A DNA stretch of 64,000 nucleotides. Origin: Linum tenue (Eukaryota > Streptophyta > Magnoliopsida > Malpighiales > Linaceae). How positions within the stretch are numbered: the stretch's first letter is position 1; every line of letters begins with the position of its first letter. The position numbers were made by a program, and so were the translations under genes. Shown here piece after piece: positions 1-64,000 of the stretch. The notes under the pieces were generated by a model. It was not told the DNA's origin and did not search any database. It saw only the letters and a program-made list of their open reading frames with translations. Location: the NCBI GenBank assembly GCA_946122785.1, contig CAMGYJ010000008.1, positions 16,331,475 to 16,395,474 of the forward strand, in the 5' to 3' direction.

Positions 1-2317
1 ACTTATCCCCAATTCAACTTCAAAGCTTGTTCTTAATATACCTCAATCTAAAAAACGCTCTTTCTACATTTATAATTGTAATTGATAGAATCAAAATTAG
101 TTTCAAAAGCAAATCAACTGACGGATATAACTGATGCACTTTTGTATTCACTATTATCCTAGATAATTCATCAATTTCTTTCAATTTAACAAATCTCTCA
201 TCTACCATAACATCATATGATAAACACAACAAATTGTTTGTGGAATAATAGTGTCATGAATGAAACCAATAAATAGACATTTTTTTTGTCAATTAATGAA
301 CAAATAATGAGTTATGGTGTAGTTTCAAAATATACGTACGTTATTTATAGATGTTGAGTTACCCAACGAAACTCGTCGAGCAACTTTGTGTTTCTTTTAT
401 CCTTTATTGCTTCCCTTGGTCTCGTTAGTGTTTTTTTGCTCGGGTTGCACTGCTTGTGCTCCTGTTTTTTCTTTTGTTCAGTTGTTTTTTTTTTATGTGA
501 AATGGGACTTGTTTTCTTTTTTTTTTCTCCCTTTTAATGCAATTATCACCATTATCAAAAAAGATTAGATGTTGAGTTCGATTCTTATTTCAAACATATG
601 TGGGTTTTTTCCCTCTCCCCAAAAGTTACCCCTATCCGAGGATAAAGGCAAAGTACCCTTGCTCTGCCTATGAATATGATCATGAATACAAGATTAATTT
701 TTTTTATAATGGTGGTTTTATTAAAGAAAGCAAACAGAAAAAGTAGTACAAACAAATACGAACAAAGACTTAGGAGGACTGAACCCAGAAGGAGTTCTGA
801 TACAGAAGAAAAAACAAGCAACAAAGAAACAAAAGAGCACAAGTACAAAGGAAGAACGATACAAGATGGGAAACAAGAATAAAAAACTGATTGACGAACA
901 AGACCGTCCCCGCTGAAATAGGGAAGGGAAAAGCTAAATCGAATCCAAAACAGAAAGGGGGAAATTAAATTCTAGGAAAACATTCAGCAAGCCAAACAGA
1001 GGCATGATCCTTATTCCTTATCAATCTTGTTATGAGCAGATAGCCAGGAAATAACCATCATGACTTCTTTCCGAGCGATGACTCTTAGCTGTTGAATGTG
1101 AGTCTTTAAAGATGCGTTGATTATGTTATGCTGCAGCCACACAAACCGGCAACCACCAAGTAGCATGAAGGATACAGAGAATGAACCAATCGTCGATACT
1201 ATTGGGGGTCAAGGATGGCCTATTACTGTTGGGGGTCAAGTTCCTGAGGTGGGATTTGGGTGATGGATTATAGTCCATGATTGTAGTTTACCCATCGATC
1301 CTCACTTATTTTTCTAACTAAAATTTGTCCTCCTATTTATTTCAATGGGTATGCAAATTGATGGTATGTGACAAAATCGACTGGAATACTGGTAGTCAAT
1401 ATTGATAACGACTTGGATGTATCGAGAAAACCAATTGTACGCTCGGTATGCCAATTTTTGGCTCTTAACAAAATAACGTCTTTTGGTGATTTATTTAAAT
1501 ACGTATTTAAATATGAGAATTTATAATTTTTGTTTGTAATGTCGCATTTTGTTTAAATATGAATGATGCTGTTATTTGTTGGATTTAATTATAAACCTTT
1601 GAATGTTGACATATTTAAGTACAACGATATTTTTTTTTAATATCGTATTTACTTACCTTTCAATCCTCACTTGTACTATTTACTTATTTAGAGGTTCGAA
1701 GTACGGTACCCCCGGGGAAAAGCTTGACGAGATTCAAGTAATTGTTGGTTGAGAAAGCTTAGATGTCATAGTCCGCATTTAACATTGTTGCCCATCAAAG
1801 ATGAGGCCAGAATGGCTCCGACTTTGTGGAAAGATTGGAGGCGTCACAGTAGAAGCATTCATCTATTTAGGCTCGAGACTAATTTCTTTCGAATCAACAG
1901 TACAGCTCAATAAGCGACCAAACTCCTATCTCCAGCTCTATTTTCCAGTTTGGAGAGGCTGATAATGTCGATGGCCAACATAACCAGGCCCTCGACGAGT
2001 TTGATTGCATCACTTGCAATCGTGAGACTTCAAACACAACGACTGACCTTCCGAGCGCAGCATCCATTCTTCGCAGTTGGCTGGATAAATCTATGCAGAT
2101 TATACAGTGGTCAAATGAACATTGTTTTCTATGTATAAAATATAAAACTGTACTCCGAGATATTCAGCTTTACTAGTGATAGGCAAGCAAAAACAGTCAC
2201 AAGACCTAGACAAAAAGCAAGGTGCCACCGCGAAAATACACATTGCACAACACAGGAAGAATACCATATGTGATCAAGAAGAAAATGGCTACTGCTACTC
2301 AATCTCGCAAGGTGGGA
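1..2317. other. intergenic, one possible retroposon 3' end
   Basis: No convincing host gene is visible. On the minus strand around 1005-1140 there is a short open stretch ending in TAA, followed by a T-rich tail running down to about 700 with an AATAAA-like signal and a short poly(A)-like run. That looks like the 3' end of a transcript or an L1-type retroposon, but no reverse transcriptase or RNase H motif is visible, so it is only a suggestion. The remainder is AT-rich and holds only short chance ORFs. Confidence 0.35.
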
Positions 2318-4142
2318 TCACAAGATTATGACTTGTGCTTTGCTGGAGGGCCGCTGAAACCCATTCAACTCTTTTAGGGTCTGAATCTGTTGATGAGGTA
2401 GTGAATTTGCTGAAAATGTTATCAACATCTTGTCAAGCATGGGTAAAGCGGATAATAACCATCGGATGAAACACATTTCCTTCTTTAAACCATGCAACTG
2501 ATACAGTTCAACTTGCTTCAGCCTTTTTGGTTTGTACGTCCTGCTTTCACACAGCCGTTGTATGACTCTCAACTGGACGTCTACATTCGTGTTTGCCCCT
2601 ATCCTGGTCTGCAATTCCGAATCAACGAAAACTAGTAAACCTACACATTGAAATCCTCTACCCAGAAAGTAACATCCTTGACCTCAAGGATCAAAGGAGG
2701 AAACCATCCACACAATTATGAACTCATCTGATCCAGCAAAATTTAGTAAGTTTTTCTTTCTGTGCAGATCAGTAGTTAACGCACACAAAATATATAGAGA
2801 GAGAGAGCAAGAGGAGTTGAAGAGCTTACACCGATGATGAGTTCTTGCAATTTAGGGGAGTGCTCGATTAACAAAAGACAAGCCCAGACGTCCCTCACAG
2901 AGCTGAGACATATTTCATCCATCCTGAGTTGCTTAAGCATCATTAGATTTTATGATGGACTCGTTAAAGTTATCAGATTTGGAGGTGGCAAGTCCTGCAA
3001 CGCCCAATGAGTTCGTTCATGTAAGAAATAGTCGTGCCAACTCAAAACTTCCAAGAAAAAGGGTCAAGACAGCAGTGGTACATTACCACGAACAACCACA
3101 TTGCTACAGATAGCCGCTCAACTGCTGGACAACCTCCGCATAATTTCACGAAATTAGTGGGTTCATCTTTGTTCCTAGGAAGATCAACAAAGCTTACAGT
3201 CCGATAGACAGTCACGTCTTTGAGAAGTGGAGCCTCCTTGACCAACAGAGAGCTGAAGCTCCCAACAAAATGGAAAAGGCTGAGGCTGGATGCTTCAATC
3301 AGTATATCGAGGCGGTTGAAGGCACTGCCAAAATCCATCATAATCAAAGATGACAGCAATGGGCATCTAATGGCGAGAGAAACCCCAGCAACATCCGGGA
3401 ACTTGGTTAATCTAAGATCAAGGCAAGTAAGCGCGCTGAATTGATCGAACGAAATTCGAGAGGACGTGAACGTGCACGCAAGCAACTGCAACTTCTTGAG
3501 CTGCCTGAATGAGAAGAGACGACTAGGCAGCTTGCAACCATCGATCTCAATGCACAACTTCTCGACACATTTCTCGTGCAAGGAAAGCAAGATCTGATCA
3601 ACAAGAGCAGGGTAGCTGCTCAGTTGAGGGATAGAAAGAGAGAACTCCCTCAAGGGTCCCTTGTGGTAACAGAGAACTCTGAACACATCCGATATGAGTC
3701 TGTCGATCGTACGAGGAACGACCCCATAAGTGGCATAGTACTGGGCAGATGTCTCAACAACTGGGAATGGCGTCCAGAAACGGTCATCGAATACGAGTGA
3801 TGGACGATTCACCCATTTGTGCCTCCAGGCAGATGACAAGATACTGGTCTTAACTGCTTCTCGTAGTGGAAGAAAGGTCAAGATGTGCTCAATTAGACTC
3901 TGCGGCAGAGAACTGATTCTATCACCATCATCGCCGCCATCGCTCCTACAAACCTTTTTATTCCCCGGACCAGGAACATCCTAACGGCAACACATAAGAC
4001 ATGGAATCGTATGAAAACATGAACGCACAGCGAAGACCATGAATCCCTAGGGCTTCGTTTAAACAGAAAAGCAAATCATATCAATGCTCAAGATCATTGA
4101 AATCTCAAGACTACAATAGGGGAAAGAAAGAGCACTCACCAT
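2318..4142 (-). pseudogene. F-box/LRR/FBD gene 1, interrupted by an in-frame stop
   Basis: Four-exon model on the minus strand: 4142-4140 (only the ATG, followed at once by a GTGAGT donor), 3980-3087, 2994-2830 and 2608-2318. All junctions are phase 0 and match the paralogue at 10365-12453 exon for exon (3, 894, 165 and about 290 nt). The full reading would give 450 residues: an F-box near residues 21-58 (DRISSLPQSLIEHIL), leucine-rich repeats in the middle and a C-terminal FBD domain. F-box proteins of this type are substrate receptors of SCF ubiquitin ligases; the substrate is unknown. Oddity: exon 3 has TAA at 2952-2950, where the paralogue has a Phe codon, so translation would stop after about 313 residues and lose the FBD domain. 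A chromovirus has inserted 111 bp upstream of the ATG. It could be a pseudogene or a truncated F-box protein. Confidence 0.75.
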
Positions 4143-4252
4143 AGTCGTCAATGGCTGGCTCTCTTGTTGTGATCTTTCGGTTGGATATTGGTGCAGTCGC
4201 TTCGTTCCTGCCACTCCCCGTCCCAGGCCCCGCTGAACTCTCTTTCGGTTGT

Positions 4253-4460
4253 TGTAATGACCCAGGACTACCACTGAGTGAATGGATGACAGCTGGAGGA
4301 AGTATAAATAGGAAGAGAGGGGTCGTGTAATAGCTATCTTTGGTCATTTTCCCAGAATTGTTTCCAGAATAGCTTGTAGATAGATATTCATTTGTACTCG
4401 TCTCTGTAAAACTCTGCTCCTCCCTTTTGCTGGAATAAACAACGATCCCTATTCCTTACA
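4253..4460 (+). repeat. 5' LTR of the chromovirus
   Basis: Begins TGTAATGA and ends CTTACA. It contains a TATA box (TATAAATA, 4303-4310) and an AATAAA polyadenylation signal near its end. It differs from the 3' copy at a G/A and a T/A site. Confidence 0.95.
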
Positions 4461-4462
4461 AG

Positions 4463-4476
4463 TGGTATTCAGAGCC
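4463..4476 (+). other. primer-binding site, tRNA-iMet type
   Basis: TGGTATTCAGAGCC starts 2 nt after the LTR. It is the complement of the initiator tRNA-Met 3' end plus CCA (TGGTATCAGAGCC) with one extra T. The matching tRNA gene is present in this window at 31731-31802. Confidence 0.85.
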
Positions 4477-4491
4477 TTTCTTCCAGCATCA

Positions 4492-7400
4492 ATGGCGCCT
4501 GATCTCACTCACAACACTCGCCTTTCTGTTCTTGAGGAGCAAATGTCGTCCGTCGACGCGCAGATGACTTCTATCATCGCGTCGATCGCTGCTTTACAGG
4601 ATGCTCAAATTCGCCATTCCCAATCGTTCGAGAAGATTGACGCTTCGCTGCAATCGCTTCTGCATCGCTCCTCTCGGTCGATTTCTCCTCAGCGCTCGGG
4701 TGAATCAAGTGATCGTGGCGGTGGCCGTTCACACCAGCGTCGGTCGTCGTTCGTCGATCATTGTCCTCGGATAGATCTTCCGTTCTTCAATGGCGTCGAT
4801 CCTCATTCCTGGCTTCGGAAGTGCGCTAAGTACTTTCGGATTCATTCTATTCCTGATGCAGAGAAGGTGGAGTTGGTTTCGATGTATATGGAAGGTCGCG
4901 CTAATGTTTGGTATGAGGGATGGGCGTGCAACCGCCAATACTTGCTGTGGGATGTGTTCGTCGGCGATCTCCTTCACCGTTTTGGTGATAAAGATCAGTT
5001 GAACATTGTCGGCGCGTTCAACAAACTACGGCAGGAAGGTTCGGTGACGGCTTACCAAGAGCAATTCGAAGATCTTCGTTCGCGTATGTTGCGATTGAAT
5101 CCCGGCCTCACTGAGTCGTACTTCATCATGAGCTTCATCAGCGGATTGGAGGACGAGATTCAGCCGCGTGTTCAGATGCTGCTGCCGCCGACGTTGTCTG
5201 TGGCGTTTCATCAAGCTCGCCTTGAGGAAATGTCGATTGCAGCCAGGAAGAAGAAGATTCGGCCGCCGGGGAAGTGGTTGCCTTCTTCGAGCGAGTCGGA
5301 ACCGAAGAAATCTATGGCGGAGCCCTCGTCTACGCCGTCGATTCCACCGGCGAGATCACACAATCCTCGCAATCAAGGCCTGTGTTTCAAATGCGGGGAT
5401 AAGTACTTTTACGGCCATGTCTGTGCTTCGAAGAAACAGATCCAAGTGCTGCAAGAGGATGAATCTCTCGTGGATAGTGAGGACGAGATTGTGGATCTCG
5501 TTCGTTCGGCTGATTGCCCGGAGGAGGTTGAAGTTTCGATGCAGGCTCTCGGCTCGGGATCGGTTGGCCGGGCGTTGCAGATTCCGGCGCGAATTGGTCG
5601 TCAGGAGGTGGTGGTTTTGATCGATACCGGGAGTAGCCATACTTTTCTCAGTGAGACCAGAGCTTCCGAGTTGGGATGTAAACTCGACTCAGCCCCACCG
5701 ATGCGAGTCAAGGTTGCGAACGGGTCGGCTTTACTCAGTAACTCGGTGTGCCGCGATTTTCAGTGGCGGATGCAGGGAACGGAGTTTGCGTTTGATGTAC
5801 GCACCCTGGATTTGCGGGCTCATGATTTGGTGCTGGGCCTGGACTGGCTAGAGACTGTTAGCCCAATTCAATTGGACCTAAAGCAAAGGCAAATGTCATT
5901 TGAGTGGAAGGGGAAGCCACTGACGTTGCAAGGCTTGGTGGCGGAGGCCCAATGTAAGTTGTTGACAGGCAAGTCCTTCCATCGGCTGCTGAAGAAAAAA
6001 GTTGCTCAGTTCACAGGTCACCTTTTTTCCCTTTCCCCTGCCGTTTCCTCTCCTTCTTCCTCCACTCCTCCTCCTTTCCTTCAACCCTTGCTCACCCAGT
6101 TCTCTGATGTATTCTCAACCCCGACCTCCCTTCCACCACCACGCCAATTTGACCATGCTATTCCTATTGATCCCATGTCCAAGCCCATCAACATCAGACC
6201 CTATCGCATACCCCATCACCAAAAGGCGGTCGGCGATAAAATGGTCGGCGAGATGCTGATTTCCCAATTCATTCAACCCAGCCAAAGTCCCTATGCCGCC
6301 CCTGTTGTGTTGATTGGCAAGAAAGACGGGACCTGGCGTTTCTGTGTTGATTACCGCCTTTTGAACTCCATCACCATCAAAAACAAATTTCCTATTCCCA
6401 TCATTGACGACCTGCTTGATGAACTCAATGGAGCCAAGTTTTTTTCCAAACTGGATTTGAGGGCGGGGTACCATCAAATCAGGATGAAGCCAGAAGACCG
6501 ACACAAAACGGCTTTTCGTACACACCAGGGCCATTACGAATTTCTGGTTATGCCGTTCGGCTTGACCAATGCGCCGGCGACTTTCCAGGCCCTCATGAAT
6601 CATGTTTTTGCTCCATACCTCCGCAAGTTCATTCTGGTCTTCTTCGACGATATCTTGGTCTATAGCCCCACGACTGATCTTCATCAGGAGCACCTTCATT
6701 GCACTCTTCTTTTGCTTCGCCAACATCAACTCTATGCTAAGCTGTCGAAGTGCTCGTTCGGGCAGCCGCAGGTGGAATACCTTGGTCATGTGATTGGTGC
6801 GACTGGGGTGTCCACGGAGCCAAGCAAGATTAGTGCGATGGTGAATTGGCCAACTCCGACGACAGTCAAAGCTTTGCGAGGATTTCTTGGACTCACGGGC
6901 TATTATCGGAAGTTCGTCCGTCATTACGGCATCATCAGTCGGCCCCTCACCGAGTTGCTGAAGAAGAACTCTTTCAAATGGTCAGCTGCGGCTCACGAGG
7001 CTTTCCTGGCTTTGAAGGCTGCTATGAGTTCTGCTCCGGTGTTGGCTCTCCCGGATTTTTCCCTCCCCTTCACTCTGGAAACTGATGCTTGTGGTTCAGG
7101 GGTGGGTGTTGTTCTTTCCCAGCAGGGCAGACCAATCGCCTACTTCAGTAAATCATTCGGTGTGAAGAATCAGGGGCGAAGTACTTACGAGAAGGAGTAC
7201 TTAGCCGTCCTCATGGCGGTCGACCAATGGCGCCACTATTTAGAAGGTCGTCCGTTTACGATTCTGACCGATCACGAAAGCTTGAAATTTCTGTTTCAAC
7301 AGAAGATCCATACTGCAATTCAGAAGAAAGGACTTGTTAAGCTTCTCGGGTTGGATTTCCAGATTAAGTACCGACGGGGCAAGTTCAATGGTGCTGCCGA

Positions 7401-8898
7401 TGCTCTTTCTCGCAGGTTTGATGGCGATGAGGAAGAGGAGATTTGCTCTGCCTTGTCCACAGTCATTCCCGAATGGATGGTGGAAGTTGAGCAGACATAT
7501 GACGGAGATCAATGGGTTACAAAGAAGATTGCTGAAGCCATTTTAACACCGTCGGGGCCGTCTTTGTGGTCTTATGCTCAGGGGGTTTTACGATACAAGG
7601 GTTCTATTGTTGTCGGTGCGACTGGGTTTATGCGTGAAAAGTTGCTGAAGTTGTTCCATTCCTCGGCTGTCGGGGGGCATTCGGGCGTTCAGGGCACTTA
7701 TCAGAGGCTTAAATCTCATTTCTATTGGGTTGGAATGAAGGCAGCAGTTCAGGCATGGGTTAAGGCTTGTGATGTCTGCAGTCGTTGCAAAGCCGAGGCG
7801 GTGGCTTCCCCGGGGCTTCTTCAGCCTCTTCCCATTCCTCAGCAGGCTTGGCAAGATATCAGTCTCGATTTTGTGGAAGGGCTGCCACATTCTCAGGGGA
7901 AGGAGGTCCTGTTCGTGGTCGTGGATCGCTTCACCAAATACGCACACTTCTTCGCCATTTCACATCCTTACACTGCTGAATCGGTCGCCCAGGTCTTCTT
8001 TGATAGTGTGTTTCGGCTCCATGGCATGCCAAAGACGATCGTTTCGGATCGTGATTCCACCTTCACCAGTACATTCTGGACTGAGTTCTTCCGGTTGCAG
8101 CACGTCGATCTTCATTATTCGACCGCGTACCACCCGCAAACTGACGGCCAGACAGAGAGGGTGAACAGATGTTTGGAGGATTTTCTTCGCTGTATGACTT
8201 TTCATCGACCGCAGGATTGGGCTGCTTGGATTACTCTGGCCGAGTGGTGTTATAACACTCATTTTCAGGTCAGCATCCGTCTCACGCCATTCGAAGCATT
8301 GTATGGGTTCCCTCCGTCTTTCTTTGGTATGTCGGGCATGGAGTCCTCGCCGGTTGGGGCTTTCGAGGATCGCTTTGCTCGTCAACAGCAGCTAGTCACT
8401 TTTCTGCGTCACAACTTGTCGGTGGCCCAGAACAGGCAGAAACAATATGCTGACAAGCGGCGATCGGACCGTTCTTTTCAGGTGGGAGAGCATGTGTATC
8501 TCCGCCTCCAGCCTTTTAGGCAGGGGTCGGTGGTTGGCAGGCAGGGTTGCAAGCTGGGACCTCGGTTTTTCGGGCCTTACCAGGTGTTGTCTCGAGTGGG
8601 GGCTGTGGCCTACACATTGCGGCTGCCAGATGACGCCAGGATTCATCCGGTTTTCCACGTGTCGCAGTTGAAGCGCTGCTGCTCACCCACCATTCCTACT
8701 GTGTCTGCTCTTCCCGGGGTTGATGAACAAGGGACGTTGAAGCTACAGCCGGAAGAGGTTCTTGCTCGCCGTTTTGTGCAGCAGGGAGACCGCGCCGTGA
8801 CGCAGATTCTGGTTCATTGGACTCATCAGTCTCCTGCCGACGCCACTTGGGAGGATTATCATTCATTCAGGTTTCAGTTCCCTTCCTTTCCAGCTTGA
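4492..8898 (+). CDS. Gag-Pol polyprotein with chromodomain
   Basis: A 1468-residue single-frame polyprotein from the first ATG after the primer-binding site; an open stretch extends 10 codons further upstream without an ATG. Domains in order, by approximate residue: Ty3-type Gag (95-220), a zinc knuckle of unusual spacing (CFKCGDKYFYGHVC, near 297), aspartic protease (DTGSS, near 377), reverse transcriptase (583-780, active site FDDIL near 717), RNase H (near 862), integrase with an N-terminal zinc finger (1055-1096) and a DDE triad (SLDFVEG near 1124, SDRDSTF near 1185, TDGQTERVN near 1220), a GPY/F module near 1355 and a C-terminal chromodomain (1421-1460). In chromoviruses the chromodomain is thought to steer integration towards marked chromatin. 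No stop or frameshift is visible and every catalytic residue is present, so the element could be autonomous. Confidence 0.95.
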   Translation: MAPDLTHNTRLSVLEEQMSSVDAQMTSIIASIAALQDAQIRHSQSFEKIDASLQSLLHRSSRSISPQRSGESSDRGGGRSHQRRSSFVDHCPRIDLPFFNGVDPHSWLRKCAKYFRIHSIPDAEKVELVSMYMEGRANVWYEGWACNRQYLLWDVFVGDLLHRFGDKDQLNIVGAFNKLRQEGSVTAYQEQFEDLRSRMLRLNPGLTESYFIMSFISGLEDEIQPRVQMLLPPTLSVAFHQARLEEMSIAARKKKIRPPGKWLPSSSESEPKKSMAEPSSTPSIPPARSHNPRNQGLCFKCGDKYFYGHVCASKKQIQVLQEDESLVDSEDEIVDLVRSADCPEEVEVSMQALGSGSVGRALQIPARIGRQEVVVLIDTGSSHTFLSETRASELGCKLDSAPPMRVKVANGSALLSNSVCRDFQWRMQGTEFAFDVRTLDLRAHDLVLGLDWLETVSPIQLDLKQRQMSFEWKGKPLTLQGLVAEAQCKLLTGKSFHRLLKKKVAQFTGHLFSLSPAVSSPSSSTPPPFLQPLLTQFSDVFSTPTSLPPPRQFDHAIPIDPMSKPINIRPYRIPHHQKAVGDKMVGEMLISQFIQPSQSPYAAPVVLIGKKDGTWRFCVDYRLLNSITIKNKFPIPIIDDLLDELNGAKFFSKLDLRAGYHQIRMKPEDRHKTAFRTHQGHYEFLVMPFGLTNAPATFQALMNHVFAPYLRKFILVFFDDILVYSPTTDLHQEHLHCTLLLLRQHQLYAKLSKCSFGQPQVEYLGHVIGATGVSTEPSKISAMVNWPTPTTVKALRGFLGLTGYYRKFVRHYGIISRPLTELLKKNSFKWSAAAHEAFLALKAAMSSAPVLALPDFSLPFTLETDACGSGVGVVLSQQGRPIAYFSKSFGVKNQGRSTYEKEYLAVLMAVDQWRHYLEGRPFTILTDHESLKFLFQQKIHTAIQKKGLVKLLGLDFQIKYRRGKFNGAADALSRRFDGDEEEEICSALSTVIPEWMVEVEQTYDGDQWVTKKIAEAILTPSGPSLWSYAQGVLRYKGSIVVGATGFMREKLLKLFHSSAVGGHSGVQGTYQRLKSHFYWVGMKAAVQAWVKACDVCSRCKAEAVASPGLLQPLPIPQQAWQDISLDFVEGLPHSQGKEVLFVVVDRFTKYAHFFAISHPYTAESVAQVFFDSVFRLHGMPKTIVSDRDSTFTSTFWTEFFRLQHVDLHYSTAYHPQTDGQTERVNRCLEDFLRCMTFHRPQDWAAWITLAEWCYNTHFQVSIRLTPFEALYGFPPSFFGMSGMESSPVGAFEDRFARQQQLVTFLRHNLSVAQNRQKQYADKRRSDRSFQVGEHVYLRLQPFRQGSVVGRQGCKLGPRFFGPYQVLSRVGAVAYTLRLPDDARIHPVFHVSQLKRCCSPTIPTVSALPGVDEQGTLKLQPEEVLARRFVQQGDRAVTQILVHWTHQSPADATWEDYHSFRFQFPSFPA

Positions 8899-8928
8899 GG
8901 ACAAGCTGTGTCTTTACGGGGGAGGATT

Positions 8929-9136
8929 TGTAATGACCCAGGACTACCACTAAGTGAATGGATGACAGCTGGAGGAAGTATAAATAGGAAGAGAGGGGTC
9001 GTGTAATAGCTATCATTGGTCATTTTCCCAGAATTGTTTCCAGAATAGCTTGTAGATAGATATTCATTTGTACTCGTCTCTGTAAAACTCTGCTCCTCCC
9101 TTTTGCTGGAATAAACAACGATCCCTATTCCTTACA
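8929..9136 (+). repeat. 3' LTR of the chromovirus
   Basis: 208 bp, a near-identical copy of the 5' LTR, with its TATA box at 8979-8986. It directly follows a purine-rich tract and is followed by the GTTGT target-site duplication. Confidence 0.95.
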
Positions 9137-9141
9137 GTTGT

Positions 9142-10364
9142 ATATTGGTGCAGTCGCTTTCGCTATATTTTTTTTCCCACGCTAAACTACTTTGCGAAAA
9201 CATCTCAATAAGGCCCCAATTTTGGCAACTTGAACGAAAATAGCCCCAACTTTTGAAAAATGACAAATATGATTGTGAGTTGAGTTCAAATTTTTATGAT
9301 AGATCAACGAAGTGGCTGAGTACAAAGTTAATCATCAAACTTGATGGATGATCTTTATAACTCTGAATCCAAATCATCAGAGGACTAGACATTTCAATAT
9401 GAACATAGATGTTATTGTGTCATATAGAGGTCATGTTTACATTACAATAAGTTTCCTAGAAGTTTTATCATTCATTTCGTAATAAAATACAAATGAATTC
9501 AAAACTGTAACTAGTCAAGATTCCTTTTACTCTTGCTCCCTGCGGTGTCCTCTATAACAAGAAACTCCTAACATGAAACGAATTGAATAGAATGACAATT
9601 TGGCGTACTAATGAAGTATCATACCCACTTCAAAGTAAGGACGAAAAAATCACCAATAAAATGTTGACGTTTTCAAGTACAACATTTCCCGTTATGAACG
9701 GACGTTCAAAATTGTTTTGTTAACAAGTTTCGATTAGTCCATTTTCCCGGTAAATGGTTTGTCCTGCTTTTATGGGGTCATTTGTTTACCATACCAATTG
9801 ATTTGAGGCTCAAATCAACTTAGTGGTGGATTTGGTTAGAACTAACGTATTATTTGGTTCTGCTGAAATGAAGATGCATTGTTGTGCCAATGAGTTATTC
9901 AGGAATATATGACTTCATTGATTTTTGGAATGATCAACTGGAATAGGTGATATTCCTTCAATCTCTCCCGTCTCAACTTTGAAACCATTTTGCTCCTGCT
10001 CAAGTTTGAAAGTGGCAAATCTTGCAGGATGTCATGGTTGAGCCTTGCCTATAAAAACTGTAAATGATGAACGAAAAGCTTGTTAACACTTGTAGTTGCC
10101 CTAACCCCTCTCATTCATAACAAAGAAAACATAAGTCTCCTGGGCATGCACATCACTCTCGAACTTGCAGTAGACATTGGGAACATATACAATGCACAAG
10201 TTAATCCAACAGAAAAGACAGCACAGAAATGCCTACAAATTCCTTGAAGGAGAATGAGCTGCCTGTGCGACCACAACCTACTCAATGCCCACCATAAGTA
10301 GACTCTATATTGATCGACTATTTATGAAGAAGAAGAAAAAACGGCTCTACTGAAACCAGGGTGA
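9142..10364. other. intergenic, nothing recognised
   Basis: AT-rich sequence between the chromovirus and the stop codon of F-box gene 2. It presumably holds the 3' UTR of that gene. The first 20 bp after the TSD resemble 4173-4200 inside the 5' region of F-box gene 1, so a short tandem duplication probably predates the retrotransposon insertion. Confidence 0.5.
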
Positions 10365-12453
10365 CTATATTATGATTTGTGCTTTGCTGGAGGCTCGCTG
10401 AAATCCATTCAAATCTCTGAGAGTCTGAACCTGGTCAGTAGGTAGCGAATTAGGAGAAAACTTGATCTCCATCTTGTGAAGCTCAGGTGAAGCAGCTAAT
10501 AACCATTGAATGAAACACATCTCAGTCCTTACACCCTGCAACTGATTGATCTCCACTTTCACCAGCTTACTTGCTCTGTGTTTCATCATTCCACACACCC
10601 TCTGTACGGCAGATATCAGGTTGAGAGCTATGTACTGGGTTGCGATTGGCCTGGTCTGGAATTCCAAGCAAAGAATAACAGTAAGAAGCGAGGTTGCTTT
10701 CTTTTTAATCTATAACATAAGGTAGACACGGAGCAGCTTACAATCAAAAAAATCCACTAGCCAAAAGTTACATCCTCAATGACAAGGAAAAAAGGCCGAA
10801 ACCACCCAATAATTGTAAACTTATCTAGTTCAGCAAAATTCCGCATGTCTTTCTTTCTGTGGACTTCAGTATTTAGTGCACACACCACATATAGAGAGGG
10901 GGGGCTGAGAATCTCACAGTGATGATGAGGTCTTGCAAGTTTGGGGCAACTATGATTAAGAGCATACTACGACAGACATCCCTCGGACAGCTGAGACACA
11001 ATTCACCCAACCTTAGTTCCCTTAGCATCATTAACCTAAATACTTGACCAGGTTGAATAATCAGTTCTTTAGTTCCCAAGTCCTGCAATTCCCAAATGAG
11101 ATTATGTAAGAAAGAGCTCTGGCTACTCAAAACTTCCAAGATGCGTAATTGGTAAAGACAGTAGTAGTATATTTACCCTGAAGAGCTCAAGTGATATACA
11201 TAGTCGCTCTATTGCTGGACAACCACCACATAATTTCTTGAAATTAGTGGGTTCATCTATGCTCTTAGAAGGATCAACTAACCTTGCAGTCTGATGGACA
11301 GTAACATCTTTGAGATGCGGAGCATATTTGACACACACAGAACTGAAGCTTCCTACGCAGTTGAGATAGCTCAGGCTGGGTGCTTCGCTCAGTATATCAA
11401 GATAGGTGCCATTAGCAGTGACACAAGCAATCATAGTAAAAGTTAAAAGCAATGGGCATCTGATGATGAAAGAAACCCGCTGAGCATTTGGGAATTTGAT
11501 CCATTTAAGTTCAAGGCTAGTAAGCATACTGAATTCCTCGAACGAAATTTGGGAGGAAGTGAACGTGCAGGCGTACAGACGCAACTTCTTGAGCTGCCTG
11601 AATGAGAAGAGACAATGAGGAACCTTGTATTCATTGATCCAAATGAATAAGCTCTCAATACATTTCTCGTACAAGGAAAGCAAAATCTGATCAACATAAG
11701 CAGGAAAGGTACTCAGTTGAGGGATAGAAAGAGAGAACTCCCTCAAGGGTCCCCTATGGTGGCAGAGAACTGTGAACACATTCAACATTAGTTTCTCGAT
11801 GCTAATAGGATAGACCCCATTACTACCGAGATACCAAGGAGCCACCCCAACTGGGTATGGGTTCCAGAACTGACCATCGAATGCAAGCGATGGACTATTC
11901 ACCCATTTGCGCCTCCAGCCAGTTGACAGGACACTAGTCTTGGCCGCTTCTCGTAATGGAAGAAAGGTCAAGATGTGCTCAATCAGATTGTTTGGCAGAG
12001 AACTGATTCTATCGCCATCATCGCCACTTCCTTCTCTGCAAATGGTTTTATTCCTGGGACCAGGAACATCCTATGAACAACATAAGGCAAGGGAATAGTA
12101 TCAAATAGAAGCAACACTGGAAATACCCACAACAGGGGGTAAAGGAAACGAGAAAAAGCCTGAATTGCTAGGGTTTTAGCTAAATGCTTTTGAGTCATAC
12201 GTCTCAAGCCGCGGACTTGGAATTGCCAAATCCCCAATACCTAACACAACCACTAGAGTAAGAAGAGTGCCTAATAAAGAATCAAGCTTTGAATCCTATG
12301 ATGGGATTTCACTAACAAAGTTACTGCTGCAAGAGTTCCCCTCGTCTTTCCTCGACATGGGCCATTAGGGAAACTGATCATGTTGAGTTCCGAAGAGGAG
12401 GATTAGGATTCTGACGATAGAATGGTAAGAAAACTAGAAGACCGACTCACCAT
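10365..12453 (-). CDS. F-box/LRR/FBD protein 2 (intact paralogue)
   Basis: Four exons on the minus strand: 12453-12451 (ATG only, then a GTGAGT donor), 12070-11177, 11082-10918 and 10655-10365, all joined in phase 0, giving 450 residues. The F-box lies near residues 21-58 (DRISSLPNNLIEHIL), followed by leucine-rich repeats and a C-terminal FBD domain. The family acts as substrate receptors in SCF-type E3 ubiquitin ligases through SKP1 binding to the F-box; the target is unknown. It is the intact sister of the gene at 2318-4142, and the pair is about 8 kb apart in the same orientation, so it arose by tandem duplication. The initiator codon is the last triplet of a short leader exon in both copies. 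A retroinsertion of 1.8 kb begins 240 bp upstream of the start codon and may lie in the promoter. Confidence 0.85.
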
Positions 12454-12692
12454 CGTCGTCAAAGGCTCTCCGGTTGGATGTTGTTGCTTCCCGCTGCTCG
12501 CTGTGCCTGCTGAACTGTACGGTGATCGCCTGATCGGAGGCCTTCCGCTAAACTTTACAATGGAAATTTATGAACCGTTTAAATTGCGAGTAATAGCCGG
12601 TGTTTTTATGGGCTAAATTGACTATTGGTTCCTAATTTTATAAGATTCTCACGTTCGCCGCTGACATCTTTTTTCTATAACAAAACAGCTAT

Positions 12693-14494
12693 ATTTTTTT
12701 TTTTTCCAAGGCAAGCACAAAGGGCATGGGACAAAGACTCGACACGATTACAAGACCGACTGAACTCAACGCGATAGTCTATAAGCAACCAGACTATCGA
12801 TGAAAGAGCCTGATAAAGCCACTACATGGGCAGCTCTAAAGAAGCTCCGAGGAGCAAAGACACGACACTGACGAGAAAAAAACAAAAACAAATATCCAAC
12901 ATCTCCAAGATAGTCCCGTCAGCGAGTGTAGTTTCCTCCAACAGAATATGCAGAATGACCAACATCGGGTTGCCACTTGCCACAAAAAGCCACGACAAAG
13001 AAACCAAAATTGTATTAGATATCTTCGACAAAGCTTGCTTAAATACTCTAAATTTTATGTAAAAGCGAATAAAATTGTACTATCACCTGATAGATCGATG
13101 AAATTTATTTCAGTTACATAAATTCCTTTCATACCATATGAGCACCTGCAAAATGAAAAAAAAAAAAAACACGACTATGGTGCTAAAAATATCTATCCTA
13201 AAAATTAAAAACATGCAGTATAATCTGCACTCTCGAATATACATCGCCAATGGTGTGATACAACACTCAACGTAAATCAAGACAACAATTAAGGAGATTA
13301 TAAAATAGCTTTTGAAAAACCATTTAAATAAGTGAAAGCAGTTTAAATTCAATAATTACCTTGATCTCCAAAATCAGGGAAGATAAAAGCAATTTTATAC
13401 GAACTCAATGATGTCAATAAAATTGGGGAAGAAATTAACTAAATAATAGACCCGCAGTCCGCACGATGAATGAGATACAGGAAACAAAAAAGGAGTCAAT
13501 TAAGAATAAAGTAATTACAAATAATTAGCAATGAAGTTAAAAAAATTTAAACTTACCCATAAGTGATATACCTGCATGTACCGAGTTGCCGTCAGAAGCC
13601 CACAATTAATGGAAACATTAATTAGCAAATTCATTATAAAAGGTAAAAGGATGATAAATGTAAATAAAATTTAAAATTCACGGAAGTTCATGACAAGCTA
13701 ATTTGAAAATGAGTAACCCCAATTAATGGAATGGAATAAGATTGAATTCAAATATTCAATGCATGCGGACAGAGACATAATTAAGTATTTAATATTGAAT
13801 TCAAAAGGGAAAGACTATGATTTCGGGGCAGTTACCTCAATTAAAGGAATAATAATAGAAAATGTCGCCGGCGAAATGAAATCCGATCACCGGGAAAAAA
13901 ATCCGGCAAGGGACAGAGGGCGATCCACCAAATCTGTTGGTCACACATGCGAAAATTTCATCCCGGGGTGAATCTTGCCGGAAGAGGTGTAGAGTCCCTC
14001 CGATTCCATGCTTACTCTAGGAGAGTAGGAGTCCCGATAATAGATTGTTCACTGGGAACAATATAGCCTTATGGCAAGAATCCGAGTTCCACCGAGGTGA
14101 ACTATAATATTCAACCCGAAAGATACTAAGATAGTAATCCGGATTATGAAAATTGTTTTGTTCATCTCCCGAGCTGTCTAGCTCAACATGCTTTTTGGAT
14201 GGTACATACCGATTGAGGATAGAAGCGACGGAATACAAATCTAGGAAAGGCACAAAACTGAGGAGTAAAAACACAGGAATAGAGGTACTTACCGGAATCA
14301 CCGAAGGCGGCGTCGCAGGGGCGGTCTTGGAACCAATCTAGAATGCGTAATTCTCAATGCTGACAAAGCCCTTTTGGGGATTGATTTGAGAGGAACTAGA
14401 CTGGAGTCTGGAGTCTCTGTGTGTCATTACACCTTTCAGCAGTTCAGCTTCTCGTCACAGTCTCCTTCCTTCCTCACTGTTTCAGATTTGCCGA
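12693..14494 (-). mobile_element. L1-type retroinsertion with poly(A) and 17-bp TSD
   Basis: The 17-bp sequence TATAACAAAACAGCTAT occurs perfectly at 12676-12692 and again at 14495-14511. Directly inside the left copy is a run of T (12694-12705), the poly(A) of a minus-strand transcript. This is the signature of target-primed reverse transcription by an L1 machinery. The insert has no visible reverse transcriptase or other long ORF. Its 5' end (14494 downwards) looks like a short exon followed by a GTAAGT donor at about 14293 and AT-rich intron-like DNA, so an unspliced transcript may have been copied. The parent gene is not recognised. Confidence 0.75.
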
Positions 14495-14511
14495 TATAAC
14501 AAAACAGCTAT

Positions 14512-15361
14512 TGACTCTACGTATTTGATTGATCTTGTCCGTCCAATTTCATTAAATTTATTTGACCTAATGTTAACTCTCTAAGTTTGATTATTTATTA
14601 GATAATATGTCAATTAGAATGAAAATTTAATATTTTTTTACACCACTTCACCAGGAGCACAAATTCTTATTGTTCACTAGATATACATGTAAGAAAGTTA
14701 TAAAGTCAATGAAAACCTTGCAATGTAGCCATGGTTTATGGATTTGAAGTGAAGGATTCAAAATATAGGATCTAGGTAAGATGCTAAACACAAAACTAGT
14801 AAGCTTTAACACAAGTATTTTATATTACTCTATAAATAATTAGATTTTGTATTCGAAAAACCGTGATAACCTCGAATACATGGGCCAGTGAGGATAGTAA
14901 TGCCTGAATGTCTTATTTGTCATCATGCTCCAAGTTCATGGTACCATTAGAATCCCACCAAGAAAGGATTCTAATTTCTAAGACGTTAATGTATTACTAT
15001 TCCTCAAATGAAGAATTTGGCATCTTAGAATGTTTTTCATATCCATGGAATACAATAAGTTTGATACTTATAACCAAATAATTTTCAAAACCAAATGTGT
15101 TTGATTTTCCTACCAAATTTGAGGAGAAAAAATATGTGGTTGATTTGCCTACCAAATCTCAAAACCAAATGTTTTTCAAAAAAAATCTCAAACCCAAAAG
15201 TAACAAGCAAACGACATCTATGGTGGTTTTGCTATCTTGACATTGTATGTACAATATCAAATATTCCATACTCCACACATCCAGCTGGAAAAATTTACCA
15301 ATAAGATCTACATAAATCATGACATGTGTATGAGTTATCGACTATGTTGCTTGTCATGTAG
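14512..15361. other. intergenic, nothing recognised
   Basis: AT-rich DNA between the retroinsertion and the first Tat element, with one weak internal repeat (an ACCAAAT-rich stretch at about 15080-15180). No gene is supported. Confidence 0.5.
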
Positions 15362-15366
15362 GGTTC

Positions 15367-15958
15367 TGTTGAAGCCCGGATACTCCCTCTTCCACGTGTC
15401 ACTTCCCGCTGCCCCACGCCGAGCGCTTGGACCCTGCAGGACGGGCGCCTAGAGGGCTACCCCCGTCCGTTAGCACTCCAACGATCAAGTCAGGTGCAAC
15501 TCTAGAGAGAGAAGTGAAGAAAGAAGTTTAGTGTGAGAAAGACCAACCTGCTTAAATGCTACCTACCAAGTGCTATTTATACTACTTGAGCTTCTCGACC
15601 AAGCTCCGACCAACTCCTGCCACCAAGGCTTATGTCAGCCTAGCATTAAATGCTTGGTCTCCCCTGGCGCCTACGCGCCTACACGTGGCATACCGCCCAT
15701 TTTCCACGTCGGGGCGCATAGGGGGACCACCTGCTTCGTGGCGCCCTCCTGAGCTTGTCCACCTGTACTCCCTTGTCTGCGAGCCTATTTTGTCGCCATG
15801 CGCCCCTGCTCCTTTGTAACCACTTGGATCATACTCTTATGGGCCATAGATAGGCTTCGGGCCCAACAGACTCTTAACTTTTATGAGCACCTTTCCCCCA
15901 TCTCAATAAGGCCCATTAGGCTTTTAACTATCATGGGCTCCTCTCTACTACCCCAACA
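15367..15958 (-). repeat. 3' LTR of the Tat element
   Basis: 592 bp. On the element strand it begins TGTTGGGG and ends in CA. The element-strand purine tract (CTGGGGGGCAAT) lies immediately inside, at about 15959-15970. Confidence 0.95.
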
Positions 15959-16538
15959 ATTGCCCCCCAGTTAGGTGTTCACTGGTGAGCGCCTAACTAT
16001 GTGATCAGGCTTTGTGCTACCATGAGGCGCTCGAATTTGCTTTGCATAAGCCTATGCGCCCCTATCCTAAGCAATGCGCCTTTGGTGTTTACTTCACGTT
16101 GCCCCCCTGCCTTTTTAGATGAGCTCGCACCTAGGTTCGGGCGCGTGAAAGAAAGAAAACAGGAGGCGCGTAACCGCGATCCTCATCATTCCATCTGGTT
16201 TTGAACAATCAAGTAGGCGCACGGTCCCGTTCTGACCACGCCTTATCGACTTGCACATGCTCACTCACTAAGGCGCCTGCTCGCACCTAGGTTTGAGCGC
16301 ATGAAAGAAGGCCCACAAGAGGCGCGTAACCATGATCCTCACCATTTTGGACCATCAAGGAGGCGCACGGCCCCGCTCTTACCAAGCGCATGACCGTGCG
16401 CGTGACCGTACCTCCTGCCCCCCACTCGGTGTGCGTTCAAATTTTTGAATTTCAAAATTCAAATTTTGAACGGAGGGCGAGGATTGGATCGTTCAGCGCG
16501 CGATTTCCTAGGTGACTCTTCACCTTCCCCCTTCCTCT

Positions 16539-16546
16539 TATAAATA
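16539..16546 (+). promoter_or_regulatory. TATA box for the antisense gene
   Basis: TATAAATA, 140 bp upstream of the first ATG at 16686, followed by a CT-rich leader without upstream ATGs. The antisense gene therefore seems to have its own promoter between the 3' LTR and its ORF. Confidence 0.6.
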
Positions 16547-16685
16547 TTCATCCTCCTCTCCATTCTATCTCATTCGCCCCAAATCTGCTTCTCTCTCTAC
16601 TTCCTCTCTCTAGCTGCTCCTTCTCCGTCGCACCCACGCGCCCTCCTTTCTCACATCTGTGCGCCCCTCGTGCTCTCACTGAGAC

Positions 16686-19462
16686 ATGTCGAAGTCAGAC
16701 TCCGGCGCAGCGCCGACCGCCGCCGACAAGGAGGCGCCTAGCGTTCTTGATGTCTTGGAGCAGCATCTGTCACCTGACCCGATGCGAAACCAGGATCAGA
16801 GAGCGCCTCGATCGACCAAGGAGGCGCCCAAGCAATCGAAGGGTAATTCTTCTTCTTCCGCACCTGCTAACGTCGAGGCGCCTGCTGATGTTGAGGCAAC
16901 ACAAGTCGTCAACGCGCCTGAAGATTCAGAGGCGCCTTCGGAGTCCGCGCCCACGGCCTCCACCACTAATCAAGGTATTTTTCCTATGCCCCCCTGACTT
17001 CCAATCCTTCAATTTTGCATCGCTCCTTTGTTAGGCGCCCATTAGCGATCTTTAGGTCCGTGTCATTGACCGAGGACGATTGGCTTTTAGGCTCCGCGCC
17101 TACCTCGGACTCCGCGCCCGCGTCGTCAGAATCAGGTGAGGTGCAAAATTCGCCACCCTCCACCAACTCAGGCGCCCCTGAAGATGGGTCGTTCAAGATA
17201 GTTGATTGGGTCGATACTTGGCCACAGGGTGGGGCGCCTGAGAACATAAGCAACCTACCCGTGACTCGAGCTGGGCCAGACCATGTGGCCACTGTCAAAA
17301 TAGCGGAGTTGCACCGCCTGATAACCTCGTGCAACTTACCCCGGAGCTGGTCTTATGCGCCTGCTCCACGGGTCACCAGGGTAGGCGTTGTGGGTCCTCG
17401 CTGGATTGGGATCTACCGAGAGTACTTCAAGTTCGGGTTGCGCTTTCCCTTGGATTCGATCTTACAGGGAATTCTGGATACATGCGCCTGTCCTATTGGG
17501 CGCCTGTCACCGTCCATCTTCCTGATACACATTTTGTTTAAGTTGAAATGCCGTCAGAACGACATCACTCCCACGTTCAAGCTCTTCAAGCATTTTTTCA
17601 CAATGACCAGCAGTAAAAATTGCATATCTATACAGAGGCGCCTGGATATTCCGGGACATTTTTTGGAGGACTGCCCTAAGTTGGGGCGTGCGTGGTATAG
17701 GTCTTATTTCTTCATCAAGCCTCACGCAGACTCTTTTTACGAGAGTGGCGGCCGATTTACCCGGCGTTGGAGGGTTGGCAACACCTCTCACTTTAATGTT
17801 GACGAGGAGTTAACCAAGGAGGAGAAAGAGCATGCGCGCCTGTTGTCCCTTCATCCAGTTAATTTGAGTTCGACAGCCGCGCGCGTCCCTGTTCTTCATG
17901 AGTACTATGCTGATGGTGGGTAGGCGCATAGTGTTGCACTTGCCTCGCTGCTGGCTCATGCGCCTGTATCATACGTTTATGGCTAACTTTACTTTTTTAA
18001 CTATGTTGTGTATTCTCTTTGCAGGCGTGGACTATACCTCCGTGGCGTCATTGATGAAAACCCAACTGGAGAATATGGGTCTGGACTATCAAGCGCCTGT
18101 ATTCCCAGGACAGGGCGCCTCCAAGAAGAAAGGCGCCTCGAAGAAAGGAAATAAGAGAACCGCCCCAACACAAGCACGGACCGGAAGCAAAACCCATGCG
18201 CCTGATGCTCCGGCCGGCAGCGGGAAGGGGCGCTCGAGTCCGCGAAGGATTAAGCCACAGAAAGTGGCGAAGGCTTCGGAAGGGAATGCGCCTGTTGATG
18301 CGCAACCTGAGGAGGGGGCGCCTCTTATTGTTCAGTCCGATCCGGAGCTGGACATTGATGAAGTCCCCCTGTCGAGCAAGCTTAAAAGGAAGTCGGAGGG
18401 TGGCGCATCGACTCATGTCAAAAAGCAGCGCATAGCAGAGGAGGCGCCTGTCCACCCCTTTGTGCAAAAGTGGTTGCAACCCCCGAAGCACAGGGTCGTG
18501 GTGGAATGCTCGGATAGGTCTGCGTTGGAGCGAGGCTCAGCGCTTGGTTTCGCTTTCCGCGCCTCCGAAGTACTGCGAGCGCCCTCGAGTGTTGAAGGGA
18601 AGAATCTCTGGGGAGAAGTGGCGCGCATAGCGGCTGAGGTACAACAAGCGCTTTCCAACTTAACTTAATTATATTCTCCAACTTTTATCATGATGCCATG
18701 CTATGCGCCCCTATTAATGATTTTTGATTTGTTATTTTGACTTCGGTGCAGATGCTCCATTTGGCCAAGAATGGCGCCATGGCGCAAGAGGCGCTGCGCT
18801 TAGGCGAAGTGGAAGCCAACAATGCGCTCAGCGTTGCACAGGATGACTTGGAGACAGCGCGGAGGCGCCAAGCAGAGTTGGCGAAGGAATGTGAGGACGC
18901 CAATCTCGAGGCTGCTAAGGCTGCGTCCCTCTTACAGACAAGGGTGGATGAAGAAAAGGAGAAGCTGAAGGTGGCGCATGAGGCCCAACTTGAGATTCTC
19001 AAGAGGGCGCATCACGAAGAAGTGGCCAGGTTGGTGAAGGAGAAGGCTGATCTGGACAAGGAAAATGGCGATCAGAGGAGTGAAATCGATCTCCTCCTTG
19101 ATGAGAAGAAGGCCTTGCAAAAGGAGAATAAGCAACTGATCCGAGAAGGAAAGAGGCGCCAGGAGGAAATAGAGGCGCTTAAGAGCGAGAAGCCTGCCCC
19201 CCAAGCGCCTGGGTCAGATTTGGCTGTGAAGGCGCAGGCGTCCTTGAACAGCATTCTCATCCTGAAGAGGAAGCTGGAGGCTGACCATCCCAATATCAAG
19301 TGGGATGTCAAGGAGATGGCTAATTTCGTCATCGATTTTATGGCTAGTGGGCGCCCCATCGTTGATGCCACTCCTGCGCCCCCCGTTGATCAAGAGGACG
19401 AAGCTGCTTCGGGGTCGAGCTCAGAGTCTAGTGATGACGAGGATGGGGACGAGGAAAACTGA
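16686..19462 (+). CDS. antisense accessory gene of the Tat element
   Basis: Four exons, opposite to gag-pol: 16686-16974, 17091-17915, 18025-18638 and 18752-19462, with GT-AG introns of 116, 109 and 113 bp. The phases agree and give 812 residues. The N-terminus is Ala/Pro/Ser-rich. Residues about 200-305 (IYREYFKFGLRFPL, CPIGRLSPS, ISIQRR) resemble the plant family annotated 'putative gypsy type transposon' (Transposase_28). A Lys-rich linker follows, then a coiled coil (about 590-730), the motif HPNIKWDVKEM (near 754) and an acidic Ser/Asp/Glu tail. The gene in the second Tat element (53151-55569) shares the phase-1 junction at a Gly codon (...DG|VD), the middle domain, the WD..EM motif and the acidic tail. 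Function unknown; nothing identifies it as a capsid or enzyme. The first intron is the least certain. Confidence 0.8.
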
Positions 19463-19675
19463 TCTTCTACTCCATATTGGATTTTCATGCGTTTAATCCT
19501 TTTGTTGCGCCCACCGAGGCGCCTTGTGTTTTATTTGACTATCTTTGTTTGGGTTGTATTATGAACAAACAAGTGTCTATTTTTCTTTCGTAACCTTTGC
19601 GCCTTAGTTTTACGGGCGCCTTACCTCAACATTTAACTTAGTATTTTATCTCATCATATGGGGCGCATTGCATAA

Positions 19676-19834
19676 GTGCTGTGGGCGCTTAAGAGGGCGC
19701 AATGATTTGGTGCTGTGGGCGCATGAAAGGGCACAATGATTCGGTGCTATGGGCGCATTAGAGGGCACAATGATTCGGTGCTATGGGCGCATTAGAGGGC
19801 ACAATGATTCGGTGCTATGGGCGCATTAGGGCAC
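19676..19834. repeat. 34-bp tandem repeat in the Tat 3' region
   Basis: Four and a half head-to-tail units of 34 bp starting GTGCT(G/A)TGGGCGC; the third and fourth units are identical. They lie between the 3' ends of the convergent antisense gene and pol. A second repeat of about 151-bp period follows (19857-20110), with GGGCGCTTTAA and ATCCCGGGCGC boxes in both copies. Confidence 0.9.
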
Positions 19835-20178
19835 TAGAAAACGATCCCAAAGACAAGTTAACGAAACAAGTATGTATATATATATTCCGACTTACAAAAT
19901 ATCCTCTGGGCGCTACCATCGGGCGCTTTAAATATCCCGGGCGCGGAGGGGCGCTTTACACTAATGTTGTGGGCGCATAAGGGCGCTTTACAAGACTACT
20001 ATGAGCGAACTATTGAAGTAGCTATGTATATGTATGCCGATTTCAAAAAACCACCTCAGGGCGCGATTACCGGGCGCTTTAAGTATCCCGGGCGCTAATA
20101 CTACGGGCGCATTTAGGCGTCTCCCCATGCTCCTACCAAAAAAAACCACACCCCGAGGCTTGATATTTGTTCTCACGT

Positions 20179-23100
20179 TTACCACAAACCGGGCGCCCCT
20201 TCTGGAACCCTACCATCATCTTCCATCACATTGGCCTCCACAACCCCATACCTTCGCAAATTCTGGGCATTCCACGTTCTCTTCACCTTCTTTCCCGACA
20301 AATGCTCCAACTTAAATGTGCCAGGCCCCACTACCTCTTGCACACGATACGGTCCCTTCCACTTTGGTGCCAACTTTCCATCGGTAGCTTTCGGTCGAAA
20401 GTCACGCTTCAACACTAAACTCCCAACCACAATGCCGTGTGGGCGCATCTTCTTGTTGTAGTACCGAGCCACTTGTGATTTCATGGCCTCCAGGCGCAGA
20501 GCAGCGCTCTCGCGGCGTTCGTCCAGGAGATCCAACTCGTTGATTCGCTCCTGCGCCTCCATCGACTCGTCCCTATGCGCCATCCGAAAAGTCGGGATAC
20601 GCACCTCCACGGGCAACACCGCCTCGCTCCCATACGTAAGCGCAAAGGGCGTATCACCTGTTGCAACTTTGAAAGTGGTTCTATGCGCCCATAAGACGCT
20701 TGGGAGTTCTTCCACCCAGTTTCCCTTGGCCTCGGTGAGCCTGGTATGTAGTCCATGTAAAATGCTTTTGTTAGCCGCCTCAGCTTGCCCATTTGCTTGT
20801 GGGTAAGCCACGGAGGAGAACCTTAAGACCACCCCATTTTCGTCACAAAAGTCGATGAACTTCTTGCAATCGAACTGCTTGCCGTGGTCGGTGATGATCG
20901 ACTCTGGCAGTCCAAACCTTGTGAAAATGTTCTTCCTTGTAAACTTCCGCACCTGCACTTCCGTGATGGATGCCAATGGTTCCGCCTCAATCCACTTCGT
21001 AAAGTAATCGATAGCCACAATTAAGTATTTGAACTGCCCGGGCGCCTTTGGGAAGGGTCCTAGTAGGTCCATCCCCCATTGAGCAAATGGCCAGGCGCTT
21101 ACGTTTCCCTGCATGGGCGCCCCTGGCACATGTATGTCGTTGGCATGGATTTGACATTGATGGCATCCGGCCACATGCTTCCCAGCGTCAGCTCTCATTG
21201 TCGGCCAATAATATCCCTGCCTTAACAACACCTTCTCCAGGCTCCGAGCCCCTGCGTGCATGCCACACGTTCCTTGGTGGACTTCCGCAATGGCCTCTTG
21301 TCCTTCAGCTTCTGTGAGGCACCGAAGATAGGTGCCGGAGTGAGACCTCTTATATAGCACTCCCTCCATGATGACACATCGCGCTGCCTTCCTTCTCAAG
21401 CGCCAAGCCTCTTTCGGGTCCTCCGGGACCACCCCTTGCTTTAGGAACAACATAATGGGCGCCATCCACCCATCCGATGCCTCTCCGAGGAAATTCGCCA
21501 TCACCCTTTCCTCTCGTGGGGCCTCTTTGGTAACTATCACCTTTCTTTCCTCTCCAAAGTCCAGCGCCGTGGCCAACTTCGATAGGGCGTCTGCATGGGC
21601 ATTCTCTTCTCTTGGGATATGTGTGAAGGTCACCTCCCGAAACCACGCACACTTTTCTTTGACGGCACGGACGTACACGCTTAGCGCCTCCTCCTTGACC
21701 TCATATACATCGTTCAACTGATTGACCACCAGCGCTGAGTCGGTTTGGACATTAACCTTCTGGGCGCCTAGCTCCCTTGCCATGTGAAGCCCTGCTAACA
21801 CAGCTTCATACTCCGCCGCATTGTTCGTCTTAAGTGTTGCGAATCGTAGGGCAACTTCATGCATGGCGCCCAGGGGGCTAATGAGCACGATACCAGCTCC
21901 TGCACCGGATCTACTTGCGGCTCCATCTACCTGAACTTGCCAACACTCTTCCACACCACTCCCCATATCAACTACTCCTTCAGCCACAAAATCAGCCAAC
22001 ACTTGAGCCTTTATGGCTGGTCGGGGCGCATAGCTGACGTCGAATTCGCTCAGCTGAACAGCCCACTTAACCAGACGCCCAGACACATCCATGGACCCCA
22101 AAACCGTTCGGAGAGGTAAGTTTGTGAGCACGATGATGCTATGAGCCTGGAAGTAGGGCCTGAGTTTGTTTGCCGCCATTACCACCGCCAGCGCCGCTTT
22201 CTCAATGGGCGCATACCGCGTTTCATGCACCGCCATGGTACGACTTACATAGTACACCGGTCGTTCCTCATTCGTCGAAGGATCTTTAGACACCAACACC
22301 GCACTCACAGCAATTCGGGAGACCGCAATGTACAAATATAAAGTCTCTTTAGGCCTGGGCGCCGTCATCACCGTAGGCGCGACCAGCAACTTCTTCAGAT
22401 CTCCGAACGCCTCATCACACTCCTCCGTCCACTTAAATTTGCTAGCCTTCTTCAATGTTCGGAAGAAAGGGGCGCCCCTATCCGAGGACCTCGGAATGAA
22501 GCGCCCAAGCGCTGCCAACCTTCCCGTCAATCCCTGCACCTCCTTCGGTGTTCGGGGAGGCGCCAACCTCATAATTGCTTCAACTTGCTTGGGATTGGCC
22601 TCGATTCCTCTCTTCGTGATCATGAATCCCAAAAACTTGCCAGCCTCCGCAAGGAACACACACTTCTGTGGGTTTAGACGTAGCTTATACGAGCGCATAG
22701 TCTCAAATGTCTCACGCAAGTCCATGATGTGGTCCTGGCGCCTCTTACTCTTCACAATCAAATCGTCGACGTATGCCTCCACATTCCTTCCCAACTGCCT
22801 CCTAAAGATTTGATTCACCATACGCTGATACGTGGCACCCGCATTCTTCAACCCAAATGCCATCACCTTATAGCAGAAGTTACCAAAGGGCGTCATGAAG
22901 GCGGTCTTCGCTCTGTCCTCCTCCACCATGGGAATCTGATGATACCCCGAAAACATATCAAGGAAGCTGAGCGCCTCGTGGTAAGCCGTGGCGTCCACTA
23001 ATATATCAATGCGAGGCATGGGGTAGGCGTCTGTTGGGCACGCCCGATTAAGGTTTGTGAAGTCCACACACATCCTCCAATCTCCCGACGGCTTTGGGAC

Positions 23101-23346
23101 GAACACTACATTCGATAGCCATGTGATGTATCTGGCTTCTTCAACGAACCCAGCCTCGAGCAACTTATCGACTTCCTTCCTTAGAGCTTCTTCCTTCTCT
23201 TGGGTCAAGTTCCTTCGCTTTTGTTGGACGGGCTTCTTTCCCTCCTCGACGGCCAATCGATGCGCCGCCACATTTGGTGACACTCCCGGCATGTCCTGGG
23301 GGCTCCAAGCGAATAGCTCCCCAAATTCTCGCAACAATTCGATCAA
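20179..23346 (-). CDS. Pol: RT, RNase H, archaeal-type RNase H, integrase
   Basis: An open frame of 1055 residues. Reverse transcriptase occupies about residues 30-250 with the active site YVDD near 192. A gypsy-type RNase H follows (335-460), then a second, archaeal-type RNase H starting near 474 (QVQVDGAAS and TNNAAEYEAVLAG motifs), then integrase with a zinc finger and a DDE triad (MDLLGPF near 759, ITDHGKQFDC near 818, GQAEAANK near 855). The frame starts with TTG and overlaps the end of gag by 4 nt in the -1 frame, with no ATG nearby, so expression probably needs frameshifting or reinitiation. All catalytic residues are present, unlike the second Tat copy at 49101. Confidence 0.95.
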   Translation of the reverse strand: MIELLREFGELFAWSPQDMPGVSPNVAAHRLAVEEGKKPVQQKRRNLTQEKEEALRKEVDKLLEAGFVEEARYITWLSNVVFVPKPSGDWRMCVDFTNLNRACPTDAYPMPRIDILVDATAYHEALSFLDMFSGYHQIPMVEEDRAKTAFMTPFGNFCYKVMAFGLKNAGATYQRMVNQIFRRQLGRNVEAYVDDLIVKSKRRQDHIMDLRETFETMRSYKLRLNPQKCVFLAEAGKFLGFMITKRGIEANPKQVEAIMRLAPPRTPKEVQGLTGRLAALGRFIPRSSDRGAPFFRTLKKASKFKWTEECDEAFGDLKKLLVAPTVMTAPRPKETLYLYIAVSRIAVSAVLVSKDPSTNEERPVYYVSRTMAVHETRYAPIEKAALAVVMAANKLRPYFQAHSIIVLTNLPLRTVLGSMDVSGRLVKWAVQLSEFDVSYAPRPAIKAQVLADFVAEGVVDMGSGVEECWQVQVDGAASRSGAGAGIVLISPLGAMHEVALRFATLKTNNAAEYEAVLAGLHMARELGAQKVNVQTDSALVVNQLNDVYEVKEEALSVYVRAVKEKCAWFREVTFTHIPREENAHADALSKLATALDFGEERKVIVTKEAPREERVMANFLGEASDGWMAPIMLFLKQGVVPEDPKEAWRLRRKAARCVIMEGVLYKRSHSGTYLRCLTEAEGQEAIAEVHQGTCGMHAGARSLEKVLLRQGYYWPTMRADAGKHVAGCHQCQIHANDIHVPGAPMQGNVSAWPFAQWGMDLLGPFPKAPGQFKYLIVAIDYFTKWIEAEPLASITEVQVRKFTRKNIFTRFGLPESIITDHGKQFDCKKFIDFCDENGVVLRFSSVAYPQANGQAEAANKSILHGLHTRLTEAKGNWVEELPSVLWAHRTTFKVATGDTPFALTYGSEAVLPVEVRIPTFRMAHRDESMEAQERINELDLLDERRESAALRLEAMKSQVARYYNKKMRPHGIVVGSLVLKRDFRPKATDGKLAPKWKGPYRVQEVVGPGTFKLEHLSGKKVKRTWNAQNLRRYGVVEANVMEDDGRVPEGAPGLW

Positions 23347-25649
23347 GGGCGCCTCATGTGTTCAGGAGCCTGTGCTGACACTCGTACCTGCCTGTCCAGG
23401 CGCCCTACTTCGATCGGTACCATGAACTCATCATCCATAGGCTCTGCTCTAGGCGCGTCCTCCGATCGAACGTCTATGTTGTTTACCCGGTGTCTTCGTG
23501 CGCTCTTCCTTTTTCCTTCCTCTTCTCGAGCATAGCGGGGGGCGCATTCTCCTCGTGAAATTCCTATGCCTTGTGGGGCAACGAACTTCAATGTTTGGTG
23601 GCAAGTCGAAGCTACCCCATTGAATAACGCCAACAGTGGTCTTCCCAGTATGACATTGTACGGCGAGGGGCAATCCACTATCCCAAACTCCACGGCATGT
23701 GTCACTCGGTGTACTTCGTCGCCCAATGTTACCGGAAGGCGCACACGCCCGATCACATGGGCAGGCGCTCCCGAAAACCCTATCAGCACCGACTCGGAGG
23801 GGCTCACCAACTCCGGCGCCAGCTGCATGCGCTCGAACGTGCTTTTGAACAAAACATCCATCGAACTTCCCGTATCCACCAACATCCTCTTGACCTTACA
23901 CCCTGCAATGATTCCCTGGATCTCCAAAGCTTCCTCCGAAGGCACCTGACATGCTTCTTCCGCCTCCTGATTAAAGCATATTTGCACCGCCGCCTTCGCC
24001 TCCACAGATGCGGCCCGGAGGCGCCTAGACCGGTCCAACTTGTCCCGCAAATCGACGGTTCCGGTTATGGATTCCACCGTGAGCCTAACCCGGTTGGGTT
24101 CTCCTTCCTGATTCAACTCGAATGGAGGTGGGGGTATTTCAAGTAGAGGAGGGTGGGCCTCCAGCGCTGGGAGGTTACCAGGCGCCTGTTGTACGACGGG
24201 AGGAGTGGGCGCCTTAGGTCCAGCCACCACAGCAGGCGCTGGCCTCGTCTCTCTTGTGACATACGCGCGGTGCGTCCTCTCTTCCGTCTTTCTTATGAAG
24301 TCGTTGAGCATTCCTCGATCAGCTAACGTCTGCAACTCCGATTTCAGTTGGTAGCAATCGGCCGTGTGATGTCCCTTATCCCGGTGAAAGTCACAATATC
24401 GATCAAGGTTCCGCTCGTTTGGTTGTCCCCGCATAGGTCCCGGCCAGCGCACATGGTATCCTCTGTCCTTCACGTATTGCAGAATGTTTTTCAGAGAGTC
24501 GTTGTATTCCGTGAAATTTCCCGCACTCCTGGGTGGTGGGCGCTGACCATCCATCCTCCTTGGTGGAGCGTTGTTCATAATGAATGGCCTAGGCGCCTGG
24601 CGCATCTCCACTTCTTCTCTACCAACACGCCTTTTCTCTGCCCTCCTCGCGGCCAACGTTTCCTCCAAGGCAATAACCTTCTGAACCCTTCGATCCAGAT
24701 CTTCAGTTGACACTACCGCCCTCTTAGACAACACACGACACAACTCCTCACTATTTGTGCACTCCTCCAGACACACTCCCAGGACTGGCGGTTGCACATC
24801 TTTTACGGCCATGGCGACCGAAATCCAGCGGTCATAGAATTCTCTAAGCGCCTCCCCCTCTCTCTGCTTGATTTTAAACAAAGCGCCTATAGTCAACGTC
24901 CGCCTCTTACGGCTGGCAAATTTGGACAAGAATAGCTCTGCAAATTGCTCAAAGCACTCTATGCGCCCCTCCTCCAACTGATGATACCAATCCAAAACTA
25001 CCCCTGCGAACGTCGAAGGGAACACCTTACACAACGTGGCATCCGTGCTATTGTACAATTGCATCTTCGTGAAATAGCTATTCAGATGATCTTCTGGGTC
25101 AGTGACTCCATCATAGCTGGTCAGCGGTGGGAGTGTAGTTCCTGCTGGCTCCATTAACACACTTTGCGCCAAGGGTTGTCTGATCCCGAAGCGCCTGGCC
25201 TGACGTTTGGGCGTCCATGGGTTCTGTTCTTCCGGCACTGGGATGGTCCACTCGCCTGGCGCCCTCCACGCGCCCGGGCGCCTGGGTGGTGTTACCTCAG
25301 GATTAATACCCTCATAGCTCGGGCGCCCATACTCGCTAACCTCCGAATCATCCATGAGCCTGTCCCTCTTCCTCACTGGGGGGCTGTACTCCCTTGTATC
25401 AACGCTCCTTCCTCCTTCCAATTCCCTCCGAAGCATTGCTATCGCTCGATCTTGGTCAACAATAATCTTGAACAGCTCCCTCTTTGACACCGAATCACTC
25501 TCCATAGACGGGCGCTCGCGGCTCTCGTCCTCCACGTCCATGCTCACTATCGGGCTTGACCTCCGCTCACTCCCCTCCGGACTGGAATTCTCCGTTCTCG
25601 CATCCTCGGCGCCTACACTTCCAACATTCAAGTCCTCCATCCTTTCCAT
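23343..25649 (-). CDS. Gag with aspartic protease
   Basis: 768 residues, starting only about 33 nt inside the 5' LTR. A Ser/Glu-rich head is followed by the retrotransposon Gag domain (about 165-320), an Arg/Pro-rich stretch, a Cys/His zinc-knuckle-like motif at about 419-432 (CDFHRDKGHHTADC, typical of Tat Gag), a Pro-rich linker and an aspartic protease with DTGSS at 592-596. Protease is thus fused to Gag, and Pol lies in the next frame. Gag forms the particle and the protease processes both polyproteins. The start ATG is the first one after the LTR. Confidence 0.93.
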   Translation of the reverse strand: MERMEDLNVGSVGAEDARTENSSPEGSERRSSPIVSMDVEDESRERPSMESDSVSKRELFKIIVDQDRAIAMLRRELEGGRSVDTREYSPPVRKRDRLMDDSEVSEYGRPSYEGINPEVTPPRRPGAWRAPGEWTIPVPEEQNPWTPKRQARRFGIRQPLAQSVLMEPAGTTLPPLTSYDGVTDPEDHLNSYFTKMQLYNSTDATLCKVFPSTFAGVVLDWYHQLEEGRIECFEQFAELFLSKFASRKRRTLTIGALFKIKQREGEALREFYDRWISVAMAVKDVQPPVLGVCLEECTNSEELCRVLSKRAVVSTEDLDRRVQKVIALEETLAARRAEKRRVGREEVEMRQAPRPFIMNNAPPRRMDGQRPPPRSAGNFTEYNDSLKNILQYVKDRGYHVRWPGPMRGQPNERNLDRYCDFHRDKGHHTADCYQLKSELQTLADRGMLNDFIRKTEERTHRAYVTRETRPAPAVVAGPKAPTPPVVQQAPGNLPALEAHPPLLEIPPPPFELNQEGEPNRVRLTVESITGTVDLRDKLDRSRRLRAASVEAKAAVQICFNQEAEEACQVPSEEALEIQGIIAGCKVKRMLVDTGSSMDVLFKSTFERMQLAPELVSPSESVLIGFSGAPAHVIGRVRLPVTLGDEVHRVTHAVEFGIVDCPSPYNVILGRPLLALFNGVASTCHQTLKFVAPQGIGISRGECAPRYAREEEGKRKSARRHRVNNIDVRSEDAPRAEPMDDEFMVPIEVGRLDRQVRVSAQAPEHMRRP

Positions 25650-25681
25650 CTTGCCGAGCGCCCCCTATCTGGCGCGCCAAT

Positions 25682-26273
25682 TGTAGAAGCCCGGATACTC
25701 CCTCTTCCACGTGTCACTTCCCGCTGCCCCACGCCGAGCGCTTGGACCCTGCAGGACGGGCGCCTAGAGGGCTACCCCCGTCCGTTAGCACTCCAACGAT
25801 CAAGTCAGGTGCAACTCTAGAGAGAGAAGTGAAGAAAGAAGTTTAGTGTGAGAAAGACCAACCTGCTTAAATGCTACCTACCAAGTGCTATTTATACTAC
25901 TTGAGCTTCTCGACCAAGCTCCGACCAACTCCTGCCACCAAGGCTTATGTCAGCCTAGCATTAAATGCTTGGTCTCCCCTGGCGCCTACGCGCCTACACG
26001 TGGCATACCGCTCATTTTCCACGTCGGGGCGCATAGGGGGACCACCTGCTTCGTGGCGCCCTCCTGAGCTTGTCCACCTGTACTCCCTTGTCTGCGAGCC
26101 TATTTTGTCGCCATGCGCCCCTGCTCCTTTGTAACCACTTGGATCATACTCTTATGGGCCATAGATAGGCTTCGGGCCCAACAGACTCTTAACTTTTATG
26201 AGCACCTTTCCCCCATCTCAATAAGGCCCATTAGGCTTTTAACTATCATGGGCTCCTCTCTACTACCCCAACA
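25682..26273 (-). repeat. 5' LTR of the Tat element
   Basis: 592 bp, beginning TGTTGGGG on the minus strand. Immediately inside it, 25681 downwards, is the primer-binding position (ATTGGCGCGCCAGATAGGGG), which I could not match to a particular tRNA. Confidence 0.95.
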
Positions 26274-26797
26274 GGTTCATCCAACCGAACAACAACTTCA
26301 TGTCTTTTTAATGTCAGCACCAAAAAACATCTAACCTTGTTAGACCCACATAAACTCTTTTGGCTTCAATGGCTGAGCTATGTATATTTGATTTTGAATT
26401 ATAAGATGTAAATCATATATTAAATAAATATTGAATGGTGATAACAATAGACTATTAACCCTTCATCCATAAGTCTAGATCACTTATAAGTGGAAACTTG
26501 TCATAGTATTATTACTCTAAATATCGAATTAAACTTGACATCTGATAATCGTTAATTATCGGAGAATAAGAGAGGAAAAATAAAAAACAATGTAAGAATT
26601 TTCCAAAAGCCAGACAAATAAATTTTGTCTAGAATATTATGATTTTGGAATCTCGAATTTAAGAATCCACCACTTGTACGAATATGAACAATACACATTC
26701 TTTTGAGATCCCAAAATTGCCATGAAAATGTTCTCTTTAGGAAACGATATACAAAAATTATCAATAAAAAATTTCGTATTCTTCAATGGGTATTGAG

Positions 26798-26979
26798 CAT
26801 GGTCCATGAAATCGTACCGTACCTACGGTTTAATCACGAAATATCAGTATTGGAGGCTAAATCGATAGACGGTAGTTAACGATCTAACGGTTGAACTACG
26901 ATTAAACCACGATGTTATCATAAAATATCATATCGCTGATTTTTTCGGTACGATATCCGGTACTGTTTCATGGACCATG
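26798..26979. mobile_element. MITE copy A (CATGGTCCATGAAA TIR)
   Basis: 182 bp with the terminal inverted repeat CATGGTCCATGAAA and its exact complement at the other end, flanked by the perfect 8-bp duplication GTATTGAG (26790-26797 and 26980-26987). An 8-bp TSD fits the hAT superfamily. It lies 180 bp upstream of the SG1-like start codon. A second, inverted copy lies at about 39655-39842. Confidence 0.85.
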
Positions 26980-27157
26980 GTATTGAGTATTTTCAATCTT
27001 GCCGGGTCCGCCTTTTACCATTTTGTCGTTTACATTGTCACTCTGTCAAACCCTAACAACCAGCAAACTCGTCTCCTTCCTCCCTCTTCCATATCACCAA
27101 CTGGAAGAAGAAGGGTACTGACGAAGGAAGGGAAAGATCGCCATTAATCCTCCAACA

Positions 27158-28201
27158 ATGAACTCCACGCTCGCCACTTCCTTCCTCCATCTCAAAGTAC
27201 CTTCTTCTTCCTCCTCCCTCTCCTCCTTCAATTCAACATCCCAACTCCCCCCTCTTCTCAATTCCACCAGGATCGCCCACCCGCAACCTTCTTCCATTCC
27301 CACCATTACAGCATGTCTACCAAACCCACACCCACCCTTAATCATCCAGCGCCTCAAAACCCTCGCCAAAGCCGCCGTCTTGATCGCCGCCTCTGCTTCC
27401 GCCGCCGCCCATTTCTCCGTTCTCCACCCGGCCAAAGCCGAACCCCCTGCAGCAGCCGCAGCTACTCTGGCTGAAGAAATCCCGGCCACCATCGAAGAGG
27501 AAGAGCAACTGGATCCACAGAAGGATGAGGACTCTTCTTCCTCGTCTTCTTCCTCGTTCGCCTCTCCTTTGTCCGAGTTTCTCGTGGGCAACACCGAAGC
27601 CGTTGAGTCTCTGAAGTCTCTGCTGCAGCAGAAGCTCGAGAGCCGGGAAGACGAGGAGGCTCTCAAGATCCTGACCCGTCTCGTCGCCGCCCAGCCCGCG
27701 GCGGTGGAGTGGAAGTTCTTGATGGCGAGGTTGTACAACGAGATGGGTCAGTCCCAGAATGCCCGCAAGGTGTTCGAGGAAATTCTATCTGTGAACCCTC
27801 TGTCGTTCGAGGCTCTTTTCGAGAATGCGCTGCTCATGGACAAGAGTGGGGAAGGGGAGGCGGTGATCGCGAGGCTGGAAAATGCTCTGCAGATAGCGGA
27901 AGAGGAGAACAAGGTGAAGGAAGCTCGAGACGTGAGGCTGATAATGGCGCAGATACAGTTCCTGCAGAAGAACATAGAGGAGGCGATGAGGATATACCAG
28001 GAGCTGTCGAAGGAAGATCCCAAGGATTTCCGGCCGTATTTCTGCAGGGGAATGATCTACAGTCTGCTGGATAAGAACGAGGAGGCGAAGCAGCAGTTCC
28101 TAAAGTATCGAGAGCTCTCGCCGAAGAAGTTTGAGGTGGATGGATACCTGAGGACTCCATTGTCAAGAATGAAGGTTTTTGGGCCGAGTGATGAGAACTG
28201 A
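27158..28201 (+). CDS. SG1: SLOW GREEN 1-like chloroplast TPR protein
   Basis: Single-exon gene, 347 residues. The N-terminus (1-60) is Ser/Thr/Pro-rich and low in acidic residues, as in chloroplast transit peptides. A hydrophobic Ala-rich segment (about 70-88) may be a membrane anchor. A low-complexity acidic/Ser linker (105-135) follows. Residues about 184-323 hold four TPR-like helical pairs, with the well-conserved stretches NPLSFEALFENALLMD and DPKDFRPYFCRGMIYSLLDK and the C-terminal ELSPKKFEV.GYLRTPLS. These match my memory of Arabidopsis SLOW GREEN 1, a TPR protein needed for early chloroplast development and greening. The length is close to the family's. It has low GC wobble bias compared with the AT-rich flanks but no sign of damage. 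A hAT-type MITE lies in its promoter. Confidence 0.85.
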   Translation: MNSTLATSFLHLKVPSSSSSLSSFNSTSQLPPLLNSTRIAHPQPSSIPTITACLPNPHPPLIIQRLKTLAKAAVLIAASASAAAHFSVLHPAKAEPPAAAAATLAEEIPATIEEEEQLDPQKDEDSSSSSSSSFASPLSEFLVGNTEAVESLKSLLQQKLESREDEEALKILTRLVAAQPAAVEWKFLMARLYNEMGQSQNARKVFEEILSVNPLSFEALFENALLMDKSGEGEAVIARLENALQIAEEENKVKEARDVRLIMAQIQFLQKNIEEAMRIYQELSKEDPKDFRPYFCRGMIYSLLDKNEEAKQQFLKYRELSPKKFEVDGYLRTPLSRMKVFGPSDEN

Positions 28202-29756
28202 GCTCCTGGTATATGGGAGGAAAGGGCGGGAATAACAATGGAGAGAGTTGAATTCCTCCATACTAGGACTATCAAGGAAACCACATTTGGGTAGAGTTTG
28301 TTCCTCTTTTGCTTCTTTATAGTTTATCCTTGAAATTTTTTTACCTGATTTTGTGCAACACATTACAGACTGCAGATAATGTGTTTGAAAGTTAAGAAAT
28401 AAAAGGGAAGAGAGATCTCAATCAGTTGCAGTTTTGAGGCAGCCATTGATTGATTGATGTAGAAAATCTCTCTTGAATTGTAGACTGACCATGTACCAAC
28501 TTACATAATGTGGTTGAGACTGCTTAGCAAAAGCTTATTTTCTCTATTTTTTACCTTTCTCGTGGGCGATCTACATGTTCAGACACGGGATTCTAAATTC
28601 CAGAGAGATCAACCTGAGATTCTCTTCTTCCTTGATTTTGCCCACTTTGAACTGTTGCTTGCTGGTGGGTGACATGAGCAGGATCATCAACATGAGATGT
28701 CTTCATGATGCGCATTTTGACCTTCCAAGTCCATGGAAGGCTGACAATGTCGCTCTTCCACAATCTCGTTCTGAAACTCGCACCAGCCTCCAGAGCACAA
28801 AATGCATTGTAGCAACCAACATTGTGTGATAGACGAACAGCTTACCATGTGCCTGATGAAACCATGATTGTAATGATCTTAATTCGCGATCTTTGATATT
28901 ACGATCTTAATGAGCTTTGGTTCTTAAAATTCGCGGCAAAAGCATCAACAGAATTTCTGATGTGATTTTACAAACCCGATTCACAATTGTTGTGCAACGT
29001 TAAAACCTTCTTGAATTCCTATCATTTGTGTTTGATAAAGCCAAGCATAGTTGATGAACCTAAGGCAGTTTTGGGTTCATTAAAAACAAATAGCAGTTTC
29101 ATCAAAAGCATACCTGCACCCTTACTTCCTGGCTTGCGTCCCTGGAGTTCCTTTCCGAGGAAACAAAATCTCCCCGAAGTTCAAACTGGCAAGGGTTGCT
29201 CCAAACCTAATGCAAAGAAGGGAATCCATATGTTAAGAGAAGGAGCCATCTGGTTTCAGAAGGTTGAAACATGAACATTAAGTGTTTTACATTAGCCACA
29301 AACCAAATTCATAGTCACACTTTCTCATACTGCTCAAAATAGATACCTACAGAAGTACTAATTCGTTCCGCAGAAAGGTAGCTATGCTGCCATACAACAG
29401 AGACCCAGAAGAGTAACAACAGTTATCGTATTAGTTAGTATATAATAATGCAACAGACATCCAACACTCGTTCAAATTTAGACATGTCACAGCCGTTATA
29501 ACCTATGTTTTTGCACAGAAATGCTGAAAAATGGGCAATCGTTAATGTTGGCACTTGGCATCAACTAAGGGAAGAACACTTGAGTGAGAAACAAATATTA
29601 TTCCTAAAAGAGAAAGCACACACAAGCATGGAAGACATTAAAAGACATTTGTTGAACTAGATTTTGCCACCTGAATGAGTGGAGGAACTTGGTACTACAA
29701 TGTAACAACATGGAGTAAGAGTACGAGTAAGACATAGCTAAAAGTAAAGGTCATAC
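28202..29756. other. intergenic, 3' UTRs of the flanking genes
   Basis: Holds the 3' UTR of the SG1-like gene (an AATAAA-type signal at about 28396) and, at its right end, the 3' UTR of the PPR gene. Only chance ORFs are seen in between. Confidence 0.5.
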
Positions 29757-31436
29757 TCATATATTCTTTCTTCCTTGAAAACTTTGGCTTCTCCTCTTCT
29801 GATTTAGTGCAAACCGCCTTGCCATGGCAGGATTATAGAACTTCCTCATGTGCTCAGAGAGTTTGTGGATGGCTTTTAGATTACCAGTCACTGAAAGCTG
29901 CATGAGGAAGGAGTCAAACTGCCGATAAGGCAGCTTCATGCCCTTATCAACAATCTCTTCTACAAGACAACATGCATCCTCCATCTTATTGCAATGGAAG
30001 AGCCCATCAATCATCACACTATAGGTATCGACATCTCTATCGCACCCTCTTTTCTCCATTTCATCCCAAGTCTCACAAGCACCATCATAATCATCCATCT
30101 TAAAAAACATAGAGATCAGCATGTTATACGTCTGCACACTAGGCAGACACTCAACCTCAAACATTTGCCCATACAGCCTGAGTGCTGCATCAGCTTCTTT
30201 GTTCTTGCAAAGCACATTTAGGAAACAGTTGTAAGTAACTATATCAGGAGGATAACCTTTGTCTCCCATCTCTTTCAAAAACCGGTATGCTTCATCCGTC
30301 TTGCCAGCTGTATACATTCCTTCAATCATTTCTGTGTATGTTGGGACGTCTGGAAGGCAACCACTTGCAGTCATATGCTCTATAAGTTTCGAGCACTCAT
30401 CCATTCTATCATTCTGAACTAGAGCTACAATCATTATGGCATAGGTCTTTGCAGTAGGAGAAGAAAGTGTCGAACCTTTGGTTCTCATGAACTCAAATAG
30501 ACCAGCAGCCTCGTCCACCATGCCAGCTCTACAAAATGAATCGATAGCAGTATTATAAGTAAAGTTATCAGGTGGGAGACCAAGCTCGATCATTTCATCG
30601 AGAACCTTCATAGCTCTAGTCGGGTTCCTAACTCTGCACCACCCGAAGAACAAGATGTTATACGTATTGCTATCTGGCTTAATCTTACTCTTCAACTTTT
30701 TAAACAAAGCTTCAGCATCCTCAACGAGACAGCTCTTGCACAAAGCATCCAGAAGCAAGTTGAAAGCATTGATCTCTGGCTGAGTCTTCACCCGAATCCT
30801 CTTCTTCTTAGCAAATTTCTGAACATGGGTGAGATACTTCAGCGTGTAATCTCTCAAAATCTTCAACAGAACCTCCGTGGGAACATTCTTCCTGTTGCCC
30901 CTCTTCATGTAATCCAGCATATCACACACAATCCGAAACTGCTTCACTTTGTACTTGGTGCTCGACAAAATGTCCATCATTTCGTTGTAGGCACAAGCCT
31001 CGTGCGCATAATCTTCCTGCCGCCCTGCCCATGTGAAGAATCTGAATGCCGTCTTTTCATCGTAACGAAGCCTGTGAAGAACCTCGAGGACCAAATCAGT
31101 GGTGAGTTGTAAACCAAGCTGCTCCAGTGCTTCCTCCATGTGAAGATTCTGCTTGGGCTGTAATGAATCGGAGGTTCCCAATATAGTTTCACACAGTCTT
31201 TCTGTCTGGAGCTCGATAAGGTCATTGTGCCTCCTAGCTGGACTAAGGGTTTGCTCTGACACAACAGCCATTTGAGTACAATACAAACGCCAATCATTCT
31301 TGAAGGGAAATCTGGGCGCAATGAAACCAGCGATTGCCGAAGTACGGGGAACTGAAGGAGAAATGCTTGCGGAGAAGGGATTGAAACCGCAGAATGTTTC
31401 AAGAGCTGATAAAGAGCAACGGAATCTTCGCATCAT
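29757..31436 (-). CDS. P-class pentatricopeptide repeat protein, organellar
   Basis: Intronless, 559 residues, as usual for plant PPR genes. The N-terminus is rich in Arg, Ser and Phe and poor in acids (MMRRFRCSLSALETF), which suggests mitochondrial targeting. From about residue 215 eight tandem 35-residue PPR motifs are readable (for example TYNILFFGWCRVRN, TYTEMIEGMYTAGK, TYNCFLNVLCKNKE, TYNMLISMFFKMDD), with no E, DYW or SMR domain, so it is P class. P-class PPR proteins bind specific organellar RNAs and act in their stability, splicing or translation. The overall layout resembles the Arabidopsis At1g73400 group, but I am not sure of the orthologue. The start is the first ATG of the open frame. 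Confidence 0.9.
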   Translation of the reverse strand: MMRRFRCSLSALETFCGFNPFSASISPSVPRTSAIAGFIAPRFPFKNDWRLYCTQMAVVSEQTLSPARRHNDLIELQTERLCETILGTSDSLQPKQNLHMEEALEQLGLQLTTDLVLEVLHRLRYDEKTAFRFFTWAGRQEDYAHEACAYNEMMDILSSTKYKVKQFRIVCDMLDYMKRGNRKNVPTEVLLKILRDYTLKYLTHVQKFAKKKRIRVKTQPEINAFNLLLDALCKSCLVEDAEALFKKLKSKIKPDSNTYNILFFGWCRVRNPTRAMKVLDEMIELGLPPDNFTYNTAIDSFCRAGMVDEAAGLFEFMRTKGSTLSSPTAKTYAIMIVALVQNDRMDECSKLIEHMTASGCLPDVPTYTEMIEGMYTAGKTDEAYRFLKEMGDKGYPPDIVTYNCFLNVLCKNKEADAALRLYGQMFEVECLPSVQTYNMLISMFFKMDDYDGACETWDEMEKRGCDRDVDTYSVMIDGLFHCNKMEDACCLVEEIVDKGMKLPYRQFDSFLMQLSVTGNLKAIHKLSEHMRKFYNPAMARRFALNQKRRSQSFQGRKNI

Positions 31437-31730
31437 GACATCCCTAGAATTGTTTTGGCGACGACGGATTGGACATGGACGAATCTTACGGCTGGTTGAA
31501 CATCAGCCTACGTCCGAGAATCGGAGATGAAAGAGATGTTAAGAAGCACAAATACCGGCCGGCGGCGGAAGGATGGAACGGCGGGTGAGAAAGGTGGACT
31601 GGGTACAGAGGAAGCTGAGAAGTGATGAGCGGGGATGCCAAACAACACTCTCCGCTTTCGAACTCAACTACAGATTGGTAACCCAAGTCTTCGAATATTT
31701 TTAACACTGAAAGCGTACAATAACAACAAC

Positions 31731-31802
31731 ATCAGAGTGGCGCAGCGGAAGCGTGGTGGGCCCATAACCCACAGGTCCCTGGATCGAAACCAGGCTCTGA
31801 TA
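31731..31802 (+). tRNA. initiator tRNA-Met (CAT)
   Basis: 72-nt cloverleaf: acceptor stem ATCAGAG/CTCTGAT with the initiator-type A1-T72 pair and discriminator A, anticodon stem GTGGG/CCCAC enclosing CCCATAA (anticodon CAT at 31763-31765), and T-stem pair CCTGG/CCAGG around ATCGAAA. CCA is not encoded, as expected in a nuclear gene. CAA-type motifs lie just upstream and a pol III terminator (TTTTTT, 31811-31816) lies 8 nt downstream. It matches the plant initiator tRNA from memory. Its 3' end is the primer sequence expected for the chromovirus at 4253. Confidence 0.97.
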
Positions 31803-31810
31803 GATAATTG

Positions 31811-31816
31811 TTTTTT
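31811..31816 (+). terminator. pol III terminator of tRNA-iMet
   Basis: A run of six T starting 9 nt after the end of the tRNA. Confidence 0.85.
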
Positions 31817-31818
31817 CG

Positions 31819-32125
31819 TTTCTGCTGTTTATTTCTTCCCAGTCTTTCAACCAACGATGCAACCAGCACCCTCTACTCCTTCAGAACTCCATCTTGCTTG
31901 CCTACTGCTGGGTTTTAACCACAATCCAAGGTAACAATGGACATGAAGCATTGGTGGAAGTGCACCATTTCTGCTGTTTATTTCGGCTCAGTCTTTTAAC
32001 CAACGATGCAACCAAGCACCCTCTATTCCTTCAGAACTCCATCTTGCTTGCCAGCTGCTGGGTTTTAACTTTTAACCACAATCCAAAGGTAACAATGGAC
32101 ATGAAGCATTGGTGGAAGTGCACCA
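31819..32125. repeat. two-copy tandem repeat, 149-bp period
   Basis: Copy 1 (31819-31967) and copy 2 (31968-about 32125) both run from TTTCTGCTGTTTATTTC to GGTGGAAGTGCACCA with a few substitutions and small indels. They directly follow the tRNA gene. No coding function is seen. Confidence 0.9.
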
Positions 32126-32536
32126 CAATCATTCTCAGATAGTGTCTCCATCAACTGCAGACGGCGAGACTTCTTCAAAAACGGAACAATCATCTTCAGC
32201 TTCTGGTTCACTGGTAGCAAAACCATAAGCCACAATGGAACATATTGTGGAAAACAATGACGAGTGAAGGCAAGCTCTAGTGGAAAGAAAGATGTTACTA
32301 TATTAGCTGTTCAACTTACCCATGAGCTATCACAGAAAGTTGTGACAAAAGCCTTAGATTAACACACTATTACAAAGGGGCACTTTTCAGCTTCAACTGG
32401 TTGATTCTCCACAGCACAAATGAAGTAACAGTATTAACTTTTCACAAATTTTGCTAACAAATGAGCGTGTAGCCAAAATTACAAACACCACCAGGTACCT
32501 GCTACGATTAAGCCAGCAGGCCAGTAGTAGACAGTC
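32126..32536. other. intergenic, 3' UTR of the small acidic gene
   Basis: No ORF of interest. The right end presumably carries the 3' UTR of the minus-strand gene that ends at 32537. Confidence 0.5.
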
Positions 32537-32818
32537 TTAAGTCAGTTTGGTCTTCTTGGATTTCTCTGCAACTTCATCCTCTGCTTCCTCCGAGCTTTCG
32601 TCTTCGTCGTCAACCAACTCATCAGGAACATCAGCAGGAACGTTATGCTTGGTGATGAATTCCTTCAGTATCCTCATGCTTTCTTCTTTCATGGCAACCA
32701 GTTCCTCGGAGATGGTAGCTCCTTCCCCTTTCGTGGCTGCCACTGAATGCGTCTCGGAGCCAAGTCTGAATGTGGCTTTCACACGGATCCCATTTTCATT
32801 ACCACCGTCAACCTCCAT
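32537..32818 (-). CDS. small acidic plant protein of unknown function
   Basis: 93 residues, starting MEVDGGNENG and ending in an acidic tract (DDEDESSEEAEDEV) followed by a Lys-rich end (EKSKKTK). The middle (VKATFRLGSETHS, LVAMKEESMRILKEFI) could form a strand and an amphipathic helix. It seems a real gene because the ATG is preceded by a plausible 5' UTR intron: donor at 33082 (GAG|GTAAAT), acceptor ending at 32838 (TTTTGCAG), with a further leader exon above 33083. I do not recognise the family with certainty. The overall shape (short, one alpha/beta stretch, acidic tail) is shared with small accessory subunits such as GON7 of the KEOPS complex, but that is only a resemblance. It is divergently arranged with F-box gene 3. 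Confidence 0.7.
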   Translation of the reverse strand: MEVDGGNENGIRVKATFRLGSETHSVAATKGEGATISEELVAMKEESMRILKEFITKHNVPADVPDELVDDEDESSEEAEDEVAEKSKKTKLT

Positions 32819-33082
32819 TCTCTCTCACAAACAGATTCTGCAAAATCAGGCGGCACATTCATTCAGACATCAAAGAGTTAAACATTTTCTTCATCCCATC
32901 CACCAATGATTTGCACTTACAAACCAAGAAAACGGAATCAAATCATTCAATTTATAATTTTCTTCTTGATTATCCTTTTGGCAGCAGCAGCAGCAGTAGC
33001 AGAAGCAAACACAGAAGGGAGAAATATTGGATATTCACATCTACTACTTTGTTTGTGTGGGCGAAATAAGGAGGAGATTTAC

Positions 33083-33671
33083 CTCGGATGGGAAACGGCG
33101 GAGAAGTGAGGGTTTCTAAGGCGGGGCAAACGCGCCGGAAGGAGGTTGAATCGGCGGAGGAAGGAGGCCAGGGAGAGCAGCAGCGGCGGCGGCGGCGGCG
33201 GCGAGGCTAGGGTGTGCGGGAGGGGAGTAAGTTGAGGATGATGGTGGTGTTTTCGGAGGAAGGGTAAGGCCCTGCTTTACTGGAGATCGGGCTTTGGGCT
33301 CCTTTTGCTGTAAGAGAAAATTGGGCTTTTATGTTGGGCCTGTATCGAACAAAAAACTATCGACCGTTGGGCTCTAGTGTGTATTACTGCGAAAGAGAAA
33401 CGCTACGGGTAGGCCTAGTCTTCAGTCTTCACCCATCCTCATTCCACAGATCAAGAATCCTTATCCGACAAGGAAAAGGAAAACACAAAGAGAAAGGAAG
33501 AAACGATTATATAGCACAATGAAAGAGTCCATGCTCTAGCCCTGGGTATAAATACTTCACCGTATGACAGAAAATCAACACTGAAAAAACTTAGAAGCTC
33601 ACTGGGTTAGTCGGATCGGGTTTTGTTTTTTTTTTTTTCTTTTTCGTTCTCAGGTAGCATTGTATTTAGGC
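33083..33671. promoter_or_regulatory. bidirectional promoter region
   Basis: Separates the divergent small acidic gene (minus) and F-box gene 3 (plus). A (GGC)n run lies at about 33184-33207 near the minus-strand leader exon. A TATA box (TATAAATA, 33547-33554) lies 118 bp upstream of the F-box ATG. Part of this region (about 33230-33385) reappears in degraded form at 47205-47365 in front of an F-box remnant. Confidence 0.6.
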
Positions 33672-35410
33672 ATGCAGGGGAGGGCTATGAAGCCGGTGTG
33701 CAAACCCAGTGCGGATAGGATCACCAACCTTCCTGCGGATGTGACACTGCGGATTCTCGAGCTCTTACCTGTCAAAGAGGCTGCAAAAATGGCCGCATTG
33801 TCGACGACGTGGAGGAGCCACTGGAGAAGTGTTCGTCGACTTGTGTTCGACAACGATTTCGCTGGTGCTAAATCGAACAAGATGATGGACAGGTTAATGC
33901 TGAACATTTACAGAGTTCTGCTGCTCCACGACGGGCCAATAAGAAAGTTTTATTTCTTGTTTTCTGGATTGCGGTCCTGCTATGAGTATGAGATCGATCA
34001 GATCATTGTCCATCTTTCTAACAGAGGTCTCCAGGCATTCGCCCTCGCCCTTTCTCCTGCAGACAGTCATGTCTACAAGTTACATTCCGCCCTGTTTTCC
34101 TGTCTTCAACTGGATGAGCTGAGTCTTGTTTGCTGCGAATTCAGACAGCCATCGTGGTTTGTGGGGTTTGGTAAGCTTAAGAATCTTTGCGTGATGCGAG
34201 TAGCCCTGCCTGCTGATTTCTTTGAGAATTTCCTTACCAAGTGCCCGATGCTTCAAGTTTTGTTGGTCGTTCATTGTGTTGGTCCTGGTAATCTTCAACT
34301 TGTGGCTCCACGTCTCCGAAAATTCACCTTCCGTGGGAATCTGAAGAAGATCAGCTTCAAGCATACTCCATTTCTGAACTCTGTTTCTATTGCTCTCAAT
34401 GGCCACCGCGAAGAAGTCGAGAAGCCTGTTGACACTGTAGCTTTATTTGCTTCCCTCCCATCACTCCAAACATTTGCAGTCGACTTTCAACTCCTACAAG
34501 TAAGTTCGCTTGTCTGTCAATTCCTCCACTGTGATAGCTACTCGTACTAATTTGGGGTTTTCTCTTTATAATCAGTACTTTGCCCCAGTTCATATCAATG
34601 AACCCAATAGGCTTCCCACTCTTATCCGGTTAAGAAACGTCAGAATAACGCATCTTGATTTGGGTAGCTTGGAGAAAGCGGCTGCTTTTGTCTCTCTGAT
34701 CATGAAATCGCCCAACTTGCTTGCGCTCACAATTAAGGTGTTTTTTTTTTTTTTGTGTGTCTCTCTTTGCATATGTGACTGTTGATATGACTTGAATCGG
34801 TTTAGACCCACATGGAGAAGTACTATAAATACTTCTCATACTCCTCTGTAATCTGTAATCTCCTCGATATAGTGAAACTGGCTCTCTCTCGCCCGTGGAC
34901 TAGCTAACACACATCGTGTTAGTGAACCACGTAAATCGTGTGTCTGTGTTCTTTCGATTCTCGCTCTCGTATTCTTGCTTTATCGATTCCGGCAATTTCC
35001 CGATCCGTAGCAGCGCGTTTATAACAGTGACCATATATATAGATTCTGGTCTCTGATCTAACTTAAATGTTTTTGGTAAAATGTTCATATCATGGTAGCT
35101 GGACAGTAGCCATCAAACTCATCCCGCCAATAATGAGGCGGTCACAAACATTCGAAGGTCGTTGGAAGCAGAGGAGCGTCGTGGAGTCTGGTTTTGTTTG
35201 CGGCATCTTAGAGAGTTTACAATTCAGGATTGTCTGGCTACACAGAGCGAGCTGGACCTGTTGAGGTTCGTGCTGGCCACTGTTCCGTCACTAGAGCGTG
35301 TGTCCATCAAGTCGTTGGATAGATTGGCCTACAATACGAGAATCGAATTCATGAAGAAGGTGATGACGTACAAGCGTGCCTCTGCAAATGCAACAGTTGT
35401 ATGTGACTGA
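33672..35410 (+). CDS. F-box/FBD-type protein 3
   Basis: Three exons: 33672-34499, 34576-34737 and 35099-35410, joined in phase 0, giving 433 residues. The F-box lies at about residues 14-51 (DRITNLPADVTLRILELLP), the centre is leucine-rich, and the C-terminus (GVWFCLRHLREFTIQDC to the end) is an FBD domain. It should act as a substrate receptor in an SCF ubiquitin ligase. ATG 33672 is the first in frame; a second lies five codons downstream. Intron 2 (34738-35098) is long only because a 247-bp solo LTR sits in it. It is only distantly similar to F-box genes 1 and 2, and a broken copy lies at 47205-47690. No damage is visible in the coding exons. Confidence 0.85.
34780..35026. mobile_element. 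solo LTR in intron 2 of F-box gene 3
   Basis: 247 bp beginning TGTTGATATG and ending TTTATAACA, flanked by a perfect 5-bp duplication GTGAC (34775-34779 and 35027-35031). It contains a TATA box (CTATAAATA) and a downstream stretch (CGTGGACTAGCTAAC, GAACCACGTAAATC) that resembles the R/U5 part of plant Ty1/copia LTRs. No internal region or second LTR remains, so it is a solo LTR. The paralogous intron remnant at 47520-47628 lacks it. Confidence 0.85.
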
Positions 35411-36370
35411 AAAAGGACAAAGAGAAAGAGTTACAAATTTGGTTTCCCCATTGGTGTCTCATTTAGGATGATGCTGCTGCTTTCGTTGTTTGGAGTGGGG
35501 ACAGTAAGAGTTAGTGCTCTATGATCGTACAAGAAGATTTATGTACAATACTTAATGTGATCTTTTTCTGATTTCTTTGAGAATGCACTTCATATGTTGG
35601 AGGGACTCAAAGACTTCAGATTCAGGCACTCTAGATGAGCTAGCTAGACTGAAATGGCCAACAATGCAAATCAAGACACTTATTATGACTATTCCTAAGG
35701 TCGGGAACAGAACTAAGGTCGACAAGGTTTAGAGGAAGTTATCATCATCATCAAGTTTAGTTTATTGTCAATGTTTAGACTTTTAGTTTGAGTTATGTTT
35801 GTTTTAATTTAATTGTTCTTCAAAAGCAAGTTGGTATGATTTGTCTTGTAGTGTCAAGCTTGAGTATTTAAAACCAAGTACGAATGAGAAACACCCAAGG
35901 ATTCTAGGGTTCCATTTTCCACAACTCATCTTTGTTGTTAATCGTTACTACTTATTGAAAATCCATCTTAAAAAAACGCAAGTGTCAAAGTTATCATCCG
36001 ACCAGTCCGATCAAGACAAAATCGAGGAATAAATAGTAGCAGCATTGCAACTTAGCAGAGGAACAATGAAACTAGGAGAGTCAGCCAGAAAGCACAAAAA
36101 AGAGGATATATGAGCCAAACGATCAATGATTATATATTCGGTTAAGTAGCAGTTAAGCGAGAAGCATTAGGCGCGCAAATCTGGAGTATTAGCGCCAAAT
36201 TATATATATAGAGAGGGACGATTTACTTAATAATTGAGAATGCTTATGTAATTTTTAGTAAATACGGTGAATTTCATTTGTAAATTTCATCTCAATTTCT
36301 CGAAATTTCTAAAATTAGTGTTAGTTTCCCCATAATTCAAAAATATAGAATTAATATCGAACACTTAAAT
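35411..36370. other. intergenic, 3' UTR of F-box gene 3
   Basis: Holds the 3' UTR of F-box gene 3 and AT-rich DNA. No further gene is seen. Confidence 0.5.
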
Positions 36371-37765
36371 CACTACAAAAAAACAGGGCTGTAACGAGGG
36401 GAAATGTGCTGAGGGTATCCATTCCCATCGGTAAAAGTACCCTATCAACGACCACGTTGCATTCCTATCGGTATTGGGGTCAAAGAGTGGTATTGACAAA
36501 TAGTCCCCCTCGTTAATTGTGGAAAATATTTCAGATTTTAGTGCGCCAACTTTTTTTGGTTTGAAACTTTCAAAGGCCGCCAATTAATTGGTTTAAGCGG
36601 CAATTTGCTTTTCCCCAGTCCGCACTGTAGCTCAATCAAATTAAAAATATATTTAAAACCCTTGAAGTTTATCCAAAAAATCTTGTGGACAAGAATTCTC
36701 CTTTATCCCACCCACTCCCTTATCACTTGAGACTTAACACATCCCCGATCTCTACTCCATCTCCCATAAAATCTCTTTCTCGTTTCAAAAGTACATGCTT
36801 TTCTGCTTAAGCCTTATGCCTTATCCCGATGAATCTCTTCCACTTTCAGATTTACCCATTGCCTTCAATGGCCGACCCAAATCTTACACATTACCAGATC
36901 TACCCATCTCTAACTTCTTCAAAATTCATCAACCTCAAACTTTTCCTTTGTTCGGTAAACATCTAAATCTCCAGATCTGAAAACGCAAGCTCCAACTAGA
37001 TTTCCAACAAGCTCCGCCGAGATCCATCAAAATCTGCAACCTCTTCTGCTGCTGGGCGAAATCGCACCCCTCGCCAGCCTCCTTCGGCAAGGTTGTTGAT
37101 GGTCCTTCGATACCGACCCTCTCTGTCACTAGGCCTTCCTCTGCCTCCCTCCGTTCACCATATAAATCTCGCTTTCAGAAGAGAAAATGACAAAGCTACA
37201 AGTTTGATAGAAAGGAGTAGCTAGATTGATTAATGTCGGCAGTAGTAGGCTCATAGTATGAGACTTTTTTTATAATTGTAGTATTTAATGCTTGACCTGC
37301 TAAGTATTATCTTCTAGCTCGATTTTACTTTTCTTTTGCTTCAACGATGACTCTTTGTGATTGTATTTGTATGATTGGAAGGTTGTAGCCAATAGGCTTA
37401 TGAAATAAGATTTGGAACGTTGGGTAATTTTTTTTGAGTTCGCACGACCAATCGAGGCAAATCATTTCGATGACAAAGTTTGAAATCAATTAATTAATAT
37501 CATTGTGATTTCCTTATAATTATGACTGGCTAATTGCCCATTAATTATAAAGGTTTTTCTGTATTAATTCTTAGCATCAACGAGAGGAAACTGCTCCCTC
37601 GTAAAAGGTTTTAACGAGAGGGTAAGAGATTCCGGTCGTTAATGATCTTTACCGGCAAAGCCTGTAACGAAGGGAAGCTTCCCCTCGTTAATAGCTTTTC
37701 ACGAGGGTTTTTGGCCTTTTAACGACCGTTTTTCACCATCGTTAAAACCACTTTTTTTTGTAGTG
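36371..37765. mobile_element. non-autonomous CACTA transposon
   Basis: 1395 bp starting CACTACAAAAAAAC and ending TTTTTTTTGTAGTG, flanked by the 3-bp duplication AAT (36368-36370 and 37766-37768). These are the terminal sequence and target-site length of CACTA (EnSpm) elements. Both ends carry repeats of a subterminal box, AACGAGGGG or its complement, as expected for transposase binding sites. No transposase ORF is inside. The central part (about 36650-37190) is less AT-rich and may be captured sequence of unknown origin. Confidence 0.9.
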
Positions 37766-37768
37766 AAT

Positions 37769-38739
37769 GTATCGTTAACTTATAATGACGTATAAAATAT
37801 AGCATGTATCAATTAATGACGCACATACGTAAGCATACCTATAGATCGGGTAAGTTGAAATTTTTAGTATTAATGGCTTATTATACTACTTTTTATTTCT
37901 ATTCGGTTCTGACAACATTGATTAATTAATTGATTTAGTTATTTACAAATTAAAATAAATCGTGTATACTCTTATGTTTTAGCAACATTATAAGAATAAT
38001 TTCATTTTCGTCTACTAAAGGTGTGTCAATTATGATTGGTTTTTAGTAGTGTGTCAGAGATTTAGAATTTGTACTTTTGTATCGACGATAGTAGGAACGA
38101 AAATCTTGAACGGAGGTGTATCAATTTTGTGAGTCCACTATTCCTATATCGAGCTATGTACTTTACTCGACTCAACTCGTGGTGGCCGGTTCGAATTAAT
38201 CCCTTGGCTGGATTGGTAAAGAGCTCCGATGGATGGGAGACGGCTAAGGTGATGATGGGTGTTTGGGATTGCTTTGGTTTTAAACTTGTGTTATTTTGGA
38301 TTATTGGGACAATACTATAGCAACAAGGTACGTACGTAGTAGCAATTTAGGATTGATAGATACCAAAATATAATATTGGTTTCACTCAATTCCAGAAATT
38401 AATGCAGTCAAACAAACAAAGCCTCAACTTTGTCTATTGTTATTACAAATGCAAACACAGCGGGGGTAGAGTAGCTACCTCTCAGTCTTGCTTTTGGTGT
38501 TCAGCTAGCCGCTGAGGATTTGGTAGAGAGAACTGAATTACGTACGATAATACAAGATTCCATGCATGCATAAAAACAGAAGCAAAACGCGTAATTAATT
38601 GGAGCGGATAGGGTGCAAAACTCGATCGTATCAGCGTATCATCACCATGTCATGTGATACGAGTACAATGATACGATCGGGGTTTTGCATAGGCGGCAGG
38701 GCCGGGTTTTGTACCAGGACCCCGCCAAGCCATAATTAA
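37769..38739. other. intergenic, 3' UTR of the O-methyltransferase with a hairpin
   Basis: AT-rich. Close to the O-methyltransferase stop codon (about 38622-38680) there is a long imperfect inverted repeat: CGATCGTATCA pairs with TGATACGATCG, and inside it CGTATCA.CAC pairs with GTGATACG. Confidence 0.55.
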
Positions 38740-40648
38740 TCAAGGATAGACTTCAATAAGAACCCGCAGCCCACCAACTGGAGTTATTGTGTAGTTGGAG
38801 AAGCCAGCTTCAGTGAAGAGTTTGGACCACTGTTGTTCACTTCTTATGGCGCCTTCAAAACAAGACATCATGACCAGGTCCGTGTACAGCAGCGCTGTGG
38901 TGGAGCTGTGGTCGTTGCAGCTTTCGTGGCCTAGCACATGGTCTGCTATCATCACCTTCCCTCCTGCTGCCTTTCCACCACTAGTCACCGCTTTCTTGCA
39001 TTGCTTCAATAGCTCCACGCAGGACTCGTCACCCCAGTCGATTAGCACCCACTGTTTTAATCAAGCAAACAGACGATTAAAAGAATTCGAATCTTAGACC
39101 TCCAGGTTCAAAACTAATAGTATTTTTTTTAATAATGGTCAAAACTAGAGCTGAAAGTTTGGTACTGGTATTTGGGATATACCGAATATCGTACCGAATT
39201 TATCACTATTTTCATAACACCAAAAGGCAAAAACTAGTATTAGTCGTCTCTAAGCCTCCAATTCGTCAAATTAAAGATTTTCAATGACAAGAATTTGAGA
39301 TGCCACATCTCCATATCCTAGCTCTAGGCAAACTCAAGACTCTTTGCTTAGTCTCTTTGCCCTAAATTAAACTATCAAATCTAATTTATATATTTAATTA
39401 TTAATTAGAAAGGTAATTAATTTCATATTTGATAAAACCGATTGGGATACCGAAGTACCGATTGGGATACCGGAATATTTAGCGATTGAGATTGGGATAC
39501 CGAAATTATTTAGAGATTGTGATTGGGATTGACTTTAGTGTGTAATTCAGTATTCGAGGAATTTCGGTATTTGATATTGAGATACCACCGATACCATACC
39601 GATTTCCACCCTAGTCAAAACCAGTAGTACGTATTACCACTTTGAGATCAAATAATGGTCCATGAAACCGTACCGGAGACCGTACCGGGAAAGTCAGCGA
39701 TACTGCGATAGGGTATTTTATGGTAAAACCGTGCTTTAACCGTAGTTCAACCGTTGTACCGTTAAATACCGCCTATCGGTTTAGCCTCCGATACTGATAT
39801 TTCATGGTTGAACCACCGGTACAGTACGGTTTCATGGACCATGCAAATAAACCGCAACTCTGTACGTACCGTACCTTCAAGAGCACTGCATCGGCTGGCG
39901 CGGGGATTTCCTCGAACATGTTCCCTCCAACATAGCACAGATTCTCCTGGGTGGGTTTCAACCCGGCAACCACATGGGGGAGATCAAACACGGTGAATTC
40001 GATGGCAGGGAAAGCGTCGGCGAGGACTCGAGCCGTGTTCCCGGTGTTGCCGCCTACGTCCACGAGCGAGGTCAACCCCTGGAACGCCTTCTGGCACTTG
40101 CCCGCCAAAACCCTACCGAACAGCTCGCTGTCGCTCCCGACGCCTTCGTTCAGGAGCCGGGCGAAGCGCGGGTCCTCGGCAGCGACTTGGTACAGCTTCC
40201 TGCCACCGTGAGAGAGCGCGAACGGAGTCTGCTGTTGTTCTTCTTCCTCCTCGACGCCGGCGCGAAACCAAGTGCTCATCTGGCGCCAAGGATCCATCAT
40301 GACAGGATCGCTCCCGAGGAGGAGCGCTGACCTTGCACTCAAGGGGTTCTCCTTGAGGAGGAGGCGAGACAGCGGCGCCAGGGAGTAGCGGCCTTGGTCG
40401 TCTTCGAGGAAGTAGCCCAAGTGGACGAGCGCGCGCATGAGGCGGGACAGGAACGGAGCTTTGACCGCGGGGATTGTTAGCGAGGAGGCGAGCTCGAGGA
40501 GGGTGATGGGACGAGCTCCGTGGCGGTGGACGAGGTCTGGAATCTCCAACTCGACTGCGCATTTCACTGCCATTGTGCTGATGTAGCCCGAGGTGTGCTC
40601 CCAGATGCGGGGTAGACACTCATCCGCAAGCTCCATCGCGCTTTCCAT
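38740..40648 (-). CDS. class II plant O-methyltransferase, atypical active site
   Basis: Two exons: 40648-39875 and 39051-38740, phase 0, giving 361 residues, the normal length for the COMT-type family. The N-terminal dimerisation domain (1-110) is followed by the SAM-binding Rossmann fold with LVDVGGNTG (family usually VDVGGGTG), FDLPHVV and GGNMFEEIP. The exon junction (LLK|W) is at the usual place in this family. These enzymes methylate hydroxyls of phenolics, flavonoids or alkaloids in the cytosol using S-adenosylmethionine. Oddity: where the family has the catalytic His (HDW), this gene reads VLIDWGDE: ATC (Ile 262) at 39042-39040. The general base therefore seems missing; the enzyme may be dead or changed. 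The 823-bp intron holds two transposons. The substrate cannot be told. Confidence 0.88.
39146..39613. mobile_element. hAT-type non-autonomous element in the OMT intron
   Basis: 468 bp flanked by the perfect 8-bp duplication GTCAAAAC (39138-39145 and 39614-39621). The ends are imperfect inverted repeats (TAGAGCTGAAAG against TAGGGTGGAAAT on the other strand), the TAGGG-type ends common in plant hAT MITEs. The interior has repeated GGTAT/ATACCG boxes and no ORF. Confidence 0.85.
39655..39842. mobile_element. MITE copy B (CATGGTCCATGAAA family) in the OMT intron
   Basis: About 188 bp, an inverted relative of the MITE at 26798-26979, with ATGGTCCATGAAACCG at one end and CGGTTTCATGGACCAT at the other. 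Shared CAAATA on both sides is the likely remnant of the target-site duplication. It ends only 32 bp from the splice donor of exon 1. Confidence 0.85.
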
Positions 40649-40768
40649 TTTCCGCCCCCCTTTCTTAGTTACTAGTACTTTTGTATGTATATTCTTTTCT
40701 TGTTTGCTTGTGTGTTCCTTTGATGCCCACTTCGCTTCTCTATTTATGCAAAAATTTCACATCAATAG

Positions 40769-42190
40769 TAGTCAATTCGTTAACTTTTCATCCAGTCATT
40801 CGCGTAAGTTGACTTTCGAGTTCTAATACTGCCGCGACTTGGATGCTGGGTCTTGACATTTAGCCAAACTGTGGAACTAGAACAATTTAATAGTCGAACA
40901 TTTTATTATGCTTAAAGAAATAATAGCCAGATCTTTTGAAATGTAGTTATTTTTTTGTTAAAGCTAGCGCCATAGTTAGCAGAATCGTCATGATACGCCA
41001 CTATTTTGATCAAGGTGAATGGAAGTTGAGGTGCGTTGCATCTATTTGTACAAAATACTAGTGTGACAATTTTTTTTTTTTTTTTTGTCAAGCATGTGAG
41101 TGACGTACATTCTTTTCCTAATTAGTATGTCAAGTGGTCACCAAGAATTCCTTCTTTCTTAACAACTTGGTGCTTGACGTCCACCTTCCTCCTAACGTTA
41201 AATTAAAATTTCCTGAAAACCAACCAAATCTCATAACCGGAAAAAAAGTTATTAATTTTTTTTAATAATGAGGGAAAGGGTAATTGATAATTATTTGGGT
41301 TATAGGTATAATATGCCCCTCTATTATTTCGTTTTATCAAACATGTCTCTTTACTATTTTTTACATCAAACATGCTTCTATGCACTTTGGAAAAATGATC
41401 AAACAAACCCTTCCGTTAAACTTTTCATCCGAAAAACCGTTAACCATAGCCAAACTTTGGTTTGAGCGATAATAGTAGATATAGATATAGTAGTCGATTC
41501 GTTAACTTTTCATTCAGCCATTCGCGTAAGTTGACTTTCGAGTTCCAATACTGTCGCGACTTGGATGCTGGGTCTTGACATTTAGCCAAACTGTGGAACT
41601 AAGACGATTTAATAGTCGAACATTTTATTAGGCTTAAAGAAATAATAGCCAGCTCTTTTGAAATGTAGTCATTTTTTTGTTAAATCTAGCGCCGCAGTTA
41701 GCAGAATTGTCATGATACGCCACTATTTTGATCGAATGTGAATGGAAGTTGAGCTGCGTTGCATCTATTTGTACAAAATACTAGTGTCACAATTTGTTTT
41801 TTTTTTTTTTTGTCAAGTATGTGAGTGACATACATTCTTTTCCTAATTAGTATGTCAAGTGGTCACCAAGAATTCCTTCTTTCTTAACAACTTGGTGCTT
41901 GACGTCCACCTTCCTCCTAACATTAAATTAAAATTTCCTGAAAACCAAACAAATCACTTAACCGAAAAAAGTTATTAGTTTGTTTTTAATAAAGGTAATT
42001 AATAATTATTTGGATTATAGGTATAATATGCCCCTTTACTATGTCATTTTATCAAATATGTCTATTTATTATTGTCTACATCAAACATGCTTCTATGCAG
42101 TTTGGAAAAATGATCAAACAAACCCTTATGTTAAACTTTTCATCTGAAAAACCGTTAACCATGGCCAAACTTTGGTTTGGGCGATACAAA
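40769..42190. repeat. 722-bp tandem duplication upstream of the OMT
   Basis: The segment from about 40769 to 41490 is repeated at about 41491-42190. GTTAACTTTTCAT occurs at 40779 and 41501, and matching blocks continue to AACCAT(A/G)GCCAAACTTTGG at the end of each. The copies differ by scattered substitutions and small indels. Copy 1 begins about 120 bp upstream of the OMT start codon, so it may hold promoter sequence. No ORF is conserved between the copies. Confidence 0.9.
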
Positions 42191-43512
42191 TATATAAAAT
42201 ATCCCTAATAATTTCACATTAGAATTTTTTTGTTTTTTTATAGCCAAATTATTCTAATAATTTCACAAGTATATTTGTGCTACAAATTATTCTAATAATT
42301 TCACTTTGACGAGATCCAGAAAAATAAAATAGGGGACAAAAGTGATATTTTCCCTCCCATTTGCAGATGTTAGGTTGTCGATCTAGATGTCGGTTCAACC
42401 ATAATAGAGGTACATTTTGTAGATATGACCCTAATTATTTATGTAAGGCATCTTTTCTTTTACTTCTCCTCTGTTGACATTCTCGTTTTTTTTCTTCTGT
42501 ACCTTCACTTGGCTTAAATTAATGATTAAGGCACTTGGCATTCTTGATGAGTAATTTAGTGCAACCGGACCATGTCACAACTAGCTATACAATTTATATA
42601 TCACAACTAATGTTGATATGTGCTACCTTTTATAACAACTAGATGGACATTTTTAATGTTTAATTTCCAACTATTGTCTGTGGATACATGTAGTGATGCA
42701 TCGATTTTCTCATATGCATCACACATATTATTCCCTTGTTATAAGAAGGCAACTCATTATCGGTTTAATCAGTGGAACCGCCAAACCAGTTATAATAGCA
42801 TTCGATCTATTAGTTTGGACAATTAGGAATTGACCAAGTGATTTTTAACGATTGGACTTGAAACCAGATGAACCGCCATGATTTAACTAATCCTCTATTT
42901 TAACCACATAAAAGTTATGAAGAAAAACTATTTTAAGGTAAAGTAAGTGTTTGAAAAAGAGGTTTTCCTTTTACTCAACTGTCGATATGGTAATAAGGTA
43001 AAATCTCTCTAATCTCTACTACCTACAATAGTTACAAATATATGATCACAAGTCATCTCTTAAATCAAAGAAAGATCATAGAAGACCGTTGCACCTAGAA
43101 GAACTATACATAGAAGAAAGCAACAAGAGAAGACTCACAGAATGTGGCTGAGCAAATCTTACACAAAGTAAGACCAAACACTATGTGATTAGCAATAGGT
43201 GTAATGAGTGATAGGTGTTCGTTGTTTGTGTTGCTTGAGTGTTTGTGAGGTTTTGTAGTTTCTCTCTATAGCATGGGTGCTTGTGAGGAAGAGAGAAAGG
43301 GATATATTGCTCTAGTCTTATCAAAAGTTTGAGTTCCACCCAAAGGGACTCAGTTTGGAGTTAGAACGGAATAAGACAAAAACTTAGATACTAGGTCTCA
43401 AAGGGTGAGCCACCTTTGAGTCGAGACATAAGCAAATATCCTATTTTGTGAAAAAAATAGTCAAACCTTCTTAAATATAATTTGATAGCCATTTTTTCTT
43501 AATGTTAGCGCC
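42191..43512. other. intergenic, AT-rich
   Basis: No gene recognised. A short motif, TTCTAATAATTTCAC, recurs between 42210 and 42305. Confidence 0.5.
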
Positions 43513-43880
43513 GGAGGGATGAGTTAGCTTGCTAACCCCCCTAAGGGTTGAAAAAATGACACCCCCTAGGCCCTATTAACTATAGTTATTTTGGGTATTA
43601 AATTCATGTTGTATTTAATAATTTTTGGGAATTAAAAACTCATATTAATTACATTCTTTTTTTCAACTACCATTGCACTGATACAATTACCATTGCACTT
43701 GTTCAATGATACGATTGCACTGATATAACTACCATTGCACTGGAGAAAAAAAATTAAGATGAATTTTTAATTCCCATATATTATTAAATACAACACAAAT
43801 TTATTATCTTAAAAGTCTATAATTAATAGGAGTGTCATTTTTTCAACCCGTTTAAAGATAGTCATGCTATCTCATTCCCC
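43513..43880. mobile_element. fold-back MITE
   Basis: About 370 bp whose two halves are imperfect inverted repeats of more than 150 bp. The left arm (GGGATGAGTTAGC, then GGGTTGAAAAAATGACAC, then GTTGTATTTAATAATTTTTGGG) reappears inverted in the right arm ending CTCATTCCCC. The short core repeats ACCATTGCACT. No ORF. The target-site duplication is not clear. Confidence 0.75.
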
Positions 43881-45537
43881 GTCAGAGTTTAAAGAATCAT
43901 ACGCAGGCCTAGCTATCTCAACACATCAGCACACAATTAATGAAAATAAAATATTATAGTTTTAGATAAAACATAAACATACAAAAAAAAATTGGAAGAG
44001 AACGAAACGAAAAAATTAATCGTCAGAAGACAAAAAACAATGAAGTTCTGTATTCCTTTTCCTGTTTAGCTATTTTAAGTACTAGACTACTAGTGTTAGG
44101 CCCGCCCATTGGTCGGATGAATTATACAATAATATAGTAATTATCTGAATAATTTATTTGGTACTATGAAAGAATTCAAATTATTCAATTACTAAAAATA
44201 TTAAAAAATATATACATTATAAGATTTACATTTTACAACATCTTTAAGCATTTATGGAAAAAAGTCCTTATCAAAAGTAAAAACACAACTCATGTAGGTA
44301 ACTGATTCCTAAAAGATTTAATATTTAAAATGCACTTCAAATACTTTTGTTGTTGGAAATTACTGCAAATTTTTCTTTGGATGTCTCCTTGATTGCTCAG
44401 CGATAAAAAATATCTTTTCCGCATAAATTTATCTTCATCAATGAAACTTTATATTCACCATCAATAGTCTCTTCCTTCTTCTCCTGCATTTTATTGAAAA
44501 CCAAATTTTAACGGTAAAATGTTTGGAAATGTGAAACAACTTCTTACGGTAGTAGACTTTCACCTCATACAACGGCTAATGCGATTATCTCCATAATTGA
44601 ATTTCACCTCTCCTATTAGCATACTCTTCCTTCTTCTCCTACATTTTACCGAATGCAAAAATTTAATGGGAAATTTTTAAAATGGAAAAATTCAATTTTC
44701 AAAAACTTAAATTTACCCAGTACATGTCAAGAACTTTGTCTAATATTGCTCTTCTTCATCCTTCATTATCTTAAATGTGTACCCATTACGGGGTTCACGA
44801 TGTTGTAATCGGTGAGCTTGATCTAAAAATTTAACTACGTGCTCTCGGTTTTTATGGAATGAGGAGGTGAAGGTTCTCTCATTTTGTCACTATCTTTGAG
44901 TAAGTTCTCAATAGACATTCTAAAAAATCTAGCTTCCTCTCGATATAGTACAATAAAGTTAGATTAAACAAATGTTGTCTATAGCTACAACTTGCTACTA
45001 ATCCTGAATCTATAGACTAACCCTTTCACTAATATTTTATCAAAATCAAGCAAAGTTATGAAAAAAGAAAGCAAATAGAGTTGCCGGTTTGCCGTTATGA
45101 TAAAAGAAAACTATACATCACAAACATAGATCTAAAGTGGCATGATCCCATAATCTTTTATCTTTTATTAAACAACTATTGATAATTATATTCATAAACC
45201 TCCTCGCCATTGTCAATTCTAATTAACGCTCACCATTATCAATTCTGATTAATGCGTTGATTTTTTTTTATTTCATATTTATTTTATGGAAAACCTCAAA
45301 TTCAAAGTTATAATTGAAAAGTATTGGGTTTGTTTAGTAAAGTTATTAAGAATTAGTTAATTAGCAAAGTCACACATATAAGATTTTGTCTCAAACACTT
45401 AAACTTATAATAAAATAAAAGTAAATAAAAAAATAAACCATCTTTCCTAACTAAAATTAATAATATGATAATTGTTTTTAAAAAAATTACCAACGGTTTT
45501 TTTCCCAATAGTATAATTAGCAACGTTTTATGTTTGG
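43881..45537. other. intergenic, AT-rich
   Basis: No gene, RNA or transposon end could be supported here. Confidence 0.5.
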
Positions 45538-46323
45538 AGTTACTATTTATCGCCCTAAGAATTTAAAATTATCGCCCTAACCCCTACTGAAATTACGTCC
45601 TTGCCCTTATCTGTAATTTTGACTTTTGAGTTTTCGTCAAAATCCAACATGCTCCCTGCTGGCGCCGCCCAAACTCCTGCTCTACCAGGATAACGATAAA
45701 GAAGGAAGCAGATGGGTATCCTGCCGCCGCTGTCGGATTTGTTGCTCGCAGAAGAAAATTTTTATTTTATTTTATTTCCGAGCGTCAGATGGGTTGAAAA
45801 CTCGTCGCCGGCAGGCTCGTGATGAGTTCCTGACCTATTCCTAGCGCGCCGGCGATGGATTTCCAACCCGTCCAGACGTTGGTGCAGGCAGGTTCTCAGC
45901 GCGGTCGTGCCTAGTTGAGGCGGATATCAGAGCGGCTCGGATCTAGTTGGAGGCGGATATTTGACCCGCCCGACTTCTCCTTCCTCCTCGGCTCAGCAAC
46001 TGTTGCGAAGAGGGCGGTGGGTTTTAGCGGCTTTTTTCTGGGAGGGCAGCGGGGCTCGACGGCGATGAGTTTCAGCAGCTTGGAGATAGGGGAAGGGAAA
46101 AGAAAGAGTAGAGGGGTGGCGTGCAGGAGGACTCGCCGACTAGCTGGGCAGAGAACGAAAGTAGAGGACGGCGGCGACTGCGAACTGCTAGGGAGAAAGG
46201 GCGGTGATGAACGAGACGGAGTAAGTTTAGGGCGATTTGTGTGTTTTTAATTGGGGCAAAATCGTCCGTTCGGTAAATTTAGGGCGATTTATTTGAAAAT
46301 TTAGGGCGTTAATAGAAATTCAG
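45538..46323. mobile_element. small Mutator-type element with GC-rich cargo
   Basis: 786 bp flanked by the 11-bp direct repeat TTTATGTTTGG (45527-45537 and 46324-46334); Mutator elements make 9-11 bp duplications. The ends are inverted repeats with TATTTATCGCCCTAA and ATCGCCCTAA boxes on the left and matching boxes inverted on the right (TTAGGGCGAT, TTAGGGCG). Between them, about 45640-46240 is strikingly GC-rich compared with the AT-rich surroundings and carries a 111-residue open frame (45915-46250) without recognisable domain. This is the layout of a Pack-MULE, but the source gene is unknown. Confidence 0.7.
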
Positions 46324-46470
46324 TTTATGTTTGGGTTTTTATTAATTAATAGGAAAACATGTTCTTCCTAAATTAACTCAGAATAATGAAAATATAGAAT
46401 GAATCATTCTCTCATTGAGAGCCTGTTTATTTTTGTACCTGGTTTGGTTTCAAGGTGTACTATTGCTAAT

Positions 46471-46589
46471 CCCAAGATGGGCTATTCTATTGCTAATCCC
46501 ACCTGCTAATCCCAAAATGAACAGACATATGTATAGAAATGGTCATCCGAGCCACAAGATGGGCTATTCTATTGCTAATCCCACCTGCA
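46471..46589. repeat. 33-bp direct repeat pair
   Basis: CAAGATGGGCTATTCTATTG... (to CCCACCTG) occurs at about 46471 and again at about 46556, next to the RNase H-like remnant. Confidence 0.8.
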
Positions 46590-46902
46590 AATCGAACATA
46601 AAAACCACTATCGCCAACATATGTATAATTTCCTCAAGAATGACCCCAACACGACTATCTCGCGCATCCTTCGAATTTATCTGGTCAATAACCACATTAG
46701 CATCACCTTCAAATTGAACATGAGTGAATCCACGGTCCTGACACCACTGAATAGCTTCTAGGAGGACAAGAATCTCAACCAAAATAAGGTCGTCAATATC
46801 CTCAAAAGACAACCTCGTGACTAAGACAACCGAGTCCCCATCACCCTTGAGGATCATCCCTCCCGCTGAATGTGAGCAGACACACACCGCACCATTCCAC
46901 AT
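46564..46902 (-). pseudogene. RNase H-like fragment, LINE-type
   Basis: A 112-codon open stretch in which AGGMILKGDGDSVV, LVEILVLLEAIQWCQDRG and VQFEGDANVVIDQIN follow the order of the RNase H domain found at the C-terminus of plant LINE polyproteins and of related host proteins. There is no reverse transcriptase next to it and no clear start, so it is a fragment. The surrounding 46335-47200 is otherwise without a gene. Confidence 0.6.
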
Positions 46903-47204
46903 ATAGGTAACGTGTGCAGTGGAGGGAGCCGATTAAGTGCCATCTTATCTTCCGACAAGTAGACCCATTCCTTGAGTTGCTGCCGGTATCGGTGCATCAA
47001 ATTATTAATCCGAAATTTTTATCCTTCAAAAAACTACCAAATTTCTGATTTTACATATACACACGACGGAACCGCAACCAGAACCATAATTTGGTCAGGC
47101 TGAGTCATCCGAAACTAGCATTTTTTGAGGAAGAGGGGGGGAGAGTATGTCTTGATAGCCCTTGCCCCATGAAATCCTAGCTATCGTCATTGGGTGATGG
47201 TGGC

Positions 47205-47690
47205 GTTTGCCGGCTTCAACTTTGATGGAGGAAGGGGAAGGCCCTGCTCAAGGGAGATCGGACTCTGGGTTTTGTCTTTTTTTATGTAAGAGAAGATTGA
47301 GCTTATTTTTGGTCGGGCCTTTGTCGAATAAAAATCATCGGCCTTTGGGCTCTAGCCTATCGTCATGAAATCCTAGCTATCGTCATTGGGTTTTGTTTGG
47401 GCTCTGGGATACAATCCGTCAACACAAGTCGTGTTGATTTGGGTAGCTGGGAGAAGGCGTTTGCTTTTGCTTGTCTGATGATCATGAGCTTCCCCAACTT
47501 GTTTTACCTCACAATTCAGGTTTTGTTTCTGTTCACATATATTTGGCCATATAAATTCTATAGCTAGCTAAGCCTCTGATCCCAATTAAGTTTGATTTTT
47601 TTGATAAATGTTCTTGATGATTTTTTAGCTGGACGCTAGCCAACAAAATCAGGCAGCAACGAACTTGGGAAGCATGCTGCTAGCAGAGAG
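47205..47690 (+). pseudogene. remnant of a copy of F-box gene 3
   Basis: About 47205-47365 resembles the promoter region at 33230-33385 (AAGGCCCTGCT, GAGATCGG, TTGGGCTCTAG blocks). About 47431-47519 corresponds to the second half of exon 2 (GTTGATTTGGGTAGCTGGGAGAAGGCG against 34656-34682) and 47629-47690 to the start of exon 3 (LDASQQNQAA against LDSSHQTHPA), with the AG acceptor kept at 47627-47628. Exon 1 and the F-box are absent, and homology stops at 47690. It is a broken segmental copy. Confidence 0.75.
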
Positions 47691-48103
47691 TTTTTTCCAA
47701 TAATAGCACCCTAAAAAAAAAATTACAAAACTAGCACACATATGAAAAAATTGACACAAATAGCACCTATATTTATGGAACGCACCTCCAAGATGCGTTT
47801 TATCAGTAAACCGCACTTGAAGGATGCGGTTTACATATAAACCGCATCTTGGAGGCGCGGTCTCCGTTACGAAACGCATGCCAGCAATGCGATCCGCGCC
47901 AGCTGCGGAACGGTTTTCAAGCCGTTGGATGGAGGCGCGATCGGGCGGCTGAACGCTTGCCAGGGGAGCGATCCGCGCCAAAGACTGCAGACCGCTTGGC
48001 CGAGATGCGGTCAGCCCTAGGTAAACGCAAAACGCCTCGGGAGGGAGCGGTTTTGCTCAGGCCAAAATTACTAGCCCGCCCCTGGGGGGTGCGGTCTGAT
48101 GGG

Positions 48104-48111
48104 TATAAATA
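48104..48111 (+). promoter_or_regulatory. TATA box of the PMD gene fragment
   Basis: TATAAATA after a GC-rich region and 217 bp upstream of the ATG at 48328, followed by a CT-rich leader. Confidence 0.55.
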
Positions 48112-48327
48112 CCCCCCCTCCCCCTCTCATTTCTTCACACCACAACCCATTCTTCCTCCTCTCTCTACAATTTATCTCTCTAACTAAACCCTCCCCTCCC
48201 AAAAGCCTAGGAAATAGTGGTCTGTTGGTTGCGGCTAAGTCCGATCTGCCATCAGTAAACATTTCTTAGGTTTTTCCTCAAAACCCTCCGAGTCGAGCCG
48301 AAGCTCTGTCCGAATTACGCCGAAATA

Positions 48328-48588
48328 ATGGCCGATTGGTGGCAAGGAGAAGGAGTTTTTGTTGATGAATTTCAAGCGGTATGTACTCATTATTTTGGTT
48401 TAATCTTTGTTGTTGTTATAAGTTTTTTAATTAATCTATGTACTAACCTCGTTGTTATTTTCTCGTAGGTTGGGGAGGACGTCGATATATACAACCAACG
48501 GTATTATCTCGAGCAAGGACCGGTGGATCCAACCGACTTGTACGACCAAACCAACCATCGGTCAAGGGATGTTTGGAACGATCACCCG
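48328..48588 (+). pseudogene. 5' end of a plant mobile domain gene (two exons)
   Basis: Exon 1, 48328-48378 (MADWWQGEGVFVDEFQA), and exon 2, 48469-48588, joined in phase 0, encode 57 residues. Exon 2 contains GPVDPTDLYDQTNHRSRDVW and then a donor. This is the typical start of plant mobile domain proteins just before the PMD, and it matches the position of exon 2 of the PMD gene at 57600. The rest of the gene is missing: after 48590 there is AT-rich DNA and then a truncated Tat element. The upstream 47690-48100, with repeated GCACCTCCAAGATGCG-type boxes in both orientations, looks like a Mutator-type terminal region, so this is probably the left part of a second PMD-carrying MULE. Confidence 0.6.
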
Positions 48589-49100
48589 GTACATACAATT
48601 CTTCACCATTTGTCCTTCTTTTATTTTGTTAATGTGCCTAGTGTAATATAAAATTAATTTATGTTTATTTTGTAATCGTGTTGGTTGTTTTCAATAATTT
48701 AATCGAATACATAGCGCCACTTACTTCGACTCTTTATAAAGAGATGCACGTCTAAGGAAATGGGGTTTTAAGTGATTATCATATCCTCCCATTACCTGGG
48801 AAAATCGGGTATTAAGAGATCCTCGGATCCCCCCTTTTTCTGCAAAAAAGACTGCGTTTCTAAGAAGATGTATACCTCTTCTAAGAGTCTAATGAGTGTT
48901 GCTTTGTATTCGATTAAATTATTTAAAACAACTAATACGATTAAATTATTTACCAAACATTTGAATATGTATGTTTCTACTTAAATTATTATTCAGTAAC
49001 AATGTTATTTATGTTAATTAATTTAGTATGTTTGTTTTACGATAATATGTATGTACCTCTTTAAATTATTATTCATTGACAATGTACCTCTTATGGAAAT
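48589..49100. other. intergenic junction region
   Basis: AT-rich. An 81-bp direct repeat (AATATGTATGT...AAATTATTATTCA) begins at about 48965 and again at about 49046. It ends where homology to Tat protease begins abruptly. Confidence 0.55.
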
Positions 49101-52100
49101 TTGGTCGGTTTCTCTGATGAGAGAGTCCCGGTGATAGGCATGGTGACCCTCCCGGTCGTCATTGGAGACCAAGAGCCGCGCATCTCAAAACAAGTCGAAT
49201 TCACCATAGTCGACTGCAACTCGTCCCACAATGGCATTCTGGGCCGACCATTCCTGGCAAAATTTATGGCCCTTTCATCCACGTGCCACCAGAAGCTGAA
49301 GTTTCCCACCAAAACGGGAACTGGGGAGGCGCGCGGGACGCCATGGGGAGTCCCAAAGCTTGAAAGTGAAGCCCGCCAGACCAACATAGTCGACACAAGG
49401 CCGGAAGAACCACGCCCGGAATCGATGGATTCCGATTTCGAAGTCGCACTTGACCCAACCGAGCCGACAAGGAAAATACGCATCTTGACTCACGTCTGCG
49501 GGGACGCGATTGAGCCACTGATAGCGTTGCTGAAGGAATACAAAGAGCTATTCACATGGTGCACGGAGGACATGCCGGGAGTGCAGAGGCATGTAGCCCA
49601 ACATTGCCTCGCAGTCCCGCCAAGCGCACCCCCAAGACAACAAACACGTCGTAGCTTCACTGGCGACAAGTTGAAAGCTATCGAAGAAGAGGTGGCGCGA
49701 CTGTTGGCGGCAGGGTTGATCCGCCCAGTCAAGTACCCAAAATGGTTGGCAAACGTAGTCCTGGTGAAAAAATCTTCAGGAGCATGGCGAATGTGCGTCG
49801 ACTACACAACAATCAACAAGGTGTGCCCAGGAGACCCATACCCCTTGCCTCGCATTGACCAACTCATCGACGCCACCGCCAATCACGAGACACTGTCTTT
49901 TCTTGACATGTTCTCGGGATACCACCAGATCCCAATAGCCCGCGATGACGAAGAAAAGACGGCGTTCATGACGCCATTCGGGAACTTCTGCTTCGTCGGA
50001 ATGCCATTCGGCCTCAAGAATGCCGGAGCAACGTATCAAAGGATGATTGATTCGTTGTTCACACAACAGAGGGGGCGGAGAATCGAAGCATATGTTGATG
50101 ATCTCATTGTCAAGACCAAAGCGGGCAACTCACACCTAGAGGACCTGCGTGAGACATTCGAGGCGCTCCACAAACACAGCCTCCGCCTCAACCCACTGAA
50201 GTGCGTCCTTGGAGCAGAAGCGGGAAAATTCCTGGGTTTCATGATAACCAAGCGCGACATTGAAGTGGACCCCAAGCAGATCACCGCAGTCCAGCAGCTT
50301 AGAGCGCCGAGGAGCGCTTTAGAGATACAATCCCTGAACGGAAAAATAGCGGCGTTGGGAAGGTTCATACCAAGGTCTGCAGACAAATGCGCACCTTTCT
50401 TCAAGACACTCAAAAACGGCGCACGATTTGCGTGGTCCAAGGAGTGCGAAGCGGCGTTTCAAGAGCTTAAGGCCTATCTTGTATCTCCCCCTGTACTGTC
50501 TGCTCCCAAGCTTAATGAAAAACTTTTTTTGTACCTAGCGGTGTCAACAAGAGCTGTGAGCGCAGTGCTAATATCCAGAAGGGATGGCCAAACTGAACGC
50601 CCGGTATATTACACCTTAAGAACTTTGGTCAGCGCGGAGACAAGATACTCCCCAATAGAGAAAGCCGTCTTGGCGTTGGTAAGCGCATCTCAGAAGTTGC
50701 GCCCCTATTTCCAAGCACACCAAATCATCGTCCTGACCAATCTTTCGCTGAAAAAAATCATAACCTCAATGGAAGTCTCGAGGCGCATGGTCAAATGGGC
50801 AGTCGAACTGTCAGAGTACGACATCCAATATGCACCAAGGCCAGCAATAAAGGCACAAATCCTTGCGGACTTCATCGCTGAAGGAGTCACCCTCGAGAAT
50901 ACACCAGAAGGAATGTGGGAGGTTTACGTCGATGGCGCAGCAAGCAAACATGGCGTCGGCGCGGGTGTTGTCGTGCGCACTCCAACAGGCGTCATCCACG
51001 AAATAGCAATCAGGTTCAAGGCACTGAAGACAAACAACGCGGCCGAGTACGAAGCTATCCTAGCAGGAATGACCGTCGCCAACTACCTAGGCGCTAGAAC
51101 GATCAGAATACTCTCCGACTCCTCGCTAGCAGTGAATCAGCTGAACGGCACCTTCGATGCGAAAGAGGACACTCTCGCGCATTATGTGGAGCGTGTCAAA
51201 CAGCGGGCAAGCACATTCGAGATAGTGACGTATGCGCAAATACCCATAGAGGAAAACATGCACGCAGACGCGCTATCGAAGTTAGCGACCGCCACCGACT
51301 TTGAATCCACACGTCTCGTGACGGTCCAAAAGGAAGAAGAGGAGAATCGCCAAGAGGTGGCAGTTAACACCACTCAGCTCATGACTGACGAAGACTGGAG
51401 AGCCCCGATTGTGAAGTACTTACAGGATGGCATAGTACCGGATGATCCCAAGGAGGCATGGGCTTTGAGACAGAAGGCGGCCCGCTGTACGCTCATCGGT
51501 GAAGAGTTGTACCGACGGTCATACTCGTGGGTCTATCTGAAATGCATTGGGCAAGAGGAAGCGCGCAACATGGTGCGCGACCTACACGAAGGGTTGTGCG
51601 CCATGCACGCCGGGCCACATTCCATGGAGCGCACCATCTTGCTGCACGGGTACTATTGGCCACGTGTGAAGAAGGACACGAAGAAATACGCAGACCAATG
51701 TCACAAGTGTCAGGTTAATGCGCGCCAACATCACCTCCCGTCCACTGAGCTTCAAGGGAACCTGAGTCCATGGCCTTTCGCGCAACGGGGGGTGGACCTC
51801 TTAGGACCCCTCCCAACGGCCAAAGGAAAACGCAAGTACATCATCGTGGCAGTAGACTACTTTACTAAGTGGATCGAAGCCGAAGCGCTAGCCGCGATAA
51901 CGGCGCAACAGGTCACACGCTTCTTGAAGAACAATATACTGGCGCGCTTCGGGGTCCCGAACGCACTCATCTTCTATCACGGTAAACAATTTGATTGTGC
52001 AGAGGTGATAGACTTCTGCGACCAAGTGGGAACCATTGCAAGGTTCGCATCAGTGGCTTACCCTCAAGCAAACGGCCAAGCGGAATCCGCCAACAAAGCA

Positions 52101-52630
52101 ATCTTGCACGGCTTGCACACTCGCCTGAACGAAGCCAAAGGTAATTGGGCAGACGAGCTCAACACAATGTTATGGGCACATCGAACCACGTACAAGGTGG
52201 CAACAGGCGAAACCCCATTCGCCCTCACATATGGCACTACGCGGTGATCCCCATCGAGACAACATCCCCAACCTATCGAATCACGATGTACAATGAAGAA
52301 AGCAACAATGAGGCGCGCCTGTTAGATTTGGAACTCGCACAGGAAAGACGCGAGCTATCAGCCATCAAACTAGCCGCAATGAAGGAGCAGGTAGCTAAAT
52401 ACCACAACGCGAGGTTAGTCCCACATAAGCTGATCCTCGGCGACCAAGTGTTGCGAAGAAACTTCCGCTCTGATCCCAGACAAGGAAATCTCGCCTCAAC
52501 ATGGGAGGGCCCATACCTAATCCGCGAAGTGGTAGGTGCCAACACCTTCAAGCTCAGCGAGCTGTGCGGCAACAAAATCCTAAGGACATGGAATGCGCAG
52601 AATCTCAGGAAATACAACCAGTCCACTTGA
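49101..52630 (+). pseudogene. Tat Pol, truncated and frameshifted
   Basis: The frame is open for 1048 codons from within the protease (no DTG) through reverse transcriptase (YVDD kept), gypsy RNase H, archaeal-type RNase H (YVDGAAS, TNNAAEYEAILAG) and integrase. Three defects: the N-terminal part is missing; the second Asp of the integrase triad is Tyr (TAT, 51975-51977, in IFYHGKQFDC where the intact element has ITDHGKQFDC); and one base is missing at about 52235-52240, so the frame ends at TGA 52245-52247, while the C-terminal 130 codons continue in the next frame to 52630. This pol could not support integration by itself. Confidence 0.92.
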
Positions 52631-52683
52631 TGTATATCCTGTTTACCATAGCGCATTGACGCGTGCAGATTAATGAAATATTC

Positions 52684-53010
52684 GGTTCGAAGGAACAAAA
52701 CAATAGCAATGGGCATGAACCATTCACGTACGCTCGGTTCGAAAGAGCAAAACAATAGCAATAGTCATAACTATTCGCGCCCATAAAGTTCGAAAGAACA
52801 GACAATAGCAATGGGCAAGAACTATTCGCGAACACTCGGTCCAGAAGAACAAAACAATAGCAATGGGCATGAACCATTCGCGCACGCTCGATTCGAAAGA
52901 GCAAAACAATAGCAATAGTCATAAACTATTCGCGCCCACAAAGTTCGAAAGAATAAACAATAGTAATGGGCAAGACCCACTCACGCGCACTCGGTTTGAA
53001 AGGAGCAAAA
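52684..53010. repeat. 51-bp tandem repeat with three-unit higher order
   Basis: Six units of 51-52 bp, plus a start of a seventh, each with the box ACAATAG(C/T)AAT. Units 1 and 4, 2 and 5, and 3 and 6 are most alike, so the array has a higher-order period of about 154 bp. It lies between the ends of pol and the antisense gene, as does the repeat array of the intact Tat element. Confidence 0.9.
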
Positions 53011-53150
53011 CCAATAAGCACCACAAATAAAGACTGTTTGGATTTCATTAAATCGGGAGAACCAACATTGTTCACAACCACACTTTGATAAAAAAAAAAA
53101 GAGGGGAAGAACAACAAGTTCGAGCGGGAAAAATGCCAACGCGATAACAC

Positions 53151-55569
53151 TTAAACATCATCAGTGCTAGGCCGAACATCCTCTCGGCTCTGTTTGCGGC
53201 GTAGCAGGGGGCTCTCCTCCTCTTCTTCGTCATCATCGGCTATTTCGCCATCTCTCCTCGCGCCCTCAGCTTTCTCCCCATCTGGGCGCTTTTCTTCCTG
53301 GCGCTCTTCCTCCTGGCGCTCCTCTTCTTCCTCGTCATCATCCTCGCCCTCCGACTCGGAGTCGGAATCCAAAGGCCGCTTCTCGCCTATCCACATCTTC
53401 ACATGTTGGACCATCTCGCGAGTATCCCAGCGAACCCCAGGGTTCTCCGGACGCACCATCTTCCCGACCGCGATCACGGCCTTGGTCATGGCGTCCGCCA
53501 AGATCTTCCTGAAAGAAGGAGAAGACTTGAACTGGCGCACTGCCGCAGCCTCGGCCGCGCGAACAGCCTCTGCTTTCGCGACGTTGTGAAGGCGGACCAG
53601 ATCGTCCTTCTCCTTCTGCAGCTCTTCGCGAGCTTGCCTCAGCTTCTCGGCGAACGAGGTCTCCAGTTGTTCCCGGATGGTAGAGCGCTCCTCGTTCCGC
53701 ACCTGCTCCTTAGCCGCCTCCACATCGGCGGCTAATTTGCTCTGTAAAACGCCGAGCGACTCCAGTGCCTCGTTGGCCTTGTTCGTTGCCGAGTCAGCAC
53801 GATTATTCGCCCCGAGAACTTTCCCCTCCAACTGGACAATCTTCGCCTCGTCGTCCTTCATCCTCGCGCGCTGTGAGGCGCGCTCTTGTTGAGCCCGGAA
53901 GGTTGCCAGCAAGCCCTACAACCACAACGCCAAAAGACTTAGCAAAACATTGCATACAACAATAAAACGAGAATGAGAGAGAGGGAAAAAATAACTTCAA
54001 ACTCCGCGAGAGTTCAACCCGATCTTACCGCGAAGTGGACCTGAGCCAAGTCGTGAAGGGGATCGGATTTCTCCAATCGTGGTGGAATGCTGAGGACGGG
54101 CCCGAGCGCCCGGAGGACGGTATTGGCGGACGCCAAATTGCAAGCCGCCCCGGTATGAATCCGCACGTCGCGGAAGAAGTTGACGCCGGCGGTAGCGGCA
54201 GCAGTGGTAGCGGAAGCGGTAGCGGCAGTGGCAGGGGTCCCCCCAAACCCAGCCATCGCGGGCAACCTCTGCTGGACGGTGGCGCCCGATGATCTGCCGC
54301 CCACCTCCCTCTCACGACGAGAGGACCTATTCAGCGACGCCTCTGGCTCCGAAAGCGCCAGAGACAGTTGTCGTGCAGTAGACGACGGTTGTGGCGCCAC
54401 CCGAGCAGTTGGTTCCGCCAGACGAGCCGCCTTACGGGGCTTCTCGACTACCTGCGGCTGCTCGATTTTCTTCCGCTTCGAAGTCCTCGGCGCCGCGCCA
54501 GTCTTCTTATTCTTCTTCTTGTCAGCGCGCGGCGCGACGTCGTCCACCGACATCATGCTGACGAGGCTAGAAAAGTCAACACCTGCGCCAATAAATCGTA
54601 AGAGAGCGGTTAATAAGATAGAATGCAAAAGAGAAAAAAATATAACTAACCATCGCCAAAAAACTTCTCCAAGCAAGCCTCGCGGACTCCCCCCGTGTAT
54701 AAATTCATCCGATGAGGCATGCACGCCTCGTATTCATCGTTGAGCCCGTCATAAGTGCCGGCATCCGCCTCAAACCCGAGCGTGCTGCCCTTCTTCCAGG
54801 TGATGGGCTCCTCCAGGAAATCAATCGCCCATTCCCCGGGAGTGGGCTTGACGTAGAAGAATCGCTCGAACCAAGTTTTCTTCAACTTGGGCGACCCATA
54901 TACGAAGCCGTCGCGGCGTTTATCGCGACGCTTGATGGAAAGGCAGTCGCTCTTTGTCGTGGGCTCCTTGATCTTGTATATTTTTCTGAACAGGCCGTAC
55001 GTCGGCTCGATGTTAAGCCTTTTGCACGCGAGGCGGAGACAGCTCGCGTGCATAATAACTGACGGGGAGAGCCGCCCGACGGAGCATTTGAGGCGGCTAT
55101 ACAAAGCGCATAAGAGCGGGTTGATGGGGAATTTGAACCCCATCACCCAATACTCTGTATAAACGCAGAACCACCCAGGGGGGCAATGGCCCACCATGCT
55201 CCGCGCCGAGGGAGCAGCGTACTGCCAATGGGGGGGCAACCCCAGCCCGCGGACTATCTCCGCCACGTCGTCGACATCATATACAGAGGCGTGCTCGGGC
55301 CCGCGCTTGAGGTTGTCATGCGGCGCCGGCTGGTCGCCCCACATCTCTGCCCACTCTATCACGTTGTACACGGCGCCAACACCCTGAGGCCCCAATCGGG
55401 CCATGGCCTCTGACACGCGTACAACATCGCGCGGCTCGAACTGCGTACCGGAGTCTTCGGGTGCCACATCGTCGGCAGTCTCCGGCCTATTATCACGATC
55501 ACAATGGATAATCAACACTCCTCGGCCCCTCTGCATCGCTTGCTCACTCCCGGAGGCAACCGCACCCAT
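53151..55569 (-). CDS. antisense accessory gene of the second Tat element
   Basis: Three exons on the minus strand: 55569-54651, 54582-54029 and 53915-53151, with introns of 68 and 113 bp and consistent phases, giving 745 residues. Residues about 130-250 match the middle domain of the gene at 16686-19462 (VYTEYWVMGFKFPI, CSVGRLSPSV, LSIKRR). Exon 2 opens VDFSSLVSMM after the same phase-1 Gly junction and is Lys- then Ala-rich. Exon 3 is a coiled coil with NPGVRWDTREM near 648 and an acidic tail. It is open throughout, although the sense pol is dead. Function unknown. The start is uncertain: the open frame extends to 55830 without an ATG, and an earlier out-of-frame ATG (55697) opens a 61-codon ORF overlapping this start. 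Confidence 0.75.
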
Positions 55570-55860
55570 TTTGGAAGAACCGCCGGGTTCATTCTCTGAC
55601 CCGACTTCGAACGACGGCGTCGCCGGAATCCCATCGTCACCGCCGCCGTTCCCACCACCGGAACCACCGTTCCCATCTCCAGAACCACTGCTCCCATCAC
55701 CAGAATGATCAGTAGAAGTCGAAGGAAGGAAGTGAGTCCTAACAGCAAGAAGAGAATTGAGGTTGTAGAAGGAGGAGAGGAATCTCAGAGAAGGAAGATC
55801 GAGAAAATAGGCAACAGTCGAAGGAAGCAAGTGAGTCCTAACTCCACCACAGCAGTCCCA

Positions 55861-55868
55861 TATTTATA
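55861..55868 (-). promoter_or_regulatory. TATA box for the second antisense gene
   Basis: TATAAATA on the minus strand, about 290 bp upstream of the chosen ATG, in the same relative place as in the intact Tat element. Confidence 0.55.
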
Positions 55869-56304
55869 GTTGGCCAGGGGAAAACGAAGGGTTAAAGTCG
55901 GCCAGGGGAAAGCGAAGGGTTAAAGTTGCATAGGGATCCGTAACCGTCAGATCCTACAAAATCTTTTCGAAATTCAAAAAATCCCCGCCCAAATAGCCCA
56001 GTATTTGCTTCACTCCAACACTCCAAATATTTCTACACGACTTTGAACTCATGCAAGTAAATTTGTTTCCCGCTTAATTTATAAAATTTTCAAGAACACA
56101 CATCAATCATTCACTTCAGATTATGATTTTGATGATTTACGAATGGATCGATATCAAACCAAAAGTTAATCACTCACTCACATGTCTACCCTAATATTCG
56201 TATTCGTATGATTCTAAGGTGTTGAGCTGGAGACTGGAGTTAGAGAAACTTACTCTAACTATCTTGAAAAGAAAAAAAAATTCTAATTCCCACATTATTT
56301 CATT

Positions 56305-57144
56305 CTGTTGGGCATATGACTCGGACCTAGCCGCGCCAAAGAAACACATCACGACCGAAGACCCCCAGCGTAGTCGCGCGAAGACCCCGACCGCTACACC
56401 TCAGCATGGTTCGCCACGTCCCAGCACGATAAGCTCGAGCGCGGAACAACAAGAGACGCGCGTATGGAAAGAGCAAAGCGGTGACCAGACCGAAGAGGCG
56501 TAGAGAGCGTCGTCTCGATTCCCGAGGGGTAGTCACATCGGAACCCTAAGCATAGTCCTAGATGAGTCTCTGACATGTCCTAGGTAGAAGCATGGCCCAA
56601 ACCCTTGGTATGTCAGTAGTCACATCATGGTACCCTCATGTCAGTCAACCACTCACCCACCACCATGTAGCCTATAAATATGACATTTACTACGGTGGGT
56701 GAGGGGATCGCATTTTGGACATTCTCCTCTATGAACATCTACTTCTCTCTCTAGAACTCGAATTCTCTCAACCTCATCCCCTCAGTTTCATTCTCCGAAT
56801 CCCAGTTACCCGGGAGATCATATATTTTCCTCTTTGTTTGCTCTCCTTGACCCACATCCTTCCCTGAACCTCACTCCTACACTCAGTTAGGTTCAAACAC
56901 ATTCCATTCTTTTTCATTATGAAATTGGCAGCTACTACTATTCTAATAATTTTTTTTTTTGCCATAAAATGAAAGAGCATCTTTGAGGTGATGTTTGCTA
57001 TTTTGCGAACTCATTTTACTACTAATCTAACAAATTTTTTTTGAATAAATTAAATCAAATAATTATGTTTTATTCATAGTTTCATACATATTTCACATGT
57101 TTTGGCAACCTAATCATCGCAATAAACAATGAATTTGTACGTTA
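56305..57144 (+). other. possible 3' LTR of the truncated Tat element
   Basis: From 56305 (TGTTGGGCATATGAC) the sequence becomes moderately GC-rich, has a TATA-like box (CCTATAAATATG, about 56681) and a CT-rich stretch after it, as an LTR would. No purine tract precedes it, no partner LTR exists because the 5' end is lost, and the right end cannot be placed before the MULE target site. The 436 bp between 55869 and 56304 hold no gene. Confidence 0.35.
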
Positions 57145-57599
57145 CTTTCCATGGGGTTAATTCCATGAATATTGTTTTTTTTTTTAATTTACCAGGAATA
57201 TAGTGGTTTTAAAACTATTTACAAGAATATTGTGTTTTTAGGAAGAAAGTCGGCGACGGCGCCCGAGACTTAGAAATTCAAGTTTTAAACGCTGTTGATA
57301 GCGACGGCGCCCCAGTCCCGAGCATTGGCGCCTTCTGAAATTTCAAAAATTTTAAGAGGCGCCAAAGCCCGAGACCGAGGCGCTGTCGCTGTCAAGTTTA
57401 ATTTTTTTTTACCCCCTTCCTCCCCCCTCCCCCTCTCGCACCACACCAGACCAGACCCATCCCACCTCCCCTCTCCACTCCTCTCTCCATCCCAGCGCCA
57501 AGAACAAGCGGCGACGCCGAGAAAAAGGCAGCAGCGCCACAGTCCAAGGCGGCGGCGCGCGGCACAAGGCGAAGTCGCCACATCTCTAGCGGCGGCGCA

Positions 57600-60378
57600 A
57601 TGTCGGACGACGAGCAGGCCCCCGGCGGCGGCAGAGGAAGAGGCCGAGGCCGGCGAGGTCGGCGTGGCGGCGGTGGCGGTGATGGCGGCGGCGGCGGCGG
57701 CGGCGAACGTTACCGGAGTGAGTATTGCCGGCGGCGGCCGGCTTCTCGCCGGCGGCGACTTTTTCCGGCGACTTTTTTTTTTTTTTTTTTGTCTAACATT
57801 TTTTTTCTTCAGTTCCTAGGCTTATCGATCCTTGTTCGATGAGACCACCACCTACGACAATCGATACTGCTCCGAATGATCCGGAACTTCTTTGGGGGCA
57901 TGGTCACCATCGGATTGACGCAGTTTGGGCAAATGAGGTAAGTTTTTTAAATTAAATTATTTCTATAGTTTTTTTTATTAGCGGTATAATAGAAATAGAA
58001 TAGAATAGAATTAAATTAAATTAAGAATAGAATTAGATTAAATTAAGAATATTATATTAGAATAAGTTTAGTTTAGATATATAAAAATTAAGAATAGAAT
58101 TAGATTAAATTAAGAATATTATATTGAAGGAATTGAATTAATATAGTTTTGTGCATTAATTAATTATAGGCTGGTGATCGACCATACCACATTCGTCATA
58201 CGGGCAATTTAGTTCGATACAATCCACTGTACCTGCCGTATCTCGTCGATGCCGGCTTGTCTAGTGTTCTGCCACTAGCCCCTCTTACCGGTGATCCGGG
58301 TTTGATTACTGCGCTCGTAGAGCGTTGGAGACCCGAGACATCGACATTTCACATGCCGTTCGGTGAGGTGACGATCACTCTAGAGGACGTTGCGACACTC
58401 ACTGGATTAGCGATCAACGGTGATGCCGTCATAGTAGACATACCAGACGAGGACTGGTCGGCTATGTGTCTTCGACTGTTAGGACAGGCTCCTACTGATC
58501 TTGGTGGCGGCGTCATCCGGATTACTTGGCTCGGGGATACTTTCGATGAGCTACCGCTTTCTGCATCACCAGAGACGACAGAGCAGTATGCTAGAGCGTA
58601 TGCGCTGTCTCTGATGGGAGGTGTCTTGTTCTCCGATCGGTCTGGAGGTTCAGTTCACCTGCAGTATCTACTTTTGGTAGAGGATTGGCGCAGAGCGGGG
58701 AGGTTTGCTTGGGGAGCAGCTGTGCTATCCTACTTGTACCGTGAGATGGGTAGATCGGCGCTGCAGATGACGGCATCTTCTTCACTGGGTGGTGACTTTG
58801 GTGGATGGGCCGCCTTGCTGATGCTCTGGACGTGGGAGCGGTTTCCTCATACATCACCACTACATGCGGTGACGGGTGCGCAGATTACTCAGGACGCAGT
58901 GCCACGTGGCATTCGGTGGCTTCCGGCTCAGACCCGTCAGCATGGAGATCAGTTCTACTTGTACAAGCTGTGGTTTGACGAGTGCACGACATTCGTGGTT
59001 AGTATATAACATTTAGTTTTATAGAATAGTTTTAATTGATTTATTATAGATTTAGGAGTAATTATGTGACCAATCCTTGTGTGCAGTGGCGTCCGTACTT
59101 TCATAGAGGTCTGGACTACAGCGGTACTGTGATCCAGTCCCACACGTTTCGAGCAGTGGTTCCGCTGATCTGCTTCTCATCGCAGATGTGGCATCATCCA
59201 GATCGCGTGCTAGGACAGTTTGGAATGGTTCAGGACCGGCCTCATCCTCCACATTCCGCGGCTGAGATTAGATTTTTTCTTCGTGTGGGACAGCATGGAC
59301 CATCACGTGGCCAGCAGTTCTTACAGGCAGCCAGCGAGTCGATTGAGTTGTGGAACCGTCGACATGAGTTCGTAGCGCAGACGAGCTACAGTGACGTGGA
59401 ATTAGCTTACCACTCGGAGCATCAAGAGTGGTATAGAGATGTCACTAGACGTTCAGGCACACGGAGAGTTGCTGCACTGAACGCAGCGGTGAGTTTTTTT
59501 AGTAATTAAAATTTGTGTTTTAATTGTTTTTAGATGTGTGGAATTTCTGATATTTTCCATTTAAATTGCAGTACGACTGCATGGAGACCGTTGAGCAGGG
59601 TTTACGTGATGGGATGAGAGCAGGAGGGCTATCATATGACCAGATGGCGGAGTATGCTGACCAGTTGGCGGCAGGTGTTACAGCTATAGGTTTTAGTCAT
59701 CGCCGACATTCGGATACAGAGCCAGTACAGCGGTACCCTGATGAGCGTAGCTTAGCCAGCTGGCCAGAGCGTAGGACTCAGCCATCGGGCTGGGGCGTGC
59801 CACCGCCACAGTTCATAGAGGAGCCCAGGAGGAGGAGACAGCGACGTGAGCAGGGTGACGTACCTCGTGGAGTGAGGTACTCAGATCGTCAGCCAGTCAG
59901 ACCTACTTCGACCTTCACATTCCACCAGCCTTCTCAGCCACCGTTACGGCCAGGCGCTTCTACCGGATTTCAGGCAGGCACCAGTTCTTCTAGCCCTCAG
60001 TTTCAGGCCCAGGAGGATAGCTTTCACACACCTCAGCATGCTACGATGGGAGGAGGGCACATGGGATCAGGTAGTACAGTCCTGCCACATTTGGACGTCG
60101 ACGAGTGGGAGCGTGTCGATCTGCAGATGCAGGATCAGGACTTCCAGACATCTCATTGGGCATATGAGCAGCAGCGACGAGAGGGTCCACCGGATGAGCA
60201 GGTTCAGTCCCAGGTGGATGATATGTTCGGCACACAGGATCAGGATGATGGGGCGGAGAGAGCTGAGCAGTTGCCTCCACGAGACAGGAGGCCAGCGAGG
60301 TGTGGTACTGGCGGCCATCTAGTGGCAGAGCACGGTGGTCGTCGTGGTGGTCGGCGCGGTGGTCGTGGTGGTCGTTAG
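57600..60378 (+). CDS. plant mobile domain (PMD, MAIN-like) protein
   Basis: Five exons: 57600-57717, 57813-57937, 58170-58997, 59087-59488 and 59572-60378, with consistent phases, giving 759 residues. Exon 1 is a short Gly/Arg head (RGRGRGRRGRRGGGGG). Exon 2 has RLIDPC and AVWANE, the usual lead-in. Residues about 98-450 form the aminotransferase-like plant mobile domain (LVERWRPETSTFHMPFGEVTITL as split blocks: WRPETSTFHMPFGE, TLEDVATLTGL, YLLLVEDW, WAALLMLWTWERFP). The C-terminal exon is Gln/Arg-rich with a final RGG run (RRGGRRGGRGGR). Host PMD proteins such as MAIN and MAIL1 act in the nucleus in silencing and genome stability; transposon versions are known but their role is not. Here it may assist the transposase or counter silencing; that is inference. 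Confidence 0.88.
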
Positions 60379-60742
60379 TGTATTTATGTACTATGTTGAG
60401 ATATCTATTATTATTATGTTCTTTATGACTATGAATTATTATTATGTACTTTCGTTCTTGAGACTATTTATTATTATGTACTTATTTTTTGGACTATTTT
60501 TAATTTCATGCGGACTAATTCATGTTATTGTTGTTGTCTAAATTGAGACTTTAAATATAAAACCAACAAATTCCAAAAGCTAGTTCAGTTCATAAAAGTC
60601 CAAACAACAACTGCTTCAAACAACAACAACTCCAAAAAACAACAACTTCAAACAACAACAAGTCCAAACAACAAGTCCAAACAACAACTTCAACGAGATA
60701 AATCGAAAGAAAAACAACAACTGCTACATTCAAACAAACTTC
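60379..60742. other. shared 3' region of the convergent MULE genes
   Basis: 364 bp, AT-rich, with TTATTATGTACTT repeats on the left and CAACAA-rich repeats (about 60600-60720) on the right. It presumably holds the polyadenylation sites of both genes. Confidence 0.6.
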
Positions 60743-63426
60743 TCAGCCACGTCTATTCCCTCTACTTCCTCCTCTTCTACCACCTCTCGCACTTCGTTGG
60801 CCACCACTCCCTCTTCGGTTGCTCCCACTCCCACTTGCTTGGCCACCACAGGTTGATGCATTATGTCCCGCTTGGTTACAGTTGCTACACACTTGCTGTG
60901 ATGAACCCTCCCTTGGCCAATCCATCTCGTTGTGAATTCGTGTTGATCTTGGTCTCCCCGGCTTTCTAATCATGTCCAGATTAGGATGGAGAGTAGTGTC
61001 ATTATGCTTCTTCCAACCCTTAGGTTCACCAAGAGGAGAGAAACTTGTCCCATAACAAGCAAGCACTGTTCGAAGCTTGTAGACGTCGTTTACAAACCTA
61101 TATGGATGGGCTCCCATTCGGTTGCAAGCTGCAATGGCATGAGAGCAAGGAATTTTATTTCCTTGAAATTTCCCACAAGTGCAAAATCCCGTCCGGTTGT
61201 GGTCGTCAAAGTGCACTGTGAGTGTGTTTGACCCCGTCATGTTTAAATTGTTGGGGGGAGTCTGAACTACATAGATGCCTTGACTTCGATCAAGAGCTGT
61301 CACAGAATGCCCAACTGCCTTTTGTGACCACGGCTTCATCAGTTCTTCGCACTTGGTGGAGTACTGTGAAGGACCACTCCTAATTTCTGCTCCTGTCTCC
61401 AACCTGTACTTATCGAATTTCTCCACCAATCGCCAATAGGTATGTTGCACAAGAGAAGCTATAGGAAGTGCACGAATACCTTTGAAAACACCATTGATGC
61501 TTTCTGCCATGTTGGATGTCAGGATAGACCAACGACGCCCACCATTGAAGTTATCATGTGCTAAACTCCAACGAATCTGATGTTGGTCCACCCAGTTATC
61601 ACATGAAATATTTCTATCAGTGGCCACCTTCTTAAATTGCTCAACTTGACGATCGAACTTCTCCAAGCGTTTTTCTCCGGCTAACAAAATAATCAACCAC
61701 ACGGGTTAGATAAATTCATGACAAACTTACCTAAAAATAAATAACAAAATTAAATGAAGAAGGCTTACCGACTCGAAATAGTTGCTTATACATAATTCTG
61801 CTTTTAGTCTTCCTTTGCAAATTGCTTGCATAGTGTCGCATGCACCACCTCCACTCCCAACCTCTTCCGATGTTATTCATGGCTTCATAGAGTCCTGCAT
61901 GTCTATCTGAGATGATGCATACATCATTTCGATCAGTCAAACCCTGAACGTGACGTATGAACCATGGCCAACTATCAGTATTCTCACTCTCCACTATGGC
62001 AAATGCAATTGGAAAAATCTTCTTCCGGCCATCAAATGAGCTCGCCATGAGTAGCACTCCTTTATACTTCCCAGTAAGAAATGTCCCATCAACAACAATG
62101 ACGCCTGGACAATACTTGAATCCATCTATACAAGGTCCATAAGCCCAAAATACTCGCTGAAATATCGAATGACCTGGTTGAGTCGAAGGAACTCTTACCC
62201 AATCAATCACCGATGTTGGCATTTTTCTCTTGACCACCCGCAAGAATGTCTGCAAAAAATCATAGGATTCTTCCCAATTTCCATGCAACTTCTCCAATGC
62301 TCTTTGTTTCCCATACCAAGCCTTCTTGTAAGTAACTTGCATATTAAACTTATCTTTCAACTCGGCTTGCACAGTTAGAACACTCAGATTTGGTTGGGCA
62401 CGTACCAAATGTTTGACGGCCTCAGATATCACGTCGACATCAAGATGGCGATGATCCGTCGGTTGAGTCGTACTGCTACAAGTATGCACCAACTCGACCT
62501 TTCTCACGCTCCAATCGCCTCCCACATCTCGACATCCAAACCGCACCATCCAAGGACATTTGTCCTCCTTGTGCATCAAACATCTGATCTTCCAGATTGA
62601 AGGTGACGACTCCACCACGTTATACTGAAAGTTGCGTTGTAGTGCATAGTGCTTAATCGCCACCTGTGCAGCTTGTTTCGAGTGAAATATCTGCCCCTTG
62701 TAGAATTCTCCATCAAAACCACCAACAGTAGACCCTGGAATTACGCCATATGAATCAGCATATGATAATTCCTCGTCCTCTTCATTACCCTGCAAGTAAA
62801 AATATGGAGGATAATTAGGTAGTTCTCCTCCCTCCCCGTCGTCGTCGTCCTCCTCCTCCTCCTCGTCTTCCTCCTCCTCCTCATCTTCCTCCTCTTCGTC
62901 ATCATCGTCATCAAAGGCAGGATCGGATGGCACGCTCCATGTATCATCACCGTCATCATCGTCTTCCTCTCCATCCCGATCCTCACTGAGCTCAGCATGT
63001 ATCTCAGCACCCAAACAATAAGAATTTTGTGCCATAAAATTCCAAAGCACATTTAAGCTATCATCATCGACAATAGGCATTGCATGATGAAATAAAACAC
63101 CATTTTGCCATTCTGGAAGACAGTAGGTGAAACCTGTAATCACAACACTATCTTGTACTGTTTCGTCTCTAATCCGTATTCTCCGAATTAGATGATCACA
63201 AAGTTTCTGATAGTTCACCCTGGATGGAATAGTAATCTGGAAACTTAAACCACCAACAAAATGGACACCCAAATTGTCTTCTACTTTCTCTGATCGCCAC
63301 CGAACAGCTAGTTCAAATCTCCTAAAACCACTACATTAAAAACAAACTCTAATTACTAATTGGACAAAATCATTATGATGAATACATGGAAAAAAAAAAT
63401 TACGACTCTTACCTGTTATCAGCCAT
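60743..63426 (-). CDS. MuDR-type transposase
   Basis: Three exons: 63426-63413 (MADN plus 2 nt), 63321-61769 and 61680-60743, with consistent phases, giving 834 residues. A short N-terminal module (to about 100) is followed by a long Asp/Glu tract (about 125-170), the MULE DNA-binding domain (from about 213, Cys and His ligands in IRCLMHKEDKCPW and VELVHTC), and the MULE transposase core with the DDE residues in VVVDGTFLTGKYKG (near 416), ISDRHAGLYE (near 476) and NMAESINGVF (near 581). A SWIM zinc finger (CTCGKFQGNKIPCSH, near 689), a zinc knuckle (CSNCNQAGHNASTC, near 784) and a Gly/Arg tail close it. It cuts and joins at the TIRs and makes the 9-bp duplication. No defect is visible. Confidence 0.93.
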
Positions 63427-63837
63427 CTTCCCAGCAACCAGACAGCAACACCAGAGCTTCTCTCAGAACTTCTTTCAGTTTTTTGGTGATGAAGAACCGA
63501 AGGAAAGGTGCAGTATATATAATGGAATGGGAGGTGCTGGAGTGGGAAAAAATGGCAGCGACGAAGCCCCAGTCTGGGGCGCCGACGCTTTTTCTATCTC
63601 CAAAGCGCCAAAGCCCCAGTCCGGGGCGCCGGCGCCGAGTTTTTTTTTTTAAAAAGCATCTAGCGCCGGCGCCCCGGACTGGAGCTTCGGCGCTTTCAAC
63701 ATATCAAAAAACACAATATTCCTGTAAATAGTTTTAAAACCACTATATTCGTGGTAAATTAAAAAAAAAAAACAATATTCCTGAAAATAACCCCTTTCCA
63801 TGCATTTCTCATTTTCACATAAATAAATAAATAAAAA

Positions 63838-64000
63838 CTATCCACAGAGCTCCTCCTCCACCAATTCCTCGAACCTCTCCATCGCGGAAACCGGCAGGGC
63901 AACGAGCACGTTAAAGCTCCCTTTCTCCGTCGGATGCCCCAAAACGACAATCGTGTGTGCAGTCTCCACCGGCTCGCTCAGAAACGGCTCCCCCCACCCA
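63838..64000 (-). CDS. 3' end of a host gene, partial
   Basis: An open frame enters from the right edge on the minus strand and ends at TAG 63840-63838 after 54 codons (GWGEPFLSEPVETAHTIVV at the start, MERFEELVEEELCG at the end). The strand-and-helix pattern and good codon quality suggest a real C-terminal exon, but I do not recognise the family. The MULE has inserted 36 bp past the stop codon, in the 3' UTR. Confidence 0.55.
   Translation of the reverse strand, partial: GWGEPFLSEPVETAHTIVVLGHPTEKGSFNVLVALPVSAMERFEELVEEELCG

What the first reader, a model, noticed from the sequence alone, without database searches (positions are those of the whole stretch)
57154..63793. Autonomous MULE with a PMD gene in the mudrB position
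Perfect 9-bp TSD, long TIRs, an intact transposase and a convergent second gene reproduce the layout of maize MuDR, but the second gene encodes a plant mobile domain protein. PMD domains are known from both host silencing factors and transposons; a complete element with both genes open allows a functional hypothesis: the PMD protein helps transposition or interferes with silencing.
Basis: partly seen in the sequence, partly recalled or inferred. Interest (0 to 1): 0.88.

Follow-up and report, generated by a model that had tools for sequence, protein, structure and literature searches.

The report
Young MULE with antisense PMD gene
This is a recently active plant jumping gene that carries, beside its transposase, a second intact gene whose protein is predicted to fold like the DNA-binding part of a known transposon protein that lifts gene silencing; the layout was known, the fold match makes its long-unknown job testable.

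The parts
57145..57153 (.). left target-site duplication CTTTCCATG
   Evidence: identical to 63794-63802
57154..57239 (+). left terminal inverted repeat
   Evidence: 93.1% to right TIR over 87 columns
57240..57599 (+). left subterminal region with a GC-rich imperfect palindrome (57295-57343/57347-57395); presumed PMD promoter and 5' leader
   Evidence: 49-nt arms, 80%; promoter role inferred
57600..57717 (+). PMD gene exon 1
   Evidence: ATG and GT donor read
57813..57937 (+). PMD gene exon 2
57938..58169 (+). PMD intron 2, holds an A/T-rich tandem array (58002-58118, 22-bp unit, 5.3 copies) whose length differs between copies; candidate target region
   Evidence: target role inferred
58170..58997 (+). 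PMD gene exon 3 (bulk of the PMD domain)
59087..59488 (+). PMD gene exon 4
59572..60378 (+). PMD gene exon 5 with stop; RGG-rich C-terminus
60379..60742 (.). spacer between the two convergent stop codons, with short tandem arrays (60436-60499, 60599-60693)
60743..61680 (-). transposase exon 3 (SWIM finger, CCHC-like knuckle, stop)
   Evidence: knuckle by eye
61769..63330 (-). transposase exon 2 (MULE transposase domain)
63413..63426 (-). transposase exon 1 (start codon)
63427..63706 (-). right subterminal region with a GC-rich palindrome (63589-63635/63663-63709)
   Evidence: 47-nt arms, 85%
63707..63793 (-). right terminal inverted repeat
63794..63802 (.). right target-site duplication CTTTCCATG

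Best explanation
A young, autonomous-looking MULE of Linum tenue that encodes its transposase and, convergently, a PMD protein. SHOWN: complete element, two open genes, a family of full-length and internally deleted copies with their own TSDs. INDICATED: constraint on the PMD frame between copies. INFERRED: the PMD protein works like VANC proteins of VANDAL MULEs: its PMD/VANC-fold domain binds short motifs in the element's own noncoding DNA (subterminal regions and the tandem array in PMD intron 2 are the candidates), which removes silencing marks locally and then over the element, so that both genes are expressed and the family moves. The transposase then acts on the TIRs, also of deleted copies. 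By this reading PMD, DUF1985/VANC and host MAIN/MAIL-type proteins are one fold family used on both sides of the silencing conflict.
Against: A shared fold shows no function. Foldseek TM-scores are middling (0.34 by query, 0.47 by target; 0.36 and 0.52 for P0017), identity 10-12%. The window's own PMD was not modelled, and it shows no DUF1985 match at E<=10; P0017 has none either, nor 6 of the 10 proteins; the DUF1985 scores that I saw lie far below Pfam's cut-off (35.1 bits), and another weak family (WRC) recurs in 11 of 54, so recurrence alone is no proof. Host MAIN/MAIL1 PMD proteins promote silencing, so the fold alone does not say 'anti'. Indels are also frequent in PMD exon 1 (9.3 nt/100; a Gly/Arg repeat), the left subterminal region (6.0) and the spacer (5.9; 3 copies): repeat slippage explains them without any target role. 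I picked the four dN/dS pairs for the Fisher test after seeing the ratios; p is uncorrected, the pairs are not independent, and all 17 ratios that could be computed for PMD run from 0.20 to 1.12. No methylation, expression or binding data.
Confidence: 0.5

Rival explanations
1. The PMD protein is a transposition helper, as mudrB is thought to be for MuDR integration: it joins the transposase at the ends or aids reinsertion.
For: Same convergent position as mudrB; Dupeyron 2019 says mudrB is apparently required for integration. A VANC-like DNA-binding fold would also suit an end-binding helper; GC-rich palindromes lie just inside both TIRs. PMD and transposase are predicted as one chain in several plants, which fits a helper.
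Against: No tie of PMD to integration known to me; VANC21, the structural match, acts on silencing.
Confidence: 0.2
2. The PMD protein is a decoy: it joins or displaces host MAIN/MAIL1/PP7L complexes and so weakens that silencing pathway without binding the element itself.
For: MAIN and MAIL1 are PMD proteins that interact with PP7L and silence TEs; a 2021 review suggests that TEs may make PMD proteins as counter-silencing. The window PMD keeps 20 of 24 invariant and 43 of 56 nearly invariant columns of 48 sampled PMD proteins.
Against: A trans-acting decoy would help all TEs and be costly; VANC proteins are sequence-specific. The nearest relatives outside Linum are mostly named 'PP7 long form homolog' (MAIL3-like), not MAIN or MAIL1; these two were not in my tree.
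Confidence: 0.2
3. A captured host PMD gene that rides along without a role (transduplication).
For: MULEs capture genes; some family copies have lost PMD or carry stops in it (L047, L048, L049).
Against: Open frame over 5 exons, kept in L031 and L034 and, with in-frame deletions, in L038-L040; dN/dS 0.27-0.41 in four pairs; Linum TE-type PMDs do not join the Linum MAIL3-type proteins sampled (AU p 0.0076); gene models with both domains in 10 genera and the 2019 catalogue.
Confidence: 0.08

Closest known systems
PMD-bearing MULEs of angiosperms (groups MUDR, MUDRAVI2, MDR, MULE-Monocots, VANDAL in Dupeyron 2019, PMC6446971)
   Same: MULE transposase with SWIM, 9-bp TSD, TIRs of tens to hundreds of bp, PMD often antisense (table seen)
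   Different: Which of the numbered groups this transposase belongs to was not tested; a close second copy with both genes open is shown here
VANDAL21 / Hiun with VANC21 (PMC5735166, PMC10398659; PDB 9lnj)
   Same: MULE whose extra protein has the fold matched by PMD models; tandem repeats in introns and upstream DNA
   Different: VANDALs often lack TIRs and have VANB as well; VANC carries DUF1985/DUF287, the window protein scores only as PMD
MuDR of maize (mudrA/mudrB)
   Same: two genes between TIRs, 9-bp TSD (layout recalled)
   Different: second gene is a PMD protein; no mudrB sequence was in hand for a comparison
Host PMD-C proteins MAIN, MAIL1, MAIL2, MAIL3 (PMC5418596, PMC7156037)
   Same: PF10536 domain; most of the nearest named non-Linum hits are MAIL3-like 'PP7 long form homolog' proteins
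   Different: long-branched TE-type lineage; AU test separates Linum TE-type PMDs from the Linum MAIL3-type proteins sampled

Membership tests
MULE (Mutator-like) transposon | 8-11 bp TSD outside TIRs | tested here: met
   9 of 9; 13 of 20 fetched copies with exact 8-10 bp TSD, 7 of 20 without
MULE (Mutator-like) transposon | MULE transposase domain with SWIM finger | tested here: met
   PF10551, PF00872, PF04434 above cut-off; PF03108 at 22.5 of 25 bits
MULE (Mutator-like) transposon | several copies at different sites | tested here: met
MuDR | convergent second gene | tested here: met
MuDR | second gene homologous to mudrB | not tested
   no mudrB sequence in hand; PMD is the only Pfam family found at E<=0.001
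Plant mobile domain family | PF10536 above gathering score | tested here: met
   227.9 bits against 34.9
PMD-C clade (MAIN/MAIL) | placement inside PMD-C by phylogeny | tested here: inconclusive
   falls among MAIL3-type and MULE-linked PMDs; MAIN, MAIL1 and PMD-A/B references not sampled
VANC anti-silencing proteins | VANC21 fold | tested here: met
VANC anti-silencing proteins | DUF1985 domain above cut-off | tested here: not met
   window PMD: no match at E<=10; relatives seen lie below cut-off
VANC anti-silencing proteins | tandem-repeated target motif in noncoding DNA | tested here: inconclusive
   arrays present and variable; no binding data
[quoted passage not shown]
   needs plants

The most novel reading that the evidence does not exclude
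The plant mobile domain is the VANC (DUF1985) fold: a sequence-specific DNA-binding module that MULEs across angiosperms use to lift their own silencing and that hosts use in the silencing factors MAIN/MAIL. The Linum element is a compact two-gene, TIR-bearing system with a PMD anti-silencer whose targets are its intron-2 and subterminal repeats, and PMD-only derivatives (L038, L039, L040) can give silencing relief without transposase.
Probability: 0.35. Interest if true: 0.85.

Novelty: new member of a known kind. Interest (0 to 1): 0.6.

Why it matters
The role of PMD genes in MULEs and the molecular action of MAIN/MAIL proteins are both called open in the papers seen. A fold match to a solved protein-DNA complex turns both into direct tests (does PMD bind DNA, which motif, what happens to methylation), and a young family with intact copies is a natural test object. 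If right, one protein fold serves both silencing and anti-silencing in plants.

Tried and rejected
Capture of Linum's own MAIL3-type gene by the element: AU test p 0.0076 against it, but I had seen the tree before I named the two sets, and MAIN/MAIL1/MAIL2-type genes were not sampled, so capture from those is open. One origin of all MULE-linked PMDs: not rejected (AU p 0.105); label changes 3 against a shuffled mean of 9.5 with 0 of 500 as low. But long branches meet there, Vaccinium's PMD groups with a Rhododendron PMD-phosphatase protein (98/95), and I had put P0001 and P0003 in the MULE group although their genomic neighbours were not seen; the 'genic' rows are also my labels (conserved, unfused or phosphatase-fused). 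The 81 rows are the window plus 80 that I chose from 318 proteins; one search left out 30 of the 81, long or redundant rows by my judgement. The place of the Linum TE-type PMDs differs between the two: with grass and Erythranthe MULE-linked PMDs at weak support (48), with Euphorbiaceae and legumes (87/95).

Correlation of PMD and transposase distances (Spearman 0.45, p 0.0008, 14 pairs; 0.39, p 0.019, 11 one per genus): co-inheritance and shared host descent both give this, so it decides nothing. Left out there: P0142, P0177, P0200, P0211, whose PMD piece was under 150 residues.

Deletion-junction microhomology: my script ignored overlaps of the BLAST pieces, so its numbers are not used. Short-word counts in noncoding DNA gave no convincing motif; GGCGCC occurs 58 more times in the window outside the element. 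Single-sequence searches of PDB with P0001, P0095 (E<=1) and P0017 (E<=10): no match. Rfam at gathering score: one tRNA only. Absence of other folds in the lists is no evidence.

The VANC21 structure paper was not found: 8 of 9 listed; 2; 15 of 23 listed; 13, none with both DUF1985 and PMD; 12 of 64,035 listed, so hardly a test. The library holds no bioRxiv and few subscription papers; the paper may exist and may already note the likeness. Two papers were not held. For DNA binding by MAIN/MAIL1, the held text of the 2023 paper gave no occurrence of my six terms, which looks like a fault of the text.

Full report
WHAT IS THERE. Between 57154 and 63793 lies a complete Mutator-like element. The 9 bases on either side are identical, CTTTCCATG. 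The ends form TIRs of about 87 nt at 93% identity, with a local score of 142 where 500 dinucleotide shuffles reach at most 31. Inside are two convergent genes, 364 nt apart at their stops. The + strand gene has five exons and 759 codons and scores 227.9 bits for PMD (PF10536). The - strand gene has three exons and 837 codons and scores for the MULE transposase domain, Transposase_mut and SWIM; the MuDR DNA-binding family is just below its cut-off. All six introns are GT-AG. The gene models are read from sequence; transcripts were not available and catalytic residues were not checked.

A YOUNG MULTI-COPY FAMILY. The window lies at C8:16331475-16395474 of a 692,308,334-bp genome of 17 contigs. 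Three contig lengths (91,441,714; 64,466,628; 93,577,731) equal those given for Linum tenue proteins P0122, P0001 and P0002, so the host is Linum tenue, by inference. A search with the left 247 bp gave 71 matches, of which 40 rows are left ends, the window's included; 572 candidates, 40 scored, so this is a lower bound. Four are full or nearly full length (L031, L034, and L048 and L049, whose last few bases do not match) and 16 are internally deleted with the ends wholly or nearly kept. L034 differs by 8 substitutions in 6,639 nt, has its own 9-bp TSD and both genes open; L031 differs by 9 in 6,638, with PMD open, transposase out of frame and no TSD. With a recalled rate of 7e-9 per site and year, 8 in 6,639 is under 0.1 million years. 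Exact TSDs of 8-10 bp, small end shifts allowed, were found for 13 of 20 (L033-L039, L041, L042, L045-L047, L050); 8 of these are 9 of 9 at the default place. L038/L039 and L041/L042 share theirs as probable duplicates, so there are 11 distinct sites. Seven of 20 (L031, L032, L040, L043, L044, L048, L049) have none. In three derivatives (L038, L039, L040) the PMD exons have no stop in 754-756 compared codons and only in-frame deletions (12, 12 and 6 nt; splice sites not checked) while the transposase is cut; L032 is the reverse case.

CONSTRAINT. Four pairs of window and copy give PMD dN/dS 0.27 (L038), 0.29 (L036, partial), 0.38 (L040) and 0.41 (L048), Fisher p 0.0015, 0.008, 0.027 and 0.046; I chose these pairs after seeing the ratios, p is uncorrected and the pairs are not independent. 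All 17 PMD ratios run from 0.20 (L042, partial) to 1.12 (L037, partial); the broken copies L044-L046 give 0.66-0.79, and the near-identical L031, L034 and L035 0.64-0.96 on 3-4 changes. For the transposase, L048 gives 0.44 on 8 changes (p 0.38), L049 0.35 and L037 0.33; the other copies with a non-zero ratio lie between 0.77 and 2.26. This points to constraint on PMD; for the transposase it is too little to judge.

RELATIVES. PMD's best hits are Linum proteins at 61-70% (P0001-P0003; P0001 stands for 30 sequences), then a drop to 36% (94 hits). The transposase's best hit is L. trigynum P0095 at 80%, the next by score 37% (120 of 131 listed). Gene models holding both a PMD and a MULE-type domain occur in 5 of 94 and 13 of 120 listed hits (P0078 in both), in Linum, Senna, Apium, Cuscuta, Lolium, Vaccinium, Setaria, Dendrobium, Lupinus and Erythranthe. 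These are predictions, some may be fused by error, and either domain may come first.

PRIOR WORK. Ikeda 2017 (passages): PMD first described with a rice MULE; PMD-C occurs in transposase fusions in grasses and Amborella, captured twice, perhaps for anti-silencing. Nicolau 2020 (passages): eudicots contain mainly genic PMD-C. Dupeyron 2019 (table and passages): PMD in most members of several angiosperm MULE groups, often antisense; VANDAL with 'PMD and/or DUF in half the members'; MUDRAVI2 with many dicot sequences. So the layout is known, and also in eudicots.

HOW IT LIKELY WORKS. VANC21 binds a 9-base motif that is tandemly repeated in noncoding parts of VANDAL21, including introns, and causes loss of methylation there and then over the element. 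Here, in 12 of the 20 copies compared, indels against the window are frequent in PMD intron 1 (20.2 nt/100), intron 2 (16.4), exon 1 (9.3), the left subterminal region (6.0) and the spacer (5.9, 3 copies), and absent from PMD introns 3 and 4 and transposase intron 2; the 9.5 in transposase exon 2 comes from deletion edges. Copies with similar exons 2-5 (0.2-1.6% pooled; L045 8.3% in exon 3) differ by up to 12% in the left subterminal region and 28% in intron 1. That fits fast change of target DNA, but also repeat slippage and recombination between subfamilies. I put a VANC-like anti-silencing role first (0.5), helper and decoy roles next (0.2 each), a passenger last (0.08).

PHYLOGENY. In the careful 51-row tree the Linum TE-type PMDs (window, P0001-P0003, and the MULE-fused P0078, P0103) are one group (100/99), near Euphorbiaceae and legume PMDs that include MULE-fused ones (87/95), away from Linum's conserved MAIL3-type proteins; one clade of the two Linum sets is rejected (p 0.0076). 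The larger quick tree put them elsewhere at weak support. Whether all MULE-borne PMDs share one origin is open (p 0.105).

VERDICT. A real, young element of a known kind, with a structural lead that would give PMD genes a function.

Noticed in passing
57240-57599, 57718-57812 against 57813-60378 in copies L041, L043, L045, L046, L048, L050: The left subterminal region and intron 1 differ between copies by up to 12% and 28% while PMD exons 2-5 differ by 0.2-1.6% pooled: mosaic copies by recombination, or fast change of the PMD-side control region.
   Followed up: partly
60334-60372 and 60743-60800: Both convergent genes end in RGG/GRRGG-rich tails, and the PMD N-terminus is RG-rich too.
   Followed up: no
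L038, L039, L040: Derivatives whose PMD exons stay open while the transposase gene is cut.
   Followed up: partly
P0009, residues 4-125; P0267: P0009, a PMD protein of an unnamed contig, has an N-terminus that resembles the N-terminus of this MULE transposase (18 bits); P0267, a Rhododendron PMD joined to a phosphatase, groups with a Vaccinium MULE-fused PMD.
   Followed up: no
4462-8898, 20179-25649, 49101-52247: Long open frames that look by eye like Ty3/Gypsy retrotransposon gag-pol; not searched.
   Followed up: no
31731-32125: A tRNA-Met gene next to a 150-bp tandem duplication.
   Followed up: no
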